Shown: positions 1-64,000 of the stretch, in pieces | Position numbering within the stretch: position 1 is the stretch's first letter | Layout: every line of letters starts with the position of its first letter | Program-made: the position numbers and the translations under genes | NCBI RefSeq assembly: GCF_010389155.1 | Contig: NC_057768.1 | Coordinates: 10,414,501 to 10,478,500, forward strand | Reading direction: 5' to 3' | Source: Erigeron canadensis | Lineage: Eukaryota > Streptophyta > Magnoliopsida > Asterales > Asteraceae | DNA length: 64,000 nucleotides | Notes under the pieces: model-generated | Databases searched by the model: none | What the model saw: only the letters and a program-made list of their open reading frames with translations | What the model was told of the DNA's origin: nothing

Positions 1-1322
1 AAGCACAGTCAGTAGTTGTTGGCGATAAAGATCTTCTTAAGAAGGAACTACGAGGAATGGAACAACATTTGGATAGAAGAGATGATAACGGCTTGTATTT
101 CGTGGACAAACTATGGGTTCCTTCCACTGGTGATTTACGAACATTGATATTGAACGAAGCTCACAATACAAGGTTTCGGTACATCCGGGCACCGACAAGA
201 TGAACATCAAAAGCCTGCGGGGTTACTCAGACAACCAGAAATTCCTAAATGGAAGTGGGAGAACATAACTATGGATTTCATTACTAAGCTACCTAGGACG
301 AAGGAGGGTCATGATATGATTTGGGTAATCGTCGATAGACTGACAAAGTCTGCCCATTTCTTGGCCATTCGTGAAAAAGACCCCACAGAGAAATTGGTGA
401 GGAAGTATGTAAAGGAAGTCGTATCAAAACATGGCATACCAGTTTTGATTATTTCAGACAGAGATACTCGCTTTAATTCTCAGTTTTGGCGAGGGTTTTA
501 GAAGGCCTTTGGGACTAGGATAGACATGAGTACGGCGTACCATCCACAAACTGATGGTCAGAGTGAACGTATGATTCAGACCTTAGAAGACATGTTGAGA
601 GCCTGTGTCTTAGATTTTGCTGGTAACTGGGATGACCATCTACATTTGATAGAATTCTCTTACAATAATAGTTATCATGCGATTAATATGGCACCTTTCA
701 AGGCATTGTATGGATAGAAGTGTAGATCACCTGTCGCATGGTCTGACTTTGGCGATAGCCAGTTGGTTGGGCCTGAGCTTATTGAAGAGACTGCCAAGAA
801 AATAATTCAGATTAAAGAGAGACTTAGATTAGCACATGAACGTCAAAAGAAGTATGCTGACGTCAGACGTAGACCATTGGCATTCAGTTCGGGGACTGTG
901 TACTACTTAAGGTTTCCCCGTGGAAAGGAGTGGTTAGATTCATCAAGAGTGGAAAATTCGGACCAAGATTTATTGGACCTTTCGAGATATTAGAAAGAAT
1001 TGGCGAGGTAGCTTACCGATTAAGACTTTCGGAAGAGCTTAAGGGAGTTCACGACATATTTCATGTGTCGCATCTTCGAAAATGTCTAGCTGAAGAAGAT
1101 CGTCATGTGCCTATGGACGAAATCCGGATTGACGATAAGTTAAATTTTGTTGAAGAGCCTTTAGAGATTGTGGATCGCAAGGTGCGGAAACTAAAGAAAA
1201 CCAAGTATACACTTGTCAAAGTTCGATGGAATTCAAAGCGAGGGCCTGAGTATACTTGGGAACGGGAAGATCATTTCAAGACAAAATACCCCCAAATGTT
1301 TAAAGGGACTAATTTGAGTTGA
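1..1322 (+). pseudogene. Ty3/gypsy element 1: 3' end of pol (integrase and C-terminal domain), broken
   Basis: Remnant of a gypsy integrase. The catalytic core starts at MDFITKLP (271), with the first Asp in its Met-Asp-Phe, the second in SDRDTRF (about 460) and the Glu in GQSERMIQ (about 562). The conserved C-terminal GPFEILERIGEVAYRL block follows at about 975, then the chromo-like tail VRWNSKRGPEYTWERE, ending in TGA at 1320-1322. Breaks: the zinc-binding HHCC segment is deleted near 200-215, where a His-containing stretch jumps to the pre-core linker; TAG stops lie at 499-501 and 716-718; a frameshift lies near 900-930. The tail and the long LTR suggest the Tekay/Del chromovirus lineage. 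The element begins outside the window. It is certainly non-functional. Confidence 0.93.
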
Positions 1323-1754
1323 ATTTCGGGACGAAATTCTTTTAACGGGGTAATAATGTAACAACCGTCACCTGAGCGTTCATCTAACTGTACTTTTCCG
1401 TTCGAATAAAGTTAGTAACCATCAAACATAAGTCTAAAGACGTGAGTTTTTATGGATTAAAGTATGATTAAGACATGTTATTTTATTGTATACTAGTGTG
1501 TTAGACTTTTTAAGACTTGGTGCGAATGTTTGAGAAAGACTAGCTGTTTAATAGAAATGCCTAAATAAAGACTTAAAATACTTTTGTGAGTCAAATATGG
1601 TCATGTGACTAGTCGTTGTGTTCGTAATGCAAAAAATATCATAAAATATGGTCAAATCATTTCTATGACATTTGGTGTTCGCCCGGTAAGTAAAAAGGAC
1701 TAAAACTGTCAGACGTTTTGTTAGTCTGACGGACCCCCCTCCCTTGGCCTTGCG

Positions 1755-1762
1755 TATAAATA
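1755..1762 (+). promoter_or_regulatory. TATA box of the gypsy 1 LTR
   Basis: TATAAATA sits about 400 bp into the LTR, where a U3 core promoter is expected, followed by a pyrimidine-rich stretch. Transcription would start about 30 bp downstream. Confidence 0.55.
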
Positions 1763-2419
1763 CAAGGCCAAGCCTTTTGCTTTTCTTTTCTTGTTTTGGT
1801 TGTCCATATCACCTCACACACATAGAATTTTGCTTTCAAATTCTATCTTGCAAAAATCGCTTGATTTCGGTTCTAAACGCATGCAAATCAATCAAGGCTT
1901 CAATCTTCGCTCAAGAAACTAGTGTGTGTTATCAATTTCTTCATCAAAAACATAAAAAGGTACTGATTTCCAAGTTTTTAATTCGGACCTTAACATATTT
2001 ATGTAATTACTTTTCAGTTCTTATCAAAAGCTAAGCGAATCATGTCTTTGATTATTGTTTATGCATCTTTCGGTTATATTTATGTGTAAGAACTGAAATT
2101 GAACCTTGATTAAGGTTTGATTCGACCCATTATGCACTCATGTAATCGGTTTTGTGCAACTACAAATTGAAGATATCCTTTACTTGGCTAAAAGACTAAA
2201 AAACTAGTCGATTTCGTATCCTAGATCAAGATTTGTGCAATTGTCAATCACATTATGTATGAAATTGGTCAAACATCATCCTTTTTGTACTGAGTTGTGT
2301 AGCTTTTGTGCATCCAAGATCCATGGGTATGAATTGGCTAGCCATAATCTACGTCGTTTTAACAAAAATCGCATCGAAATCGTCGTTTTTGATCAAAATG
2401 CGTCCAAATCCGACCCCGA

Positions 2420-2525
2420 ACAGGTCTAGCTCGACCTCTACCTGGTCTAGCTCGAATTAGGCAGATCTAGCTCGACCTAAATCAGGTCTAGGTCGACCTC
2501 TTCTGGTCTAGTTCAACCTCTCCTA
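2420..2525 (+). repeat. Degenerate repeat of CTAGCTCGACCT inside the LTR
   Basis: The phrase GTCTAGCTCGACCT and close variants recur four or five times within 100 bp. Further single variants appear at about 2640-2660 and 2830-2860. It is local tandem amplification inside the LTR, with no coding meaning. Confidence 0.6.
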
Positions 2526-3970
2526 GGTTTTGTCGCTTAAACGTCTCGTAATGTTACTAGTTTGACCCGAAATGATTTGTTTTAACTCTCGGACCCTTAA
2601 GTATTGGGAAGAACTCATTTTGACCTCTGTCCAAGTCGAACTAGACCTGCCATGGTCGAGTTCAACTACTTTCCAACTCATATAGTCGATTTCATTAGCC
2701 TTTCGTGTCCATACGCGCTTAATCGGTTCTTAAACTTGACTAGTTTTTTAAAATGGTGTAGTTGGTCCAATTGGCTAAAGTATGATTAAAAGATTTTAAA
2801 ATAACATATTTGGGCTGTAGTTGGTCGAGTTGAACCATTAGGTTGAGCTCAACCTCTACTCGTTTCAGTTTCGTAAGCTTTTTGATTAAAATCTCCGGTT
2901 TTTGTCTAGTTTTGATTAAATTCGAGTAAAACTTATTTTTGGTTAGAAAATGATTTCAAATCAGGTTTTATTGATAAAATAATTTATTTTGAACTTAAGA
3001 AAGGACATTGGTGTCAAATCTAGACTCTTGTTCGGTTTATTCGAGTCTTGTCAAACGCCGTTTTAAAAGTTAAATAAAGACATATGGACTTAAAGGCATT
3101 TCTAATAGGCTAAGACTTACGAAAAAAGACGTTCATTTTGACTTGTCATGTATTATTGATAGGTGTTGATTGTCGTGGACATTGATTGTACTTGTCGTGC
3201 TCTTTCATTATACTGTCATAACACTTTACAGGTGAGTTTCGTAGCCCCTTTTTTTACAAGTTTTGGGGTGGAAAGTATACTTATTTTTCAAATAGTTTTG
3301 TCGATTTCTGTTTATGTTCAATATGGAGTTTGTGCGTATAGAGTTACATGTGCCATTTGACGTGCTTGAATCTTGCTTATATGTGTGTGATTGTGTGCTT
3401 ATTTGTCGTGCTTATTGTGTGTGTTGGAGACTTGGACTAAGGCAGGTACCGTAAGGCCGGACTTTGAGTCTTGAGACTTTGCGACATTGAGACTTTGAGA
3501 CATTGAGACATAAGTCATTGAGACTTGAGACTTTGGACATAATATGGCGTAACTCTGCTCGTTTAAATTGAACAAATGCTTGTTTAGACTTAAAAGAATC
3601 GACAAATCACTTTTATCTATGACTAGACTTTTTGACGCCAAACCTACGAACTCACCAACCTTTGTGGTGACACGTTTTAGTATACTTTTCAGGTACTCAG
3701 GCTAATCAGGGATAAAGACTGCTATGCTAGACTTGGACTTTGGAGATTAGTGCTGCTTTATTTATTGTCAGACTTTAAGGCTACATGCCTTGGACTATTT
3801 CTTTTATGGACATGTTTGTAATAAGCTATCCTAGCATCGTTATGACTTTGAACTCATGTTTTGGGAATATATCTATTATATTCTATTTCATTTAGTAGTA
3901 TCTATGTAATTCCATGTCGTGCTGTACTTTTCATGACACCTCATGTTTCCGCCAACGGTGGGGTGTTACA

Positions 3971-4500
3971 ATTCAAGCAATCATCCATACAACAACACTG
4001 AAAGAGTACACACTCTGCAATCATCGTTCAACAATAACTTAGTTAATTAGCAATTATTGTTCGTTCATTCATTCAATTGTTCATTTATTTCGATTGTAAT
4101 CCTTCGCAAACCAAAATAATAAAAAAAGAACAGTCGAAGGGTCGAGTGCATCCTCCCGGGGTTTTTTTTACCTAAGATCACTTAATTGGATCAAGTATTT
4201 TTGCTCATCAACCAAATTTTGGTGTCTTTATTCTTTATCGCATTTCTTTAAGATTTCAGTATTAATTTGCATTACTTTACATTATCTTCAACCGTTTTCT
4301 TAATTACTCAAAGTATTTCTATCTCAAAGATCTTCTTAAAACTATTTTTAGCCTAAACTCTTAGTTTAGTTATTTTTGTTAAGAAAACTTTCCTTTTTAA
4401 CTGAAGATCCTTGAACACCAAACCCCACTTTTAAATCTTTGGTTCTTATGTTGTCTAAAATCATTTCTAAAATTATCTTAGCTAATTTTTGACCGAAGCA
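3971..4500 (+). mobile_element. Partial, divergent LTR-B copy (3' portion)
   Basis: It shares landmarks with the better LTR-B copies downstream: the TCCTCCCGGGGTTT block (about 4151), a TTGGTGTCTTTATTC-like segment and the terminal phrase AATTTTTGACCGAAGCA ending at 4500. Its 5' part is missing because gypsy element 1 inserted at 3970/3971. It is more divergent than the copies at 5474 and 9703, so older or from a different subfamily. Confidence 0.6.
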
Positions 4501-5473
4501 GTATCTTACCTTCTAATTATTATCTTGATTTGATTAGTTACTGTTGATGTAGTCAAGTAAGTCAAGTATAATTATTAACTGACATATAACATCATGCAAA
4601 TGATTAATACGTTTTCCTTTTTTTACCCTTAATAAACAACTTTGATCTTCGCGTTTGAAATAAAAAAGATCAAAAGATAGTTTCTATTCATTTATAAAAA
4701 TGTATACATAAGTAACTTCTTGAAAACAGATTCATCTTCCTAAAACCAAAAGAGTCTAAAATATGGGCTCCGGCATAAAGAGTTTCTAATCAAAAACAGT
4801 AGGCTTCAACTTCTTGGCAATTTGTAAGTAGATTAAATCCACTTTCACCGTTTGGAGTTCTTCCTTGCTTTTTGCCAACTCTTCTTCTAACTCTTTTATT
4901 CTAGACGCGCTTTTCTTTGGTCCAAAAGCGAGAAGATGAATTGATTTTGATTTTTTATTTCTTCATCTTTGACCCTGGCAACTTCCATATGTGCGTGTCG
5001 CATCTGGGAAAAGCACTATAAAAAAAGGGATAATTAGTTTCCAAAAAGGGCAAGATAAAGTTAAATTAAATTTTCATACATAAAGGAGTCCTCTCTCGGA
5101 TTTTTTAACCCCCCAATGTACTCTAGGAGGATCATGGATTTCTATATGAGACTCTCCGCTTGTGACCTCTGACATAATTGTGTAATGGTAATATACGGAA
5201 ACTAAGAAAATAATTTGAAACTTTTTGAACATACGAAGAGAGAAAAAGTTTTATGATTTTGGAAATGCAAAACTATTTGCTTATATAGAGGGGTGAAAAG
5301 ACGGAAATGAACCGTCAAGTAGTTATCAATCACGTCATAACTCTTGGCTTTCCACACGTCTTATCTTTAATAAGATTTTAAAATTTACTTATTGACTCTG
5401 GTCAAAGCGTACTCTAGAAGATTCAAAGTTATTTTAACAAAATAGATTTTATTTAAATAACTTTGGGGACAAT
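4501..5473 (+). other. Short non-coding interior between LTR-B copies
   Basis: About 970 bp, AT-rich, with no credible protein and no recognisable tRNA primer site at its left edge. It ends in the purine tract CTTTGGGGACAAT directly before the next LTR-B copy. The same tract precedes the copy at 9703. It is most simply the remains of an internal region from which the coding part was lost. Confidence 0.5.
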
Positions 5474-6326
5474 TGTTACGGGTGAAATTTCAGGTTTCAT
5501 TATCTTGAAGGTCCAAGATCTTGAAGTCTTAAGATCTTGACAAATCTTTATTTTTGTTTTGCTAACGATATATTTCAAGTGTCATTGTTATTTCCATACG
5601 AGATAACTATGCAGGATCTAGAATCTTCAATACGAGGCTTTGAAGAATACCTCTAACGGTATAAAAAAGGTTTAACACATGTTTTGTCTTATCAACACGC
5701 AAAGAAGACTAAGTCCACCAACATAATCGGACTTCAAGCTGATTTCCACACAAGGAGAATATCTTCAAACGGCTACAATATAAGTCAAGATATGCTCCAA
5801 CGTTCCTTTGACGAAGACCTGGAAGATCCCTACAAAAACGGAAGATTAGTTAGGGTCTTGAGTCTATATAAATGAAGGAAGTTGATCGATCATAGGCATC
5901 TGATTCATTATCTTTTTGCTCATAAACACTTGTACTCACATATCACTCTCATCCTTTTTATTTTCACACTTAGAAACATCGATCAACTAAATTCATCATT
6001 ATAATCATTTTAAACACAATTAATAACAAAACAAAGGCAGAGACGATTACTTCCTCCCGGGGTTTTTATGTCGGCGATCCTTAAAGGATTAAGCGCTTTT
6101 CCTCGATAACAAATCTCGGTGTTCTTTGTTCCTTTCTCTTTTATTTATTACATTATTTACATTATCTTTGTTTATCTTGTTTCTTACGATAATAATTACA
6201 TTTTACTTTGTTCTTTACATATAATTTGCGAATACTTTCGACCTCCTTCTTTTGTTTAAGTCGACATAATCTTTGATAATCATACTCTATTTTACAGATC
6301 TTTGAATCTAAACATATTTTACAAGC

Positions 6327-6825
6327 TGTAGGTGCAGTTTCTGAGCACCTTTTATTGTCCGTCGCAATACAATTCTAGAGGCTGGTCGTGATGAAGAGAA
6401 GGCTTCATCAAGGTCGTGATGATGTCATCATCACCGCGTGATGACATCAGCACGAAGTTGCTAGTTCGTGTGAAGGAGCTTAAAGCCCACGAACGAGATT
6501 GAAATCCAGCCCATTTATACAACCTATATATATAAGACTTAGGTTACAATTTAGGGTTAATGGTTTGAGTCTAGACAGAAACTATTCACCACGCACGGGG
6601 TAGGGATCTATACCCTGTACCGGTCAGATGTATACTGATTTGGTGTAATATTCATATGAATAATGATATATTACGAGTTTTTCATCTGTCCTTATCTCTT
6701 ATTCTTTATGTATTTCGTGCATATATGTCTTGAATTATTCAGAAACCTCAAAGATGAGTCTAAGTGGATTCCGCATACTTAGATGTTGTTAGATCGTGAT
6801 TTAATCGGTCCAAACCGCACTTACA
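6327..6825 (+). repeat. 5' LTR of the 2.7 kb non-autonomous element
   Basis: 499 bp. It contains a TATA-like CTATATATATAAG at about 6521-6533 and two imperfect CGTGATGACATCAGCACG-type palindromes at 6414-6455. It ends at 6825 (CTTACA), as fixed by comparison with the 3' copy. Confidence 0.85.
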
Positions 6826-6949
6826 ATCGGTCCAAACCGCATACTTAGAGCAGGGGGAAGCGATTTTGCTTTCAATCACGATGTTAATTGAGGATTTTTT
6901 TTCTGAATTCGTGGCTTAATTTATGAAGATGATGAAATTCATGTGTAAC

Positions 6950-7330
6950 TTCGTGCTTACGTCAGCACGAAGAGATTTCTGCTTAGTGCTTACATCACAC
7001 GAACTCAGTTCTTCGCGTGAAATTCACGACTTCGTGCTTACATCAGCACGAAGTGGATCAACTTCACAATGACGTCACCACGAAGATGTTTGTTCCGTGC
7101 TGAGGTCACCACGAGTTCATGGACAAGATATCACGAATTCTGATTAAGTTCGTGTATACGTCATCACGAAGAGGACTTTCCCTCGTGCTGACATCACCAC
7201 AAAGATAATCACATTTTTATAATCAAGTTCGTGCTTATGTCATGCCTTAGTATTCTTTACCTCGCGCTGACATCATGCTGAAGGTGATATATCGATCTGA
7301 AACAAGTTCGTGTTTACATTAATACGAAGA
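6950..7330 (+). repeat. Array of about ten TGACGTCA-like palindromes
   Basis: Ten copies of a roughly 22-bp near-palindrome, core GTGCTKACRTCAGCAC, within 380 bp. Copies start near 6950, 6985, 7031, 7064, 7094, 7149, 7182, 7228, 7261 and 7307. The core ACGTCA or TGACGTCA is the consensus bound by plant bZIP/TGA factors (established knowledge). The same motif occurs in both LTRs. An enhancer or binding array is the inference. Confidence 0.75.
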
Positions 7331-8549
7331 TGGTATGATTCATGGAGATTTGAAGTTTGGTAGAGTTCGAAAAATTTTCGGTCCGTTTTTGTGCTTTTTC
7401 GGCACGTTTTGGATGAAAAATTTCGGCAATTATCAAAATTTTCCCACGGCCTTATTTTAATAAAAATTTACGTGAATACCAATGTTTCACGTAAATAGGT
7501 TTTCCCATGAAAATTTGGAGGGAAAACGGGTATACCCTGTTTGGCATAGAGCTTTAACCGTCGTGAGCTCTAAGCATTTTGAAGAACCTCAAGAATAGGA
7601 GATAGAGTAACCTATTATAGGCTGATTTTTAGAGTATTTGCAGAGAAAAGGGGGGAATAAAAATTTCAAGAATGTTCTTCGGTTTTCTCAGCAAAACTCT
7701 GATATACTCGAGACAGAGTGGTGATCAAAGTGTTATTCTGTTAGAATTAACAATTGACGGCGTTTACACTTTTAAAATGCTTGAGTAATGAAGATCATAG
7801 TGTTTTCAGTCTTGATTGATACTGTTCAACAAATGATCTTCTATATAGCAGTTATGGAAGCTTTTGTCAAAGTATTGGAGCAATGAAGATACGAGACACA
7901 GCTGAAACTTTGTTGAAGTATTTAAATGATGAAGCTGGTTATTTGTTGTTTGAGTATTTGAAGATTGAACCTATCTATATTCCATGATGTAAGGATAATA
8001 ATCAGGCAATATATAAGTTTCATTGCGAGATTAAGATCTTTATGTGATTGGCGGTTTATATAACTGAAGGGGAGATCCGATAAGAAAGACTTCAGGTGAT
8101 TAGTAGAGTTGTGGAGATACAATACAGAGTTTGATGCTGCTATAGTTGAGACAGGGTCTATGGTATTACATTTTGTGATGCAGGTTGTAGAGTTTCTTAT
8201 CTTTGTGATAGCTGGTTGATTTGATGCTCATTGTTGGAAATTCAACTTCTCTATTATATGTCGATTAGGCAAGGAGAGCGACAATCCTAAGTGGAAGGTG
8301 ACAATGCTTAATTCGGAGGTGGTTAATTGTTGAGGGGGAGAACTACAATGAGATGTGTTGGGTTAGTTGGTTGTCATAGAGGGACAGGGACTTTGCAGTT
8401 TGAAGATCAGGATGTGATGTTAGAAGATCGAGTTTCAACAAGAAGACTCGATATCATTAGTTAAGGGAGAGCCAGTGGATTCAGGTTGTTCGGTAGCTAT
8501 TGATTATCGGAGTTCATTTAGAATTGATTGCAACGGAAAAGGGGAAGTC

Positions 8550-9026
8550 TGTAGGTGCAGTTTCTGAGCACCTTTTATTGTCCGTCGCAATACAATTCTA
8601 GAGGCTGGTCGTGATGAAGAGAAGGCTTCATCAAGGTCGTGTTGACGTCAGCACGAATTTGCTAGTTCGTGTGAAGGAGCTTAAAGCCCATGAACGAGTT
8701 TGAAGTCCAGCCCGTTTCTACAACCTATATATACAAGACTTAGGTTACAATTTAGGGTTAATGGTTTGAGTCTAGACAGAAACTATTCACCACGCACGGG
8801 GTAGAGATCTATACCCCGTGCCGGTCAGATGTATACTGATTTGGTGCAACATTCATATGATTAATGATATATTACGAGTTTTTCATCTGTCCTTATCTCT
8901 TATTCTTTATGTAATTCGTGCATATATGTCTTGAATTATTCAGAAACCTCAAAGACGAATCCAATTAGATTCTGCACACTTAGATGTTGTTAGATCGTGA
9001 TTTAATCGGTCCAAACCGCACTTACA
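8550..9026 (+). repeat. 3' LTR of the 2.7 kb non-autonomous element
   Basis: 477 bp, starting TGTAGGTGCAG right after AAAAGGGGAAGTC and ending CTTACA before the CAAGC target duplication. It carries one copy of the palindrome, CGTGTTGACGTCAGCACG, near 8637. Confidence 0.85.
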
Positions 9027-9116
9027 CAAGCCCTTAACCTCACGAACAAAAGTTTGGTTACATAATTGATCTAAGTCTTCATTGTAAATTATCTTATGTA
9101 ATTTTTGACCAAAGCA

Positions 9117-9702
9117 ACCATCATAATTTCAATTTGCCCCTAGTCGCACGTTGATAATTTCATGGCTGAAGGGTTAAATTCCAAGGTCACGAAATTAATT
9201 CTACCGATGTCGATGTTACCATCGATTTCCTGAATTGGCTAACCACGCCACCCAATACTCATTCACACGAATTGGCTAACCGCCACCCATTAATATTCAA
9301 GGACTGGGGACACCCTCCAGATCTTGGATACCAACATCCCAAATGCAATGATCCGTTGGAATTAAGGGTCTCCCCTCTTAATTTTGGCTCCCTCGTTGTA
9401 ATCCTAGACGCATAATTTTTCTATATATCTACATATATACTACTTTAATGCAGAACTTCGATGAAAATTGATGAAGTTTAGTCACTATCTAGACATTGGG
9501 ACTAGAGATCATGACCTCCAAGGTTTGCAGAAAAGAAACACCAATAGTGAATTGGGAAACAATCTCCCATGAACGGTCACTTCTATCTTTTATACTTTTG
9601 ATTATCATTTTGAACTATCATTTTGACATTGTTAAAGATGTTTTCTGGAAAATTCTAACTCCGTTTAAGGAGCTAAACGCGAGTCAGAATTTTGGGGACA
9701 AT
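9117..9702 (+). other. Second short interior between LTR-B copies
   Basis: 586 bp with no convincing gene. The reading frame 9496-9714 runs into the next LTR and resembles nothing known. There is a short direct repeat, GAATTGGCTAACC, at about 9232 and 9271. It ends in TTTTGGGGACAAT, the same purine tract as at 5461-5473, so this is the 3' tip of an LTR-B element's internal region. Confidence 0.5.
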
Positions 9703-10728
9703 TGTTATGCCTGAGATTTTCACCTCCATGATCTTCAATTTCCAAGATCTTTGTGGTCCAAGATCTTCAAGTTCCAATATCTTCAGGTTCGAAGATCTTT
9801 GTGGTCTAAGATATCTGACCGTTATTTTACTTTGACTTAGTAATACAGGAACAGGTAAAACGGAAGACGTGCCCCCAAAGTCGGATATTATAGTTGAGAA
9901 CGTGTGAAAATGGCTCCATAACGTCCATTTACCAAGTAATCAAGTCAAAGAGAAAAATCTGCTCAAGATTCTTGATCTCCAGCCCCAAGATCCTAGAGTT
10001 TAGGATAGTTAGTTGATATTTCCTCTATAAAAATTGCTAGGCTTAGGCACTTCGGCTTATCTCAGAAAAAAAAAACTCATTTCACTCTATTTTCTTCTGA
10101 AAACACATTCCATATAACACTTTTCATCATTGTAACACTTAGAGCAAATACTTGGGCTCTTGAATTGTAATTAATTTCGATTGATAATAATAAAAATAAC
10201 ACGGAGGGATGATTGCTTCCTCCCAGGTTTATGTCGACAATCCAGAAGGATTAAGGGCATTTTACTTTCTTTACATTTTATATAACGTTTTTCTTACGAT
10301 TATCGCTAATATCTTTACATTTTGCTTACTTTTGATCAACTTTGACAAAGTCATCTTTTTATTTACATTCAAGTACTTTAATTAGTCATATTTCATGCTT
10401 TTATACTGTTTCTCAACGAATTCTTAAGTATTATCACGTTTTAACGTTGTTTATTCAAGATCTTGGCACTTTATATGTTCATTTATTAGATTTTACAAGT
10501 AGATCTTTACATTTACAGTCCTATATTGATAAAAACATTCTTTTAAGCATTATTTACATGATTATTCAATATCTAGCAAATACGCTACATTTTCGCAATT
10601 ATTTTGACATCTCAGTATACTGACCGTTCAAGATCTTTAAGCACACAACCTCATGAACGAAAGTTTGGTTACATAATTAATCTAGGTCTTCAACGTAGAT
10701 TATCTTAGGTAAATTTTTGACCAAAACA
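9703..10728 (+). mobile_element. LTR-B copy, intact length
   Basis: 1026 bp, TGTTATGCCTGAG... to ...GACCAAAACA. It is closely similar to 58124-59178. The TATA-like segment TCCTCTATAAAAATT is at about 10021. No tRNA primer site follows at 10729, unlike the copy at 58124, so the element it belonged to either ended here (3' LTR) or was cut here. Confidence 0.75.
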
Positions 10729-11489
10729 ATATATAGATTTGGATTTGACATTATCTTGTTTATTGTCGAATTTCATTCTTTTCCTTTGCTATAGGTTGCT
10801 TTTGATGCTGTGTGAATTTTAATTTTCATACAATTGTGGAAGTGTAGTAAATTGGAATAAGCAGAAGAGAATGATACCTTCAAGGGAGCTGATTCATTTG
10901 CACTTTACATATGTAACTTTTGCTACTATATTTATGGTATTTAATTAATATTCTCCATGTTTTTCTTTGATGATTTCAAATTCGACTTTGAGCGTCATTT
11001 GTTTGATAAAGTTATGAGGTATTAATCTATTTCCCATACTATAAAAGTCTTTCCATTTTGAGTTGAATAACTATGATAATTGATAACTGTGTTGTCTATA
11101 AGTTTGATATATTTAAGCTTTCTTCATGTTTATTTTTTAAATTTTTTCCATGAGTTTTTAGTTTTGATTCTTATTGATTTTGAATGTTTCAGGTTTTTGA
11201 TATCAAGAGTATGGAGTTGTTATCTGTGTAGAAAATAGTTCACAAGTTCATCTTGAATTCATAGAGGAAAATGATCCTTATATTTTTGAGTTTCACTTTT
11301 TCTTGCAAGTATTTTGCTTGTTACTTTTTAGGTGTTATTGTGTTCTGTAATGTGTATTTGGTTTCATATCAATTGAACGATAATTGTATTTTTATTAGTC
11401 ATAATAATAACAATCTCAATTTGCTTTCTTGACATTAAGTTTTTTCTTTCAAACATTTTACATTTCAATTTGATATTTATGAAAACACA
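10729..11489. other. AT-rich DNA, probably CACTA transposon interior
   Basis: About 760 bp with no gene that I can support. It lies between an LTR-B end and the subterminal repeats of a CACTA terminus, so it is probably non-coding transposon interior. No transposase motif is visible. Confidence 0.3.
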
Positions 11490-11773
11490 AGTGTCACCTA
11501 AAGCAATTGGTCTCTTGATCAAGCAAAATGTTTAGCGTCACATTATATGCCACAAAAACTTGGTTTATCATTTGTGGCATAAGAAAAGTGCCACAATAGT
11601 CTAAAATGTTTGCAGCGGCATAAGTGAAAACTGCCACTAAATGGCTTTAGTGGTAGCACTTCTAGTGACACTTTTTTTGTGTGCCACCTATTCACAAACT
11701 AGACTTTATTGGCACTTTTTTGGCTTTTTATGGCAGTTTTTTTATGCCATTAAATGGCAAATTATTTGTAGTG
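11490..11773 (-). mobile_element. Terminus of a CACTA-type DNA transposon
   Basis: Read on the minus strand, the end begins CACTACAAATAATTTGCC at 11773, the usual CACTA signature. It is followed by dense subterminal repeats of GCCACT, AAAGTGCCA and ATGGCA type. A perfect 10-bp inverted repeat ATGCCACAAA/TTTGTGGCAT lies at 11547-11556 and 11571-11580. The terminus sits inside the reverse transcriptase of copia D, just after its SPMKTL residues. The opposite terminus is not in the window, having been lost where LTR-B DNA begins at 10728. Confidence 0.7.
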
Positions 11774-14222
11774 ATAAGAGTTTTCATAGGTGAGCGGTCA
11801 TTAAAACCAAATTTGTTTAAGAGATCTTTAACATATTTTCCTTGGTTTATGAAAATTCCATTTTTTGCCTGTTTTATTAGTAAACCCAGAAAATAGTTTA
11901 GTTCTCTACTAGACATTAATTCAGAAAACTTTTTACAAAGTCTTTCACTACTAGACCCAAATATGATATCATCTACATAAATTTGCACAAGTAGGATATC
12001 ACCTTTATAATTTCTCACAAACAAAGTCTTGTCTACATTACCTCTTTTGAATTTATTGGCCAAAAGAAATTTAGACAAAGTATCATACCATGCTCTTGAA
12101 GCTTGTTTTAACCCATAAAGAGCTTTATCAAGCTTGAACACATGATCAGGAAACTTTGAGCTTTCAAAACCTGGAGGTTGTTCAACATAAACTTCTTCTA
12201 ATTTCCCATTAGAATTGCACTTTTCACATCCATTTGATATTGAAACCTTTGTGAGCAGAGTAGGCCAAAAACATTCTGATTGCCTCTAATCTTGCCACGG
12301 GAGTAAAGGTCTCATCATAATCAAATCCATTTTCTTGTATGTAACCAAGAGCAACCAATCTCGCTTTGTTTCTGATCACAACACCCCTTTCAACCATTTT
12401 GTTTCTGTAAACCCATTTGGTGAAGGTCTCGGAACAAGTTCCCATACCTTGTTTCTTTCAATCTGTGTTAACTCATCTTGCATTGAATTTACCCAAGATG
12501 GATCTGCCAGAGCTTCAGCAACCTCAATTGGTTCCATCTTAATGACAAAATTAACAAACATGCAGAAATTGCCTGTTGCTTTTCATCTTGTTTTAACACC
12601 AAAAAGAGGATCACCAATGATTTAGTTGATTGGATGAGTTCTTGTCTATTTTGTAACATGAGTTAAATTGTTTGCAATTGGACCATCAGGCTGATTCAGA
12701 TTAATGGATTCAACATGATCAGCTTGAGGAATTGGTTGATCAGTCTGAACTAGAGTGGGGGAGTCTGAGTCAGCTTGGACAGGAACAAGATTTGTTTTCA
12801 TCAACAGGTGCAGAACCAGCTTGCATATTCTGAAAGATTGGAACACTCTCTTCTTCTTCAATAGGATACTCCTCCTGAGTTTGAGCATCCCCAGATTCAA
12901 CAAGTGGATTTGAGGGAGGCTCATTCTCAGGTGTAGCAAGTTCTTCAAAATTAAGATCTTCATCTTCTTTATGAGAGCTTCCAGAACTTCAACATCTTTC
13001 CTCAATTCTTACAAAGTTTGATGTAGCATATCCAAGAAGAATACCTTCATCAGCTTTCTCATCAAACTTTCCAATATGGTCTTTCTAATTAAGAATGTAA
13101 CAAGTGCTTCCAAACATTCTTAGGAAACCAATTTCTAGCTTTCTCCCCCTAAGAAGTTCATATGCAGTCTTCTGGTGCCTTTTCACAATAAGAGATCTAT
13201 TTTGGGTAAAGCAAGTTGTGTGCACTGCCTCAGCCCAGAAATGAGACTTCACATTGTTTTGAGCCATCATGGATCTAACAGCTTCAATAAGAATTTTGTT
13301 CCTTCTTTCTGCAACACCATTTTGTTGAGGAGTTATAGCAGCTGAGTGGACTTCTGAAATTCCCTTTTCACAACAAAACGAGTTAAGAGTGACATTCTTG
13401 AATTTAGTACCATTGTCATTTCTTTACTGTCTTATAGGCCTCTTGTAGAGAATTTCAGCTTGCTTAATGAAATGGATAATGTTGTTAGTAGCTTCACTCT
13501 TGTGCTTGAGAAAGAAGTCCTAGGTGTATCCTGAAAACTCATCAACTATGACCAGAGTGTATCTCATTCAAGTGAATGAAGGAGTACTTAATGGTCCAAA
13601 GAGATCCATATGAAGCGTATCTAAACAATTGTCAATGGTTAAGCGCGTTTTAGACTTAAAAGTAGATTTGTGATGTTTGCCTTTCTCACAAGCACCACAC
13701 AGCTTGTCCTTCTCATAGTTAATCACAGGAGGCCAGACACCAATTCTTTCTTATACAGCTTGTTGTTGATGTCTTTGAGATTCATATGAGACAGCCTCTT
13801 ATGCCACAACCAATTTAGCTCATCCTGAGATTTTGACATGAAACACACTTCTTTTGTAACAGTTGGATTTCTCATATCAAATGAGTACAAAGAATCATCC
13901 CTATTTTTAATAAGAACCACATTGCCTTCTAAATCAACAACAATAACCTTATCAGATCTAAATCTCACATCATAGCCAGTATCACACAATTGACTCACAC
14001 TAATTCAATTGTGCTTCAAATCATTTACATAAGAAACTCTTCTGAAAGTAAGGGGGCCATTTGAAAGTATACCAAATCCTTCGGTCTTTCCTTGAGAGTC
14101 ATCTCCAAAAGTAACATTAGGACCATCGTGAATCCTAAAGTTACATAGCGGAGACTTACATCCGGGCATATGCTTGGAACACCCACTGTCCAAGTGCCAG
14201 GTATTATCATCATGATTGCCCT
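11774..14222 (-). pseudogene. Copia element D: pol (protease, integrase, RT), truncated
   Basis: Minus-strand copia polyprotein in pieces. Protease: LDSGCSKHMPG near 14190, catalytic DSG kept. GAG-pre-integrase zinc region: WLWHKRLSHMNLKD near 13800. Integrase core: badly broken (13270-13720). Integrase tail: FWAEAVHTTCFTQNRSLIVKR near 13230. Reverse transcriptase: DPSWVNSMQDEL near 12490, [13 protein letters not shown] near 12360, and the YVDDIIFG catalytic motif near 11985, intact. The frame is lost several times. RNase H and the 3' LTR are missing because the CACTA terminus abuts at 11773. It is Sirevirus-like by similarity to copia A and B. Confidence 0.9.
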
Positions 14223-14224
14223 AC

Positions 14225-16690
14225 ATTTTCAATAAGAGATTAGTTCTTTTTGGGAACCCATCCAAGGATGGGTTCAGCAGAGCTGACCATCGGGTCTGAC
14301 TCTTATTGGGAAACAGAACTAGTACTCTTATCACTCTTAGACACCCATTGTTGCTTGATCTGACCTTTACCAGATTTGAAATTCTTTTTAGCAACATTTA
14401 GAGTATCCTTTTTAGCAAAACCTTTGCCTATTCCAGATTTCTTACATTCAATTCTTAATTTACTTTGATCAACAATTTTAGGATCAGACACATTTTCAAG
14501 TATAATATATTTTAAGAAATTTCACCAGTTCTGGACTCAACATATTTAGTGATCATTTTGTCTAAGTCAAGTTTGGTGTTGTTTGAAACAGACATAGTTT
14601 TGGCTTGTGACAAATTTCCTTGAGAACCAGACTTCTCATTCTTTGAAAGCTTAATTTTCTCTTTAGGAACACTATAATCTCTAACCTTTCTTTTGTTTCT
14701 TTTTGAGTTACCATTGTTTGTTTTAGGATTTGAATCTGACACAAATTGGGAAATGGTCAGCTTGGATAAGTCAAGACTTTCCTCAGGTTTTAACTAAATA
14801 ACCTTATCAGCTTCAGACACTACTTCAGCAATCGTTTGAGCAATAGTTTCAGGATCATCATACCCAATACCAGTTTTCTAAACCAACTTGGTTCGTTTAG
14901 ACTTTTTCCCTTTGCTTTAGACTTTGGGTGATGAAGGAGGCTGATAGCATGGCTCCATAGCACAAACCTCACTTATGGCTATGGCCCTATCATAGTTACT
15001 ATCAAAAATAGCTTGGATTTGATGAGGGATTTGGACATATACACACTTAGCTGTTCTCTTAGAAAAAATACACCATGAATCAGTTATGTGTATGATTTTC
15101 AAAAACTTTTCTTCTGCAGTTTTGGCTTCTTTAACTAAAATGGTGTTTAATTGTTTTTGAGCTTTAACTTCAGATTCCAGTTTTTCAATGGTGTGTTCTT
15201 TGGAACTAGCATCAAGTTTCTAAACATGTATTTCCTTTTTGAGTTCTTGATTAAAGTGTTTTTGTAAAAGAACCTCATCACCCAATCTATTAAGTCTGGA
15301 CAATTTCTCATTATCAGACAGATTGGAAAAAGAAATTACCTCTGGTGAAGCAGTCTGACTGGTGGATGCTAGTAAGCTGACTCAGATTGTTGTTGCATTT
15401 TAACAAGATCTTCAGCAAACTTCTGCACAGCTTCTTTAGCCATAAAACATTTGGCATCTTTATACAGTTCGTCATCAGATGACGTGGCACTTTCAACCCA
15501 GTCTTTGGCTAACAGACTCTTCTCACTTTTGTTCACCTTCTCAGTCAGCTTAACTACTTGTGCTTTTAAAGCTTTGTATTTTGTCTTAAGCTTTGAGTAT
15601 TTTTCACTTCTTTCACCTTTGGATGGCACAGCTTGAGAAGATTCTTTAAATCTGCAATCTCCAGCCATGTGTCCAGTTTTGCCACATCTGTAACAAGTGT
15701 CTTTGGACATGTCAAATGGCTTCTTCGTTTTATCAGCTTGGCCAGATTATCCTTTTCCTTTAAACTTACTAAAGGATCTCCTTCTGATCCTTTCAGCTAA
15801 CATAGTTACTTCATTAGCTAGATCATCACCATCAGATTCATCACACTTAGATTCATCACAAATAGAATTAGTGTTAGAAATCATTGGAACTTCATTATCA
15901 ACACAAGGAATGATCTCAATGCTTATTGAGCTAGGGTGTTCAGTCATAGAAGCAATAAGTGCAGCAGCAGGCTGACTATAAGAATCAGCCATAGCAATCA
16001 ACTTTTCAGCCTCTGAACACTCTTGGTTATAGAGCAACCCAAAGAGTCTAGGAAGATCAAGATCATGATAAACAGAACTTAACTTTACAGAGGAAATATA
16101 GTTATTCCATTTAGGTGGTAATGAGTCAAGAAATTTACTCTTTAAAATTTCATTTTTCTTAGTTATTCCAATAGCAGCTAAATCATTAAGTAAAGCATTA
16201 AAGCGGGTATGAGTGTTAGTCAAGGATTCATTTCTCAATGAGAAAAATCTCTCATACCTCCTGGTCAAAGTAGTAATGGTGGATTCCATGGAGGTAGAGC
16301 AACCCTCACACATGACAGTCAATGTCCCCACATTTTCTTAGCTGTAGAACACATTGTAATAGAATGGTAAAGGTCTTTGGGCACAGCTTGGATAATGAAA
16401 TTTCTAGCCTTCATATCCAAATTAGCAAATCTCCTATCCTTTTCCCCCCAATCTACCTTGTCCTTAACAATAGATTTGATTGTGGCAGGAATGGTTGGTT
16501 GACCCTCTCTGACCACAGCCTCTACCACAAGGGTTTGTGTAGGAACACAAGGACCATCCGCAAGGATGTCAGACATATTGTTATCGATAGATTCAAAGAA
16601 CAAAGATATTCGACTTTTCCACCCACTGAAGTCATCATTATCAAACATGGGTGGTCTGGTTGAAGAACCATTATCAATATAGGATGACAT
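14225..16690 (-). pseudogene. Copia element D: gag, broken
   Basis: The start MSSYIDNGSSTRPP is at 16690, about 100 bp after the primer site. It contains the UBN2-type gag core (RYERFFSLRNESLTNTHTRFN near 16240), a CCHC knuckle CYRCGKTGHMAGDC (near 15695), then a Lys/Ser-rich linker with several stops and frameshifts. Gag ends with TAA (14240-14242), 19 nt before the pol frame opens at GG (14219-14220). The long linker after the knuckle matches copia C. Non-functional. Confidence 0.88.
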
Positions 16691-16800
16691 AATGCTTTCT
16701 TGTTTAAAGAAAATAAGCAAGGATCTAGTCAAGTTAATCTTAAATCCTGCTCTAATTCCAATTGATTCGTCCCAAGGTGTCTCAATATACCAAAGTACAT

Positions 16801-17718
16801 TGAACACAAGATAGTTGTAGAGGGGGTGAATACAACTTTAAATTGATCTTTACAAACTTTTATAAAACATGTTTCAAAAATTCAGTTTATGTATTTTAAG
16901 AAGGTAATGAGCAGGAGTGATTGAAACAGTAAAGCAGTAAATGTAAAAGACATTCTTGCACACAGATTGTAATTTTCAATGTAACTCTTTATTAAAAAAT
17001 AATCTATACAAAGAATTACATGGTTGTTGTAGAAACAAGATAGTCTATAGATATCTAAACAACTCTCTGAAATGACAAATTACAATCAACAAGTTTCTAC
17101 TCAAGTGAATCAGCCAAAGCTGATTTCAGACAGACTAACCTGTGTGTAAGAGCATAGAAAACCTTATGTGAAGAATGATTCTCAGGAATGCCAAACATAT
17201 ACAATCAAGGAATGAGACTTTTATAGGCGAAAACCCTTCTTCTCTTGGTGCCACGTATTCTATTCCTGTTGGATGACAAAGGAATATTTTATTGTGCCTT
17301 TCTTGGTACTTGTGGTCCACAAAGTACTGCAGCACATTCTTCATCATCCAATGAGAGTATGGACACGAATATGTAAAACCAACCACCAACCTAGATTCTA
17401 GGAATCTTCCTAATCCCAAGTGTTTCCAAGCTGACTGTTAATCCCAAGCTAACTTTCACTGCCAACTTGGTCTTCTATTTTCAATCATCCTCTTTGACTT
17501 GGATTGAATGCTATAGCCGTTGTTGATGCAACTTGAACAACACTTGCTTGCATAAATTTACTATTACAAAGCATGAAGCATGATCTGGGCCAGAATCAGA
17601 TCGTCAGCTATGTCAGCTTAATCTGACCCAGATCAGATTACAAAAACCAAAAGATTATTAAATGTTTATCTATCAAATTTGTCATCACCAAATTTACAAT
17701 AAATATTAGGACTCAACA
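16801..17718 (-). mobile_element. 5' LTR of copia element D
   Basis: 918 bp. On the minus strand it runs TGTTGAGTCCTAATATT (17718) to CTATCTTGTGTTCA (16801). The primer site TGGTATATTGAGACACC follows 9 nt further in, an eroded form of the TGGTATCAGAGC initiator-Met site. There is no 3' partner in the window. Confidence 0.78.
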
Positions 17719-19190
17719 ATGTATAAGTGTTAATGTAAATGTAAATAAATAAAAAACGTATAACTATTGATCTACTCTCACTTTTTTTTTATCTGTTTTG
17801 ACTTTTGAGTCAATGAATGTTTGGTAAAACTAGAAAATCAACTAAGCCTAGTTTTTTTAATTAACGGGCTTTAGTGAAAACATTATATACTTGTTATAGA
17901 AGTTCTTTACTAAATGTCAATATTCTAGTAGTGCATATTAGATCAAACTATGGTAATACGTCTTATTATTATATTATAGCTTTTTTTAAGAGGAGAAAAC
18001 AAATGTGTCATATGATCATCATCTTATCTTAATATATACTATAAGACAGTTGAACTAATGACTAATTAATCAATCACATTGTTCGATTTCATCAAACTGA
18101 CTTTTGATGATGTCATCATTTAAATAAACTACAAATTAAAAATCCTAATAATCATTATCCAAATATATTATTATACTAATATTTATATTAGTTTGTAGAA
18201 AAAATCTTATTAATTTACACTTTTTTGTTTTTCATAAATAATTTACACTTTTTAGCCCTGAATACTTAATTTATATTTATTTTTAGCCATCAACTTGAGA
18301 GAATTTTTTTAAATTTACAATCATTTAGTTAAATAAAAAAAATTTAACATATGAAATATTTTCTAAAAAAAATTATTTGAAAACCTAATGACTTATTAAC
18401 AAATATTAGAAGAGTCCTAATTGTTATCAAAGAATATAAAAACAATCCAAATTGTTATCATATTATCATAGAACAAGTGATTGAAAATAAACATATGCGT
18501 GTTGTGAACGTGCATCATGATTAAATACATATATTTATATTTTAATTCTTAATTTTTTTTTCCTAATAATATCACATTATGAATACATTTGTTTCAAAAT
18601 ATATTATAATGGAGAAATTATTATATATAGCATGTACCTTGTGGAATGACTACAACAAACAATTCCATCAATATGTCTAGGCTAATAATGACAGTGAGGA
18701 ACCTATGATTATTGTAGTACAACTTACAAAATATAACACTTAAAACCGTGTTTTTTTAAAATTGTAAACTTTTATGACTTAAATGTATGAAGATCTAATA
18801 TTGTTAATATCGTAAATTTCGTGTTTAGTGTTGGACACGGGTCTAAAATATAGTAAAAACTCTATTATCTTGTAGTAATAACATGTTTACCAATGAAGCA
18901 TTAATCCATACATAATGTAACATATCACCAAACATTAAACATTGATATAATGTAGCATTAATCCATACATCATGTAACATATCACCAAACATTATTAATA
19001 TTAATATAGATAAGAATTCATAACAATATTACAATTAATACCATTAATTAAAATACATGCAATGATCAATTAAAACTACTCGTATTAAATTAAACACTTG
19101 ATCAATTTTTATTGTTACAATAGCAAACTCACACACCATTAACAATTTCAAACACCAGATTAATCTTATTGTGAATTCATTCATGTTTAG
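17719..19190. other. AT-rich intergenic DNA downstream of the BAHD gene
   Basis: No ORF or RNA gene that I can support. It is very AT-rich, with scattered poly-A and poly-T. It contains one clear direct duplication (listed separately). The last 100 bp would hold the BAHD 3' UTR and polyadenylation signal, but I cannot pinpoint the signal. Confidence 0.5.
18898..18994 (+). repeat. Direct repeat, two 40-bp copies
   Basis: Copies at 18898-18937 and 18955-18994 share GCATTAATCCATACAT, one base differing at the next position, then ATGTAACATATCACCAAACA. A simple tandem duplication in intergenic DNA. Confidence 0.85.
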
Positions 19191-20549
19191 CTACTCAGAA
19201 CTGAGAGCACTTATGAACTCCTCGTCACGCTCAAGATCCATTATGGCATCGGGCAATAAACAAATCTCTACATCTACGCTCCCGCCTCCCTCCGGACCCG
19301 GATACATTATCATTATCCCGTCCGCTTTGTTAGCAAGCCCACTTCTAACCGTTATGGGTTTCCCTAGCCCGAATTCACACCCGTAAATATCAAACCTGGG
19401 TGAGTTCGTAACGCGCACCACGTTCGAACGGTCCAACCCATTCATTTTAACCACTACTGGGTTTCTAATCCATTTCTCCATCCCTTTTTTTACCGCTGCA
19501 TCGTCGTGGTTTGTAACCGCTTCATCTAATTTCATTGCAGCCCATCCGAGCCCATTTGTCATTAAATCTTTTACAGTTGTTGTCCCGCATACTACATCAA
19601 TGGGGCAGCCAAGATAATCCTCAGATAAAGGCGGATTCATCCTGGGCCGGTTATTAACAGGAAGTGTACAAAATGTGTCACTATCTGCTGGTAGGCGTCG
19701 TGCTCGAGTTACACACCTCCATAAAAGAGCGGACAATGCTTTTAAACTAGAAATCTTTTGCGTATCGGATTCAGCATTTGCTTTTTTCTTAAGCCTTGCT
19801 ACCGAAGCAGATGAGAAACTGAAAAACCTCTTGAGTACTAGATTAGGCATTTGTTCGGGTCGTTCAATAAATTGATCTTGGTGTGTGAACGGAAGATTCC
19901 GAATAAGATCGGAACCTCTCTTGATTACTGGTGGGCGTGAAATAATGCCAATTTGATCTTTAGATTTAAAAAGTTCACTCCAAGAAGACATGAAATGCCA
20001 GAGAGATGTTCCGTCCACGAAAAGGTGGGTAACCGAGACACCAATGAAGATCCCATCGGTTAGCTCAGTCACCTTAATAGACAAAAAAGGCAATGTATGA
20101 CCATCATGACTAATAGCATCGTTGAGGTCAAAAAACGAATCAACGATCAATGGTACATACGTAGGGCTGAGTACATCTGATATAGTGGTGTCTGTCTTTG
20201 CGTAAATAAACTTGACCCCTGGGCTGTTCTCAGGGTCTAAATAGATGACATATGAAGCTGGGCTATCTTGTATTCGAGTTGCTAAACGGGCTGCAAGCGG
20301 GTGAAAATGAGTGAGTGTTGCTGACAAAGAGTGTTTGAGGTCATCCAAGTAAGACGTTTTGGAGAAATCTTTATTTTCGGGTGATGATGGTTTTGCGAAA
20401 AGGAGACCTTGTTGGGTGTATCTAAAGTTGAGGCGGAGAAGCTCGTTGGCTGTGAAATAGAGAGGCTCCTTTGGCTCTGGTGAGAGGTCGTGCAACGGTT
20501 TGATTAAGCACTCTGATACAAGTGTTACCGTTGATGGCTGCGAAGTCAT
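19191..20549 (-). CDS. BAHD-family acyltransferase (At3g50280-like clade), intact
   Basis: 452 aa in one exon, the normal BAHD length. These cytosolic enzymes move an acyl group from an acyl-CoA thioester to an alcohol or amine of a specialised metabolite. The catalytic HxxxD motif is HLFVD at residues 175-179 (His175 as general base, followed by Gly180). The structural motif near the C-terminus is EFGLG (392-396) followed by KP, instead of the usual DFGWG. That variant, with YPGPEGGGSVDVE (416-428), is typical of the uncharacterised At3g50280-like clade, which also includes EPS1, the isochorismoyl-glutamate lyase of salicylate synthesis. Family assignment is firm, but substrate and acyl donor cannot be read from sequence. 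The start ATG at 20549 follows a short leader and a TATA box about 100 bp upstream. No stops or frameshifts, so it appears functional. Its 5' end is duplicated at 21868-22310. Confidence 0.95.
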   Translation of the reverse strand: MTSQPSTVTLVSECLIKPLHDLSPEPKEPLYFTANELLRLNFRYTQQGLLFAKPSSPENKDFSKTSYLDDLKHSLSATLTHFHPLAARLATRIQDSPASYVIYLDPENSPGVKFIYAKTDTTISDVLSPTYVPLIVDSFFDLNDAISHDGHTLPFLSIKVTELTDGIFIGVSVTHLFVDGTSLWHFMSSWSELFKSKDQIGIISRPPVIKRGSDLIRNLPFTHQDQFIERPEQMPNLVLKRFFSFSSASVARLKKKANAESDTQKISSLKALSALLWRCVTRARRLPADSDTFCTLPVNNRPRMNPPLSEDYLGCPIDVVCGTTTVKDLMTNGLGWAAMKLDEAVTNHDDAAVKKGMEKWIRNPVVVKMNGLDRSNVVRVTNSPRFDIYGCEFGLGKPITVRSGLANKADGIMIMYPGPEGGGSVDVEICLLPDAIMDLERDEEFISALSSE

Positions 20550-20650
20550 TGTCGATGACAGATTACGTATGAATGTGTGGGAGTTTTTTTTTTTTTTTTG
20601 TTAACACACAAATATTTGGTCGTAAGTGATGAACTTTGTAATAATAGATC

Positions 20651-20658
20651 TATATATA
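20651..20658 (-). promoter_or_regulatory. TATA box of the BAHD gene
   Basis: TATATATA, about 100 bp upstream of the ATG on the minus strand. The inferred start site is near 20620. The leader contains a 17-base A tract (T tract 20584-20600 on the plus strand). The same TATA region is present in the duplicated copy near 22060. Confidence 0.6.
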
Positions 20659-21867
20659 AACATGGGATAATATTAGCGACACTGAACTATCTTTTTCACC
20701 CAAATAATAATTAGGAAGTAACTATTTTCAAACATCACCATGAATATCTCCTAGACTTCTACATTAATTATGGAGCCAATTTTTAATCCTTACTGTTGCT
20801 TATTCCCCCCAACAAAATAAAATAATATTAGCGACACTTAACTATCTCTTTCACCCAATGTGTTTGGTTAACTATCGACAATTTCTAATATTAGTTATTT
20901 GCTCATGAGTAATATTAGTTATTTGTTAAAAAATTGATCTACCGAAGCCGACACTTAACTATCTCTTTCATGGTAGATCAATTTATCGACAATTTTTAAT
21001 ACTATTTGTTAAATCATACTATTGCTTAACCATCGACAATTTTTAATCGATCAATAGATGACTCGCATATGAAGATTCAGTATTCAAGGAACATTTGGGG
21101 ATCCTTTAAAGTTATAAAAATCTTTGTTAATAAAGTTGAAAACTTTGATCATTGGTTTAAAACCAGTAGTCAATATTAAGAAGTTATATTTGAATGTTGA
21201 CTTTTGATTTTAATTAAAATGTCAAGAATTTTTAACATAAGATTTAACATTTTTAACAATTTACTTGCGCATAGTGAGAACGACAAAACATTACTCGCAT
21301 TTATAATTTATTTGTAAAGTTTTATCACGGATGCATTACATTTGGTAGAAAAAGTTCGACAAACCTCAATAATTATGAAAAAATGACTAACTAAATGACT
21401 AACTTCTTATTTGATCCAGTTGACATTGTAATTATAAAAACCTAGATCAATGTGAACGTATTCATAACGAACTTAACCAAGTTTTTGCATTTGAATTTAT
21501 ATCAATGTTAATTTAATTTATAATATGTAACATTTACCTAAACTTATATGACTTTTTTTACTAGATATAATTTGCAATGATTTAGTATAAAATAAGATAT
21601 AAACGTGCAACGCACAAGGTTTAAACTAGTATATAATATATCTTTTAGAAATTATTAAGCATTTAATAGATAATAATTAACTTTAAAATTATTTATCTTA
21701 TTTAAAAATCAAAAAATTTGATATAATAAGTATAGTGAAATGTTCATTTGAAAAATAAAAAAGTATGTAAAAATTATAAAACTAACCATACACTATGATC
21801 TGAATTTAACACAATGTGTTTTAATTGTACTTTTTATAGTATTTTTATTGTGTAATCTAAAAAACAT
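20659..21867. other. Upstream intergenic region of the BAHD gene with short repeats
   Basis: No gene seen. A segment of about 35 bp built on ATTAGCGACACTTAACTATC and a TTTCACCC-like tail occurs three times (20666-20705, 20823-20860, and partly 20947-20972). The region is otherwise AT-rich. A possible Helitron 3' end lies at 21601-21630. Confidence 0.45.
21601..21630 (+). mobile_element. Possible Helitron 3' terminus
   Basis: A short hairpin GTGC-aac-GCAC (21605-21615) followed 10 nt later by CTAG (21626-21629) and T. Helitrons end with a small hairpin then CTRR, and insert next to T. No 5' TC terminus was identified, so this is weak. Confidence 0.3.
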
Positions 21868-22310
21868 TGGGTGTGAAATGGAGAGGCTCCTTAATTAGGC
21901 TCAGGTGAGAGGTCGTGCAATGGTTTGATTAAGCACTCTGATACAAGTGTTACCGTTGACGGCTGCGAAGTCATTGTCGATGACATATTACCTATGAATG
22001 TGTTTTTTTTTTTAAACACACAAATGTTTGGTCTTAAGTGCTGAACTTCGTAATAGATCTATATATAAACATGGGAATATATTAGCGACACTTCACTACG
22101 GCTAATGTTATCTCTTTCACTCAAATAATAATTAAGAATTGACTATTTTCAAACATCACCGTGAATATCACCTAGACTCCTACATTATATATGGAGCCAA
22201 TTTCTAAGCCTTATTATTGTTTATTCCGACCAACAAAATAAAATACCTAGATCAGTTATCACTTGCACATGAAGATTCAGTATTCAAAAAACATTATCTA
22301 CCAGGTGAAA
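21868..22310 (-). pseudogene. Duplicated 5' end and promoter of the BAHD gene, dead
   Basis: Segment 21868-22244 is a diverged copy of 20449-20823. It includes the first codons (ATG at 21974, peptide MTSQPSTVTLVSECLIKPLH identical to the intact gene), the leader with its A tract, the TATA box region and upstream sequence. After SPEP the frame hits a TAA (an ATTAA change where the gene has KEP), and homology ends at about 21868. A further matching word, ATGAAGATTCAGTATTCAA, at 22267-22285 matches 21070-21088, so the copied block may have been longer. The rest of the gene is absent. Confidence 0.88.
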
Positions 22311-22763
22311 CTCCAAAAGTATACATGCGTCTTCCAAGTTCCAAAGAATGATTTTGGTTTGAGATCAACTTTACGGATAAAGTTAAAATTTTAATAATTA
22401 GATTAAATCAATAATCAAGACTAAAAGACTATGTTTGATTTTTGATTTATGATATTAATTCGAAGGTCAAAATTTTAAATTTATTTTTAAATTTAAAGGA
22501 TTCTAATCGATATAATTATTGAAAAGACATATTCTACCAAGGTATATATATTAAATTAAATTATACCTTCAGATTTCATTTTTTAAAAATATTTACTTTG
22601 GTTTTTTAAACTAAACATTAACAAATAACATGTCATATTTTTACAAATTGTGTTATTGTGATAGTGGCCTAAGGGATTTTATGATATATACCTTTCATCT
22701 AATATTTCTCTTTCAAAATTTATCAAAAGCATATGATTGTAACAAATTACTCGTAGTAAATTT
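22311..22763. other. AT-rich DNA left of the copia composite
   Basis: No gene or recognisable repeat. It ends in AATTT (22759-22763), one base different from GATTT at 44336-44340, which is the likely target-site duplication of the composite. Confidence 0.5.
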
Positions 22764-23389
22764 TGTTGAGTCTTGGATTCGCTGAAAAGACTTGTTCGCT
22801 GACGTATGTCGTCAGCGAGTCCAGTGACTCTCTTCAGCAGGTTGTATGCTGCCCAAATTGTTGGTCAAGGCGAGAAGATTTCAAACCAGATGAAGATGAG
22901 AGCCACATTGCGGTTCTTCCAACTGTAAAATACCTTATATGGCAAAGATACAAGTTGGGACCAAAACAAGGGTTTTCCCTCTCATACCCGTTTTGGTAAA
23001 GAAGACAAGGGCTCTTGCAAGGAAGTGCAAGGAGCCAATGGGATGTTGACAACCACCATCTATCACCATCAAAGGAAGGCTGTGTTGCCCTAATTCCTCC
23101 TCTATATAAAGCAACACAGCCGCATTGTATCAAGTGTGTTTGTCACCTCTAAAGTGTGTGTCACTTGAAATTGTTTAAGATTTTAGTGTGTCTAGTCTTA
23201 GCAATTACTTTGTTCATTTGTATTCTTGTAAGTCATGTTTGTAATATCGACCATGTATTCATCGTTTAATCAATGATACATATGATTATACTTGCATAGA
23301 TTTATTACATTTGAACTTGTCATTGTTCTTGTTGTTTACTTTCTTGTCTAGCTTAATTATAATATAAGTTGTGCATTCGTTGACTGTTA
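22764..23389 (+). repeat. LTR1 (5' LTR of copia A)
   Basis: 626 bp. It starts TGTTGAGTCTTGG and ends CGTTGACTGTTA, then AA and the primer site TGGTATCAGAGCC at 23392. The TATA box TATATAAA is at 23103-23110. Near the start is a perfect 9-bp inverted repeat TCGCTGACG/CGTCAGCGA (about 22797-22819). The reading frames it contains are not genes. Confidence 0.88.
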
Positions 23390-23391
23390 AA

Positions 23392-23404
23392 TGGTATCAG
23401 AGCC
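23392..23404 (+). promoter_or_regulatory. Primer-binding site (initiator-Met tRNA) of copia A
   Basis: TGGTATCAGAGCC, the standard plant copia site complementary to the 3' end of initiator tRNA-Met, two bases after the LTR. Confidence 0.85.
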
Positions 23405-23505
23405 ACCATTCCTAAATCATTGAAACAAAATTTGTTTGCCTTCTTGTGTTTACATTAATTCTCTGTTCTTTTTTCTTCTTAAAATCATTTCTTTAAAACA
23501 AGAAC

Positions 23506-26500
23506 ATGTCGTCTGTACCTAACCTTGTGAATACACGTGACTTTGGTTATGTGTCTACTCCTCCAAAATTCGAGCCCAAAGATTTTGGGTCTTGGAAGGA
23601 GAGAATGCTTCTTCACATTGCCGGTGTGGAACCCTACCTGATGACTATATTAACTGAGGGTCCATACGTACCTATGTATGTTCAAAGAACACCAGGAGCA
23701 ACACCTGATGCTCCTGAGATTGTGACTGACCTGGTAAAACCAGAGGTCCAGTGGACTGATGAAGAGCGCAAACTAGTTAATCTTGATGCCAGGCTTAAAA
23801 ACATGATTATTGTCACTCTTCCTACTGAAATTATGAAGCTTGTCATCAAGTATTCCTCTTCAAAGGAAGTCTGGGATAGGCTGGTCAGCACCTATGAAGG
23901 TTCTGCTGACCTTATTAAAATAAAGAAAACAGACCTAAAACGGGCTTATGAAAATTTCTTCTCTCTTCCTGGTGAAAGTCTAGGGGGCACCTATACTCGC
24001 TTTAAAGGGTTGCTCAATGATATGACTAATGTTGGCATTACTCATGATAATTTTGAAGTATGCCACAAATTCATCGATTCTCTTTCTCTTAAGTGGAACT
24101 TAAGACAAACCCTCCGTACCACAAAGAAAATTCAGGATTTTGATCTTGAGGAACTTTTTGGCACTCTTCAATTTGAAGAGAGGGCTTTGGCTCAAAACAT
24201 TCGAGCCTCTGCTGATGCCAGGAGCCATGCTGGCTCCTCTTCCTCTATCAGCATGTCTTCCCATCCAATTTCTGATCCTATCGCTCTTATCTCTTCTGAG
24301 CCCATCGATCTCAATGATGGTGTCAGCGCTTCTAATCTTCCCTGTCCTATTCAAACTCTTGTTGATGAGCTTGATGCTGATGAAAAACAAGAGATGTTTA
24401 GTGACTTTATGAGCTTGTTGATGAGCTCCTCTTGCTGGAAAGAAATATTCCAGAAAATGGAACAACCGTAAGTCGGTTTCTCCTTACGAGCCTCCTGTTG
24501 ATAAATCACAGGAAGAATGCTGGAGGTGTGGCAGAAAAGGCCATTACCAAAAAGAGTACCGGGTCTCTATCCCAAATCTAGCTCTTCCAAGTCTGCTGAT
24601 GAGTACAGGAACACATATTATCAGCTGAAGGCTAAGATAGCTGAAACTGAGGAAACCAAAACACCAGCAAAAGGACTGGTCGCTGAAGAGCATGATTGGG
24701 CTGACTCGGATGAGTCAGATGATGAAGATTATGTTGACACCATGTGCCTGATGGCACTCTCTAATGGTGATGCACTGACCAAGGATCAAGTCTCCTCTAA
24801 TCAGTGTGAAACTCTATGCACTGAACTTCAAACAAAACTTTACTCTGCTGGCATAGAGTTAAGTGAAAAATCTGAAAAACTATTGAAACTGAAGAATGTT
24901 AATGTAGAACTTCAGTCTCACGAGCTAATGACTCAAAAACTCCAACTTGAGAATGAAAAACTCAAGCTTGAAGTCTCTAATCTGAAGAAGATTGTGACCT
25001 CATGGTCAAAAGCTTCGAAGTTTCATCATCAGTGTCTAAGTGAACAAGTCCCTGCTCATGTTCAGGCAGTGATTGGTGGCGATTTTGATGTTGCTGCTTC
25101 ATTTGCTGACTTGTTCAATGATGATGTTAAGCCAGAAATTTCTATTCCTCCATCCTCTACAATCACTCCTGAAGAGATGAAAAAGTGGTACTTTATCAAA
25201 GGACAAAAATGACTACCACACTAAAATGGATGTAAGTGCTACTTCTTCCACCAGTGTATCTTCTTCTGCTGAAGTTAAAAGTGCTAGTTCTTCAACCAGC
25301 ACCTATAACATGTTCTCTCACCTCCCTATTGTTGGTATGATGCCACATGAAGGTAGAATCCAATACTCTCCTCCAAGAACTTTTAAAGGGGATATCTCAA
25401 GTGATGGGTATAAACCCATTACTCCTCAGCAGCTTCCCAACAAGTCTGCTGAACCCGTTAAGAGAAGCACTGTTGCTGTGTCTTATGACTACAACACTCC
25501 TTTGAGAGTGAATTCAGTCAGTCAGCAACCTTCATGTACTCCATCAACTTCTTCATCTCAAGAGCCTGCTCATGCTAGTCATAAGGATGACCAGCATGAC
25601 CGTTTAATGAAAAGACGTGTCAGGTTCGCTAATGATAGACTTCAGCAAGTATGTCCCTCAAGGAATTTACCTGCTGAAAGACCACCTAATCATCAGATCC
25701 CTTCTCAAAACTTGTCTGTACCAACTAGGTCTTCTTCTAGGTGTAACTCCTCAGAGGGGAAGGTTCACTTCTCAAAACAGGTCCACAACTCCTTAGCAAG
25801 GACACTTGCCACATCAGCAAGTGAGACCCACAACCCCACAGAGAGGACAAATGCCTAATCAGCATTCTCAATCCTCTATGTCAAACAGGGAGTATCTGTG
25901 TCATAGGCAAATGAGGTCAGCTACTCCCAATCATCTACCTAGGCCTACTACTCCTAGAAGAATGCATTATCATCAACCTCAACCTCAGCAGGGTCCCTCC
26001 TCTTCTTCCTATCCTGTTAAAAGTCAAGCATGGACAACCATTCAAGGATCTCAAAATCCTTATGGTCATAATGGTCAATCCATACTTGGTCCTGTTCCTC
26101 ATATGCCTCTACCAAGACCTAACCATAGGAACAAACCTAAGTCTAAGCAAAAAGGCCAGGCATTTTCCTCTAATCCTCAAATCAATGAGCTTACTTAGCG
26201 AGTCAATGATCTTTCATCTTAGCTGAGAGACTTTCTCATTCTGAACCAAAAAGGCACTTCCTCTGTTAAAAAATGCTATCTATGCAGCAGCAGAGGACAT
26301 GTTGCCTCTGAATGTGAATGTGTAGGCTCAAGGAATGCTCCAGAGGTTGTTACACAACCAAGTTCTTCTATGTCTGCTGGAGCATCTTCCTCGTCTACTA
26401 GACTCAGTGAAAATCATCCTCCTGAACCTAGATCAAAATGTTGCTGAGTATACCTCTTCCCAGCAAATTGAAATTCCTCATTCCCAAAGAGTCATTTCAA

Positions 26501-26751
26501 ATACATGGGGACATCCATCTATGCTGATTGAATATAGTGCTCCTGACGTTGTCAGCAGCTATGTATATCTTGAAAGCAATGAGACTAACATCATGCCTTT
26601 TGAAGAAAATGATCCCACCTTTGGAAATGTCATTGTGGGTAACTTTCCCACTCTTGAGGATGCTCTATCAACAGAGCCAACATCTACCTCTAATGAACCT
26701 TCCCCTAACCCTGATGACAGGGTTATTGATGAGTCCCAGAGTGAAGCCTAA
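23506..26751 (+). pseudogene. Copia A: gag, broken
   Basis: The start MSSVPNLVNTRDFGY is at 23506. The gag core with YENFFSLPGESLGGTYTRF (near 23950) is the UBN2 domain. First CCHC knuckle at 24518-24559 has its last Cys changed to Tyr (CWRCGRKGHYQKEY). A coiled-coil stretch spans about 24800-25010. A Ser/Pro/Gln/Arg-rich part with TTPQRGQ-type words follows (25800-25990). Second knuckle CYLCSSRGHVASEC is at 26274-26315. Frames shift near 24430 and 25210, and stops lie near 26197 and 26221. Compared with gag B it lacks a stretch near 24800. At about 1080 codons this is a very long gag. Non-functional. Confidence 0.88.
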
Positions 26752-26768
26752 ATCCTTCTATTATATCC

Positions 26769-29700
26769 ATGCAGGGATGGCTGGGAAAAGGAGTGTGGTA
26801 TTTGGACAGAGGCTGTTCAAAACACATGACTGGCTCTAAGTCCTTGCTGGATAATTATACAGAGGCACCTGGTCCTACTGTAGTGATCGGTGATAACTCC
26901 ACTGGACAAACTGAAGGGTATGGTCTTCTTTTTAATGGTCTTGTCAAATTTTCCAAAGTTGCCTATGTAAATGGATTAAAACATAATCTCATTAGCATTA
27001 GTCAACTTTGTGATGCTGACTACAAAGTGATTCTTGATAAACATCAAGGCACTGTTGTAAATATAAACAAGGAAGTCGTCTTGGTAGCACCAAGAAAAAG
27101 AGATGTATATCTTGTAGACTTCACTCCTATCAAAACTGACAGTGAGACTTGTTTTTTTGTAAAGTCAGCAGATGAATTAAATTGGTTATGGCACAAGCGT
27201 ATGTCGCATGTGAACTTCAAAACCATTAACTCACTGGCCAAAAAGAACCTTGTTCGTGGCCTTCCTCCTCTCTCTTTTGAAAAAGATAGACTCTGTGGTG
27301 CCTGTGAAAAGGGTAAAAGCCATAGAGCTACTTTCAAAACAAAACAAGCCAACTCTGTCAAGGGTCGTTTTCATCTTCTTCACATTGACCTTTTTGGTCC
27401 AGTGAATGTCCAAAGTCTAAAGGGTAGTAGATACACTTTAGTTATTTTGGATGAATATTCACGATATACTTGGACCATCTTTCTTCATTCCAAGAGTGAT
27501 GCTGTTGATGAGATCATTAAATTCATCAAGAAAATGGAAAATCTCAAGAGCATAAGGGTTAAAGAACTCAGAAGCGACCATGGCACTGAGTTTAGAAACC
27601 ATTCTCTTGAATCCTTTTGTGCTGATCAAGGGATCTCACAAAGTTTCTCTTCAACTAGAACCCCTGAGCAAAATGGTGTTACTGAAAGGAGAAACAAAAC
27701 TCTTATTGAGGTAGCACGAACAATGCTCAGCGAGTCCTCCCTGCCCAGCAGGTTTTGGGCAGAAGCTGTGAGCACTGCTTGCCAAACTCAAAATCGCTGT
27801 CTCATTGTCAAAAGACATGACAAGACAGCCTACGAAATTTTGAGAGGCAAGAAACCTTAAATCAAATACTTTCATGTATTTGGTTGCCCCGTCTTTATTC
27901 TTAATAATAAGGATCATCTTGGAAAATTTGATCCTAAAGCTGATGATGGCTACTTTGTTGGATATTCTGCAATCAGCAAAGCTTTCAGAGTATTTAATAC
28001 TTGTCTTCAAAAGGTGGATGAATCTATTCATGTCACTTTTGATGACAGCTCTTCTGCTCTAAAAGATATCCAATCTTCATCCACTAAAGAAATATTCAAT
28101 GAGCTCACTGATCCTCCTATGGAGGGTATTGACTCATTTGCTGATGCTTCTTGCTCGCTGCCTCTTGATAATCAGCTACTCACTAAGGATAGTTCAGTAG
28201 AACCTGAACTTGAGCAAGTTGTTGCTCACATCTACACGATTGAGCCAGTTGAGCCCATTTTAAGATCAATCCATGTTGCATCAGCCAAACCTAGATCACT
28301 GACTGGTGATTTGCAAGTTGATGACTCTGTTGATGAAGAGTTTCATGATGCTTCAGCTAATACTGAAGACATGGAGTCTGATGATGACCCCATCATCAAT
28401 GATGACTCTACTCAGTCAAATGGCTCCTCTGATCAAAGTCCTATTGAACCAACTCTAACCATTGATCTCTCTTCTTATATTCACCTACTGAACCTATTCC
28501 CTTGTCTTCCGCTACCCTCTACTTGGTTCATCAAGTGTTCCTGCAATTAAATGGACATCGAGTCATACTGCCCATCAAGTAATTGGTGATCTTCAGCAGG
28601 GTATTATGACTCGATCAGCGAACAGAAATTCATGTCTCTATGTTAATTTCTTGTCAATGATCACTCCTAAAAATATTGGAGAGGCAATTGTTGACCTTTC
28701 ATGGGTTGCTGCCATGCAAGAGGAACTTACCCAATTTCAAAGACAACATGTCTAGTTTTTGGTACCTCTTCCTCCTGGTAAAGAACCCATTGGTACAAAA
28801 TGGGTTTATAGGAATAAAATAGACGAAGATGGTGTTGTTATACGTAACAAGGCTAGGCTGGTTGCATAAGGTTACCTTCAAGAAGAAGGTGTTGACTATG
28901 ATGAAACCTTTGCTCCAGTGGCCCGACTAGAAACTATACGCTTATTCTTGGCACATGCTGCTTATTGAAACTTCACAGTATATCAATTGGATGTAAAGAG
29001 TGCCTTCCTAAATGGAAAACTCGAAGAAGAAGTTTATGTGGAGTAGCCACCTGGTTTTGAAGATCCAGCCAAGCCACACCATGTTTATCATCTGTATAAG
29101 GATTTATATGGTCTTAAGCAAGCTCCCAGAACTTGGTATGACACACTCTTGGAGTTCCTTCTCTCCAATGAGTTTCAGTGAGGATCCATTGATAGCACCC
29201 TTATTATTTATAGAAAAGGTGTTCATGTCCTATATGTCCAAATTTATGTAGATGACATTATATATGGATCCTCCAGCAAGAAACTTTGCAAAAAGTTTAG
29301 CTCACTGATGTCATCTCACTTTGAAATGAGTATGATAGGTGAACTAACCTTCTTCCTTAGTTTACAAATTCGTCAACTCTCTGATGGAATTTTTATAAAC
29401 CAAGAAAAATACATTAGGGACATGTTGGCTAAGTTAGATATGACAAATAATCTCCATGCTGACCCAGATGGAAAGCATGTGAACCCCACGCACTATCGTG
29501 GGATGATTGGCTCGCTGATGTATCTCACAGCGAGTCATCCTGATATCATGTTTGCTACTTGTCTTTGTGCAAGATATCAAGCGTCACCCAGGGAGTCTCA
29601 CTTACTAGCTGTTAAGCGAATCTTCAAATATCTCAAAGGGACTTCTTTCTTAGGTCTTTGGTATCCCAAAGATTCAAACTTTGACTTAGTTGCATACTTT

Positions 29701-30162
29701 GACTCTGACTATGCTGGGTGCATGTCAGATAGGAAAAGTACCAGTGGTGGATGTCAACTGTTAGGGGGAAGGCTGATTAGTTGGTCTAGTAAGAAACAAC
29801 ATACAATTTCCATCTCCACTGCTGAAGCAGAGTATGTATCAGCAGCGAGTTGTTGCGCTCAAGGCATCTGGATGAAAAATCAACTCGCTGACTATGACTT
29901 AGATTTCTCTAAGATTCCCATCATGTGTGACAATACAAGTGCTATTTCCATTACACATAATCCTGTTCAGCATTCCAAAACAAAACACATAGATATTAGG
30001 TATCACTTCATTCGTAACCATGTCATGAAGGGGGATGTTGAAATCTACTTCATCCCCACTGACGATCAACTTGCTGACATTTTCACTAAACCTTTAGATG
30101 AAAAAAGATTCTAGGATCTAGTTAGCAGGTTGGGAATGCTGAATGCTGACTCTGCTTCTTAG
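26769..30162 (+). pseudogene. Copia A: pol, broken
   Basis: Protease motif LDRGCSKHMTG at 26802: catalytic DSG has become DRG. HHCC zinc region: HKRMSHVNFKTI to CGACEKGK. Integrase Asp at 27387, Asp at 27576 and Glu at 27684, all present. Reverse transcriptase: YVDDIIYGS at 29245-29256, catalytic pair intact. RNase H: TAEAEYVSAAS near 29820, MCDNTSA near 29925, and HIDIRYHFIRNHV near 29990. In-frame stops include TAA near 27858, TAG near 28753, TAA near 28867, TGA near 28966, TAG near 29043, TGA near 29179 and TAG at 30112, most of them one C-to-T or G-to-A step from the copia B codon. The natural end is TAG at 30160-30162. Confidence 0.92.
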
Positions 30163-30248
30163 CTTACATATCTCCTGTAAGTTAACACTTGACCTTTGTC
30201 AAGATTACCTCAGTGAGTTCAAGTGTGTCTTACTCGCTGAACATAAAA

Positions 30249-30713
30249 GTAATAGGGTGGTGAAAGTCCCTATCTAGTCCAACAGCAAACGGATGTTGGT
30301 AAAGACAAATAAAATCCGTCGATCCCTGATGCTTTGGGAAAAAAGCATAACAAAAGTAATAGGGTGCTGAAAGTCCCTATCTAGTCCAGCAACAAACGGA
30401 TGCTGGTAAAGACATCTAAAATCCTTTGAGCCCTGATGCTTTGGGAAAGAGCATAACAAAAGTAATAGGGTACTGAAAGTCCCTATCTAGTCCAGCAGCA
30501 AACGGCTGTTGGTAAAGACATCTAAAATCCGTTGACCCTTGATGTTTTTGGAAAAAAGCATAACAAACGGATGCTGGTAAAGACATCTAAAATCCGTTGA
30601 TCCCTAATGCTTTGGGAATAATAAAAGTGATAGGGTGCTAAAAGTCCTTATCTAGTCCAACAACAAACGGCTGCTGGTAAAGACATCTAAAATCCGTTGA
30701 TGGCTGACAATTT
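30249..30713 (+). repeat. Tandem structured repeats after pol of copia A
   Basis: Five units of about 110 bp, one partial. Unit 1: hairpin ATAGGG/CCCTAT (30252-30257 with 30268-30273), hairpin CCAACA/TGTTGG (30279-30284 with 30294-30299) with loop GCAAACGGA, loop bases ACGGA pairing with TCCGT (30315-30319) as a pseudoknot, then hairpin ATGCTTT/AAAGCAT (30329-30335 with 30342-30348). Units 2 and 3 start near 30355 and 30460. Unit 4 (near 30563) lacks its first hairpin, and unit 5 starts near 30626. After the last unit a hairpin ACAATTT/AAATTGT closes the array (about 30707-30725). Function unknown. See findings. Confidence 0.9.
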
Positions 30714-30725
30714 GCCAAAAATTGT

Positions 30726-31252
30726 ATAAAGTTAGTCAGCGACCACCTCTCCTTTGTGTTGCTGACTAAAAACTTCGTAACCATTTTTTTTTACAAAACA
30801 GTGACTCTTCAGTGGATACTTCAAATTATCCTGGTGTATTCCACTACGTATTTTTGTTAATATTTTATTATAAATATCTCAAACGGTTATCTCGATTTTC
30901 TCCCAATGGGAAACTTGTACAATGTACGCGTCGTATGTACTCGAGTACAGTTGAAATCGTGGTTCTAGTGGTCACATCATACAACCCACATACGTACATA
31001 TCTACAGTTTTCTTTAAATAAAATAATATTTTATATGCCACGTATGAAAGAGAGTAGGTGTGACGACTCACTTTTTGCAGTTATAGGGCCCATATCATGC
31101 CACACATATACAAATCTCTTCCACTTCTACATCTTTTACGTTCATTTCTTTCTCTTAAACTTTCAAACTCTCTCAAATCTTTTCTATTCTCTCAGAATAT
31201 TCTTCTCAAATTCTTATTCATATCATCCTCTTAATCCTTACTCTCATCTATA
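30726..31252 (+). promoter_or_regulatory. Promoter-like and leader region upstream of ORF3 A
   Basis: Non-coding. It contains GGGCCCA (31086-31092, a site II-like word common in plant promoters), a TATA-like CATATACAAA (31105-31114), then 130 bp of pyrimidine-rich leader up to the ORF3 ATG at 31253. The same arrangement precedes ORF3 in copia B, with a better TATA box. TTTTTGCAG at about 31072-31080 would also serve as a splice acceptor, an alternative way to make ORF3 mRNA. Confidence 0.5.
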
Positions 31253-32932
31253 ATGGCTTCCCCATCTAAAAATGTTCCTGAACAACAACTCTCTGAAAAT
31301 CTCTCCTATCTCACTTCCAAAGTGTATGATAATGAAGGCATTTGTCCTTCAAATCAAGTGTCTTTCCAAGCATCTAAACTGGTTATCAAGGCCAATAATT
31401 ATATTGGATCTACAGAAATCCCGTCTAAAATCAAGGGATACTTTTCCATGTTCGACTTTATAATGGGATGCCCAGCTAGAAAGGCAATTTATAGTGATCC
31501 TAAGGAAATACATGTCCACCTCCAAAGGGAGTTTTGGTGGACATGTGATTACAATGTTGCAAGTAGCACCATCACTGGTACGGTCATGAAAGGGACACGC
31601 ACCATATCTATCTCAGTGGTTCTACTAAGACAAGTTCTTCGTCTTCCCAACCAAACTGAAGAACGATCTTTTGTTGGGCTGGTGGAAACAAGTGTATGGA
31701 AGGAATGGTTGTTGACCATTAGATACGGAACAAATACTGTTCCACCCACACCAGTCCACAGCAACCCCCAAAAGAAGTTCTTGCCTGGAGTATGGAGGTT
31801 GTTGTTCACTCATGTCATTCAGTGCCTTGGAGGAAACAGTGGCTCATTTGATCAAGCCACTGCAGCTCAAATGCAGATTATTTATGCACTGGCAAATGGT
31901 CGAAACATAGACTTTGCCAATGTCATTTTTGAAGACCTGAAGAAAAAAATCACAATAAGGAACAAGTCGAGCTCGATGGCATTTGCCAGATTTCTCTCAC
32001 TGATATTCAAGCATGAGCTCAAGGGAGAATATCTTCCTGAAGGTGCTCACTTTCTCCTCTCTCCAAGGGTTGCGAGCTCTGTATATAAAATTCTTGCTTG
32101 CGACCCTGAGCAATTTCATTCCAAGTATGTTGTCGTCACTCTAGCAATGAAGCAGGTACTATACTCTACTTACACTGATATATATAAACTGAATCCTGCT
32201 GGAGCCGGTATGCTGGTAATCCCCCCAACAACCTCCAAAGCTCCCAAAAACACCAAGAAAACCACTTCTTCTTCCACTTCACTTCCTGCTGCTGTCCCAA
32301 AACAGCAGCAACGAGTACCAAAGGGCCAAACTTCTAAGGTTAGGAAGTCCTTACTGCCCAAGGACAATAGAGAACCAGCCAGCCCATAAGCAGTCTCAAA
32401 AAAGGCTGCTGACGAGAAAAAGGGTAACCGCAAGCAGCCACCTCAATCTTCTGTAGGCGAGGTTGTTGAAGATCAAGGGCCACCCCAGCCCATTAGAGTT
32501 GAGTCAAACCTACAAATACTTCCCTCTTCTTCTTCTCAACCCTCTGAGTCGTTGTCAACAGCCAGATCACAAGTGATGCTAGAGACAACACATTCTACGA
32601 CCGATGATGCATTAGTGACACAACACACTGATGCTGAGGCACCCGGTTCCCCTACCCCTTTACATGTTTCAGTGGAGGAAAGGATGGGTGTTGAATTTGA
32701 GAGTGGTGAGGATGTTGTAGATGGTGGTGAAGGAAATTTCGTTGAGGGTGCTAAGGTTGTCGCACAAGAATACTTGGTTGAAAGTGTTGATGCTGGTGTT
32801 GGTATTGATGAGGAGGAGAGTGATTTGGAGTTGGGAGACTTTATGGCAGCTGAATTCCAGTTGGATTCCTCCAACCAGGCTGAGGAAATGGATGTAAGTG
32901 ATATGGAGGGTGATGTTGAAGAAGAGTGTTGA
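31253..32932 (+). pseudogene. ORF3 of copia A (env-like, 'putative plant transposon protein'), truncated
   Basis: Starts MASPSKNVPEQQLSENLSYL. Residues about 65-290 form a compact domain with GYFSMFDFIMGCPARKAIY, LQREFWWTCDYN and a WRLLFTHVIQCLGG segment. This is the domain often annotated in plants as a transposon or envelope-like protein. I see no signal peptide and no convincing transmembrane helix, so a true envelope role is doubtful. A TAA at 32387-32389 interrupts the frame. It then continues in the same frame as a Ser/Pro linker and a very acidic stretch ending EEEC. The final TGA is supplied by the first bases of LTR2 (TGTTGAG at 32927), so the C-terminal half was cut off by that LTR. 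Function unknown. Confidence 0.8.
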
Positions 32933-33581
32933 GTTATGGATTCGCTGAAGAGACTCAGCGAGTGACTCGTTCAGCGAGCGCCTGCATCTAGAAGCATGAT
33001 CTATCTTCAAGTCTAAAGGATATGTTCGATGACTCACCGTCCAGTATTTGTAAGTCAAATATGAGCGGGAAATTGAAGATAAGAAGGATGGTCCCAAGGA
33101 CACGTGTTGCAAGATCAAGATGAAGCCATGTGACCTTGTACTATGTCTGTGCAATGGAGTCTCTCTTTCATACCGTTTTTGGAAAGAAACAAGATGAAGT
33201 AAAGAGACCTCTGCAGATCTGAATGATCTACCAATAGATAGTTGACAACCTTCATGTGTCAACGTCTACTAGGGTTGTCATGTGATTCCTTATCTGCCTA
33301 TAAAAGGAATCACTTGACCTAGCCACCACCGTTGTTGGTGTGTTCCACATTCTTTACTTTATTCTCTTTGCTTTTTTGTTAAGTTTTTGTGTGTTCAAAA
33401 ACTTAACAAATCTTTTCCTTTTTGTTACTTTTGTTGTAACACAACCATCCATGATTTCATCGTTTAGTTTGAAATACATATAACTGAACTAATTCTTTAC
33501 TTCTCGTCTCTATTCTTGTTATTTCATATTTACATTATAAGTTAGTAAATTGAACACTAGTAGTGCATTCGTGGACCATTA
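32927..33581 (+). repeat. LTR2 (5' LTR of copia B)
   Basis: 655 bp, TGTTGAGTTATGG to GTGGACCATTA, then AG and the primer site TGGTATCAGAGCC at 33584. TATAAAA is at 33300-33306. It matches LTR1 at both tips (TGTTGAG, GATTCGCTGAA, GTGCATTCGT) but is diverged in the middle, so it is a different subfamily. Its first 50 bp hold three copies of TCAGCGA/TCGCTGA. The minus-strand frame across it is not a gene. Confidence 0.87.
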
Positions 33582-33697
33582 AGTGGTATCAGAGCCAGGT
33601 TCCTAAATCATTGGAACGAGATCTGTTTGCCTCTTGTGTTTACATTATTTTCTTTACTGTTTAAATTTCAAAACCTTTTTTTTCTTTTTTCTTAAAG

Positions 33698-36600
33698 ATG
33701 TCTTCTGTACCCACTCTGGTTAACACGCGTGATTTTGGTTACGTCTCTATTCCTCCAAAATTTGAGCGAAAAGACTTTGGCTCATGGAAGGAACGAATGT
33801 TACTACACATAGTGGGTGTAGAACCATATCTTATGACCATCTTAAATGAAGGTCCTTACATACCCATGTATGTCCAAAGGACACCAGGTGCTACACCTGA
33901 TGCTCTTGAAATTGTGACTGATCTGGTAATGCCAGAAGTCCAATGGACTGAAGAAGAGCGAAAGCTCGTCAATCTTGATTCAAGATTGAAAAATATGATC
34001 ATCACCACTCTTCCCACTGAGGTGATGAAACTAGTCATTAAATTCCCCACTTCAAAAGAAGTTTGGGAAAGACTAGTGAGCACTTATGAAGGGTCAGCAG
34101 ACTTGATTAAAACCAAGAAAATTGACCTAAAACGTGCCTACGAAAATTTCATTTCTCTTCCTGATGAAAGTCTCGAGGGCACATATACCCGTTTCAAAGG
34201 GTTGCTCAATGATATGACAAATGTTGGCATTACCCATGACAATTTTGAGGTATACCACAAGTTCATCAACTCTCTTCGTCTTAAATGGCAGAATTTAAGA
34301 CAAATCCTCCGTACCACTAAAAAGATTCAAGAACTGGATCTTGAGGAATTGTTTGGCACTCTTCAATTTGAAGAGAAAACCTTGGCTCAAAATATTAGAG
34401 CCTTTGCAGAATCTAGGAGACATGCTGGCTCCTCTTCCGCAGCTAGCACTTCTGCAAACCCTTTAACTGACCCTCTTGCTCTCATCTCTACTGAGCCCAT
34501 CTACCCCAATGATGGTGCCAACACCTTTACTCTTCCAGCATCCATTCAAGCTCTTGTTGATGAGCTTGATGCTGAAGAGAAACAAGAAATGGTCAGTGAT
34601 TTTATGGAATTTGCCATAATCGCTAGAAAGAAATATTCCAGAAAGTGGAAGAACCGTAAGTCGGTTGCTCCATATAAGCCTCCTGTTGATAAATCACAGG
34701 AAGAATGCTGGAAATGTGGCAGAAAAGGCCATTATCAAAAGGAGTGCAGGGTTTCTATTCCAACCCCTGCTGCTCCTAAAACTAACTCATCTAAATCTGC
34801 TGATGAATATAGGAACAAGTATTATCAGCTCAAAGCCAAATGGCTGAAACTGATGAAGCCAAAACACCAGGCAAAGGTCTGGCTGCTGAAGAGCATGATT
34901 GGGCTGATTCAGATGACTCTGATTACGAGGAGTATGTTGACACCATGTGTCTCATGGCTCTGGCTGATAGTGATGCGCTGACAAAAGACCAAGTCTCAAC
35001 AAGTCAGTGGGTCAACGTCACTGTCAAAAAGGTACATGCTCTTCTCTCATCTGCTGACGAGGACAAGACCAAAATTCTTGAATCCTTGTCATGTGATCTT
35101 CAGTTTGTAGAAACTCTGCGCGCTGAAGCTCACTCAAAACTCTTTTCAGTAAGTTCTGAATTGAGTGAAAAATCTGAAAAACTCAACAGACTAAAGAATG
35201 TTCATGTAGAACTTCAGTCACATGAGTTGCTGACACAAAAGCTTAAGCTTGAGACTGAAAAACTTAAGCTTGAAGTCCTCAATCTCAAGAAGATTATGAC
35301 CTCTTGGTCAAAAGCTTCTAAGTTTCATCATCAATGTCTCAGAGAACAAGTCCCTGCACAAGTTCAGGCAGTGATAGGTGGAGATTTTGAATCTGCTGCC
35401 TGTCTCGCTGACATGTTTAAAGATGATGTGAAACCTGAAATCTCTATCCCACCATCTGGTATTACTTCTCCTGAGGAAATGAAAAAGTGGTATTTCATTA
35501 AAGGAAATGATTATCACACTGAAATGGACGCTGGATCCTCCTCATCTCTCTCCAACGACCCTTCAAATTCCTCTGAAGCTAAAATCGCTAGCTCATCTTC
35601 ATCCTCTAACAATATGTTTTCCCATCTACCTATTGTTGGCATGATGCCACATGAAGGTAAAATTCAATACTCTCCTAATGGAACATTTCATGGAGACATC
35701 TCAAGTGATGGGTACAAATCCATTGCTCCTCAGCAACTCACCTTGAAAACGGCTGAGACTTTCAAAAGAAGTACCGTTGCTATGCCTTATGATTATAGCA
35801 CGCCTCAGCGAGCTGATCATCCTAAACAGCAACCTCAGTCCATCTTGTCTGATCCTTTTCCTTCTAAAGTCTCCAATGCTGAGGAACCTCAGCATGAACG
35901 TCTTATGGTGAGATGTGTAAAGTTTGGAGATGCTAGGTTTCAACATGAAAGCTCATCTCAAGCTAAACCTGTTGTCCATCAGCAGGCTACTCAGTCATCC
36001 CCACCTCGATCAATTCTGAGACACTTAACTCCTCAAAGGGGTAAGATGCCTCAGTCTGTTAATAGACCAACCACTTCTCAGCGAGGGTGCATTCCTCAAC
36101 AACAAATGAGGAATGTAACTCCTCAGCGAGGAAACATTCCTCAGCAACAAATGAGGAGTGTAACTCCTCAGCGAGGAAATGTTCCTCAGCAACAAATGAA
36201 GAGTGTGACTCCCCAAAGAGGACACTTGCCACATCATCAAGTGAGATCCTCCACTCCTAACAGAGGACAACTGTCCTCTCAGCAGGTACAATCTTCTGTT
36301 CCTAGTGGAGAATACCTCCCTCACATGCAAGGGAGGTCTGTAACTCCAAATCGTCAACCTAGGTCCACCACTCCCAGCAGAGTGCATCAACCTAGGACTT
36401 CCTCCTCTCAATCAAATTTCAAACAAGCCTGGAGTGTTTTCAGAGGATCACAAGTTGCCTCCTCTTCCACTCCTCGTCTAGATGACCCCACTGGACAATC
36501 TCTCTTGGGTCCTCCTCCACCCTCAAGGAATTCTTGCAAGCAAAAATCAAAGCCTAAGTCCAAAGCAAAGACCAAGGCTTCAACCTCTTCAAACCCTAAA

Positions 36601-37236
36601 ATTGTTGAACTTGCTCAACAAGTCAATAACTTGTCTTCTCAACTCAAGGAATTCCTTCTTAGCAATCAACAAAACAACTCCTCAAATAGAAAATGCTATC
36701 TTTGCGGCATTGGAGGACATGTTGCAACTGACTGCAGTGGCTCAAGAGATGCTCCTGAAGTGGTTGTGCAAACAAGTTCTTCCATTTCAGCATGTGCCCC
36801 ATCATCTGACCCTGTCAGTGAAAACATCTCATCTACTAGGATCAGCGAGAACCCTCCTCATGAACCTATCACCATTGACACTGGCTTTGTCACTGGCCCA
36901 TATGGCACTCATCAAACTGACTTAGCTGATTATGTTGCCGCTCAACGTATTGAGATTCCTCATTCTCAGAGTGTTATCTCCAATTCTTGGGGACAACCAG
37001 CTATGCTGGTTGAATTTAGTGCTCCCAATATTGTCAGCAACTTTGTTGTTCTTCAAGAAAATGGGAGTAACACAATGCCCACTGATGAGAATGACAGAAC
37101 TCATATGTTTGCTGACTTGGGAAACTATCCCACTCTCGAGGAAGCTCTTTCAACTGAGCCAACCACTACCTCTGATGCTCCCATCTTTAATCCTACTGAC
37201 ATGCCTGTCAGCGAATTTGAAAGTGGACCAATCTAA
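33698..37236 (+). pseudogene. Copia B: gag, one frameshift from intact
   Basis: About 1180 codons. The start MSSVPTLVNTRDFGY is at 33698. The UBN2 gag core is near 34130 (YENFISLPDESLEGTYTRF). First CCHC knuckle CWKCGRKGHYQKEC lies at about 34708-34749, intact. A frameshift near 34838 leads to the second half, starting at 34840 and running to TAA 37234-37236. That half has a coiled coil (about 35150-35310), a repeated TPQRGN/PQQQM region (36060-36380) and a second knuckle CYLCGIGGHVATDC near 36692-36733. Two far-apart knuckles and such length are unusual for copia gag. The protein should form the particle and bind element RNA. Confidence 0.88.
36061..36385 (+). repeat. In-frame repeat in gag B: TPQRGN-PQQQM units
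   Basis: About six units of roughly 45 bp encode RSVTPQRGNIPQQQM and variants. Each has a Thr-Pro and an Arg two residues later, a pattern like proline-directed kinase sites. The units are basic and Gln-rich and sit before the second zinc knuckle. Copia A has a decayed version near 25800-25990. Confidence 0.85.
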
Positions 37237-37253
37237 AACCTTCTATTTTATCC

Positions 37254-40200
37254 ATGCAGGGTTCGCTGGGAAAAGGAGTGTGGTATTTGGACAGTGGATG
37301 TTCAAAACACATGATTGGCTCAAAGACCTTGTTGGATAACTACGTAGAGGTTGCTGGCCCAACTGTAGTGTTTGGTGATAATTCCACCGGACAAACTGAA
37401 GGTTATGGTCTCCTCTCAAATGGATTAATCAAATTCTCCAAAGTTGCCTATGTAAATGGATTAAAACACAATGTTATAAGTCAACTTTGTGATGCTGACT
37501 ACAAAGTTATTCTTGATAAACATCAAGGGACGGTTGTAAACATTAACAAGTCGTATTGGTAGCTCCAAGAAAACGAGATGTATATCTTGTTGACTTCACT
37601 CCTATCAAAACTGATAGCGAGACTTGTTTCTTTGCCAAGTCAGCAGCTGAACTAAATTGGTTATGGCACAAGCATATGTCGCATGTGAACTTCAAGACCA
37701 TAGAGCTACCTTTAAGAAAAACTTGCTAAGAAAAACTAAGCAAACATATCCTTTGAAAAAGACAGGCTTTGCAGCGCCTGTGAGAAAGGTAAAGCCTATA
37801 GAGCTACCTTTAAAACTAAGCAAGCCAACTCTGTCAAAGGATGTTTTCATCTTCTTCACATGGACCTCTTTGGTCCTGTGAATGTCCAAAGTCTAAGAGG
37901 TAGCAAATACACCTTAGTTATCGTGGATGAATATTCACGATACACTTGGACTATCTTCCTCCACTCCAAGAGTGATGCTGCTGATGAGATTATCAATTTT
38001 ATTAAGAAAATGGAAAATCTCAATGGCATAAGGGTTAAAGAACTCAGAAGCGATCATGGTACTGAGTTCAGAAACCACACTCTTAAATCTTTTTGTGATG
38101 ATCAAGGGATCTCACAAAAGTTCTCATCTGTTAGAACTCCTGAGCAAAATGGTGTCGTTGAAAGAAGAAATAGAACACTTATCGAGGCAGCGAGAACAAT
38201 CCTCAGTGAGTCCTCTCTTCCTAACAAATTTTGGGCTGAAACTGTCAACACAGCTTGTCACACCCAGAATCGCTGTCTAATTGTCAAGAGACATGATAAG
38301 ACAGCATATGAAATCTTAAGAGGTAAGAAACCTCAAATTAAATACTTTCATGTGTTTGGATGCCCTGTATTCATTCTGAACAATAGGGATCACCGAGGCA
38401 AATTTGATCCCAAAGCTAATGATGGTTACTTTGTAGGATATTCATCTATCAGTAAGGCATTTAGAGTATTTAATATTCGTCTACAAAAAGTAGATGAATC
38501 CATTCATGTCACTTTTGATGAAAGCTCATCTGCTTTAAAGGACATTCAATCCTCATCTTATGAAGAAGTATTTAGTGAATTCACTAATTCTTCCAATGAG
38601 GAAGCTGACTCATTTTCTGATGCACCTTGTACCTTACCTGAATGTCATCAACAGACATCTCAGGATACATCAGTTAGTACTGATGAGGAACAAGTTATTG
38701 CTCACATTTATTCTATTGAGCCAATTGAGCCTATTTTGAGATCAATCCAGGCTGCTTCAGCCAACACTAAATCGTTGACTAAGGATGTACATGCTGATGA
38801 TCTCGCTGAGGATGAGTTTCATGATGCCTTAGCAAGTGCTGAGGATATGGAGTCTGCTGATGACTCCAACATCAATAATAACTCAGCTCAGTCAAATGAC
38901 TCAACTGATCATCCTGTTGCTGAACCCACTGTCACCATTGACTTCTCATGATACAATCCTCTCCCTGCTGTCCCCATCACTCAATCTTCCGCTGACACTC
39001 ATCTAGGTTCTTCAAGTGCTCCTGCACTTAGATGGACAGCAAGTCACCCCACTCACCAAGTCATTGGTGATCGTCAGCAGGGTATAGTCACTCGATCAGC
39101 GACAAGAAACACATGTCTTTATGTAAACTTCTTGTCAATAATCACTCCCAAAAATATTGGTGAGGCAATGGTTGATCCATCTTGGGTTGCTGCCATGCAA
39201 GAGGAATTAACCCAATTTCAACGACAACATGTCTGGTTTTTGGTTCCTTTACCACCTGGTAAGGAACCTATTGGTACCAAATGGGTGTATAGAAACAAAA
39301 TGGATGAGGATGGTGTTGTTATACGTAATAAGGCTAGGCTAGTTGCACAAGGTTACCTTCAAGAAGAAGGAGTCGACTTCGATGAAACCTTTGCTCCAGT
39401 GGCCAGATTAGAAGCTATACATTTATTCTTGGCACATGCTGCTTATCGAGACTTCAAAGTCTATCAAATGGATGTCAAGAGTGCCTTCCTGAATGGAAAA
39501 CTCGATGAAGAAGTCTATGTCGAACAGCCACCTGGTTTTGAAAATCCAGCCAAGCCACATCATATCTATCGTCTTTATATGGCTTTATATGGTCTTAAGC
39601 AAGCTCCTAGAGCTTGGTACGACACTCTTTCTGAATTTCTCCTCTCTAACAACTTTTAGCGAGGATCTATTGATAGCACTCTTTTCATATTTCGAAAAGG
39701 CGCTCATATACTGTATGTCCAAATTTATGTTCATGACATTATCTTTGGATCCTCAAGCACTAAACTATGCAAAAAGTTTAGCTCCCTTATGTCATCTCAT
39801 TTTGAAATGAGTATGATGGGAGAATTAACCTTCTTTCTTGGTTTGCAAATACGTCAGCTAGGTGATGGTATTTTTATAAATCAAGAAAAGTATATTGGAG
39901 ACATGCTGGCTAAGTTTGACATATCTGATATCTCTCCCAAGCCAACTCCCATGTCTCCTCCCAATAATCTCCATGTTGATCCTGACGGTAAGCATGTGAA
40001 CCCCACTCACTATCGTGGGATGATTGGCTCGCTAATGTATCTCACAGCGAGTTGTCCTGATATCATGTTTGCCACTTGCTTATGTGCAAGATATCAAGCA
40101 TTTCCAAGAGAATCTCATCTTCTCGCTGTTAAGCGAATCTTCAAATATCTGAAAGGTACTATGACCTTAGGTCTTTGGTATCCCAAGGAATCCAATTTTG

Positions 40201-40678
40201 ATCTTGTTGCTTACTCCGATTCTGACTATGCTGGTTGCATGTAGATCTAAAGAGTACTAGTGGAGGATGTCAACTGTTGGGGGGGAAGGTTAACTAGTTG
40301 GTCTAGTAAGAAACAGCATACAGTGTCCATCTCCACTACTGAAGCATAATATGTATCGACAGCGAGTTGTTGTACACAAGTCCTTTGGATGAAACACCAA
40401 CTCGCTGACTATGACTTAGACTACTCTAAGGTCCCCATTATGTGTGACAATACAAGTGCAATTGCCATCACACATAATCCCGTTCAACATTCCAAGACCA
40501 AACACATAGACATTAGATATCATTTTATTCGCGACCATGTCATGAAAGGGGATGTTGAAAGTTATTTCATTCCCATTGATGATCAACTCGCTGACATTTT
40601 CACATAACCTTTAGATGAAAAGAGATTTAAAGATCTTGTCAGTAGGTTGGGAATGTTAAATGGTGACTCAGCTACTTA
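37254..40678 (+). pseudogene. Copia B: pol, broken
   Basis: Protease LDSGCSKHMIG near 37290, intact. A 4-bp deletion near 37550 breaks the frame in the GAG-pre-integrase region, and at 37690-37830 a CATAGAGCTACCTTTAA-like segment is repeated, a local rearrangement. Integrase: MDLFGPVNVQS at 37860, RSDHGTEF near 38050, PEQNGVVERRN near 38140, all three acidic residues present. Stop TGA at 38949. Reverse transcriptase from 39132, TAG at 39657-39659. The catalytic YVDD is YVHD at 39726-39737, which should kill polymerase activity. RNase H breaks after 40244. The natural end is TAA near 40676. Confidence 0.9.
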
Positions 40679-40743
40679 ACTTACATATCATTTGTGAGCT
40701 AAGATTTGGTCAGCAAGTTTAAGTATGTCTTGCTTGCTAAACA

Positions 40744-41060
40744 AAATAAAGGCAATGGAAAGCCAAAAGTTTCCATCTAGTCCAATAGCAAACGGTTATT
40801 GGTAAAGACTTCTAAAATTCGTTAATCCCTGTTGCTTTGGGAAAAAGGAAAATAAAGGCAGTGGAAAGCCAAAAGTTTCCATCTAGTCCAATAGCAAACG
40901 GTTATTGGTAAAGACTTCTAAAATCCGTTAATCCTTGTTGCTTTAGGAAAAAGCAAAATAAAAGCAATGAAGAGCTAAAAGTCTTCATCTAGTCCATCAG
41001 CAAACGGCTAATGGTAAGGACTTATAAAATCCGTTGATGGCTGACAATTTGCCAGAAATT
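40744..41060 (+). repeat. Tandem structured repeats after pol of copia B
   Basis: Three units of about 110 bp with the same fold as in copia A but different stem bases. Hairpin 1: ATGGAAA/TTTCCAT (40755-40761 with 40770-40776), GTGGAAA/TTTCCAT (40861-40867 with 40876-40882), ATGAAGA/TCTTCAT (40967-40973 with 40982-40988). Hairpin 2: CCAATA/TATTGG (40782-40787 with 40797-40802; 40888-40893 with 40903-40908). Its constant loop GCAAACGG pairs with CCGTT (40925-40929 and 41031-41035). Hairpin 3 in unit 2: TTGCTT/AAGCAA (40938-40943 with 40951-40956). A closing hairpin ACAATT/AATTGT ends the array. Confidence 0.9.
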
Positions 41061-41463
41061 GTATCTCAGCGACCATATGTGTGTCATATGCTCGCTGACA
41101 TGTAATAGAAAACATGTCCTTATCAATGTGTTTGCTAAGGCATGATCTATAAAAATAATATTTGTTGGATTTTAACATATTAAATAAAACATAGGATTAG
41201 ATATGAAACTAACTATTTCGGATGTAACTATGTTGGTAACGTGGCATTCTTTTGAGCCATATGATACATAATTTACAACAAAAAGGTTACCCACTTGTTT
41301 TCTTGAGTACGTCACTTGTCCACTTGAGACTGTTTCTGTGCATCTGACGGTCTGACCCTGTCTGACGCATACGACGCACACCCAAGTATTTGCAAAATAT
41401 TTTTTTTAAAAACGTTACTCACAAAGTTCCTTTTATTTTTTTATATATACATAAATATCTTTG

Positions 41464-41484
41464 ACAGTTGTTAAAAACAACTGT
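41464..41484 (+). repeat. Perfect inverted repeat upstream of ORF3 B
   Basis: ACAGTTGTT-AAA-AACAACTGT, 9-bp arms with a 3-bp spacer, about 80 bp before the TATA box of ORF3 B. Both arms contain CAGTTG/CAACTG, a core recognised by plant MYB factors (established), so a regulatory role is possible. Confidence 0.6.
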
Positions 41485-41533
41485 ACAGTTTGAAAACGAG
41501 GAGAGAGAGAAAAACTTCTTTGTCTTTTCATTT

Positions 41534-41724
41534 GACCAATCATGTTCCATCACCATACCCTATATATACAAACTCATACTCATATTTCCACTTTCACACT
41601 TTCTTTCAACTATTCATCTTCTCTCAAATCTCTTAAAATCTCTCAAACTGTTTATCTCCTCTAAATCTTATTATCTACTTCCTTTGATCTTTACATCTTC
41701 TAATCTCCTTACCAAACATCAAAA
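41534..41724 (+). promoter_or_regulatory. Promoter-like block and leader of ORF3 B
   Basis: GACCAATCA (CCAAT-type, 41534-41542), TATATATA at 41561-41568, then about 155 bp of CT-rich leader with no ATG until ORF3 starts at 41725. The layout is that of an ordinary plant RNA polymerase II promoter and 5' UTR, and it sits far from either LTR. Confidence 0.6.
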
Positions 41725-43462
41725 ATGGCATCATCATCTGAAACTCCATCCGCTTCCTTTGATCATACTCATAGTTAAGAAACTTGTTGATCTTGTCTCC
41801 CCCCTGATATCTCAAGTTGAAAGCAACACCAAGGCTGTAAATGCCTTGGAAACACAATTGGCCAGTCTTCCTCCTCCTCAAGCTTCTGTCACTGAGGAAG
41901 ATCGTAAGCGCCAACAGGGTCTGGAGAAGGATGTTGGGGAAATTAAGTTACTGCTCTCCAAGCTTATTGAACATCAAGCAGCACCCACTGCTACCGTGGA
42001 GGTTGTTATTAATGATACAACCTCCAAGGGGGAGAAAGTTGATGTTGCTGTGATGGAACTTGTCAACGAAGCTGTTAACAAAGTGGTGAGCGATATTTAT
42101 GAAGCTTTTGCTGACAAGGTAACAAACGAAGATGACACTGCTGCAGCCACTAATACACAAAACGATGAACTGGCAATAGTGGCTGTCAGCGAGAAGAATG
42201 TATATGCTCCCCCTTCTGGTGTTGAGGGGGAGACAAAAATAGATACTGAAAATCCCCCTGCTGGTGCTGAGGGGGATATTGAAGAAGTAAGTGCTAAGAG
42301 GGAGCAACAATTGATAATTGTTGATGCTCCCCAGATTGAAAGAAAATGAAGAGGAGATGAGTCCTCATGCAGTCAGAGCAGCATGGGAAACTGGGTTTGC
42401 ACAAGAAATGTCCACTGACAGATCCACGGAAGTGTTCAACATTTTTCATCCTCGCTTCCTTGGAAATGCGCTGGTCACTCAAATGACCGAGGCACGTCGA
42501 AAGTAGCTGACTGAAGCTGGCTTCTTCAAGAGACCTTCTTCCTCGTCTCTCTCTGCTGAAAACATTTCCATCATTTCCCCAGCAGGCAATCAACATCAGG
42601 TGATTGACATTCTTTCCTTAACTGCTGAGGGAAAGACCCAAGATGAGGCGCTAGAGGAGCTAGATAGAATCAAGGCCAACTAGGAAAATGAAAAGAAAAA
42701 CCTGGAGTATAATAGACAGCTGGCTCTCTTGGAGAAGGATGAGATGAATGGAGAATAGAGAATGCTGTTGACGACTGGTGGGCCTGAAGCTCTCTACAGG
42801 CAGAAGCGGGCTGATGTAGAGCAGCTAGTGAAGGAAAAGAGAGAAAAATTTGAAGTTGAGAAGGCCAAGTAGTTGAAGATCATGGAAGATAGGAAGAGGC
42901 CTGAAACAATAATAGTCGTTGAAGCACATAAAGCTGCCATGGGAAAAAAAACAAATCTGAAGTTCCTAAGGGAAGGACAAAGTGCTCCAACCAGAATTGA
43001 AGATGTGAAGCTGACCAACTTGGGGGCTTCAGAGTGGTTTGAAATTTATATGCTAATTAAAGATAAAAAGGCTGCCACCTATGAACAACTTCAGGGGATG
43101 CTGAATAGCTATTTTGCAAAGGCACTGAGGTTTGAAACCAAGTTCAAGGCAGACCTACCCATGCTGAGGGCAGTGTCTTTGGCTCTCCAGCAACTGTTTC
43201 TTCTTCAGCGGGCAAGCGTACTCAAAAAAGAAAGCAAACCATGCAACCCTTGCCTGCTGACCTTCCTCCTATCTCAAGCGATGCTGGATTAAATCTGAGG
43301 CTTCCTCCCAAGTGTTTCTTTGAAGAAGGGAGAATACTTGAAAATCCTGCTGGCATATTCTTCCAAAATTTCCGAAATGATCAACTCTTCTTTAGGCTGG
43401 CGAAGATTGAACAAGCATCTACTAGTTTTCTGATCAGCATCAGAAGAAGATTCTCTAAGTGA
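41725..43462 (+). pseudogene. ORF3 hybrid: copia B N-terminus joined to a C-terminal coiled-coil half
   Basis: ATG at 41725 gives MASSSETPSASFDHTHS and a stop at 41776. In another frame the sequence then continues KKLVDLVSPLISQVESNTKA, heptad-rich ALETQLASL, acidic repeats around GVEGE and GAEGD (to TGA 42347-42349), then Lys/Glu-rich helical segments in several frames (42318-42506, 42873-43292, 43241-43462). The domain of about 230 residues seen in ORF3 A (MFDFIMGCPARKA) is missing here. The frame switch fits a deletion junction near 41760-41780. The C-terminal half may come from copia A's ORF3, whose own end was lost at 32926. Function unknown. Confidence 0.65.
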
Positions 43463-43701
43463 TTAGTGCTAGATCAGTCATCAACAAGATTGATGAAAAG
43501 TTGATGAAAAGTACTGAGAATTGCCAAGCAAGAGGACGTTTGGGAGATTGAAGTTGCAAATCTTTAGATGTCTTACTTTGTAAAAGCTTTATGCTTCAGC
43601 TTGTAACTTGCTTTGATGATATAAAAGACATCTTTCCTTCATACTACATTCTTTTCTAAGTCTTATTTACTCAGCAAGTCTCTTCAGCGAATAGGGGAGA
43701 T

Positions 43702-44335
43702 TGTTTAGTCTTGGATTCGTTGACAAGACTTGCTCGCCGACGTGTGTCGTCAGCGAGTGTTCAGCGAGTCTAGTGACTCTCTTAAACGGGTTGTATGCTG
43801 CCCAAATTGTTGGTCAAGGCGAGAAGATTTCAAACCAGATGAAGACGAGAGTCACATGGTGGTTCTTCCAACTGTAAAATACCTTATATGGCAAAGATAC
43901 AAGTTGGACCAAAACAAGGGTTTTCTCTCTCATACCCGTTTTGGTAAAGAAGACAAGGGCTCTTGCAAGGAAGTACAAGGAGTCAATGGGACGTCGACAA
44001 CCACCATCTATCACCATCAAAGGAAGGTTGTGTTGCCCTAATTCCTCCTCTATATAAAGCAACACAGCCTCATTGTATCAAGTGTTTGTCACCTCTAAAG
44101 TGTGTGTCACTTGAAATTGTTTAAGATTTTAGTGTGTCTAGTCTTAGCAATTACTTTGTTTATTTGTATTCTTGTAAGTCAAGTTTGTAATATCGACCAT
44201 GTATTCATCGTTTAATCAATGATACATATGATTATACTTGCATAGATTTATTACATTTGAACTTGTCATCGTTCTTGTTGTTTACCTTTTTGTCTAGCTT
44301 AATTATAACATAAGTTGTGCATTCGTGGACTGTTA
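43702..44335 (+). repeat. LTR4 (3' LTR of the composite)
   Basis: 634 bp, TGTTTAGTCTTGG to GTGGACTGTTA, preceded by the purine tract AATAGGGGAGA (43690-43700). It is a close match to LTR1 along its length, with TATATAAA at about 44051-44058. It is followed by GATTT, the likely target duplication. Confidence 0.87.
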
Positions 44336-46710
44336 GATTTCAATACGTTATTCTGAAACGAATGTCATCACGTTCAAGAGCTAGATAAGTAGCCAACAAC
44401 GAGAAAATTTGTATCTAAAATGTTACGGAGTATATGATATGTCAAAATGAATGTGATCAATGTTTTCGAAATTATGAGTAAATGGGTCAAGCATCTATAA
44501 TATTTGCTTGAATTTTGATACGCTATTGATCCGAAATAAATGTGATCACAATGAAGAGCTAAATAAGTAGTCGGCAACCAAAAATTTGTATCTAAAATGT
44601 TGTATGATATGTTAAAATGAATGTGATTAGTAAATCAAAATACACAAGTTTTTAATACTTTATGTAAGTGGGTCAAGCATTTATGTGGGTTTGATATTCA
44701 AATGAATAATGTCATAAAATAAACGACTAAAGTGCAAATAAATGGCAACAAAAATAGCAATATTTAATTGGGAAAACAACTTTATTATCCATCTTTTTAA
44801 AAAATATATTAACGTATCCAAGTTTTTTTTGGATATTCATAAAATACCTAACAAAATTGCTTTTTTGGATATTCATAAAATACACCTAACAAAATTGCAA
44901 TAAGAGTCCCAAAACCGCAATGAGATTCTCAAAATCGCTTAATAAATTAACAAAAGTGCAATGCGATTTAACATAACTGCATAAAAATTTAATAAAACTT
45001 GTAAAGGTTTTGTAAAATTTGAGGATTTCTATGCGATTGTAAATTCACTATGCGATTGATGGTACATAATGTGGGGGGTTGGCGATTCTTGTTGGAACTG
45101 GATAGGAAGGTAAGTCTGGTAGATTATGGTTTGGGTGGAAGAAAACGCTATTTAGAGCTTATTTTCACTATTTAATTTATGTATTGTGCTAAGTTTAAAT
45201 GAATTGATAAGTTTAAATGAATTGATATAGTAACATGGAATGTAAGATCAAATAGTAATAGTTCGCTACTATTCGACTATTGACCATAAAAAGTTCATGT
45301 TTTCTATAATCACACGTTATTTTTCCCTTGTCAATCATAATTTCTTCGAAAAAGTTTCTCCTCCACCTCGATATCTTTCGATAAAAGTTTCATGATGAAG
45401 ACTTCGTAGAGTCAAAAGAGCCTCGAAGGGGGGATGTCGCGGAGATAAGATGTAAACAGCCATATCTCTACTCGAGAGTATAGCAACTCTTATAATATCT
45501 ATATCTATATTATCTATAAAAGAAATATATAATTTCATTAACTACACATTAGTTTACCTATAATAACTATATTATTTAATAAGTACAAGTTGCGGATTAT
45601 AGTTTTGGGGGAAGAAAATACGATTTAGGGTTAAAAAAGGGGTAAATACCGCTTTGGGTGTGGGCGGTTTAAGATTTGTAAAGATCGTGATGCGATTGTA
45701 TAAAACTATTACGATTTTATGTTAATATTGTGATTTTAACAAATTCCATACCATTTTTCAATATTCTATATGTGATTTTCATCATCCTTATATGATTTTA
45801 ATAATCTTATTACATTTTAACAACCTCATTGCGATTTTCTAATATGATTACGATTTTGGTGGGTATTTTGAAAAAAGCAAAAATTCAGGTAAATTAATAT
45901 ATTTTTTAAAAAATTTTGGGCATTGAGCTTATTTTCTCTATTTAATTTATGTAATGTGTTCGGTTTTAATGAATTGGTACAACAACTAAGCATGTAGGAT
46001 CGAATAGTTGGCTAGTATGCGACCATTGACAAACAAAATTCCATGTTTTTCATAACTAACGTTCTTTTTCCTTGTCAATCATAACTTTCCCCAAATCGTT
46101 TCCCCTTCACCTCAAGATCTTTCCATAAAATTTTCATGATAAAGACTTCACAGAGCCAAAGGAGCCTTTCTTACAATATCTATATTATTTATAACAAAAA
46201 ATAATAATTTTCATTACTTCATCTACTTCAGCTATGATATCTATATTATTTAAACTTACACGTTAGGTTTCCTAGAATATCGATATTATCTATATTTTTT
46301 AACAAAAAGAAAGATTATTTCAATAATTTCTTCTATATAACTGTTTAAATTTTGAGATTGTGTTTAGTCTTAGTAGCAATGATTTTCATTTTATTGTACA
46401 TATTTGGCAAAGTGTAGCTGGTAGTTTGTGGCTGTAACTTTTAGTTATAGCTCTTAAGAAATACTGTTAATTTTTTAGAGGTGTTTGGTAACTTTAAATA
46501 AAATTTCAAAAGATACTTTTATAAATTTTAAAAACTAAAAGCTTCATCCAACTTAAAACTCTTGAAGTAGCGTTTCATTTTAAAGTTTTTTCTTTCAAAT
46601 AAAATGTAAATCTAATTACATCCATTTTTTAATAAGAGCTAATAACTCAGAACTAAAAGCTAAATCTCTCTAAAAGCTTTTGAAAATTTCTTACCAAACA
46701 TGCTCATTTC
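44336..46710. other. AT-rich intergenic DNA with diverged tandem duplications
   Basis: No gene seen. Two old direct duplications are visible: about 44341-44465 resembles 44517-44640 (shared AAGAGCTA.ATAAGTAG, AATTTGTATCTAAAATGTT and ATATGT.AAAATGAATGTGAT), and about 45152-45427 resembles 45917-46170 (shared GAGCTTATTTTC, CTATTTAATTTATGTA, CCTTGTCAATCATAA and TTTCATGAT.AAGACTTC). TGCGATT-like words are frequent. Confidence 0.5.
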
Positions 46711-47835
46711 TGTAACATCCATGATATTTGACCTCTTTTGACTTTATGTATTAGCTGGCTAATTGATTTGATTGGTAATATAATCGAGTTAATTTTGAGC
46801 TATTATGGCTAGAAATGTACCTGACGGGTCGATTATCCAATTTATTGTATGAAACGACGTTATATGGTACGTAAATTTAACTAGAAAAGTGATGGGTCAA
46901 CCCATGGACCCAACCCTTACCCATTTACCCAACCCATGACCCACAAGACCACCCAACTCTATCCTTACACTCATCCATCCACTTATTCATACATCTCTCT
47001 CTCTCTCTCTCTCTCTCTCGCAAGAACACCAAAACCCTTACACTCGCTCTTTCACTATCCATTAAATTATACCATGATAATAACCATCTATATTATCTTC
47101 TTGACAACATATCAAGAATTGGGAGTTTAAAGTGCAAAAAATCCTTGCTTATAGCTCAAAGTAGGATTTGGATCCTTGGTGGTGATTTTGGTAAGTAGAT
47201 TTCGTCTCATAATCATCATTTCATGTCATAAACAAGTTTCCTAGTCAAACCCTATGTATTCATAAGTGAAAATCGAGCCAAAGTCAAATTGGGGTTTCCT
47301 TATGTTCTTACAAATGGGTCAAACAACTTAGGAACAAAAATTGTGTTTTGTGGTTGATTTGTAAAGTGGGTTACGTGTATTTATGGTTAGTAATGTTTAA
47401 TTTTGCTTCAAATGAGTTCCACAACTTCAAGAAGTCGAATTAGGGTTTTAAAATATGAAAATAATATGTTTGGGTCGGATGAACTCGAGGAACAAAAGTG
47501 CCAGGTTGACTTCTTTTCTAGTCCACTGTCTAGCACGCTCTATATGGCGTCTAGCACGCTGGTCAACTTGTTGTAGCGTCTCAAATGGTGTTTATACCAT
47601 ATGAGACGATGGACTACATCCTTCATTTTCGTCCTAAACGGTGCCACCCTCTGTCTTACGCCATGCAAACGGTAGATATACGCTAAAAACCACTCAATCG
47701 AGGCCACCATCTAAGATGGTGGCTAGTACCGTCCCAGACACCATAGTATAATGGCCCACCGTCTCTTACGATGGGGTAAGCATCTATTTAGGGTAGAATT
47801 TCCGCTGCTAAGATCCTGACAAGAATTTACGCTTT
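46711..47835 (+). mobile_element. Likely LTR fragment of a gypsy element
   Basis: It begins TGTAACATCCATG at 46711, the same style as the gypsy LTR tips in this window (TGTAACAACC, TGTAACACCC). It contains a CT microsatellite and a leader-like stretch. No coding. An imperfect inverted repeat with 13-bp arms (12 match) lies at 47577-47589 and 47596-47608, and GTCTAGCACGCT is repeated at about 47529 and 47549. Its right end is unclear. Confidence 0.4.
46993..47019 (+). repeat. CT dinucleotide microsatellite
   Basis: About 13 uninterrupted CT units. Simple repeats of this kind are common in transcribed leaders of gypsy LTRs. Confidence 0.9.
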
Positions 47836-48325
47836 AGTCCTTCAGTGATAATTACTTAACAATACGTTGTCTTAAAGGATCCTTAGTCCCATTTAACTTA
47901 CTAGTTATGGTTGTGTTATGTTATTATCCTAATATAACAGTTGCTTGATATCATCAGGATGCATGATTTCACTAACGAATATATGTCTACTACAATAGAT
48001 ATTATGTGCAGGATTGAAGTAAAAGCTGGCAACATGAAGAAAACGTGTTTTAATGGATAGTTTACCACTTCAACCACAAGAATTGGGATTGATAACAGTT
48101 TTACCATGTAAAGAATAATACTCAATGGTCATCTTTACCATTTCTTCAACGTAAAAAGCAAGTCTAGGAAGATCCTAGATATTTCAGAGATACAGTTCAA
48201 CGTCTAGCTCTATAAATAGGAAAGGATGTCGTTCAGAAGAGGAGAGATCACACACATATACATTCGACACACAAGCGATCATCACATAAGCATTCATCTG
48301 CTCTACAAATACACAACAACTTAGT
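47836..48325 (+). other. Unclassified segment with an LTR-type promoter
   Basis: No ORF. It contains CTATAAATAGG (about 48210-48220) followed by a purine-rich then CA-rich leader, which looks like the core promoter of some LTR. It sits where the first 0.6 kb of the gypsy 2 LTR should be. Homology to the gypsy 2 3' LTR begins only at about 48326. Confidence 0.35.
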
Positions 48326-49954
48326 TTATGATTACAAGTATCATAAACCTTTTACGTCCAAAACGTTTAGAATCATATATTACAACTTTTGTCTATGTGA
48401 TTCCGTTAACAAAATCTAGAGATATAGGAATTTTTATACAATTTTTATAAACTTTGTTCAAATGGGTTTTTATGTTTAGGTCCGTTTTTCGAGTTTCGAC
48501 TTTAGTATTGTTTTCCCATCATATTAGGGAGTCTAAAAGTACAATTTGATGATAAAAACACCTTCCAAATCGAAAGATACGATTAGGGTTTTCTAGAAAA
48601 AAATTGGGGAAGAACAAATCAAATTTGCGGCCCCGTCACCCAATTTACGACCCCGTCACTATTCCAATTTCATTTTGTTTTCTAGTGAAATAAGACCCCA
48701 AAATTTGTGACCTCGCAATTTCAATTTAGCCTCTTATTTCCAATTTAGCCTCTCAATTTAATTTTGTCTTTTAACGAAATACTACCCTAAATTATCAATT
48801 AAGACCCCAACTTCAATTTAAGACCCCGAATTCAATTTAAGACCTCAACTTTCAATTGAGACCTCGGACTTCGATTACTACCTCGATTTAGTCAACCTTG
48901 GTAAACTTTGGTCGGTTTAGTCAACTTTGACCAACTTTGGTCGGTTTAGTCAACTTTGATCAACTTTAGTCGATTTGGTCAACATAGTCAAACTCGTAAT
49001 TTGGTCAACTTTGGTCAAACTCGTAAAATCTGGTCAAAGTCAAACTAGTACGCTTTTGGACAACTTGGTCAACACTTGGCGACACGTTATGAGCATGTTT
49101 ACCTATATTGAATGAATACTTAATTGTGATAACTTGTAACAGATTGACTGCGTACCAATTACTTGCTTTCTGATATCTTTTATATCTTGATTTTGTTGCT
49201 AGCAGTCAGTTAAGTTTCGTAGCCCCTCTTTTTATATGTTTTAGGGTAGAAGGATACTCGTGCCTTTGTTTCTATCATTATTTATGGCTATTTGACTGTA
49301 CTTTATCATGTACAATGTGATACTTGATACTTGATACTTATGTTGGAGTTTGAGATACTTGATACTTATATTGGAGTTTGAAATGCTTGATACTTGATAC
49401 TTATGGTGGAATTGGAGGCACCAGATTTGACATACTTGATACTTGCACCTTAGGATTGGTATACCGTAAGTGCTGGTGGCATAGAGATACTTAATTCTTG
49501 CTATCATAAGTAAGTTGATAGCCACATTGTTGTGTGGATCTTGATGATATTTCGACCTGGCACCATACTTGATACTTGTTTACAAAACCTACGAACTCAC
49601 CAACCATTGTGTTGATGCTTTTGAGTATCCTTTCAGGTGAACATGTGAACCGCATTAGAGGTGGCTAAGGAGCATAGCATGGTGACCTGTAGCAGATCAG
49701 ACTAGGGTTTTGGAGCTGCAAATCTTATGTTTTGTTATGTTTGCTATACGTTTAGACTCTGGCATTATGCCTAAGTGTTATTCCCCTGCGTGGGAGTTTA
49801 TCTATGTCTTATTTGAATCTTGACTCTATGTTGGATATTTATGTTTGAATTCTATGAAATGTGTGTTATTTAAGTATCCATGACGCGTGTACTATCCATG
49901 ATGCGTGTACTATGCGTCACATCCCGAGTTTTCCACCTTAGTCGGGGTATGATA
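48326..49954 (+). mobile_element. 5' LTR of gypsy element 2, lacking its 5' part
   Basis: Near-identical to about 56620-58123 of the 3' LTR, for example TTTTACGTCCAAAACGTTTAGAA, the GCGGCCCCGTCACCC block and the GATACTTGATACTT repeats. The first 0.6 kb present in the 3' copy (56006-56620) is missing. It ends GGGGTATGATA before the primer site. Confidence 0.82.
48885..49085 (+). repeat. GTCAACTTTGGTCGGTTTA tandem words in the LTR
   Basis: Units of about 19-38 bp built on GGTCAACTTTGGTCGGTTTA repeat over 200 bp. The same array in the 3' LTR (about 57185-57400) has one more unit, showing array-length change after insertion. Confidence 0.8.
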
Positions 49955-49957
49955 GAT

Positions 49958-49970
49958 TGGTATCAGAGCC
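49958..49970 (+). promoter_or_regulatory. Primer-binding site of gypsy element 2
   Basis: TGGTATCAGAGCC, complementary to initiator tRNA-Met, 3 nt after the LTR. Confidence 0.85.
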
Positions 49971-51017
49971 GTGGTTATAGAGTATTAGGTGGTTTTGCCT
50001 CGACTATAACCTAAGAACCTCACGTAACATGCATGATAGGAATTATGTGTGCATTTTGTTCAAGTAAACCTTATGTGAAGTATGTTATGTTGATTCTTAT
50101 AGATTGAGATGTATGATCTTGTGCATTTAGTACCATGCTACTTAGCCACTTAGGAATCAAGGAATGTTTTGCAATATGTGGGAGTTTGTAGGTGTGCTTG
50201 TGTTGGTAGAAATTGTTACTTGAACTTGAGGAGAAGACATTGGAGATGGTTGGTTATTATTATTCTTATGTCCCCAGCGAAATGAAGTATTGTTAGCGAC
50301 AAAGTATGGCGATATATCATCACAGATAGCCTGATCAACTTTTTGCGTGTGGTATAACCGCCTATGGACCGCTAGCAACATTGATCGCGCCCTGATGGTT
50401 AAAGTGTGGTAGCAACCCTGGGCTGCTTGATGTGTATTGGAAGGGTAGAGGGTTAGCCGTTGGTACACCCTATATATATACCTAACCAGTACCTATAGAG
50501 CATACCAGTACCATGATCCGTCCTTGCATTAGATGTACTAGGGGTGTGGAGGGTTAGTCGCTGGTATACCCTGTATACATACACCACTAGTGCAACGGAT
50601 GTAGGTGTTAGATTCGGACCGCACTTTAACTATTGGAATTTGATCGATGCATCTAATTTACCGAAGACGTGGAGGGTTAGCCGTTGGTACACCCTGTATA
50701 CATACATGAATGGTGGGTTTGATGTAGAGGTCAGATTCGACTTGCCCTTTTGCCGTGATTATTTAATGTTTTATTGTGATGTTACTTTGTATTGCATGAT
50801 TAACATTGATGATAATGCTTAATTTCAGACGTAATACTTGATTTCTTGAGTTGCATGCGATAATGAATGCATAAATGTATAGAATTCTAGAAAACTAACA
50901 TGAGTGTGTTTGAGAGCACGTAAATGACGTCACGAAAGACTATTTCTTCAATCTAACACCGATCACGTCTTTTCCTAATATAGGAAAAATGGTGTGAACA
51001 AGAGCAAACCCAAATGC
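49971..51017 (+). other. Leader of gypsy element 2 with three repeats
   Basis: About 1 kb of non-coding leader before gag. A phrase GGAGGGTTAGCCGTTGGTAC followed by ACCCTGTATACATAC occurs three times (about 50448-50485, 50546-50584 and 50667-50705), spaced about 100-120 bp. It is the likely packaging or leader region, but the role of the repeats is unknown. Confidence 0.6.
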
Positions 51018-52240
51018 TGAGACCCAAGGAGATCAGGGAGATCGCGGTAATCCAAGAGGCGGTCATGGAGGAAATCAAGGAAGAGGTCGTGGGAGGGGCC
51101 GTGGTGGCCGAGGTGGTCGTGGAGGTGTTGCGGGTCACGTTGAGATTCCCGACTTAGCTACTATCTTTGTTGAGCAGTTGACCGCTTCCATGCCAATTAT
51201 TATGGCACAAGTCACTACTGCTATGGGTAAACCCCAGAATCAGCCTCAGGGAGGAGCATCAGAAGCTGTGCAAGAACCAGTGGGAGTTGAACCAGAGGGA
51301 GCTAATCCAGAAATAGGTGGCCCAGGAACAAGAGGACTACAACCCAGAAGTTGAGTTTGTTGGAGATGGCGTTTTTGTTGGTCCGAGACCCAGGAGAGTT
51401 GTTCGAGTGGATGTTGATGATGATGAGACCCAAAAGGGTTGTACTTATAGGTAGTTCCGCCATTATGGGATACAAGACTATGATGGAAAGGGTGGTGTTG
51501 TGAAGATCATTCAGTGGTTAGAGAAAATGGAGTCTGTGATTGATATGTGTGAGTGTGCTCCGCATCAAAGGGTCAAGTATGTAGTTGGGTCCCTCACTGG
51601 TGAAGCATTATCATGGTGGAACACTCAATTGCGAACTAGAGGAAGAACTGCTACTGTAGCTATGCCGTGGGAAGAGTTTAAGGAACTAATGTTGAAGAAG
51701 TTTTGTTCGGCAATGGAAGTTAATAGGTTGGAAAGAGAATACGGAGAACTCAAGATGACTGGAGCTGAGCACGCTAAGTACACTAGCCGATTTGAAGAGT
51801 TATCCAGGCTTGTCCCGCATCTAGTGACACCAGATTCCAAGGGGATTCAGAAGTACATCTCTGGCTTGATTCCCTAGATTAGATTGACCATGGCAGGGAC
51901 GACCCCCACTACTATGCATGAAGCAGTGTTGAGATCCGAGGCTATTACTGATGAGTTGGTTCAAAGTGGAGTTTTGAGTAAGGCAAATGAGAAGAGGAAA
52001 GATTGGGGGGAAACAAGCAAATGGAAGGGTGACAAGAAAGATAAGAGAGCCAAGACGGGGAAAGTGTATGCAGCGACTGAGATGGTCCAGAAGGGTTATG
52101 TGGGTCAGCACCCTCTATATGGCAAGTGTAATATCCACCATTTGGCAACATCACCATGTAAACTTGTTTCAACTATCAAAGGTTTGGCCATCTTGCAAGA
52201 GATTGTAGAGCACCACGAGTACAAGCAGCTCCACTGAATG
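51018..52240 (+). pseudogene. Gypsy element 2: gag, broken
   Basis: It begins with a Gly/Arg-rich N-terminal part (GRGRGRGGRGGRGG near 51075-51125), then the retrotransposon gag core: GEALSWWNTQLRTRGR near 51605 and YTSRFEELSRLVPHLVTPD near 51780. Stops lie near 51352, 51452 and at 51876-51878 (LIP*IR, a CAG-to-TAG type change). A frameshift near 52170 precedes the eroded first zinc knuckle ([10 protein letters not shown] in the pol frame). The start codon cannot be fixed. Confidence 0.85.
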
Positions 52241-52248
52241 TTGCACCG

Positions 52249-55200
52249 TTGAATGTCATCCCACTTAATGTCAGAAACCTTCAAGGTAACCGAGGGACTT
52301 GTTATGAGTGTGGGAGCACTAATCACTATCATCACGTCTGCCCCCGACTTAACCGTCAACCAGCCCCAGCAATAGTGCACCGTAACCAGCTTCAGATTGT
52401 CGATCCACCCCCACCAAGAGCAAACCAAGGTCAGCAAGCCAGAGGTCGAGTCTTTGCCCTAAATGCTATGGAAGCTGCAAATGATCCTAACGTTGTTACT
52501 GGTACATTTCTTTTGAACGATCATGTTGCTACTGTGTTGTTCGATTCTGAAGCCGACTATAGCTTTATGTCCACTAACTTTTTGTGTAACTTAAATGTGC
52601 CAACATGTTACTTGCATACTTGTTATGAGATTGAGGTAGCTAGTGGTAAACTAACTAGACTATACCGAGTAGTGCCTAAGTGTATACTTACTTTAGAGGG
52701 CTATTCGTTCTATATTGATTTGATTCCTTTCGGAATGGGTAGTTTTGATGTTATTGCTGGGATGGATTGGTTGTTCCGTGTGGATGCATCCATCGTATGC
52801 TGCGTTAAAATCCTTAGAATACCTATGAGTGACGAACATGTGCTAAAAATTCATGGTAAGCGAACAAAAACTATTGACCGACACCTTAAGAGTGCTACCG
52901 ATAAAGTAGTCAAGATTACTAACATTCCTATCGTGTGCGACTTCCCTGATGTTTTTCCTGATGATGTGGTGGGATTACCCCCACCTAGACAAGTCGAGTT
53001 TCGTATTGATCTGGTACCTGACGCTATGCCGGTAGCGAAAACATCGTACCGTTTGGCTCCTTCCGAATTGCAAGAACTAGCAACACAATTGCAAGAATTA
53101 CAAGATAAGGGATTCATTCGACCAAGTTCTTCGCCTTGGGGCGCACCGATATTTTTTGTTAAAAAGAAGGATGGATCGTTTCGCATGTGCATTGATTACC
53201 GCGAGTTGAACAAATTAACCGTTAAGAACCGATATCCTTTACCGCGTATTGATGATTTGTTCGATCAGTTGCAAGGCACCAAGTACTTCTCTAAGATCGA
53301 TCTTCGTTCGGGCTACCATCAGTTAACAGTCCGCGAAGAGGACATAACGAAAACAACCTTTAGCGCAAGATATGGGCATTTCGAGTTTTTGGTGATGCCA
53401 TTTGGATTGACAAACGCACCTGCTGTTTTCATGGATCTCATTAACCGCGTATGTAAGCCGTACTTAGATGATTTCATCATTGTATTCATCGATGACATCC
53501 TCATATAATCAAAGACCAAGAAAGATCACAAAGTGCATCTGAGGCAAGCGTTGGAGCTTCTAAGAACTGAAAAGTTGTACGGAAAATTCCCAAAATGTGA
53601 GTTTTGGTTGGAAGAGGTTAAGTTTTTGGGTCATGTAGTTAACAAGGATGGAATAAAGGTTGATCCCAGCAAGATAGAAGCGGTGGACAACTGGAGAACG
53701 CCGGAGACACCGACAGTGATCAGACAGTTCCTTGGATTAGCAGGCTATTATCGATGATTCATACAGAACTTCTCAAAGATTGCAGAACCGCTGACATTGT
53801 TAACACATAAAGAAAGAAGTTTTGACTGGGATGAGAAACAAGAGGAAGCCTTCAAACTACTCAAGGAGAAGTTATGTAATGCACCAATCTTAAGCCTTCC
53901 TGAAGGATCGGATGATTTTATCGTTTATTGTAATGCATCGGGTCAAGGCTTAGGGTGTGTATTGATGCAGAAAGGCAAGGTTATTGCATATGCTTCTCGA
54001 CAGCTGAAGATCTACGAGAACAATTACACCACTCATGGCTTAGAGTTAGGAGCTATCGTTTTCGCGCTGAAGTGTTGGAGACATTACCTATATGGGACGA
54101 AGAATGTGATATACACAGATCATAAAAGTCTTCAGCATATCTTTAATCAAAAAGATCTTAATATCCGTCAAAGACGATAGTTGAAGTTGTTTAGCGACTA
54201 TGACTGCGAGATCCGTTATCATCCAGGGAAGACAAACGTGGTACCTGACGCCTTAAGTAGGAAGGAAAGAGTTAGACCAAGGCGAATTAGAGCTATGAGC
54301 ATTACCATACACAACAGTCTAAAAGATAGAGTGATTGGGGCACAAGTAGAAGCAAACAAGAAAGAAAGTATTGATAGAAAAGGGTTGGGAGGTATGATAG
54401 AACAATTTGCTCAAAGAGAAGATGGAGGGCTGTATTTTTGTGACCGATTATGGATACCAATGTATGGTGGATTAAGAAAGCTAATAATGGATGAAGCGCA
54501 TCAAACGAGATATTCTATTCATCCAGGGATAGATAAGATGTATCAAGACTTGCGAGATTTATTTTGATGGCCAGGAATGAAAAACGATGTGGCGGTTTAT
54601 GTGAGCAAGTGTTTAACGTGGCTGAAGGTTAAAGCAGTACACAAGAAACAAGGAGGATTGCTAAGACAACCAGAGATTCCCGAATGGAAGTGGGAAAGTA
54701 TTACCATGGACTTCGTCACCAACTTACTTAGAACCAGTAGTGGTAAGGATGCATTATGGGTTGTAATAGATCGACTGACCAAGTCAGCTCATTTTATACC
54801 CATTCGAGAAGATTATAAGATGGAAGAGTATGCACGATTGTACCTGAAAGAGTTTGTAGCCAAGCACGGCATTCCAGTATTGATCATATGTGACAGGGAT
54901 AGCCGATTTACGTCAAGGTTTCAGAAGTCAATGTAACAAGCTATGGGAACGCGCATAGATATGAGCACGTCCTATCATCCTAAGACAAACGGACAGAGTG
55001 AAAGGACGATAAAGACTTTAGAGGACATATTGAGAGCATGTGTTATCGACTTTGGGGGAAGTTGGGATACTCACCTCCCACTAGTAGAGTTCTCGTATAA
55101 GAATAGTTATCATTCGACTATTGGGTGTCCCCCTTTTGAGGCTTTGTATGGAAGAAAGTGTCGAATTCCACTTGCATGGCACGAAGTGGGAGACATGCAA

Positions 55201-55745
55201 CTAATAGGGCTAGAAATCATTGTGGAAACTACAGAAAGGATTGCACAAATCAAGGAAAACCTCATGAAGTTTAGAAATAGACAAAAGAAGTATGCTGACA
55301 ACCGAAGGAAACCTCTAGAGTTTCAAGTTGGTGATTGAGTGATGCTTAAAGTGTCGCTTTGGAAAGGTGTAGTAAGATTTATTAAGAGAGGGAAACTAGC
55401 CCCAAGATATATTGGACCGTTCGAGATTATCGAGAGAATTGGTGTTGTTGCTTACCGTTTGAAACTTCCCCTTGAACTTACTAATGTTCACGATGTATTC
55501 CATGTATCGAACCTTAAGAAGTGTTTAGCTGATGAGACGACAAACGTTCCTTTAAACGAAATACGTGTAGATAGTAACATAAGCTTCAAGGAAGAATCTG
55601 TTGAGATTATGGAACGGGAGGTCAAAAAGCTTAAAAGCATAAGTATACTATAGTGAAAGTTCGTTGGAACTCCCGTAGAGGCCCAGAGTTTACTTGGGAA
55701 CGAGAAGATCAAATGAAGCTTAAGTATCCACAGTTGTTCGCCTAA
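52249..55745 (+). pseudogene. Gypsy element 2: pol (protease, RT, RNase H, integrase, chromo-like tail), broken
   Basis: CCHC knuckle [14 protein letters not shown] near 52290. Protease [10 protein letters not shown]: catalytic DSG is DSE at 52543-52551. Reverse transcriptase from about 53020, catalytic FIDD at 53485-53496, TAA at 53506-53508. RNase [13 protein letters not shown] near 54110. Integrase zinc region ends CLTW, the last Cys lost. Core Asp in MDFVTNLL (54706), Asp in CDRDSRF (about 54890), Glu in GQSERTIK (about 54990). Further stops: TGA after YYR (53757), TAG at 54178, TGA near 54567, TAA near 54934 and TGA near 55336. A frameshift near 55640 precedes the tail VRWNSRRGPEFTWERE, and the end is TAA 55743-55745. 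Tekay/Del-like chromovirus. Non-functional. Confidence 0.93.
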
Positions 55746-56005
55746 CTCGATACATGAAGCTTAGTAAGTAAACTTGAAACTTAGAGTGAAACTTGATGCT
55801 TGAAACTTAATATGTGATTGATGCTTAATGCGTAACTTCATGCTTGAAACTTAATGCGTGACTTGATACTTGTAGTTTGTTGAGTAGACTTGAGACTTGA
55901 AACTTAGCGTATAGTTTGACGGTTGGAAACTTGGTGTGTAGCTAGAACTTGAAACATAATGCGTAATTTGAATTTCAGGACGAAATTCCTTTAAGTAGGG
56001 GAGAC
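55746..56005 (+). other. Post-pol spacer and purine tract of gypsy element 2
   Basis: Contains many ACTTGAAACTTA-type words (local repeat) and ends in AAGTAGGGGAGAC just before the 3' LTR. No gene. Confidence 0.6.
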
Positions 56006-58123
56006 TGTAACACCCGTGACTTGAGCACGAAAAATTTTAGTCAAATCAAAATTTTAAAACTTGAAAATACGACCTCGTAGTTTTGTATCGACATCGTATT
56101 TGTAATACGACCTCGTATTTGTGTAACAACCCCGTAATTGTGTACCGACCTCGTATTTTAAATTCGGCATCGTATTATGTCTTGGCTTCGTATTTCTGGT
56201 GTGGCCTCGTATTTGAGTCTGGATCGTATTTTGTTGGCATCATATTTATGTGTTACCAAGGAAGAACCTCTATTTTACCCTACATATAAATACTCATATT
56301 CTTTCACAAACTCTCATTCCATCAACTTAGCCTCCAGGAAAAACACACACAAACCCTTACTACCTCCCTTTTGCTACCCCAAATTTCTACCTCCCTTTAC
56401 AAACCCACATTTACTACCTCACCATTACTACCCCATTTTACATTAAGTTTTATGAAAATCAAACCTTATTTTGTTTAGATTTAGCTTTAACAACAGTGTT
56501 TTTGTGTCCTAAACACCTTTACAAACTCATACTTTACATATTCAAGGTATAAAATCAAAACTCACTTAATGCTTTTCTTTTTGGTATTTTTGGTTTTTCT
56601 TATAATACACGCACCACACACGCCAAGTATCAAACTTTTTACGTCCAAAACGTTTAGAATCATATATTACAACTTTCGTCAAAGTTTCGTGTGATTTCGT
56701 TAACAAAATCTTGAGATATAGGAATTTTTATAAACTTTGTTCAAATGGGTTTTTGTGTTTAAGTCCGTTTTTCGAGTTTCCGACTTTAGTATTGTTTTCC
56801 CATCATATTAGGGAGTCTAAAGGTACAATATGATGATAAAAACACCTTCCAAATTGAAAGATACGATTAGGGTTTTCTAGAACAAAAATTGGGGAAGAAC
56901 AGCTCAAATTTGCGGCCCCGTCACCCAATTTACGACCCCGTCACTATTCCAATTTCATTTTGTCTTCTAGTGAAATAAGACCCCAAAATTTGTGACCTCG
57001 CAATTGAGATTTACGACCTCGCAATTTCAATTTAGCCTCTTATTTTAGCCTCTCAATTTCATTTTGTCTTTTAGTGAAATACTACCCTAAATTATCAATT
57101 AAGACCCCAACTTCAATTTAAGACCCCGAATTCAATTTAAGACCTCAACTTTCATTTGAGACCTTGGACTTCGATTACTACCTCGATTTAGTCAACCTTG
57201 GTCAACTTTGGTCGGTTTAGTCAACTTTGGTCAACTTTGGTTGGTTTAGTCAACTTTGGCCAACTTTGGTCGGTTTAGTCAACTTTGATCAACTTTAGTC
57301 GATTTGGTCAACTTAGTCAAACTCGTAATTTGGTCAACTTTGGTCAAACTCTTAAAATCTGGTCAAAGTCAAACTAGTACACTTTTGGACAACTTGGTCA
57401 ACACTTGGCGACACGTTATGAGCACGTTTACCTATATTGAATGAATACTTAATTGTGATAACTTGTAACAGATTGACTGCGTACCGGTTACTTGCTTTCT
57501 GATATCTTTTGTAGCTTGATTTTGTTGCTTGCAGTCAGGTGAGATTCGTAGCCCCTCTTTTTATATGTGTTGGGATGGAAGGATACTCGTGCCTTTGTGT
57601 CTATCATCATTTATGGCTATTTGACTGTTCTGTATGATGTGCAGTGTGATACTTGATACTTATGTTAGAGTTTGAGATACTTGATACCTGATACTTATAT
57701 TGGAGTTTGAGACGCTTGATACTTGATACTTATGGTGGAGTTGGAGGCACCAGATTTGAGATACTTTATACTTGATACTTGCACCTTAGGATTGGTATAC
57801 CGTAAGTGCTGGTGGCATAGAGATACTTGATTCTTGTTATCATAAGTAAGTTGATAGCAACATTGATGTGTGGATCTTTATGATATTTCGACCTAGCACC
57901 ATACTTGATACTTGTTTACAAAACCTATGAACTCACCAACCATTGTGTTGACGCTTTTGAGTATCCTTTCAGGTGAACATGTGAACCGCATTAGAAGTGG
58001 CTAAGGAGCATAGCATGGTGACCTGTAGCAGACCAGAATAGGGTTTTGGAGTTGCATATCTTATGTTTTGTTATGTTTGCTATATGTTTAGACTATGGCC
58101 ATATGCCTAAGTGTTAATCCCTA
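56006..58123 (+). mobile_element. 3' LTR of gypsy element 2, cut by an LTR-B element
   Basis: Starts TGTAACACCCGTGAC. TATAAATA at 56285-56292, followed by a CT/CA-rich leader. It stops at 58123 where the LTR-B element begins. Comparison with the 5' copy shows that about 180 bp of this LTR is missing beyond that point. The full LTR would be about 2.3 kb. Confidence 0.85.
56062..56235 (+). repeat. Degenerate CCTCGTATTT repeat in U3
   Basis: Eight or nine units of about 20-25 bp around GACCTCGTATTT and variants, just upstream of the TATA box. The position suggests a U3 enhancer-like array. Related phrases (GACCTCGCAATT, GACCCCG) recur near 56925-57180. Confidence 0.75.
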
Positions 58124-59178
58124 TGTTATGCCTGAGATTTTCACCTCCAAGATCTTTAGGTTCCAAGATCTTAAGGTTCCAAGATATTCGTGGTCCAAGA
58201 TCTTGGGGCTCTAAGATATCTGACCGTTATTACTTTGACTTAGTAGTACAGGAACAGGTAAAACGGAAGACATAGTCGCAATTTATGGTTGAAAACGTGT
58301 AGAAATGACTCCACAACGTCCATTTACCAAGTAATCAAGTCAAAGAGAAGAATCTGCTGAGGCTCCCAGATTTTCAGGATAGTCAGCTCCAAGATCCCTG
58401 ATTTTTCGGATAGTTAGTTAGCTCCTAGCTCTATATAAACGAAGGGGTTGATCGATCATAGGCAATCAATTTTTCTCATTATCACGTCTGCTCATAAACA
58501 CTTGTAAACACACACAACTTTCGTTACTTTTATTTTTCACACTTAGAAAGATCGATCAACCTGCTTCATCATTGTAATCATTTTAAACATAATTAATAAG
58601 AGAACAAAGGCAGAGACGATTGCTTCCTCCCAGGGTTTTTATGCTGGCAATCCAGAAGGATTAAGGGCTTCCTCGTCAACAAATCACGGTGTTCTAACTC
58701 TTTTTATGCATTTTACTTTATTTCTATTTTATATAACGTTTACTTACGATTATCGCTAATATCTTACCATTTTGCGTACTTCTGATCAACTTTTACAAAG
58801 TAATATTTTTATTTACGTTCAAGTATTTTGATTAATCATATTTTATGTTTTTTTACTGTTTCTTAACGAATTCGTAAGTATTATTACGTTTTAACGTTTT
58901 TTATTCAAGATCTTGGCACTTTAAATGTTCATTAATTAGATTTTACAAGTAGATCTTTACTTTTACAGTCCTATTTTGATAAAAACATTTTTTTAAGCAT
59001 TATTTTACATGATTATTCAATATCTAGCAAATACGTTACATTTTCGAAATTATTTTGACACCTCAGTATACTGATCTTTTAAGATCTCTAAGCACACAAC
59101 CTCACGAACGAAAGTATGGTTACATAATTAATCTAGGTCTTCAACGTAGATTATCTTAGGTAATTTTTGACCAAAACA
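58124..59178 (+). mobile_element. LTR-B copy with primer site (5' LTR of a truncated element)
   Basis: 1055 bp, TGTTATGCCTGAG to GACCAAAACA. The TATA-like CTCTATATAAACG is at about 58430, and the TCCTCCCAGGGTTT block at about 58626. It is inserted in the gypsy 2 3' LTR. It is the only LTR-B copy here that keeps its primer site. Confidence 0.83.
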
Positions 59179-59180
59179 AT

Positions 59181-59319
59181 TTGGCGCCCACCGTGGGGCA
59201 AGTGGTGCTTTTCTTAAATTTTTCTTTATCTTTGCGATTATCTAATCTTACAAAACTTTTTGCGAAAATGTCTTCTTGTTAGGTCGAAAATCGACTAAGT
59301 ATAATTTGTTCAAAATAGT
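59181..59319 (+). promoter_or_regulatory. Primer-binding site and leader stub of the LTR-B element
   Basis: TTGGCGCCCACCGTGGGGC lies two bases after the LTR. It does not match initiator tRNA-Met but is like the TGGCGCC-type primer sites of Tat/Athila-lineage gypsy elements (established family feature). The interior is cut after about 140 bp by the LTR of copia C, so the lineage cannot be confirmed from proteins. Confidence 0.65.
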
Positions 59320-60219
59320 TGAGGCTCGGTGAAGAAAGCTTGCTCAGGATTCTGAAGTCATTCAGAATAAAGCTCACTGAAGCTTCACTTCAGAATCAGA
59401 ATCAACCAACACTGAAGACGTTCAGACGAAAGTCAAAGACTGAAGACTGAAGAAGAAGATCATCTCAGAAGCAGAGCTCAGAGAAGATCTTACCTGAAGT
59501 TGAATCTGAAGAGGCTCAGTGAAAAAGTACTTACAACACTTTTTCACTGATTACGAGGAAAGTCTTTTTGCAGCTTTAACTACCTTTACCCGGTTAATTA
59601 CTATCAACCTGGGATTGGGAAAGTTTTAGCAAAAGGTTGGGAATAAAGTATGTCAAGTCACATCAAAGAAACTTACATACTTTACCTTAAACAAGCATGT
59701 TATGGATTTGTCCCACAAATCCATCCAACCATATTTAGTACAGCATATTGCCATGTCATCAGGACATGTTTGCCTATAAATATAAGACTTCTCACACTTG
59801 CAATACAGCTTGGAATTTTGGCAATTGCAACGTGTGATATTACTCTAAGTACTCTTACGAGTAATTCCTCGTCGCATAGATCATTTGTATTTCTGGGGTT
59901 GTTTAGATACTTTCACAAGTGTGATTATCTTTGTTCCGCAACAACTCTTGTATTTTGTTTATAACAATAAATAAAATACATTGAAAAATACATCTCGACT
60001 CATTGCCATAATACTTGATTATACTTAGTAATTTATATAGTTTCAAGCAATTATATTTTATTACTGTTATCCATTATCTGGATCGTAAGTCTAACTAGTC
60101 ATGTCTAGTTTTGATTTACTCGCCAGTCGGGTTTCTTGATATAACTTGTGATTATTATTTTCTAACCTTATATTTTGTTATATCTTGATCTCTTGTACAT
60201 CTTGTTAGGTGGACTTACA
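59320..60219 (+). mobile_element. 5' LTR of copia element C
   Basis: 900 bp, TGAGGCTCGGTGAAG to GGTGGACTTACA. TATAAATATAAG is at about 59775-59786. The primer site TGGTATCACAGCC at 60222-60234 is the initiator-Met type with one change. The first 200 bp is rich in GAAG/CTGAAGA words. The start base is inferred from TG plus loss of LTR-B homology, so it could be off by a few bases. Confidence 0.75.
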
Positions 60220-60281
60220 TTTGGTATCACAGCCTCGCAGGTTAAATCATTAAATTGTTATACCTGTTTTGATCCTACAAG

Positions 60282-62648
60282 ATGTCTGGAACCGAACAAC
60301 CAAACCCTAACCCAAATGCCAATATGAATCAAAATCCACCACCTCCACCACCAGTTCAACCCAGTGTTCATGTTCGCTTTCCAAACAATCCAGTACCTAA
60401 ATTTAATGGAAATAGTGACACGTTCATTACTTGGAAGGCATGTATGCTCAAGTACATCGCTGGTGTTGAAAGACACTTGACCACCATTCTTGTTGAAGGT
60501 CCTTATGTTCCCATGAATGCATCAACTGTAGTCTTTAATCAAGATGGGACCCCTAGGTTAACACCCAAAGAGAAAGATCATTGGTCAGAAGAAGATCATC
60601 TTTTGGCTGACCTAGATTCTAAATTACAAAACATGATTCTCTTTGATGTCCCAGAAAGTTTGAAACCCACTCTTGTTTTACTTGATAATTCTAAGTTGAT
60701 GTGGGAAGAATTGCTAATACAATTTGAAGGAACAAAGGAAACAGTCACCACAAGAAAAGTCTCTTTGAATAAAAAATATGAAGCATTTTTTGCATTACCA
60801 AATGAATCTTTAATTGAAACATATCTTAGGTTTACAAATTTGGTCAATCAATTAAAAGCTCTTGGTGTCACAAAAGACAAAGAAATTTTTCTTGAAAAAT
60901 TTTGTGATATTTTACCTTCAAAATGGGAAAATTTGATCATGGTGTTAAGACAAGGCAACACCCTTCACAGCCACACTCTAGCCTCTCTGTATGGTGCTTT
61001 TAGATTCATTGAGGAAAACAAAGCAGAGAGAGCTGTGGCTGAGCAAGATGCAAAGAATCATTCATCCACCAAGTCAGCTCTGGTTCATTATTCTGAACCT
61101 CAAGATACTGCCCTACTATCTTCTGAGAGTGATCAGTCTGACTCTGTGAAGAAGATAGTAGCTGAACTAATGAAAGTTGGTATTTCGGATTATGCATCAC
61201 ATGAATGTGATGAGGATGATGATGATGATCTGGTTGCTATGATTGCCAAAACCTTTAATCGTTTTAAATTTAAAACCAAAAGAAATGGCAAACAATTTTC
61301 TTCAAACAACACTGTTGATAAGTCCAATCTTGAATGTTTTAAATGTGGAAAGAAATGACATTTTATGAAGGAATGCAGATCATCACAACCTTCCTCATCA
61401 CACACTGCCCCTAACCACTCTATCTTTCAGAAGCCAGATGATGGGTACAAAGCCAAGTACAAGAAGCTTAAAGCCCACATGGCAATGATGGCACAAGAAG
61501 AATCCAACAAGAATAGCTGTATGGTAGCAGACACTGAAATATGGGAGGATTCTGACATGTCATCTGATGATGAAGAAGAAGTAAGGGATATGTGTTTTAT
61601 GGCTCGTGAAGATCAAAGTCATGTTGTTAAGTCTGATGTGGAATCTGGTCGTTGGGTGGATATTATCATGAAAAAGGTTAGTGAGTTTGGTTTTGAGAAT
61701 GATGAAGAACTAAAACTGGATCTTTTAGTTCGAATTGAGGCTGACATATCATATGTTGAGACTGTGCGATCAGAAAGTATTAAAAATTTTGAAATAAACT
61801 CTTCTGAACTGAACGCCAGTCAAGCCAGATTGAAAGAACTAAAAGATGTTCAGTTGACCTTGAAAAGTTATCAGACAATGGTTTCAAAAAAAGAATTGGA
61901 AAAGGAAGAACTGAAAATCATTTTAGAAAAAGAACAAAAAATAATAAAATCTTGGATGAAATCACCTTTTCCAGAAGCTGCCATAAAGAAAACTTTTGAG
62001 AACCAAAGAATTGCCTATGGCACTGGTGATCTTCATCTTGCTTCCGTAATAACTGATCTTGATGCTCTTCCAAAAGAAATGAGACCAGAAATTGTTTTTA
62101 AAGATCTTGAAAAATTAAAACTGATAACTGATCAAGCCCAGGAACAACCTGAGGACAAATCTGAAGCATGTCAGACCAGTGCTTCAGACAAGAAGGCTAA
62201 ATCCAATAAGCCTTCCCCTCAATCTTCATATCAGGTTTCCAAGAACCATAAAAAGAAGAAAAATGTCATCCCTGCTGAGTCTTCTACCTCAGATTCTGGT
62301 AGAGCTCAGGTATCTAATCAAGAATCTATTTTGTTAAGGATTGAAAGTCAATTTCAAAATTTGGCTAGGCAAGTGCAAAGCTGTAATGCACGATTAAAAA
62401 ATGTTGAAAGCACTCCCCAAAATCCCAAACAAAACCCAAAACCTTTTTCAAAGAAAGTTAAACAAGAAAAGCAAAAATCTGAGAAGAAAAAGGTTTCTGA
62501 TGTCGTTAAACCAACTGTTTTTGTGTCATCAGAAATTATGACTGAAATTCCCTTTAATCCATCTGTTCCCCATATACCAAAGAAATCTGAGGCTGTTCAG
62601 GGAAAGTCCAGTGAACCCATCAAAAGATGGGTTCCCAAAAAGAACTAG
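60282..62648 (+). pseudogene. Copia C: gag, intact except one UGA in the zinc knuckle
   Basis: 788 codons in one frame from MSGTEQPNPNPN to TAG 62646-62648, broken only by TGA at 61356-61358. That stop replaces the Gly of the CCHC knuckle (CFKCGKK-stop-HFMKEC). The UBN2 gag core is at about 60420-61020 (YEAFFALPNESLIETYLRF near 60778). After the knuckle come an acidic patch (DSDMSSDDEEEV), a long Lys/Glu coiled coil (about 61780-61950) and a basic C-terminus ending RWVPKKN. By its completeness this is the youngest element in the window. Confidence 0.88.
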
Positions 62649-62665
62649 TCTTTGTGTATGTGCAG

Positions 62666-64000
62666 GGTGACCGCAAAAAGAACACTTGGTTTCTTGACAG
62701 TGCTGCTGGCAGAACCATCACTGGTCACAAATCCCTGCTAGAGGAATATAGGGTGCAAGAGGGGCCCTAAATAACTTTTGGTAATGACGATCATGGACAG
62801 ACTGAAGGATATGGTGTTGTGAATAACGGTCAGGTCAAATTCACAAAAGTTGCATATGTGAATGGTCTGAAATATAATCTGATCAGTGTCAGCCAACTTT
62901 GTGATGATGGCTTTAAGGTTTTATTTGATATTTCACAAGGCACCATATTCAACAGAGATTGGAAGGTAGTAATGATTGCTCCCAAAAAAGGAAACATTTA
63001 TGTAGTAGATATGAACAGTGCTACTTCTGAACAATGTTTCTATACAAAGGCTGATGAGGACACCAATTGGTTGTGGCACAAAAGGTTATCCCATCTCAAT
63101 TTCAAAAATATAAATAAGTTGTCAAGAAAACAACTTGCTGATGGGATACCAGCCATGTCTTTCAATAAAGACAAGCCATGTCCAGGGTGTGAAATGGGAA
63201 AGAAGAAAAGAGCTTCTTTCAAGACCAAGCAAAATTTCAGCATCACTGAACCACTTCATACGCTACACATGGATCTCTTTGGTCCTGTGAATGTTCAGAC
63301 AAGAGCGGGGAAGAAGTACACTCTGGTTGTAGTTGTTGAATATTCAAGATATTGTTGGGTAATCTTCCTCAGAAATAAAAGTGAAGCTGCTGCTGAAATT
63401 ATTGCCCTCATCAAACAAATTGAACTTAAGCATAAGCGAAAAGTACGTCAGCTCAGAAGTGACAATGGCACTGAATTCAGAAATTCCACTCTGGAAACCT
63501 TCTGCACTAACACTGGCATATCTCAGAACTTCTCCTCAGCACATACTCCAGAGCAAAATGATGTTGTAGAGAGAAAGAATCGAACGCTGATAGAAGCTGC
63601 CAGAAGTATGTTGAATGAGTCAGGTCTTCCAAAATGCTTTTGGGCTGAAGCTGTTGCAACTGCTTGCTACACTCAGAATCGTTCCATTTATGTCAAAAGA
63701 CATAAGAAGACTGCCTATGAAGTACTCAGAAATAGAAAGCCTAATATTGGATATTTTCATGTTTTTGGATGTCCAGTATACATTCTGAATGATTCCAGCA
63801 AATTGGGCAAATTTGATGCCAAAGCTGATGAAGGTTACTTCCTAGGTTATTCAACAATTCGCAAGGCCTTTAGAGTCTATAACAAAAGACTTGAAAAGGT
63901 TGATGAGTCAGTTCATGTTACCTTTGATGAATCAAATTCTGCAATCTTTAATAAACTTGTCTCTGAACCACCTTCAGAAAGTCCTTTCAGTTTCGGTGAT
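62666..64000 (+). pseudogene. Copia C: pol, N-terminal part, runs off the window
   Basis: The frame opens after TGTGCAG|GGTGAC. Protease motif FLDSAAGRTITGH (DSA rather than DSG). TAA at 62768-62770 within the protease. GAG-pre-integrase HHCC: HKRLSHLNFK to CPGCEMGKKK. Integrase: Asp in HMDLFGPV (63269), Asp in RSDNGTEF (about 63460) and Glu in DVVERKNRT (about 63570), all present. It continues through FGCPVYILND to the window end, before the reverse transcriptase. Apart from the one stop the frame is open. If an allele lacks the UGA in gag and the TAA, this could be a functional family. Confidence 0.88.

Follow-up and report, generated by a model that had tools for sequence, protein, structure and literature searches.

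Tandem units predicted to fold into consecutive RNA pseudoknots follow pol in copia retrotransposons of Erigeron canadensis

Two copia elements of Erigeron canadensis, here called A and B, carry directly behind pol a tandem array of units whose RNA, as read from the sequence, is able to form three pseudoknots in a row, with stems that have been altered while their pairing was kept. It seems that the folded RNA, and not just its letters, matters to the element. Both elements lie in one window, the 64,000-nucleotide stretch of contig NC_057768.1 (positions 10,414,501 to 10,478,500) that was analyzed as a whole and to which all coordinates below refer. A preliminary description of this DNA had proposed a selected structured RNA; pairing, tree-null, and arm-swap tests bear this out, and the observation as a whole emerges stronger than it had been put. 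The array touches on an open question in plant LTR retrotransposons, namely how the third gene is expressed and how RNA is sorted between translation and packaging, and it offers a compact, testable RNA that many copies carry next to a conserved TATA box with its leader. Should the fold prove functional, it would constitute an RNA family new to Rfam, and its tandem pseudoknots a natural collection on which RNA stability and recognition could be studied.

Organization of the arrays and predicted fold of one unit

Array A spans positions 30245 to 30732 and array B positions 40743 to 41065, both on the plus strand. Array A comprises five copies at spacings of 107, 106, 65, and 100 nt, and B three at 106 and 106 nt, a layout also returned by Tandem Repeats Finder. 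The counts of five and three units given earlier hold, while the array limits and the unit length of about 110 bp are revised to the extents above and to about 106 nt, and the fourth unit of A turns out to be truncated; A thus contains four full units and one partial unit, and B three full units. The three pseudoknots (PK1 to PK3) of the first unit, A1, illustrate the pattern on the plus strand. PK1 (30248 to 30273) pairs AGT with GGT in its first helix (S1), with one mismatch, and ATAGGG with CCCTAT in its second (S2); PK2 (30277 to 30320, 44 nt) has a GTC/GAC closing stem, a CAACA/TGTTG stem, and a loop ACGGA facing a downstream TCCGT; PK3 (30324 to 30348) combines S1 CCC/GGG with S2 ATGCTTT/AAAGCAT. 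All three recur on the same strand in A2 (30355 to 30454), A3 (30461 to 30561, where PK3 S1 pairs at only two of three positions), B1 (40751 to 40849), and B2 (40857 to 40955). The truncated A4 (30560 to 30620, plus strand) retains only the second half of PK2 and PK3 S1; missing are pseudoknot 1 and one arm each of hairpin 2 (the 5' arm) and hairpin 3 (the 3' arm). Each array ends in a unit of a distinct, terminal type, also with PK1 to PK3 on the plus strand: A5 (30626 to 30727), whose PK3 pairs GGC/GCC and ACAATTT/AAATTGT, and B3 (40963 to 41064), identical to A5 at all 18 of columns 82-99.

Three hairpins and a single pseudoknot per unit had originally been proposed. The hairpins and PK2 stand, and hairpins 1 and 3 are in addition H-type pseudoknots, their loops pairing with an upstream triplet through pairs that co-vary: AGT/ACT, AGC/GCT, and GGC/GCC in PK1 S1, and CCC/GGG, CCT/AGG, and GGC/GCC in PK3 S1. 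The stems listed earlier are all present, namely ATAGGG/CCCTAT, ATGGAAA/TTTCCAT, and ATGAAGA/TCTTCAT in hairpin 1, CCAACA/TGTTGG, CCAGCA/TGCTGG, and CCAATA/TATTGG in hairpin 2, and ATGCTTT/AAAGCAT and TTGCTT/AAGCAA in hairpin 3, and the hairpin 2 loop CAAACGG is indeed constant (8/8 rows). Within PK2 the stem co-varies; the knot AACGG/CCGTT and the closing GTC/GAC hardly vary and show no covariation, the PK2 knot being argued for only by conserved complementarity. One knot pair is broken in A2 and another in A1, and B1 has a G-U pair.

Among the seven full units, PK2 is the most constant domain, with 34 of 47 columns invariant, compared with 9/26 in PK1 and 6/18 in PK3. This excess is confined to paired positions (19/26 in PK2, 5/20 in PK1, and 3/13 in PK3), unpaired positions being about equally invariant throughout (15/21, 4/6, and 3/5, respectively). 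In the genome-wide set the constancy of PK2 is partly forced by the search anchors.

Loop lengths fit sense RNA, with L1 crossing 6-7 bp in 1-2 nt and L3 crossing 3 bp in about 2-5 nt. A pseudoknot descriptor found nine start positions in A and six in B on the sense strand (seven and five distinct places), one and four on the antisense strand, and means of 0.7 and 0.6 in shuffles (maximum 5 in 300). However, such density alone is little proof, since background windows also reach the array counts, most of all on the minus strand: 13 of 2,541 plus-strand and 49 minus-strand windows for A, and 59 of 2,548 and 85 for B. In plain minimum-free-energy folding the minus-strand RNA is about equal to the sense RNA, the z-scores of the sense and antisense strands being -2.94 and -2.80 in A and -3.27 and -3.01 in B.

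Covariation and selection

The structure scored consisted of the fold first described plus the two triplet helices and the closing GTC/GAC, hairpin 3 being represented by three pairs only. In the window alignment 94.7% of 208 cells are paired, and 13 of 29 pairs are altered on both sides; sliding the structure by 1-3 columns lowers pairing to 31-41%. Shuffled controls never scored as high (0/500) in four of five measures, whereas for further pair types, the remaining measure, 316/500 did. The earlier statement that stems change yet stay paired is supported by two-sided compensated change in 11 of 26 tested pairs, against a mean of 1.0 and a maximum of 5 in 4,000 simulations of a tree null. Indeed, among column pairs that vary on both sides, all 11 within the structure are compensated, compared with 70 of 783 elsewhere.

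Linkers of plant LTR elements commonly hold tandem repeats, and the arrays might be a neutral repeat of this kind, carried along with the element, its pairing inherited and unselected. Near-even numbers of G-U and A-C cells among 81 genome representatives (99 vs 80; 7 vs 3 in the window; uninformative for strand) would suit such an origin, as would a per-pair G-test with APC and a tree null on these representatives, in which only one of ten significant column pairs lies in the structure. In this respect the covariation expected beyond phylogeny among own-genome copies failed to appear pair by pair, whereas the complementarity tests did single out the structure; the per-pair test is not pair-specific because PK3 changes as one piece from internal to terminal units. 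Tree nulls never reached the observed pairing, either for the window units (0/4,000 in each of two modes) or for the 81 representatives (0/1,000 in each of two modes). Moreover, exchanging arms between types of unit, with a single random draw for each, destroys pairing: among 210 distinct units PK3 S1 pairs completely in 195 with its own arm and in 1 with a swapped arm, and PK1 S1 in 185/190 and 66/190, respectively, the 190 being those whose 5' triplet is among the three most frequent (186/210 with own arms when unfiltered). The terminal unit is, in addition, fixed at the array end. Neutrality is thus already contradicted and very improbable.

The representatives derive from 198 distinct 91-column units, 8 out of register being removed before dereplication to 81. 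Six distinct 91-column units (7/210) carry a 1-nt shift in PK1 and were scored as unpaired, although GGC/GCC is possible in their own register. None of 300 units contained N, and the parser anchors miss units with more substitutions.

Distribution in the genome

Exact matches to the core number 918 in the plant's own genome (426 Mb). In all 60 array-similar loci, including the window's own two, the array lies 3' of pol on the same strand; these loci form two sets, each the best 30 of 40 scored, drawn from 459 and 463 first-look candidates. Arrays contain 2-5 parsed units, and the terminal type occupies the last place in 56 of 60 loci and any other place in 0 of 145 cases. As read from these loci, the arrays are sense-oriented series of internal units, nearly always ended by one terminal unit, at a near-fixed site after pol. 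The 30 further loci derived from the core pattern reduce to 14 different arrays, of which 2 belong to the 60 above, and 3 of the 30 (2 arrays) showed no pol upstream. Decay is probably under way in many copies, and their constancy is therefore partly due to descent.

The array stands just after the polymerase gene in two plant retrotransposon families. Its genomic abundance, the distinct last unit type, and the pseudoknots PK1 and PK3 had escaped the preliminary description. Searches of IMG/VR with the core pattern and with the pol protein returned 0 matches each. A single prokaryotic core match, in Thalassobacillus, is not recognized by the covariance model and was taken as chance.

ORF3 and its putative promoter

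In element A the 3' part of pol occupies positions 29308 to 30114 (plus strand), its reverse transcriptase end being assigned by a weak, sub-cut-off Pfam match and RNase H by position. ORF3 (31253 to 32389, plus strand, 378 aa) gives a weak, sub-cut-off match to PF20167, and a search with its protein found no match at E 0.001 among 2,189 candidates. It is preceded by a TATA-like site, degenerate in this copy, and a CT-rich leader (31091 to 31252, plus strand); in B, TATATATA and a CT-rich leader occupy positions 41541 to 41724 on the same strand. Six (A) and 11 (B) ATGs intervene between the array and the ORF3 ATG, none of them 3' of the TATA-like site. Of the 60 loci, 55 could be aligned in this region, and 52 of them share the motif TATA[AT]A at one common position upstream of ORF3, a raw count uncorrected for chance.

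This conserved TATA box suggests that ORF3 has its own promoter, although close copies share the putative promoter by descent. A role for the array in ORF3 translation, as first envisaged, becomes less likely in view of the intervening ATGs and the TATA motif. With ORF3 apparently transcribed from a downstream promoter of its own, only the full-length RNA would bear the array, and it is on this RNA, not in ORF3 translation, that the array probably acts. Stop-codon readthrough into ORF3 is ruled out by distance, with more than 1 kb between the pol stop and the ORF3 ATG.

The repeats might instead act as DNA, as an enhancer placed ahead of the ORF3 promoter and comparable to the repeated palindromes that precede env in Sireviruses, for which an internal promoter was favored but not conclusively identified (Bousios et al., 2010). 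The near-fixed position of the TATA box downstream of the array fits this idea, and Sirevirus RM boxes likewise lie between pol and the third gene and contain CGG and CCG. They are, however, palindromes of 10-20 bp with a CGG-CCG core in 12 of the 13 listed (Bousios et al., 2010), whereas the array units measure about 106 nt and hold CGG and CCG on the two separate strands of a knot, with about 23 nt between them. Compensated change in arms interleaved as S1a-S2a-S1b-S2b is, moreover, natural for an RNA pseudoknot and not for a factor site, and a DNA-level role appears improbable.

Behind the arrays, the linkers of A and B align no better than shuffled sequence (235/503), the ORF3 leader excepted. 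Lack of a convincing tblastn match had implied unrelated ORF3s in A and B, a view corrected by locus comparison. The ORF3 start of the window's B copy is matched in 23 of 30 B loci, the match covering only 32-33 nt in the four listed besides this copy, and that of A by 8 of 30 B loci (blastn); the window's B copy therefore looks atypical. AATAAA near the arrays was set aside, being by estimate no more frequent than expected in AT-rich DNA.

Possible function

We propose that the arrays exert their effect as RNA, in the context of the full-length transcript. In this view PK1 and PK3 would be structural modules tolerant of sequence change, and PK2, as the most constant domain, might be the part recognized, a suggestion weakened by the confinement of its extra constancy to paired positions. 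With the ORF3 mRNA starting downstream, the array could serve as a multivalent protein-binding scaffold by which full-length transcripts are marked out as genomic RNA of the element. As partner, our first guess would be the element's own Gag, for packaging, and our second a factor of the host that serves RNA export, translation, or stability. Such a repeated scaffold marking genomic RNA is our best guess, put forward tentatively and with a guessed partner; a mechanical or translational function would also be compatible with arrays of 2-5 units. Cis-acting RNAs that are structured or repeated are known from other retroelements, including the MPMV CTE and the Rous sarcoma virus direct repeats, the latter close to the array units in length (115 nt); sequence and fold of these export elements were compared with the array through Rfam.

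A mechanical roadblock is a less likely reading, in which tandem pseudoknots on the full-length RNA would halt either the plant 5'-3' exonuclease XRN4 or a ribosome, in the manner of plant virus xrRNAs, and leave stable 3' fragments. PK2 has the P1-P2-loop-to-downstream-strand topology of dianthovirus and polerovirus xrRNAs (RF04222 and kin), its 44-nt span resembles the 43-57 nt of plant virus xrRNAs, and many of these are likewise intergenic (PMC6299227); several per RNA are known (PMC13161572), and arrays here have 2-5 units. In contrast to these xrRNAs, PK2 has a short invariant closing stem of only 3 bp, a longer spacer of about 9 nt before the knot strand, and flanking pseudoknots. The PLRV xrRNA family RF04222, included in Rfam 15 (PMC11701678), was absent both from positions 30100-31300 at E<=10, where two other matches (E 2.6 and 5.3) fell far below gathering, and from positions 22700-44400, covering both elements, at E<=1, where two microRNA families only appeared, below gathering. 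With such chance-level matches, the earlier impression that the units belong to no recognized family holds for Rfam. Furthermore, on an RNA that had been trimmed and was without a cap, 6 or 11 ATGs would precede ORF3. More doubtful still is a new, mechanically strong repeated RNA, in which up to about 15 pseudoknots and the terminal unit would block a processive host machine, either 5'-3' exonuclease or ribosome; if true, it would be the first roadblock of such a kind in a retrotransposon.

The array could also enhance the translation and stability of gag-pol RNA, in the manner of the upstream pseudoknot domain of tobacco mosaic virus. This domain is described as three consecutive pseudoknots 3' of the coding region that bind eEF1A, with an effect for which a poly(A) tail can substitute (PMC4683447; PMC5382211). 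The array units are likewise predicted to form three consecutive pseudoknots in sense RNA, 3' of pol and in a plant host. Unlike the viral domain, which is single and precedes a tRNA-like 3' end, the array forms 2-5 repeats between pol and ORF3, and what lies behind it is linker, a TATA box, and ORF3 rather than an RNA end. No tRNA gene was found in positions 22700-44400 (ARAGORN, whose model leaves out viral tRNA-like folds), and in array A the Rfam search recognized no domain of this kind. Full-length LTR-element RNA should end in a polyadenylated LTR, so that an enhancer of this kind would be less needed. We regard this reading as about as likely as the roadblock, and keep to the genomic-RNA scaffold as working proposal.

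Affiliation of the host elements

Two features of the elements agree with Sireviruses, a primer-binding site and an extra ORF. The Sirevirus primer-binding site TATCAGAGC is present at 23395 and 33587, and the 5' LTR junction before it reads TTA/AATGG in A and TTA/AGTGG in B, the Sirevirus form being CA/ATTGG or AGTGG. An extra ORF after pol, as in Sireviruses, is found at 31253-32389. A candidate polypurine tract at 43692 reads TAGGGGAG AT/TG, the Sirevirus form being AGGGGGAG followed by AT/TG at the 3' LTR. Sirevirus linkers contain further copies of this tract; two exact octamers lie here at 42027 and 42225.

Fold of the Array Units

Behind pol in each of two copia-type elements, A and B, lie direct repeats on the + strand: array A at 30245-30732 (spacing 107, 106, 65, and 100) and array B at 40743-41065 (spacing 106 and 106). 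Because the fourth unit of array A (A4) is truncated, seven full units are present in the window. The hairpins reported for these units in the preliminary description are real as to their stems, but hairpins 1 and 3 are not plain hairpins, as both form pseudoknots. In PK1, the domain containing hairpin 1, a triplet 5' of the stem base-pairs with the first three letters of the loop, directly after the 5' arm (AGT/ACT in A3; AGT/GCT in A2 and A5; AGC/GCT in B3; GGC/GCC in B1 and B2; one mismatch in A1). The same arrangement is found in PK3, where the upstream triplet pairs with the loop (CCC/GGG in A1, A2, A4, and B1; CCT/AGG in B2; GGC/GCC in A5 and B3; two of three pairs retained in A3). PK2 combines hairpin 2 with pairing of its loop AACGG to a downstream CCGTT, and a closing GTC/GAC is possible. 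Given these helices, each full unit is, as read from sequence complementarity, three consecutive H-type pseudoknots. RNAalifold, unaided, recovers the stems of PK1 and PK2 and the triplet helix of PK3.

On the sense strand, L1 spans a stem of 6-7 bp with 1-2 nt and L3 spans 3 bp with about 2-5 nt, which is the usual H-type geometry; on the antisense strand the roles are reversed, and 1-2 nt would need to span the shallow groove of 6-7 bp. A pseudoknot descriptor found 9 sense vs. 1 antisense start positions in array A and 6 vs. 4 in array B (distinct places: 7 and 1 in A, 5 and 3 in B). Plain folding energy, almost as good for the minus strand, did not separate the strands, and counts of G-U vs. 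A-C in window units and genome representatives did not settle the matter.

Evidence for Conserved Pairing

On the alignment of the window units, 94.7% of 208 cells are paired; sliding the structure along the alignment leaves only 31-41%. None of 500 shuffles reached the observed value on four of five measures, and 316 reached it on the fifth (further pair types). The structure was picked after the sequences had been viewed, but a scan of all column pairs is independent of that choice: all 11 structure pairs variable on both sides show compensated change in both columns, leaving no more than one cell unpaired, vs. 70 of 783 other column pairs. Seven of the eight three-pair stacks with at least two compensated pairs belong to the structure, the eighth being the PK1 stem shifted one step. 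Random relocation of the observed substitutions over the tree gave a mean of 1.0 pairs compensated on both sides, and never more than 5 in 4,000 draws in either mode, compared with 11 of 26 observed; for the two triplet helices that form the pseudoknots, five of six pairs are so compensated (null maximum 3).

Exact matches to a core pattern, AGTCCNNNNNCAAACGGNNNNNGGTAA, number 436 + 482 in the 426 Mb genome, vs. 0 for its reversed control. From 90 loci, 300 units (213 distinct) were parsed; 30 loci each are A-type and B-type by array similarity (each the best 30 of 40 scored), and 30 are pattern-derived, some overlapping the same array. A-type arrays carry three (9 loci), four (20), or five (1) parsed units, and B-type arrays two (2), three (24), four (3), or five (1). 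Further PK1 combinations (e.g., AGC/GCT with ATAGAGA/TCTCTAT; GGC/GCC with ATGAAGA/TCTTCAT) show that the triplet helix varies independently of the main stem. Additional unit subtypes with mixed PK1 types occur at L062, L080, and L090, and a B-like PK1 stem in the first units of 14 of 30 A-type arrays (L002-L031) hints at inter-family exchange or an old first-unit type.

Across 81 representatives, 1887 of 2025 cells are paired, and in nine of 25 pairs at least two Watson-Crick types that differ on both sides are well populated (null maxima 6 and 4; nine reached in 0 of 1,000 each). Arms were also swapped between terminal units (the type ending each window array) and internal units, with one random draw each. 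Fully paired PK3 triplets thereby dropped from 195 to 1 of 210, seven-pair PK3 stems from 180 to 7 of 210, and fully paired PK1 triplets from 185 to 66 of the 190 units whose 5' triplet is among the three most frequent (186 of 210 with own arms, unfiltered). A pair-by-pair check (G-test, APC, tree null) did not single out the covariation proposed in the preliminary description: of the 10 column pairs that reached significance, one belongs to the structure, and the others join PK3 positions that shift jointly when internal units are compared with terminal ones. The copies of this single genome thus support complementarity as a whole, not every pair. The knot of PK2 and its closing stem, almost invariant, gain no covariation support.

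Position of the Arrays

All 60 array-similarity loci (the window's A and B counted) have the pol C-terminus ahead of the array in the same orientation, 107-183 nt from the first unit in 57 and 69, 237, and 243 nt in the other three; pol is also upstream in 27 of 30 pattern-derived loci, or 12 of 14 arrays. The terminal type stands last in 56 of 60 array-similarity arrays (0 of 145 units elsewhere) and in 29 of 30 pattern-derived loci (0 of 65). Across columns 82-99 the terminal units A5 and B3 are identical (18 of 18); pol is 70-87% identical between A and B per 300-bp window, with 31% of third codon positions different in its 3' part (84/268).

A Candidate ORF3 Promoter and a Possible Role of the Array

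The leader excepted, the array-ORF3 linkers of A and B are identical at 235 of 503 positions, no better than five shuffles (189-249 of 441-517). The CT-rich leader aligns between A and B over about 95 bp (E 4e-8) and is matched across families (E 1e-4) at 11 of the 30 B-type and 10 of the 30 A-type loci. Together with a TATA-like site, it occupies 31091-31252 (A) and 41541-41724 (B). Six (A) and 11 (B) ATGs lie behind the array and none between the TATA-like site and the start of ORF3, which is weak evidence, since composition shuffles give an ATG-free leader in about three-quarters of cases. TATA[AT]A occurs at the same place in 52 of 55 alignable loci of both families, the window's A copy being among the three exceptions; this is a raw count, in which copies inside one family share the site by descent. 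The stronger point is its retention in both families against a linker that has mostly diverged. TATA box and leader together are a candidate internal promoter for ORF3. This agrees with Bousios et al. (2010), who favored an internal promoter, though without identifying one conclusively. The B copy's ORF3 (41725-42349) looks atypical, matching the relatives listed over only 32-33 nt at its start; A's ORF3 start is matched by 8 of 30 B loci.

Should transcription of ORF3 start at this TATA box, its mRNA would lack the array, which would be carried by full-length RNA only. The action in ORF3 translation suggested earlier would then not be directly possible. PK2 is the most constant domain and may be the recognized part, and PK1 and PK3 would tolerate changes of letter, not loss of pairing. 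We tentatively prefer, with considerable doubt, a multivalent protein-binding scaffold marking genomic RNA, with Gag as a first-guess partner; confidence was lowered slightly because the surplus constancy of PK2 falls in paired positions. A roadblock and a translation enhancer come next, each rated somewhat less likely than the scaffold and equal to one another.

Nearest in architecture to the array unit is the upstream pseudoknot domain of tobacco mosaic virus (PMC4683447, PMC5382211), plant virus xrRNAs are nearest to PK2 (PMC6299227), and the direct repeats of Rous sarcoma virus are the nearest retroelement precedent in size and kind (PMC3856414). Matches in Rfam all fell far short of gathering scores, and none was to the upstream pseudoknot domain or xrRNA families; since defining features are also not all present, the array is not assignable to either. 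Tandem pseudoknots in plant LTR retrotransposons were absent from the open-licence titles and abstract openings listed, which is weak evidence of absence.

Organization of the Two Elements

The elements are adjacent (22.8-44.3 kb), both on the + strand, with PBSs at 23395 and 33587. Pfam finds gag and integrase domains, and matches reverse transcriptase weakly, below its cut-off. The outer LTRs (22763-23392 and 43701-44338) share 93% identity across about 640 bp, and sequence between the internal domains (~32930-33580) reads like a different LTR; the pair may thus be a composite of two elements. Counting both strands, the heptamer TCAGCGA has 30 copies where 3.5 are expected and no more than 10 arose in any of 100 shuffles, spanning 22779-43767 and all within elements A and B, in LTRs, coding parts, and near both arrays; it may be a repeated motif proper to this lineage. 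It is included in a 45-bp tandem repeat (36073-36212, 3.1 copies) in the 798-aa ORF of element B.
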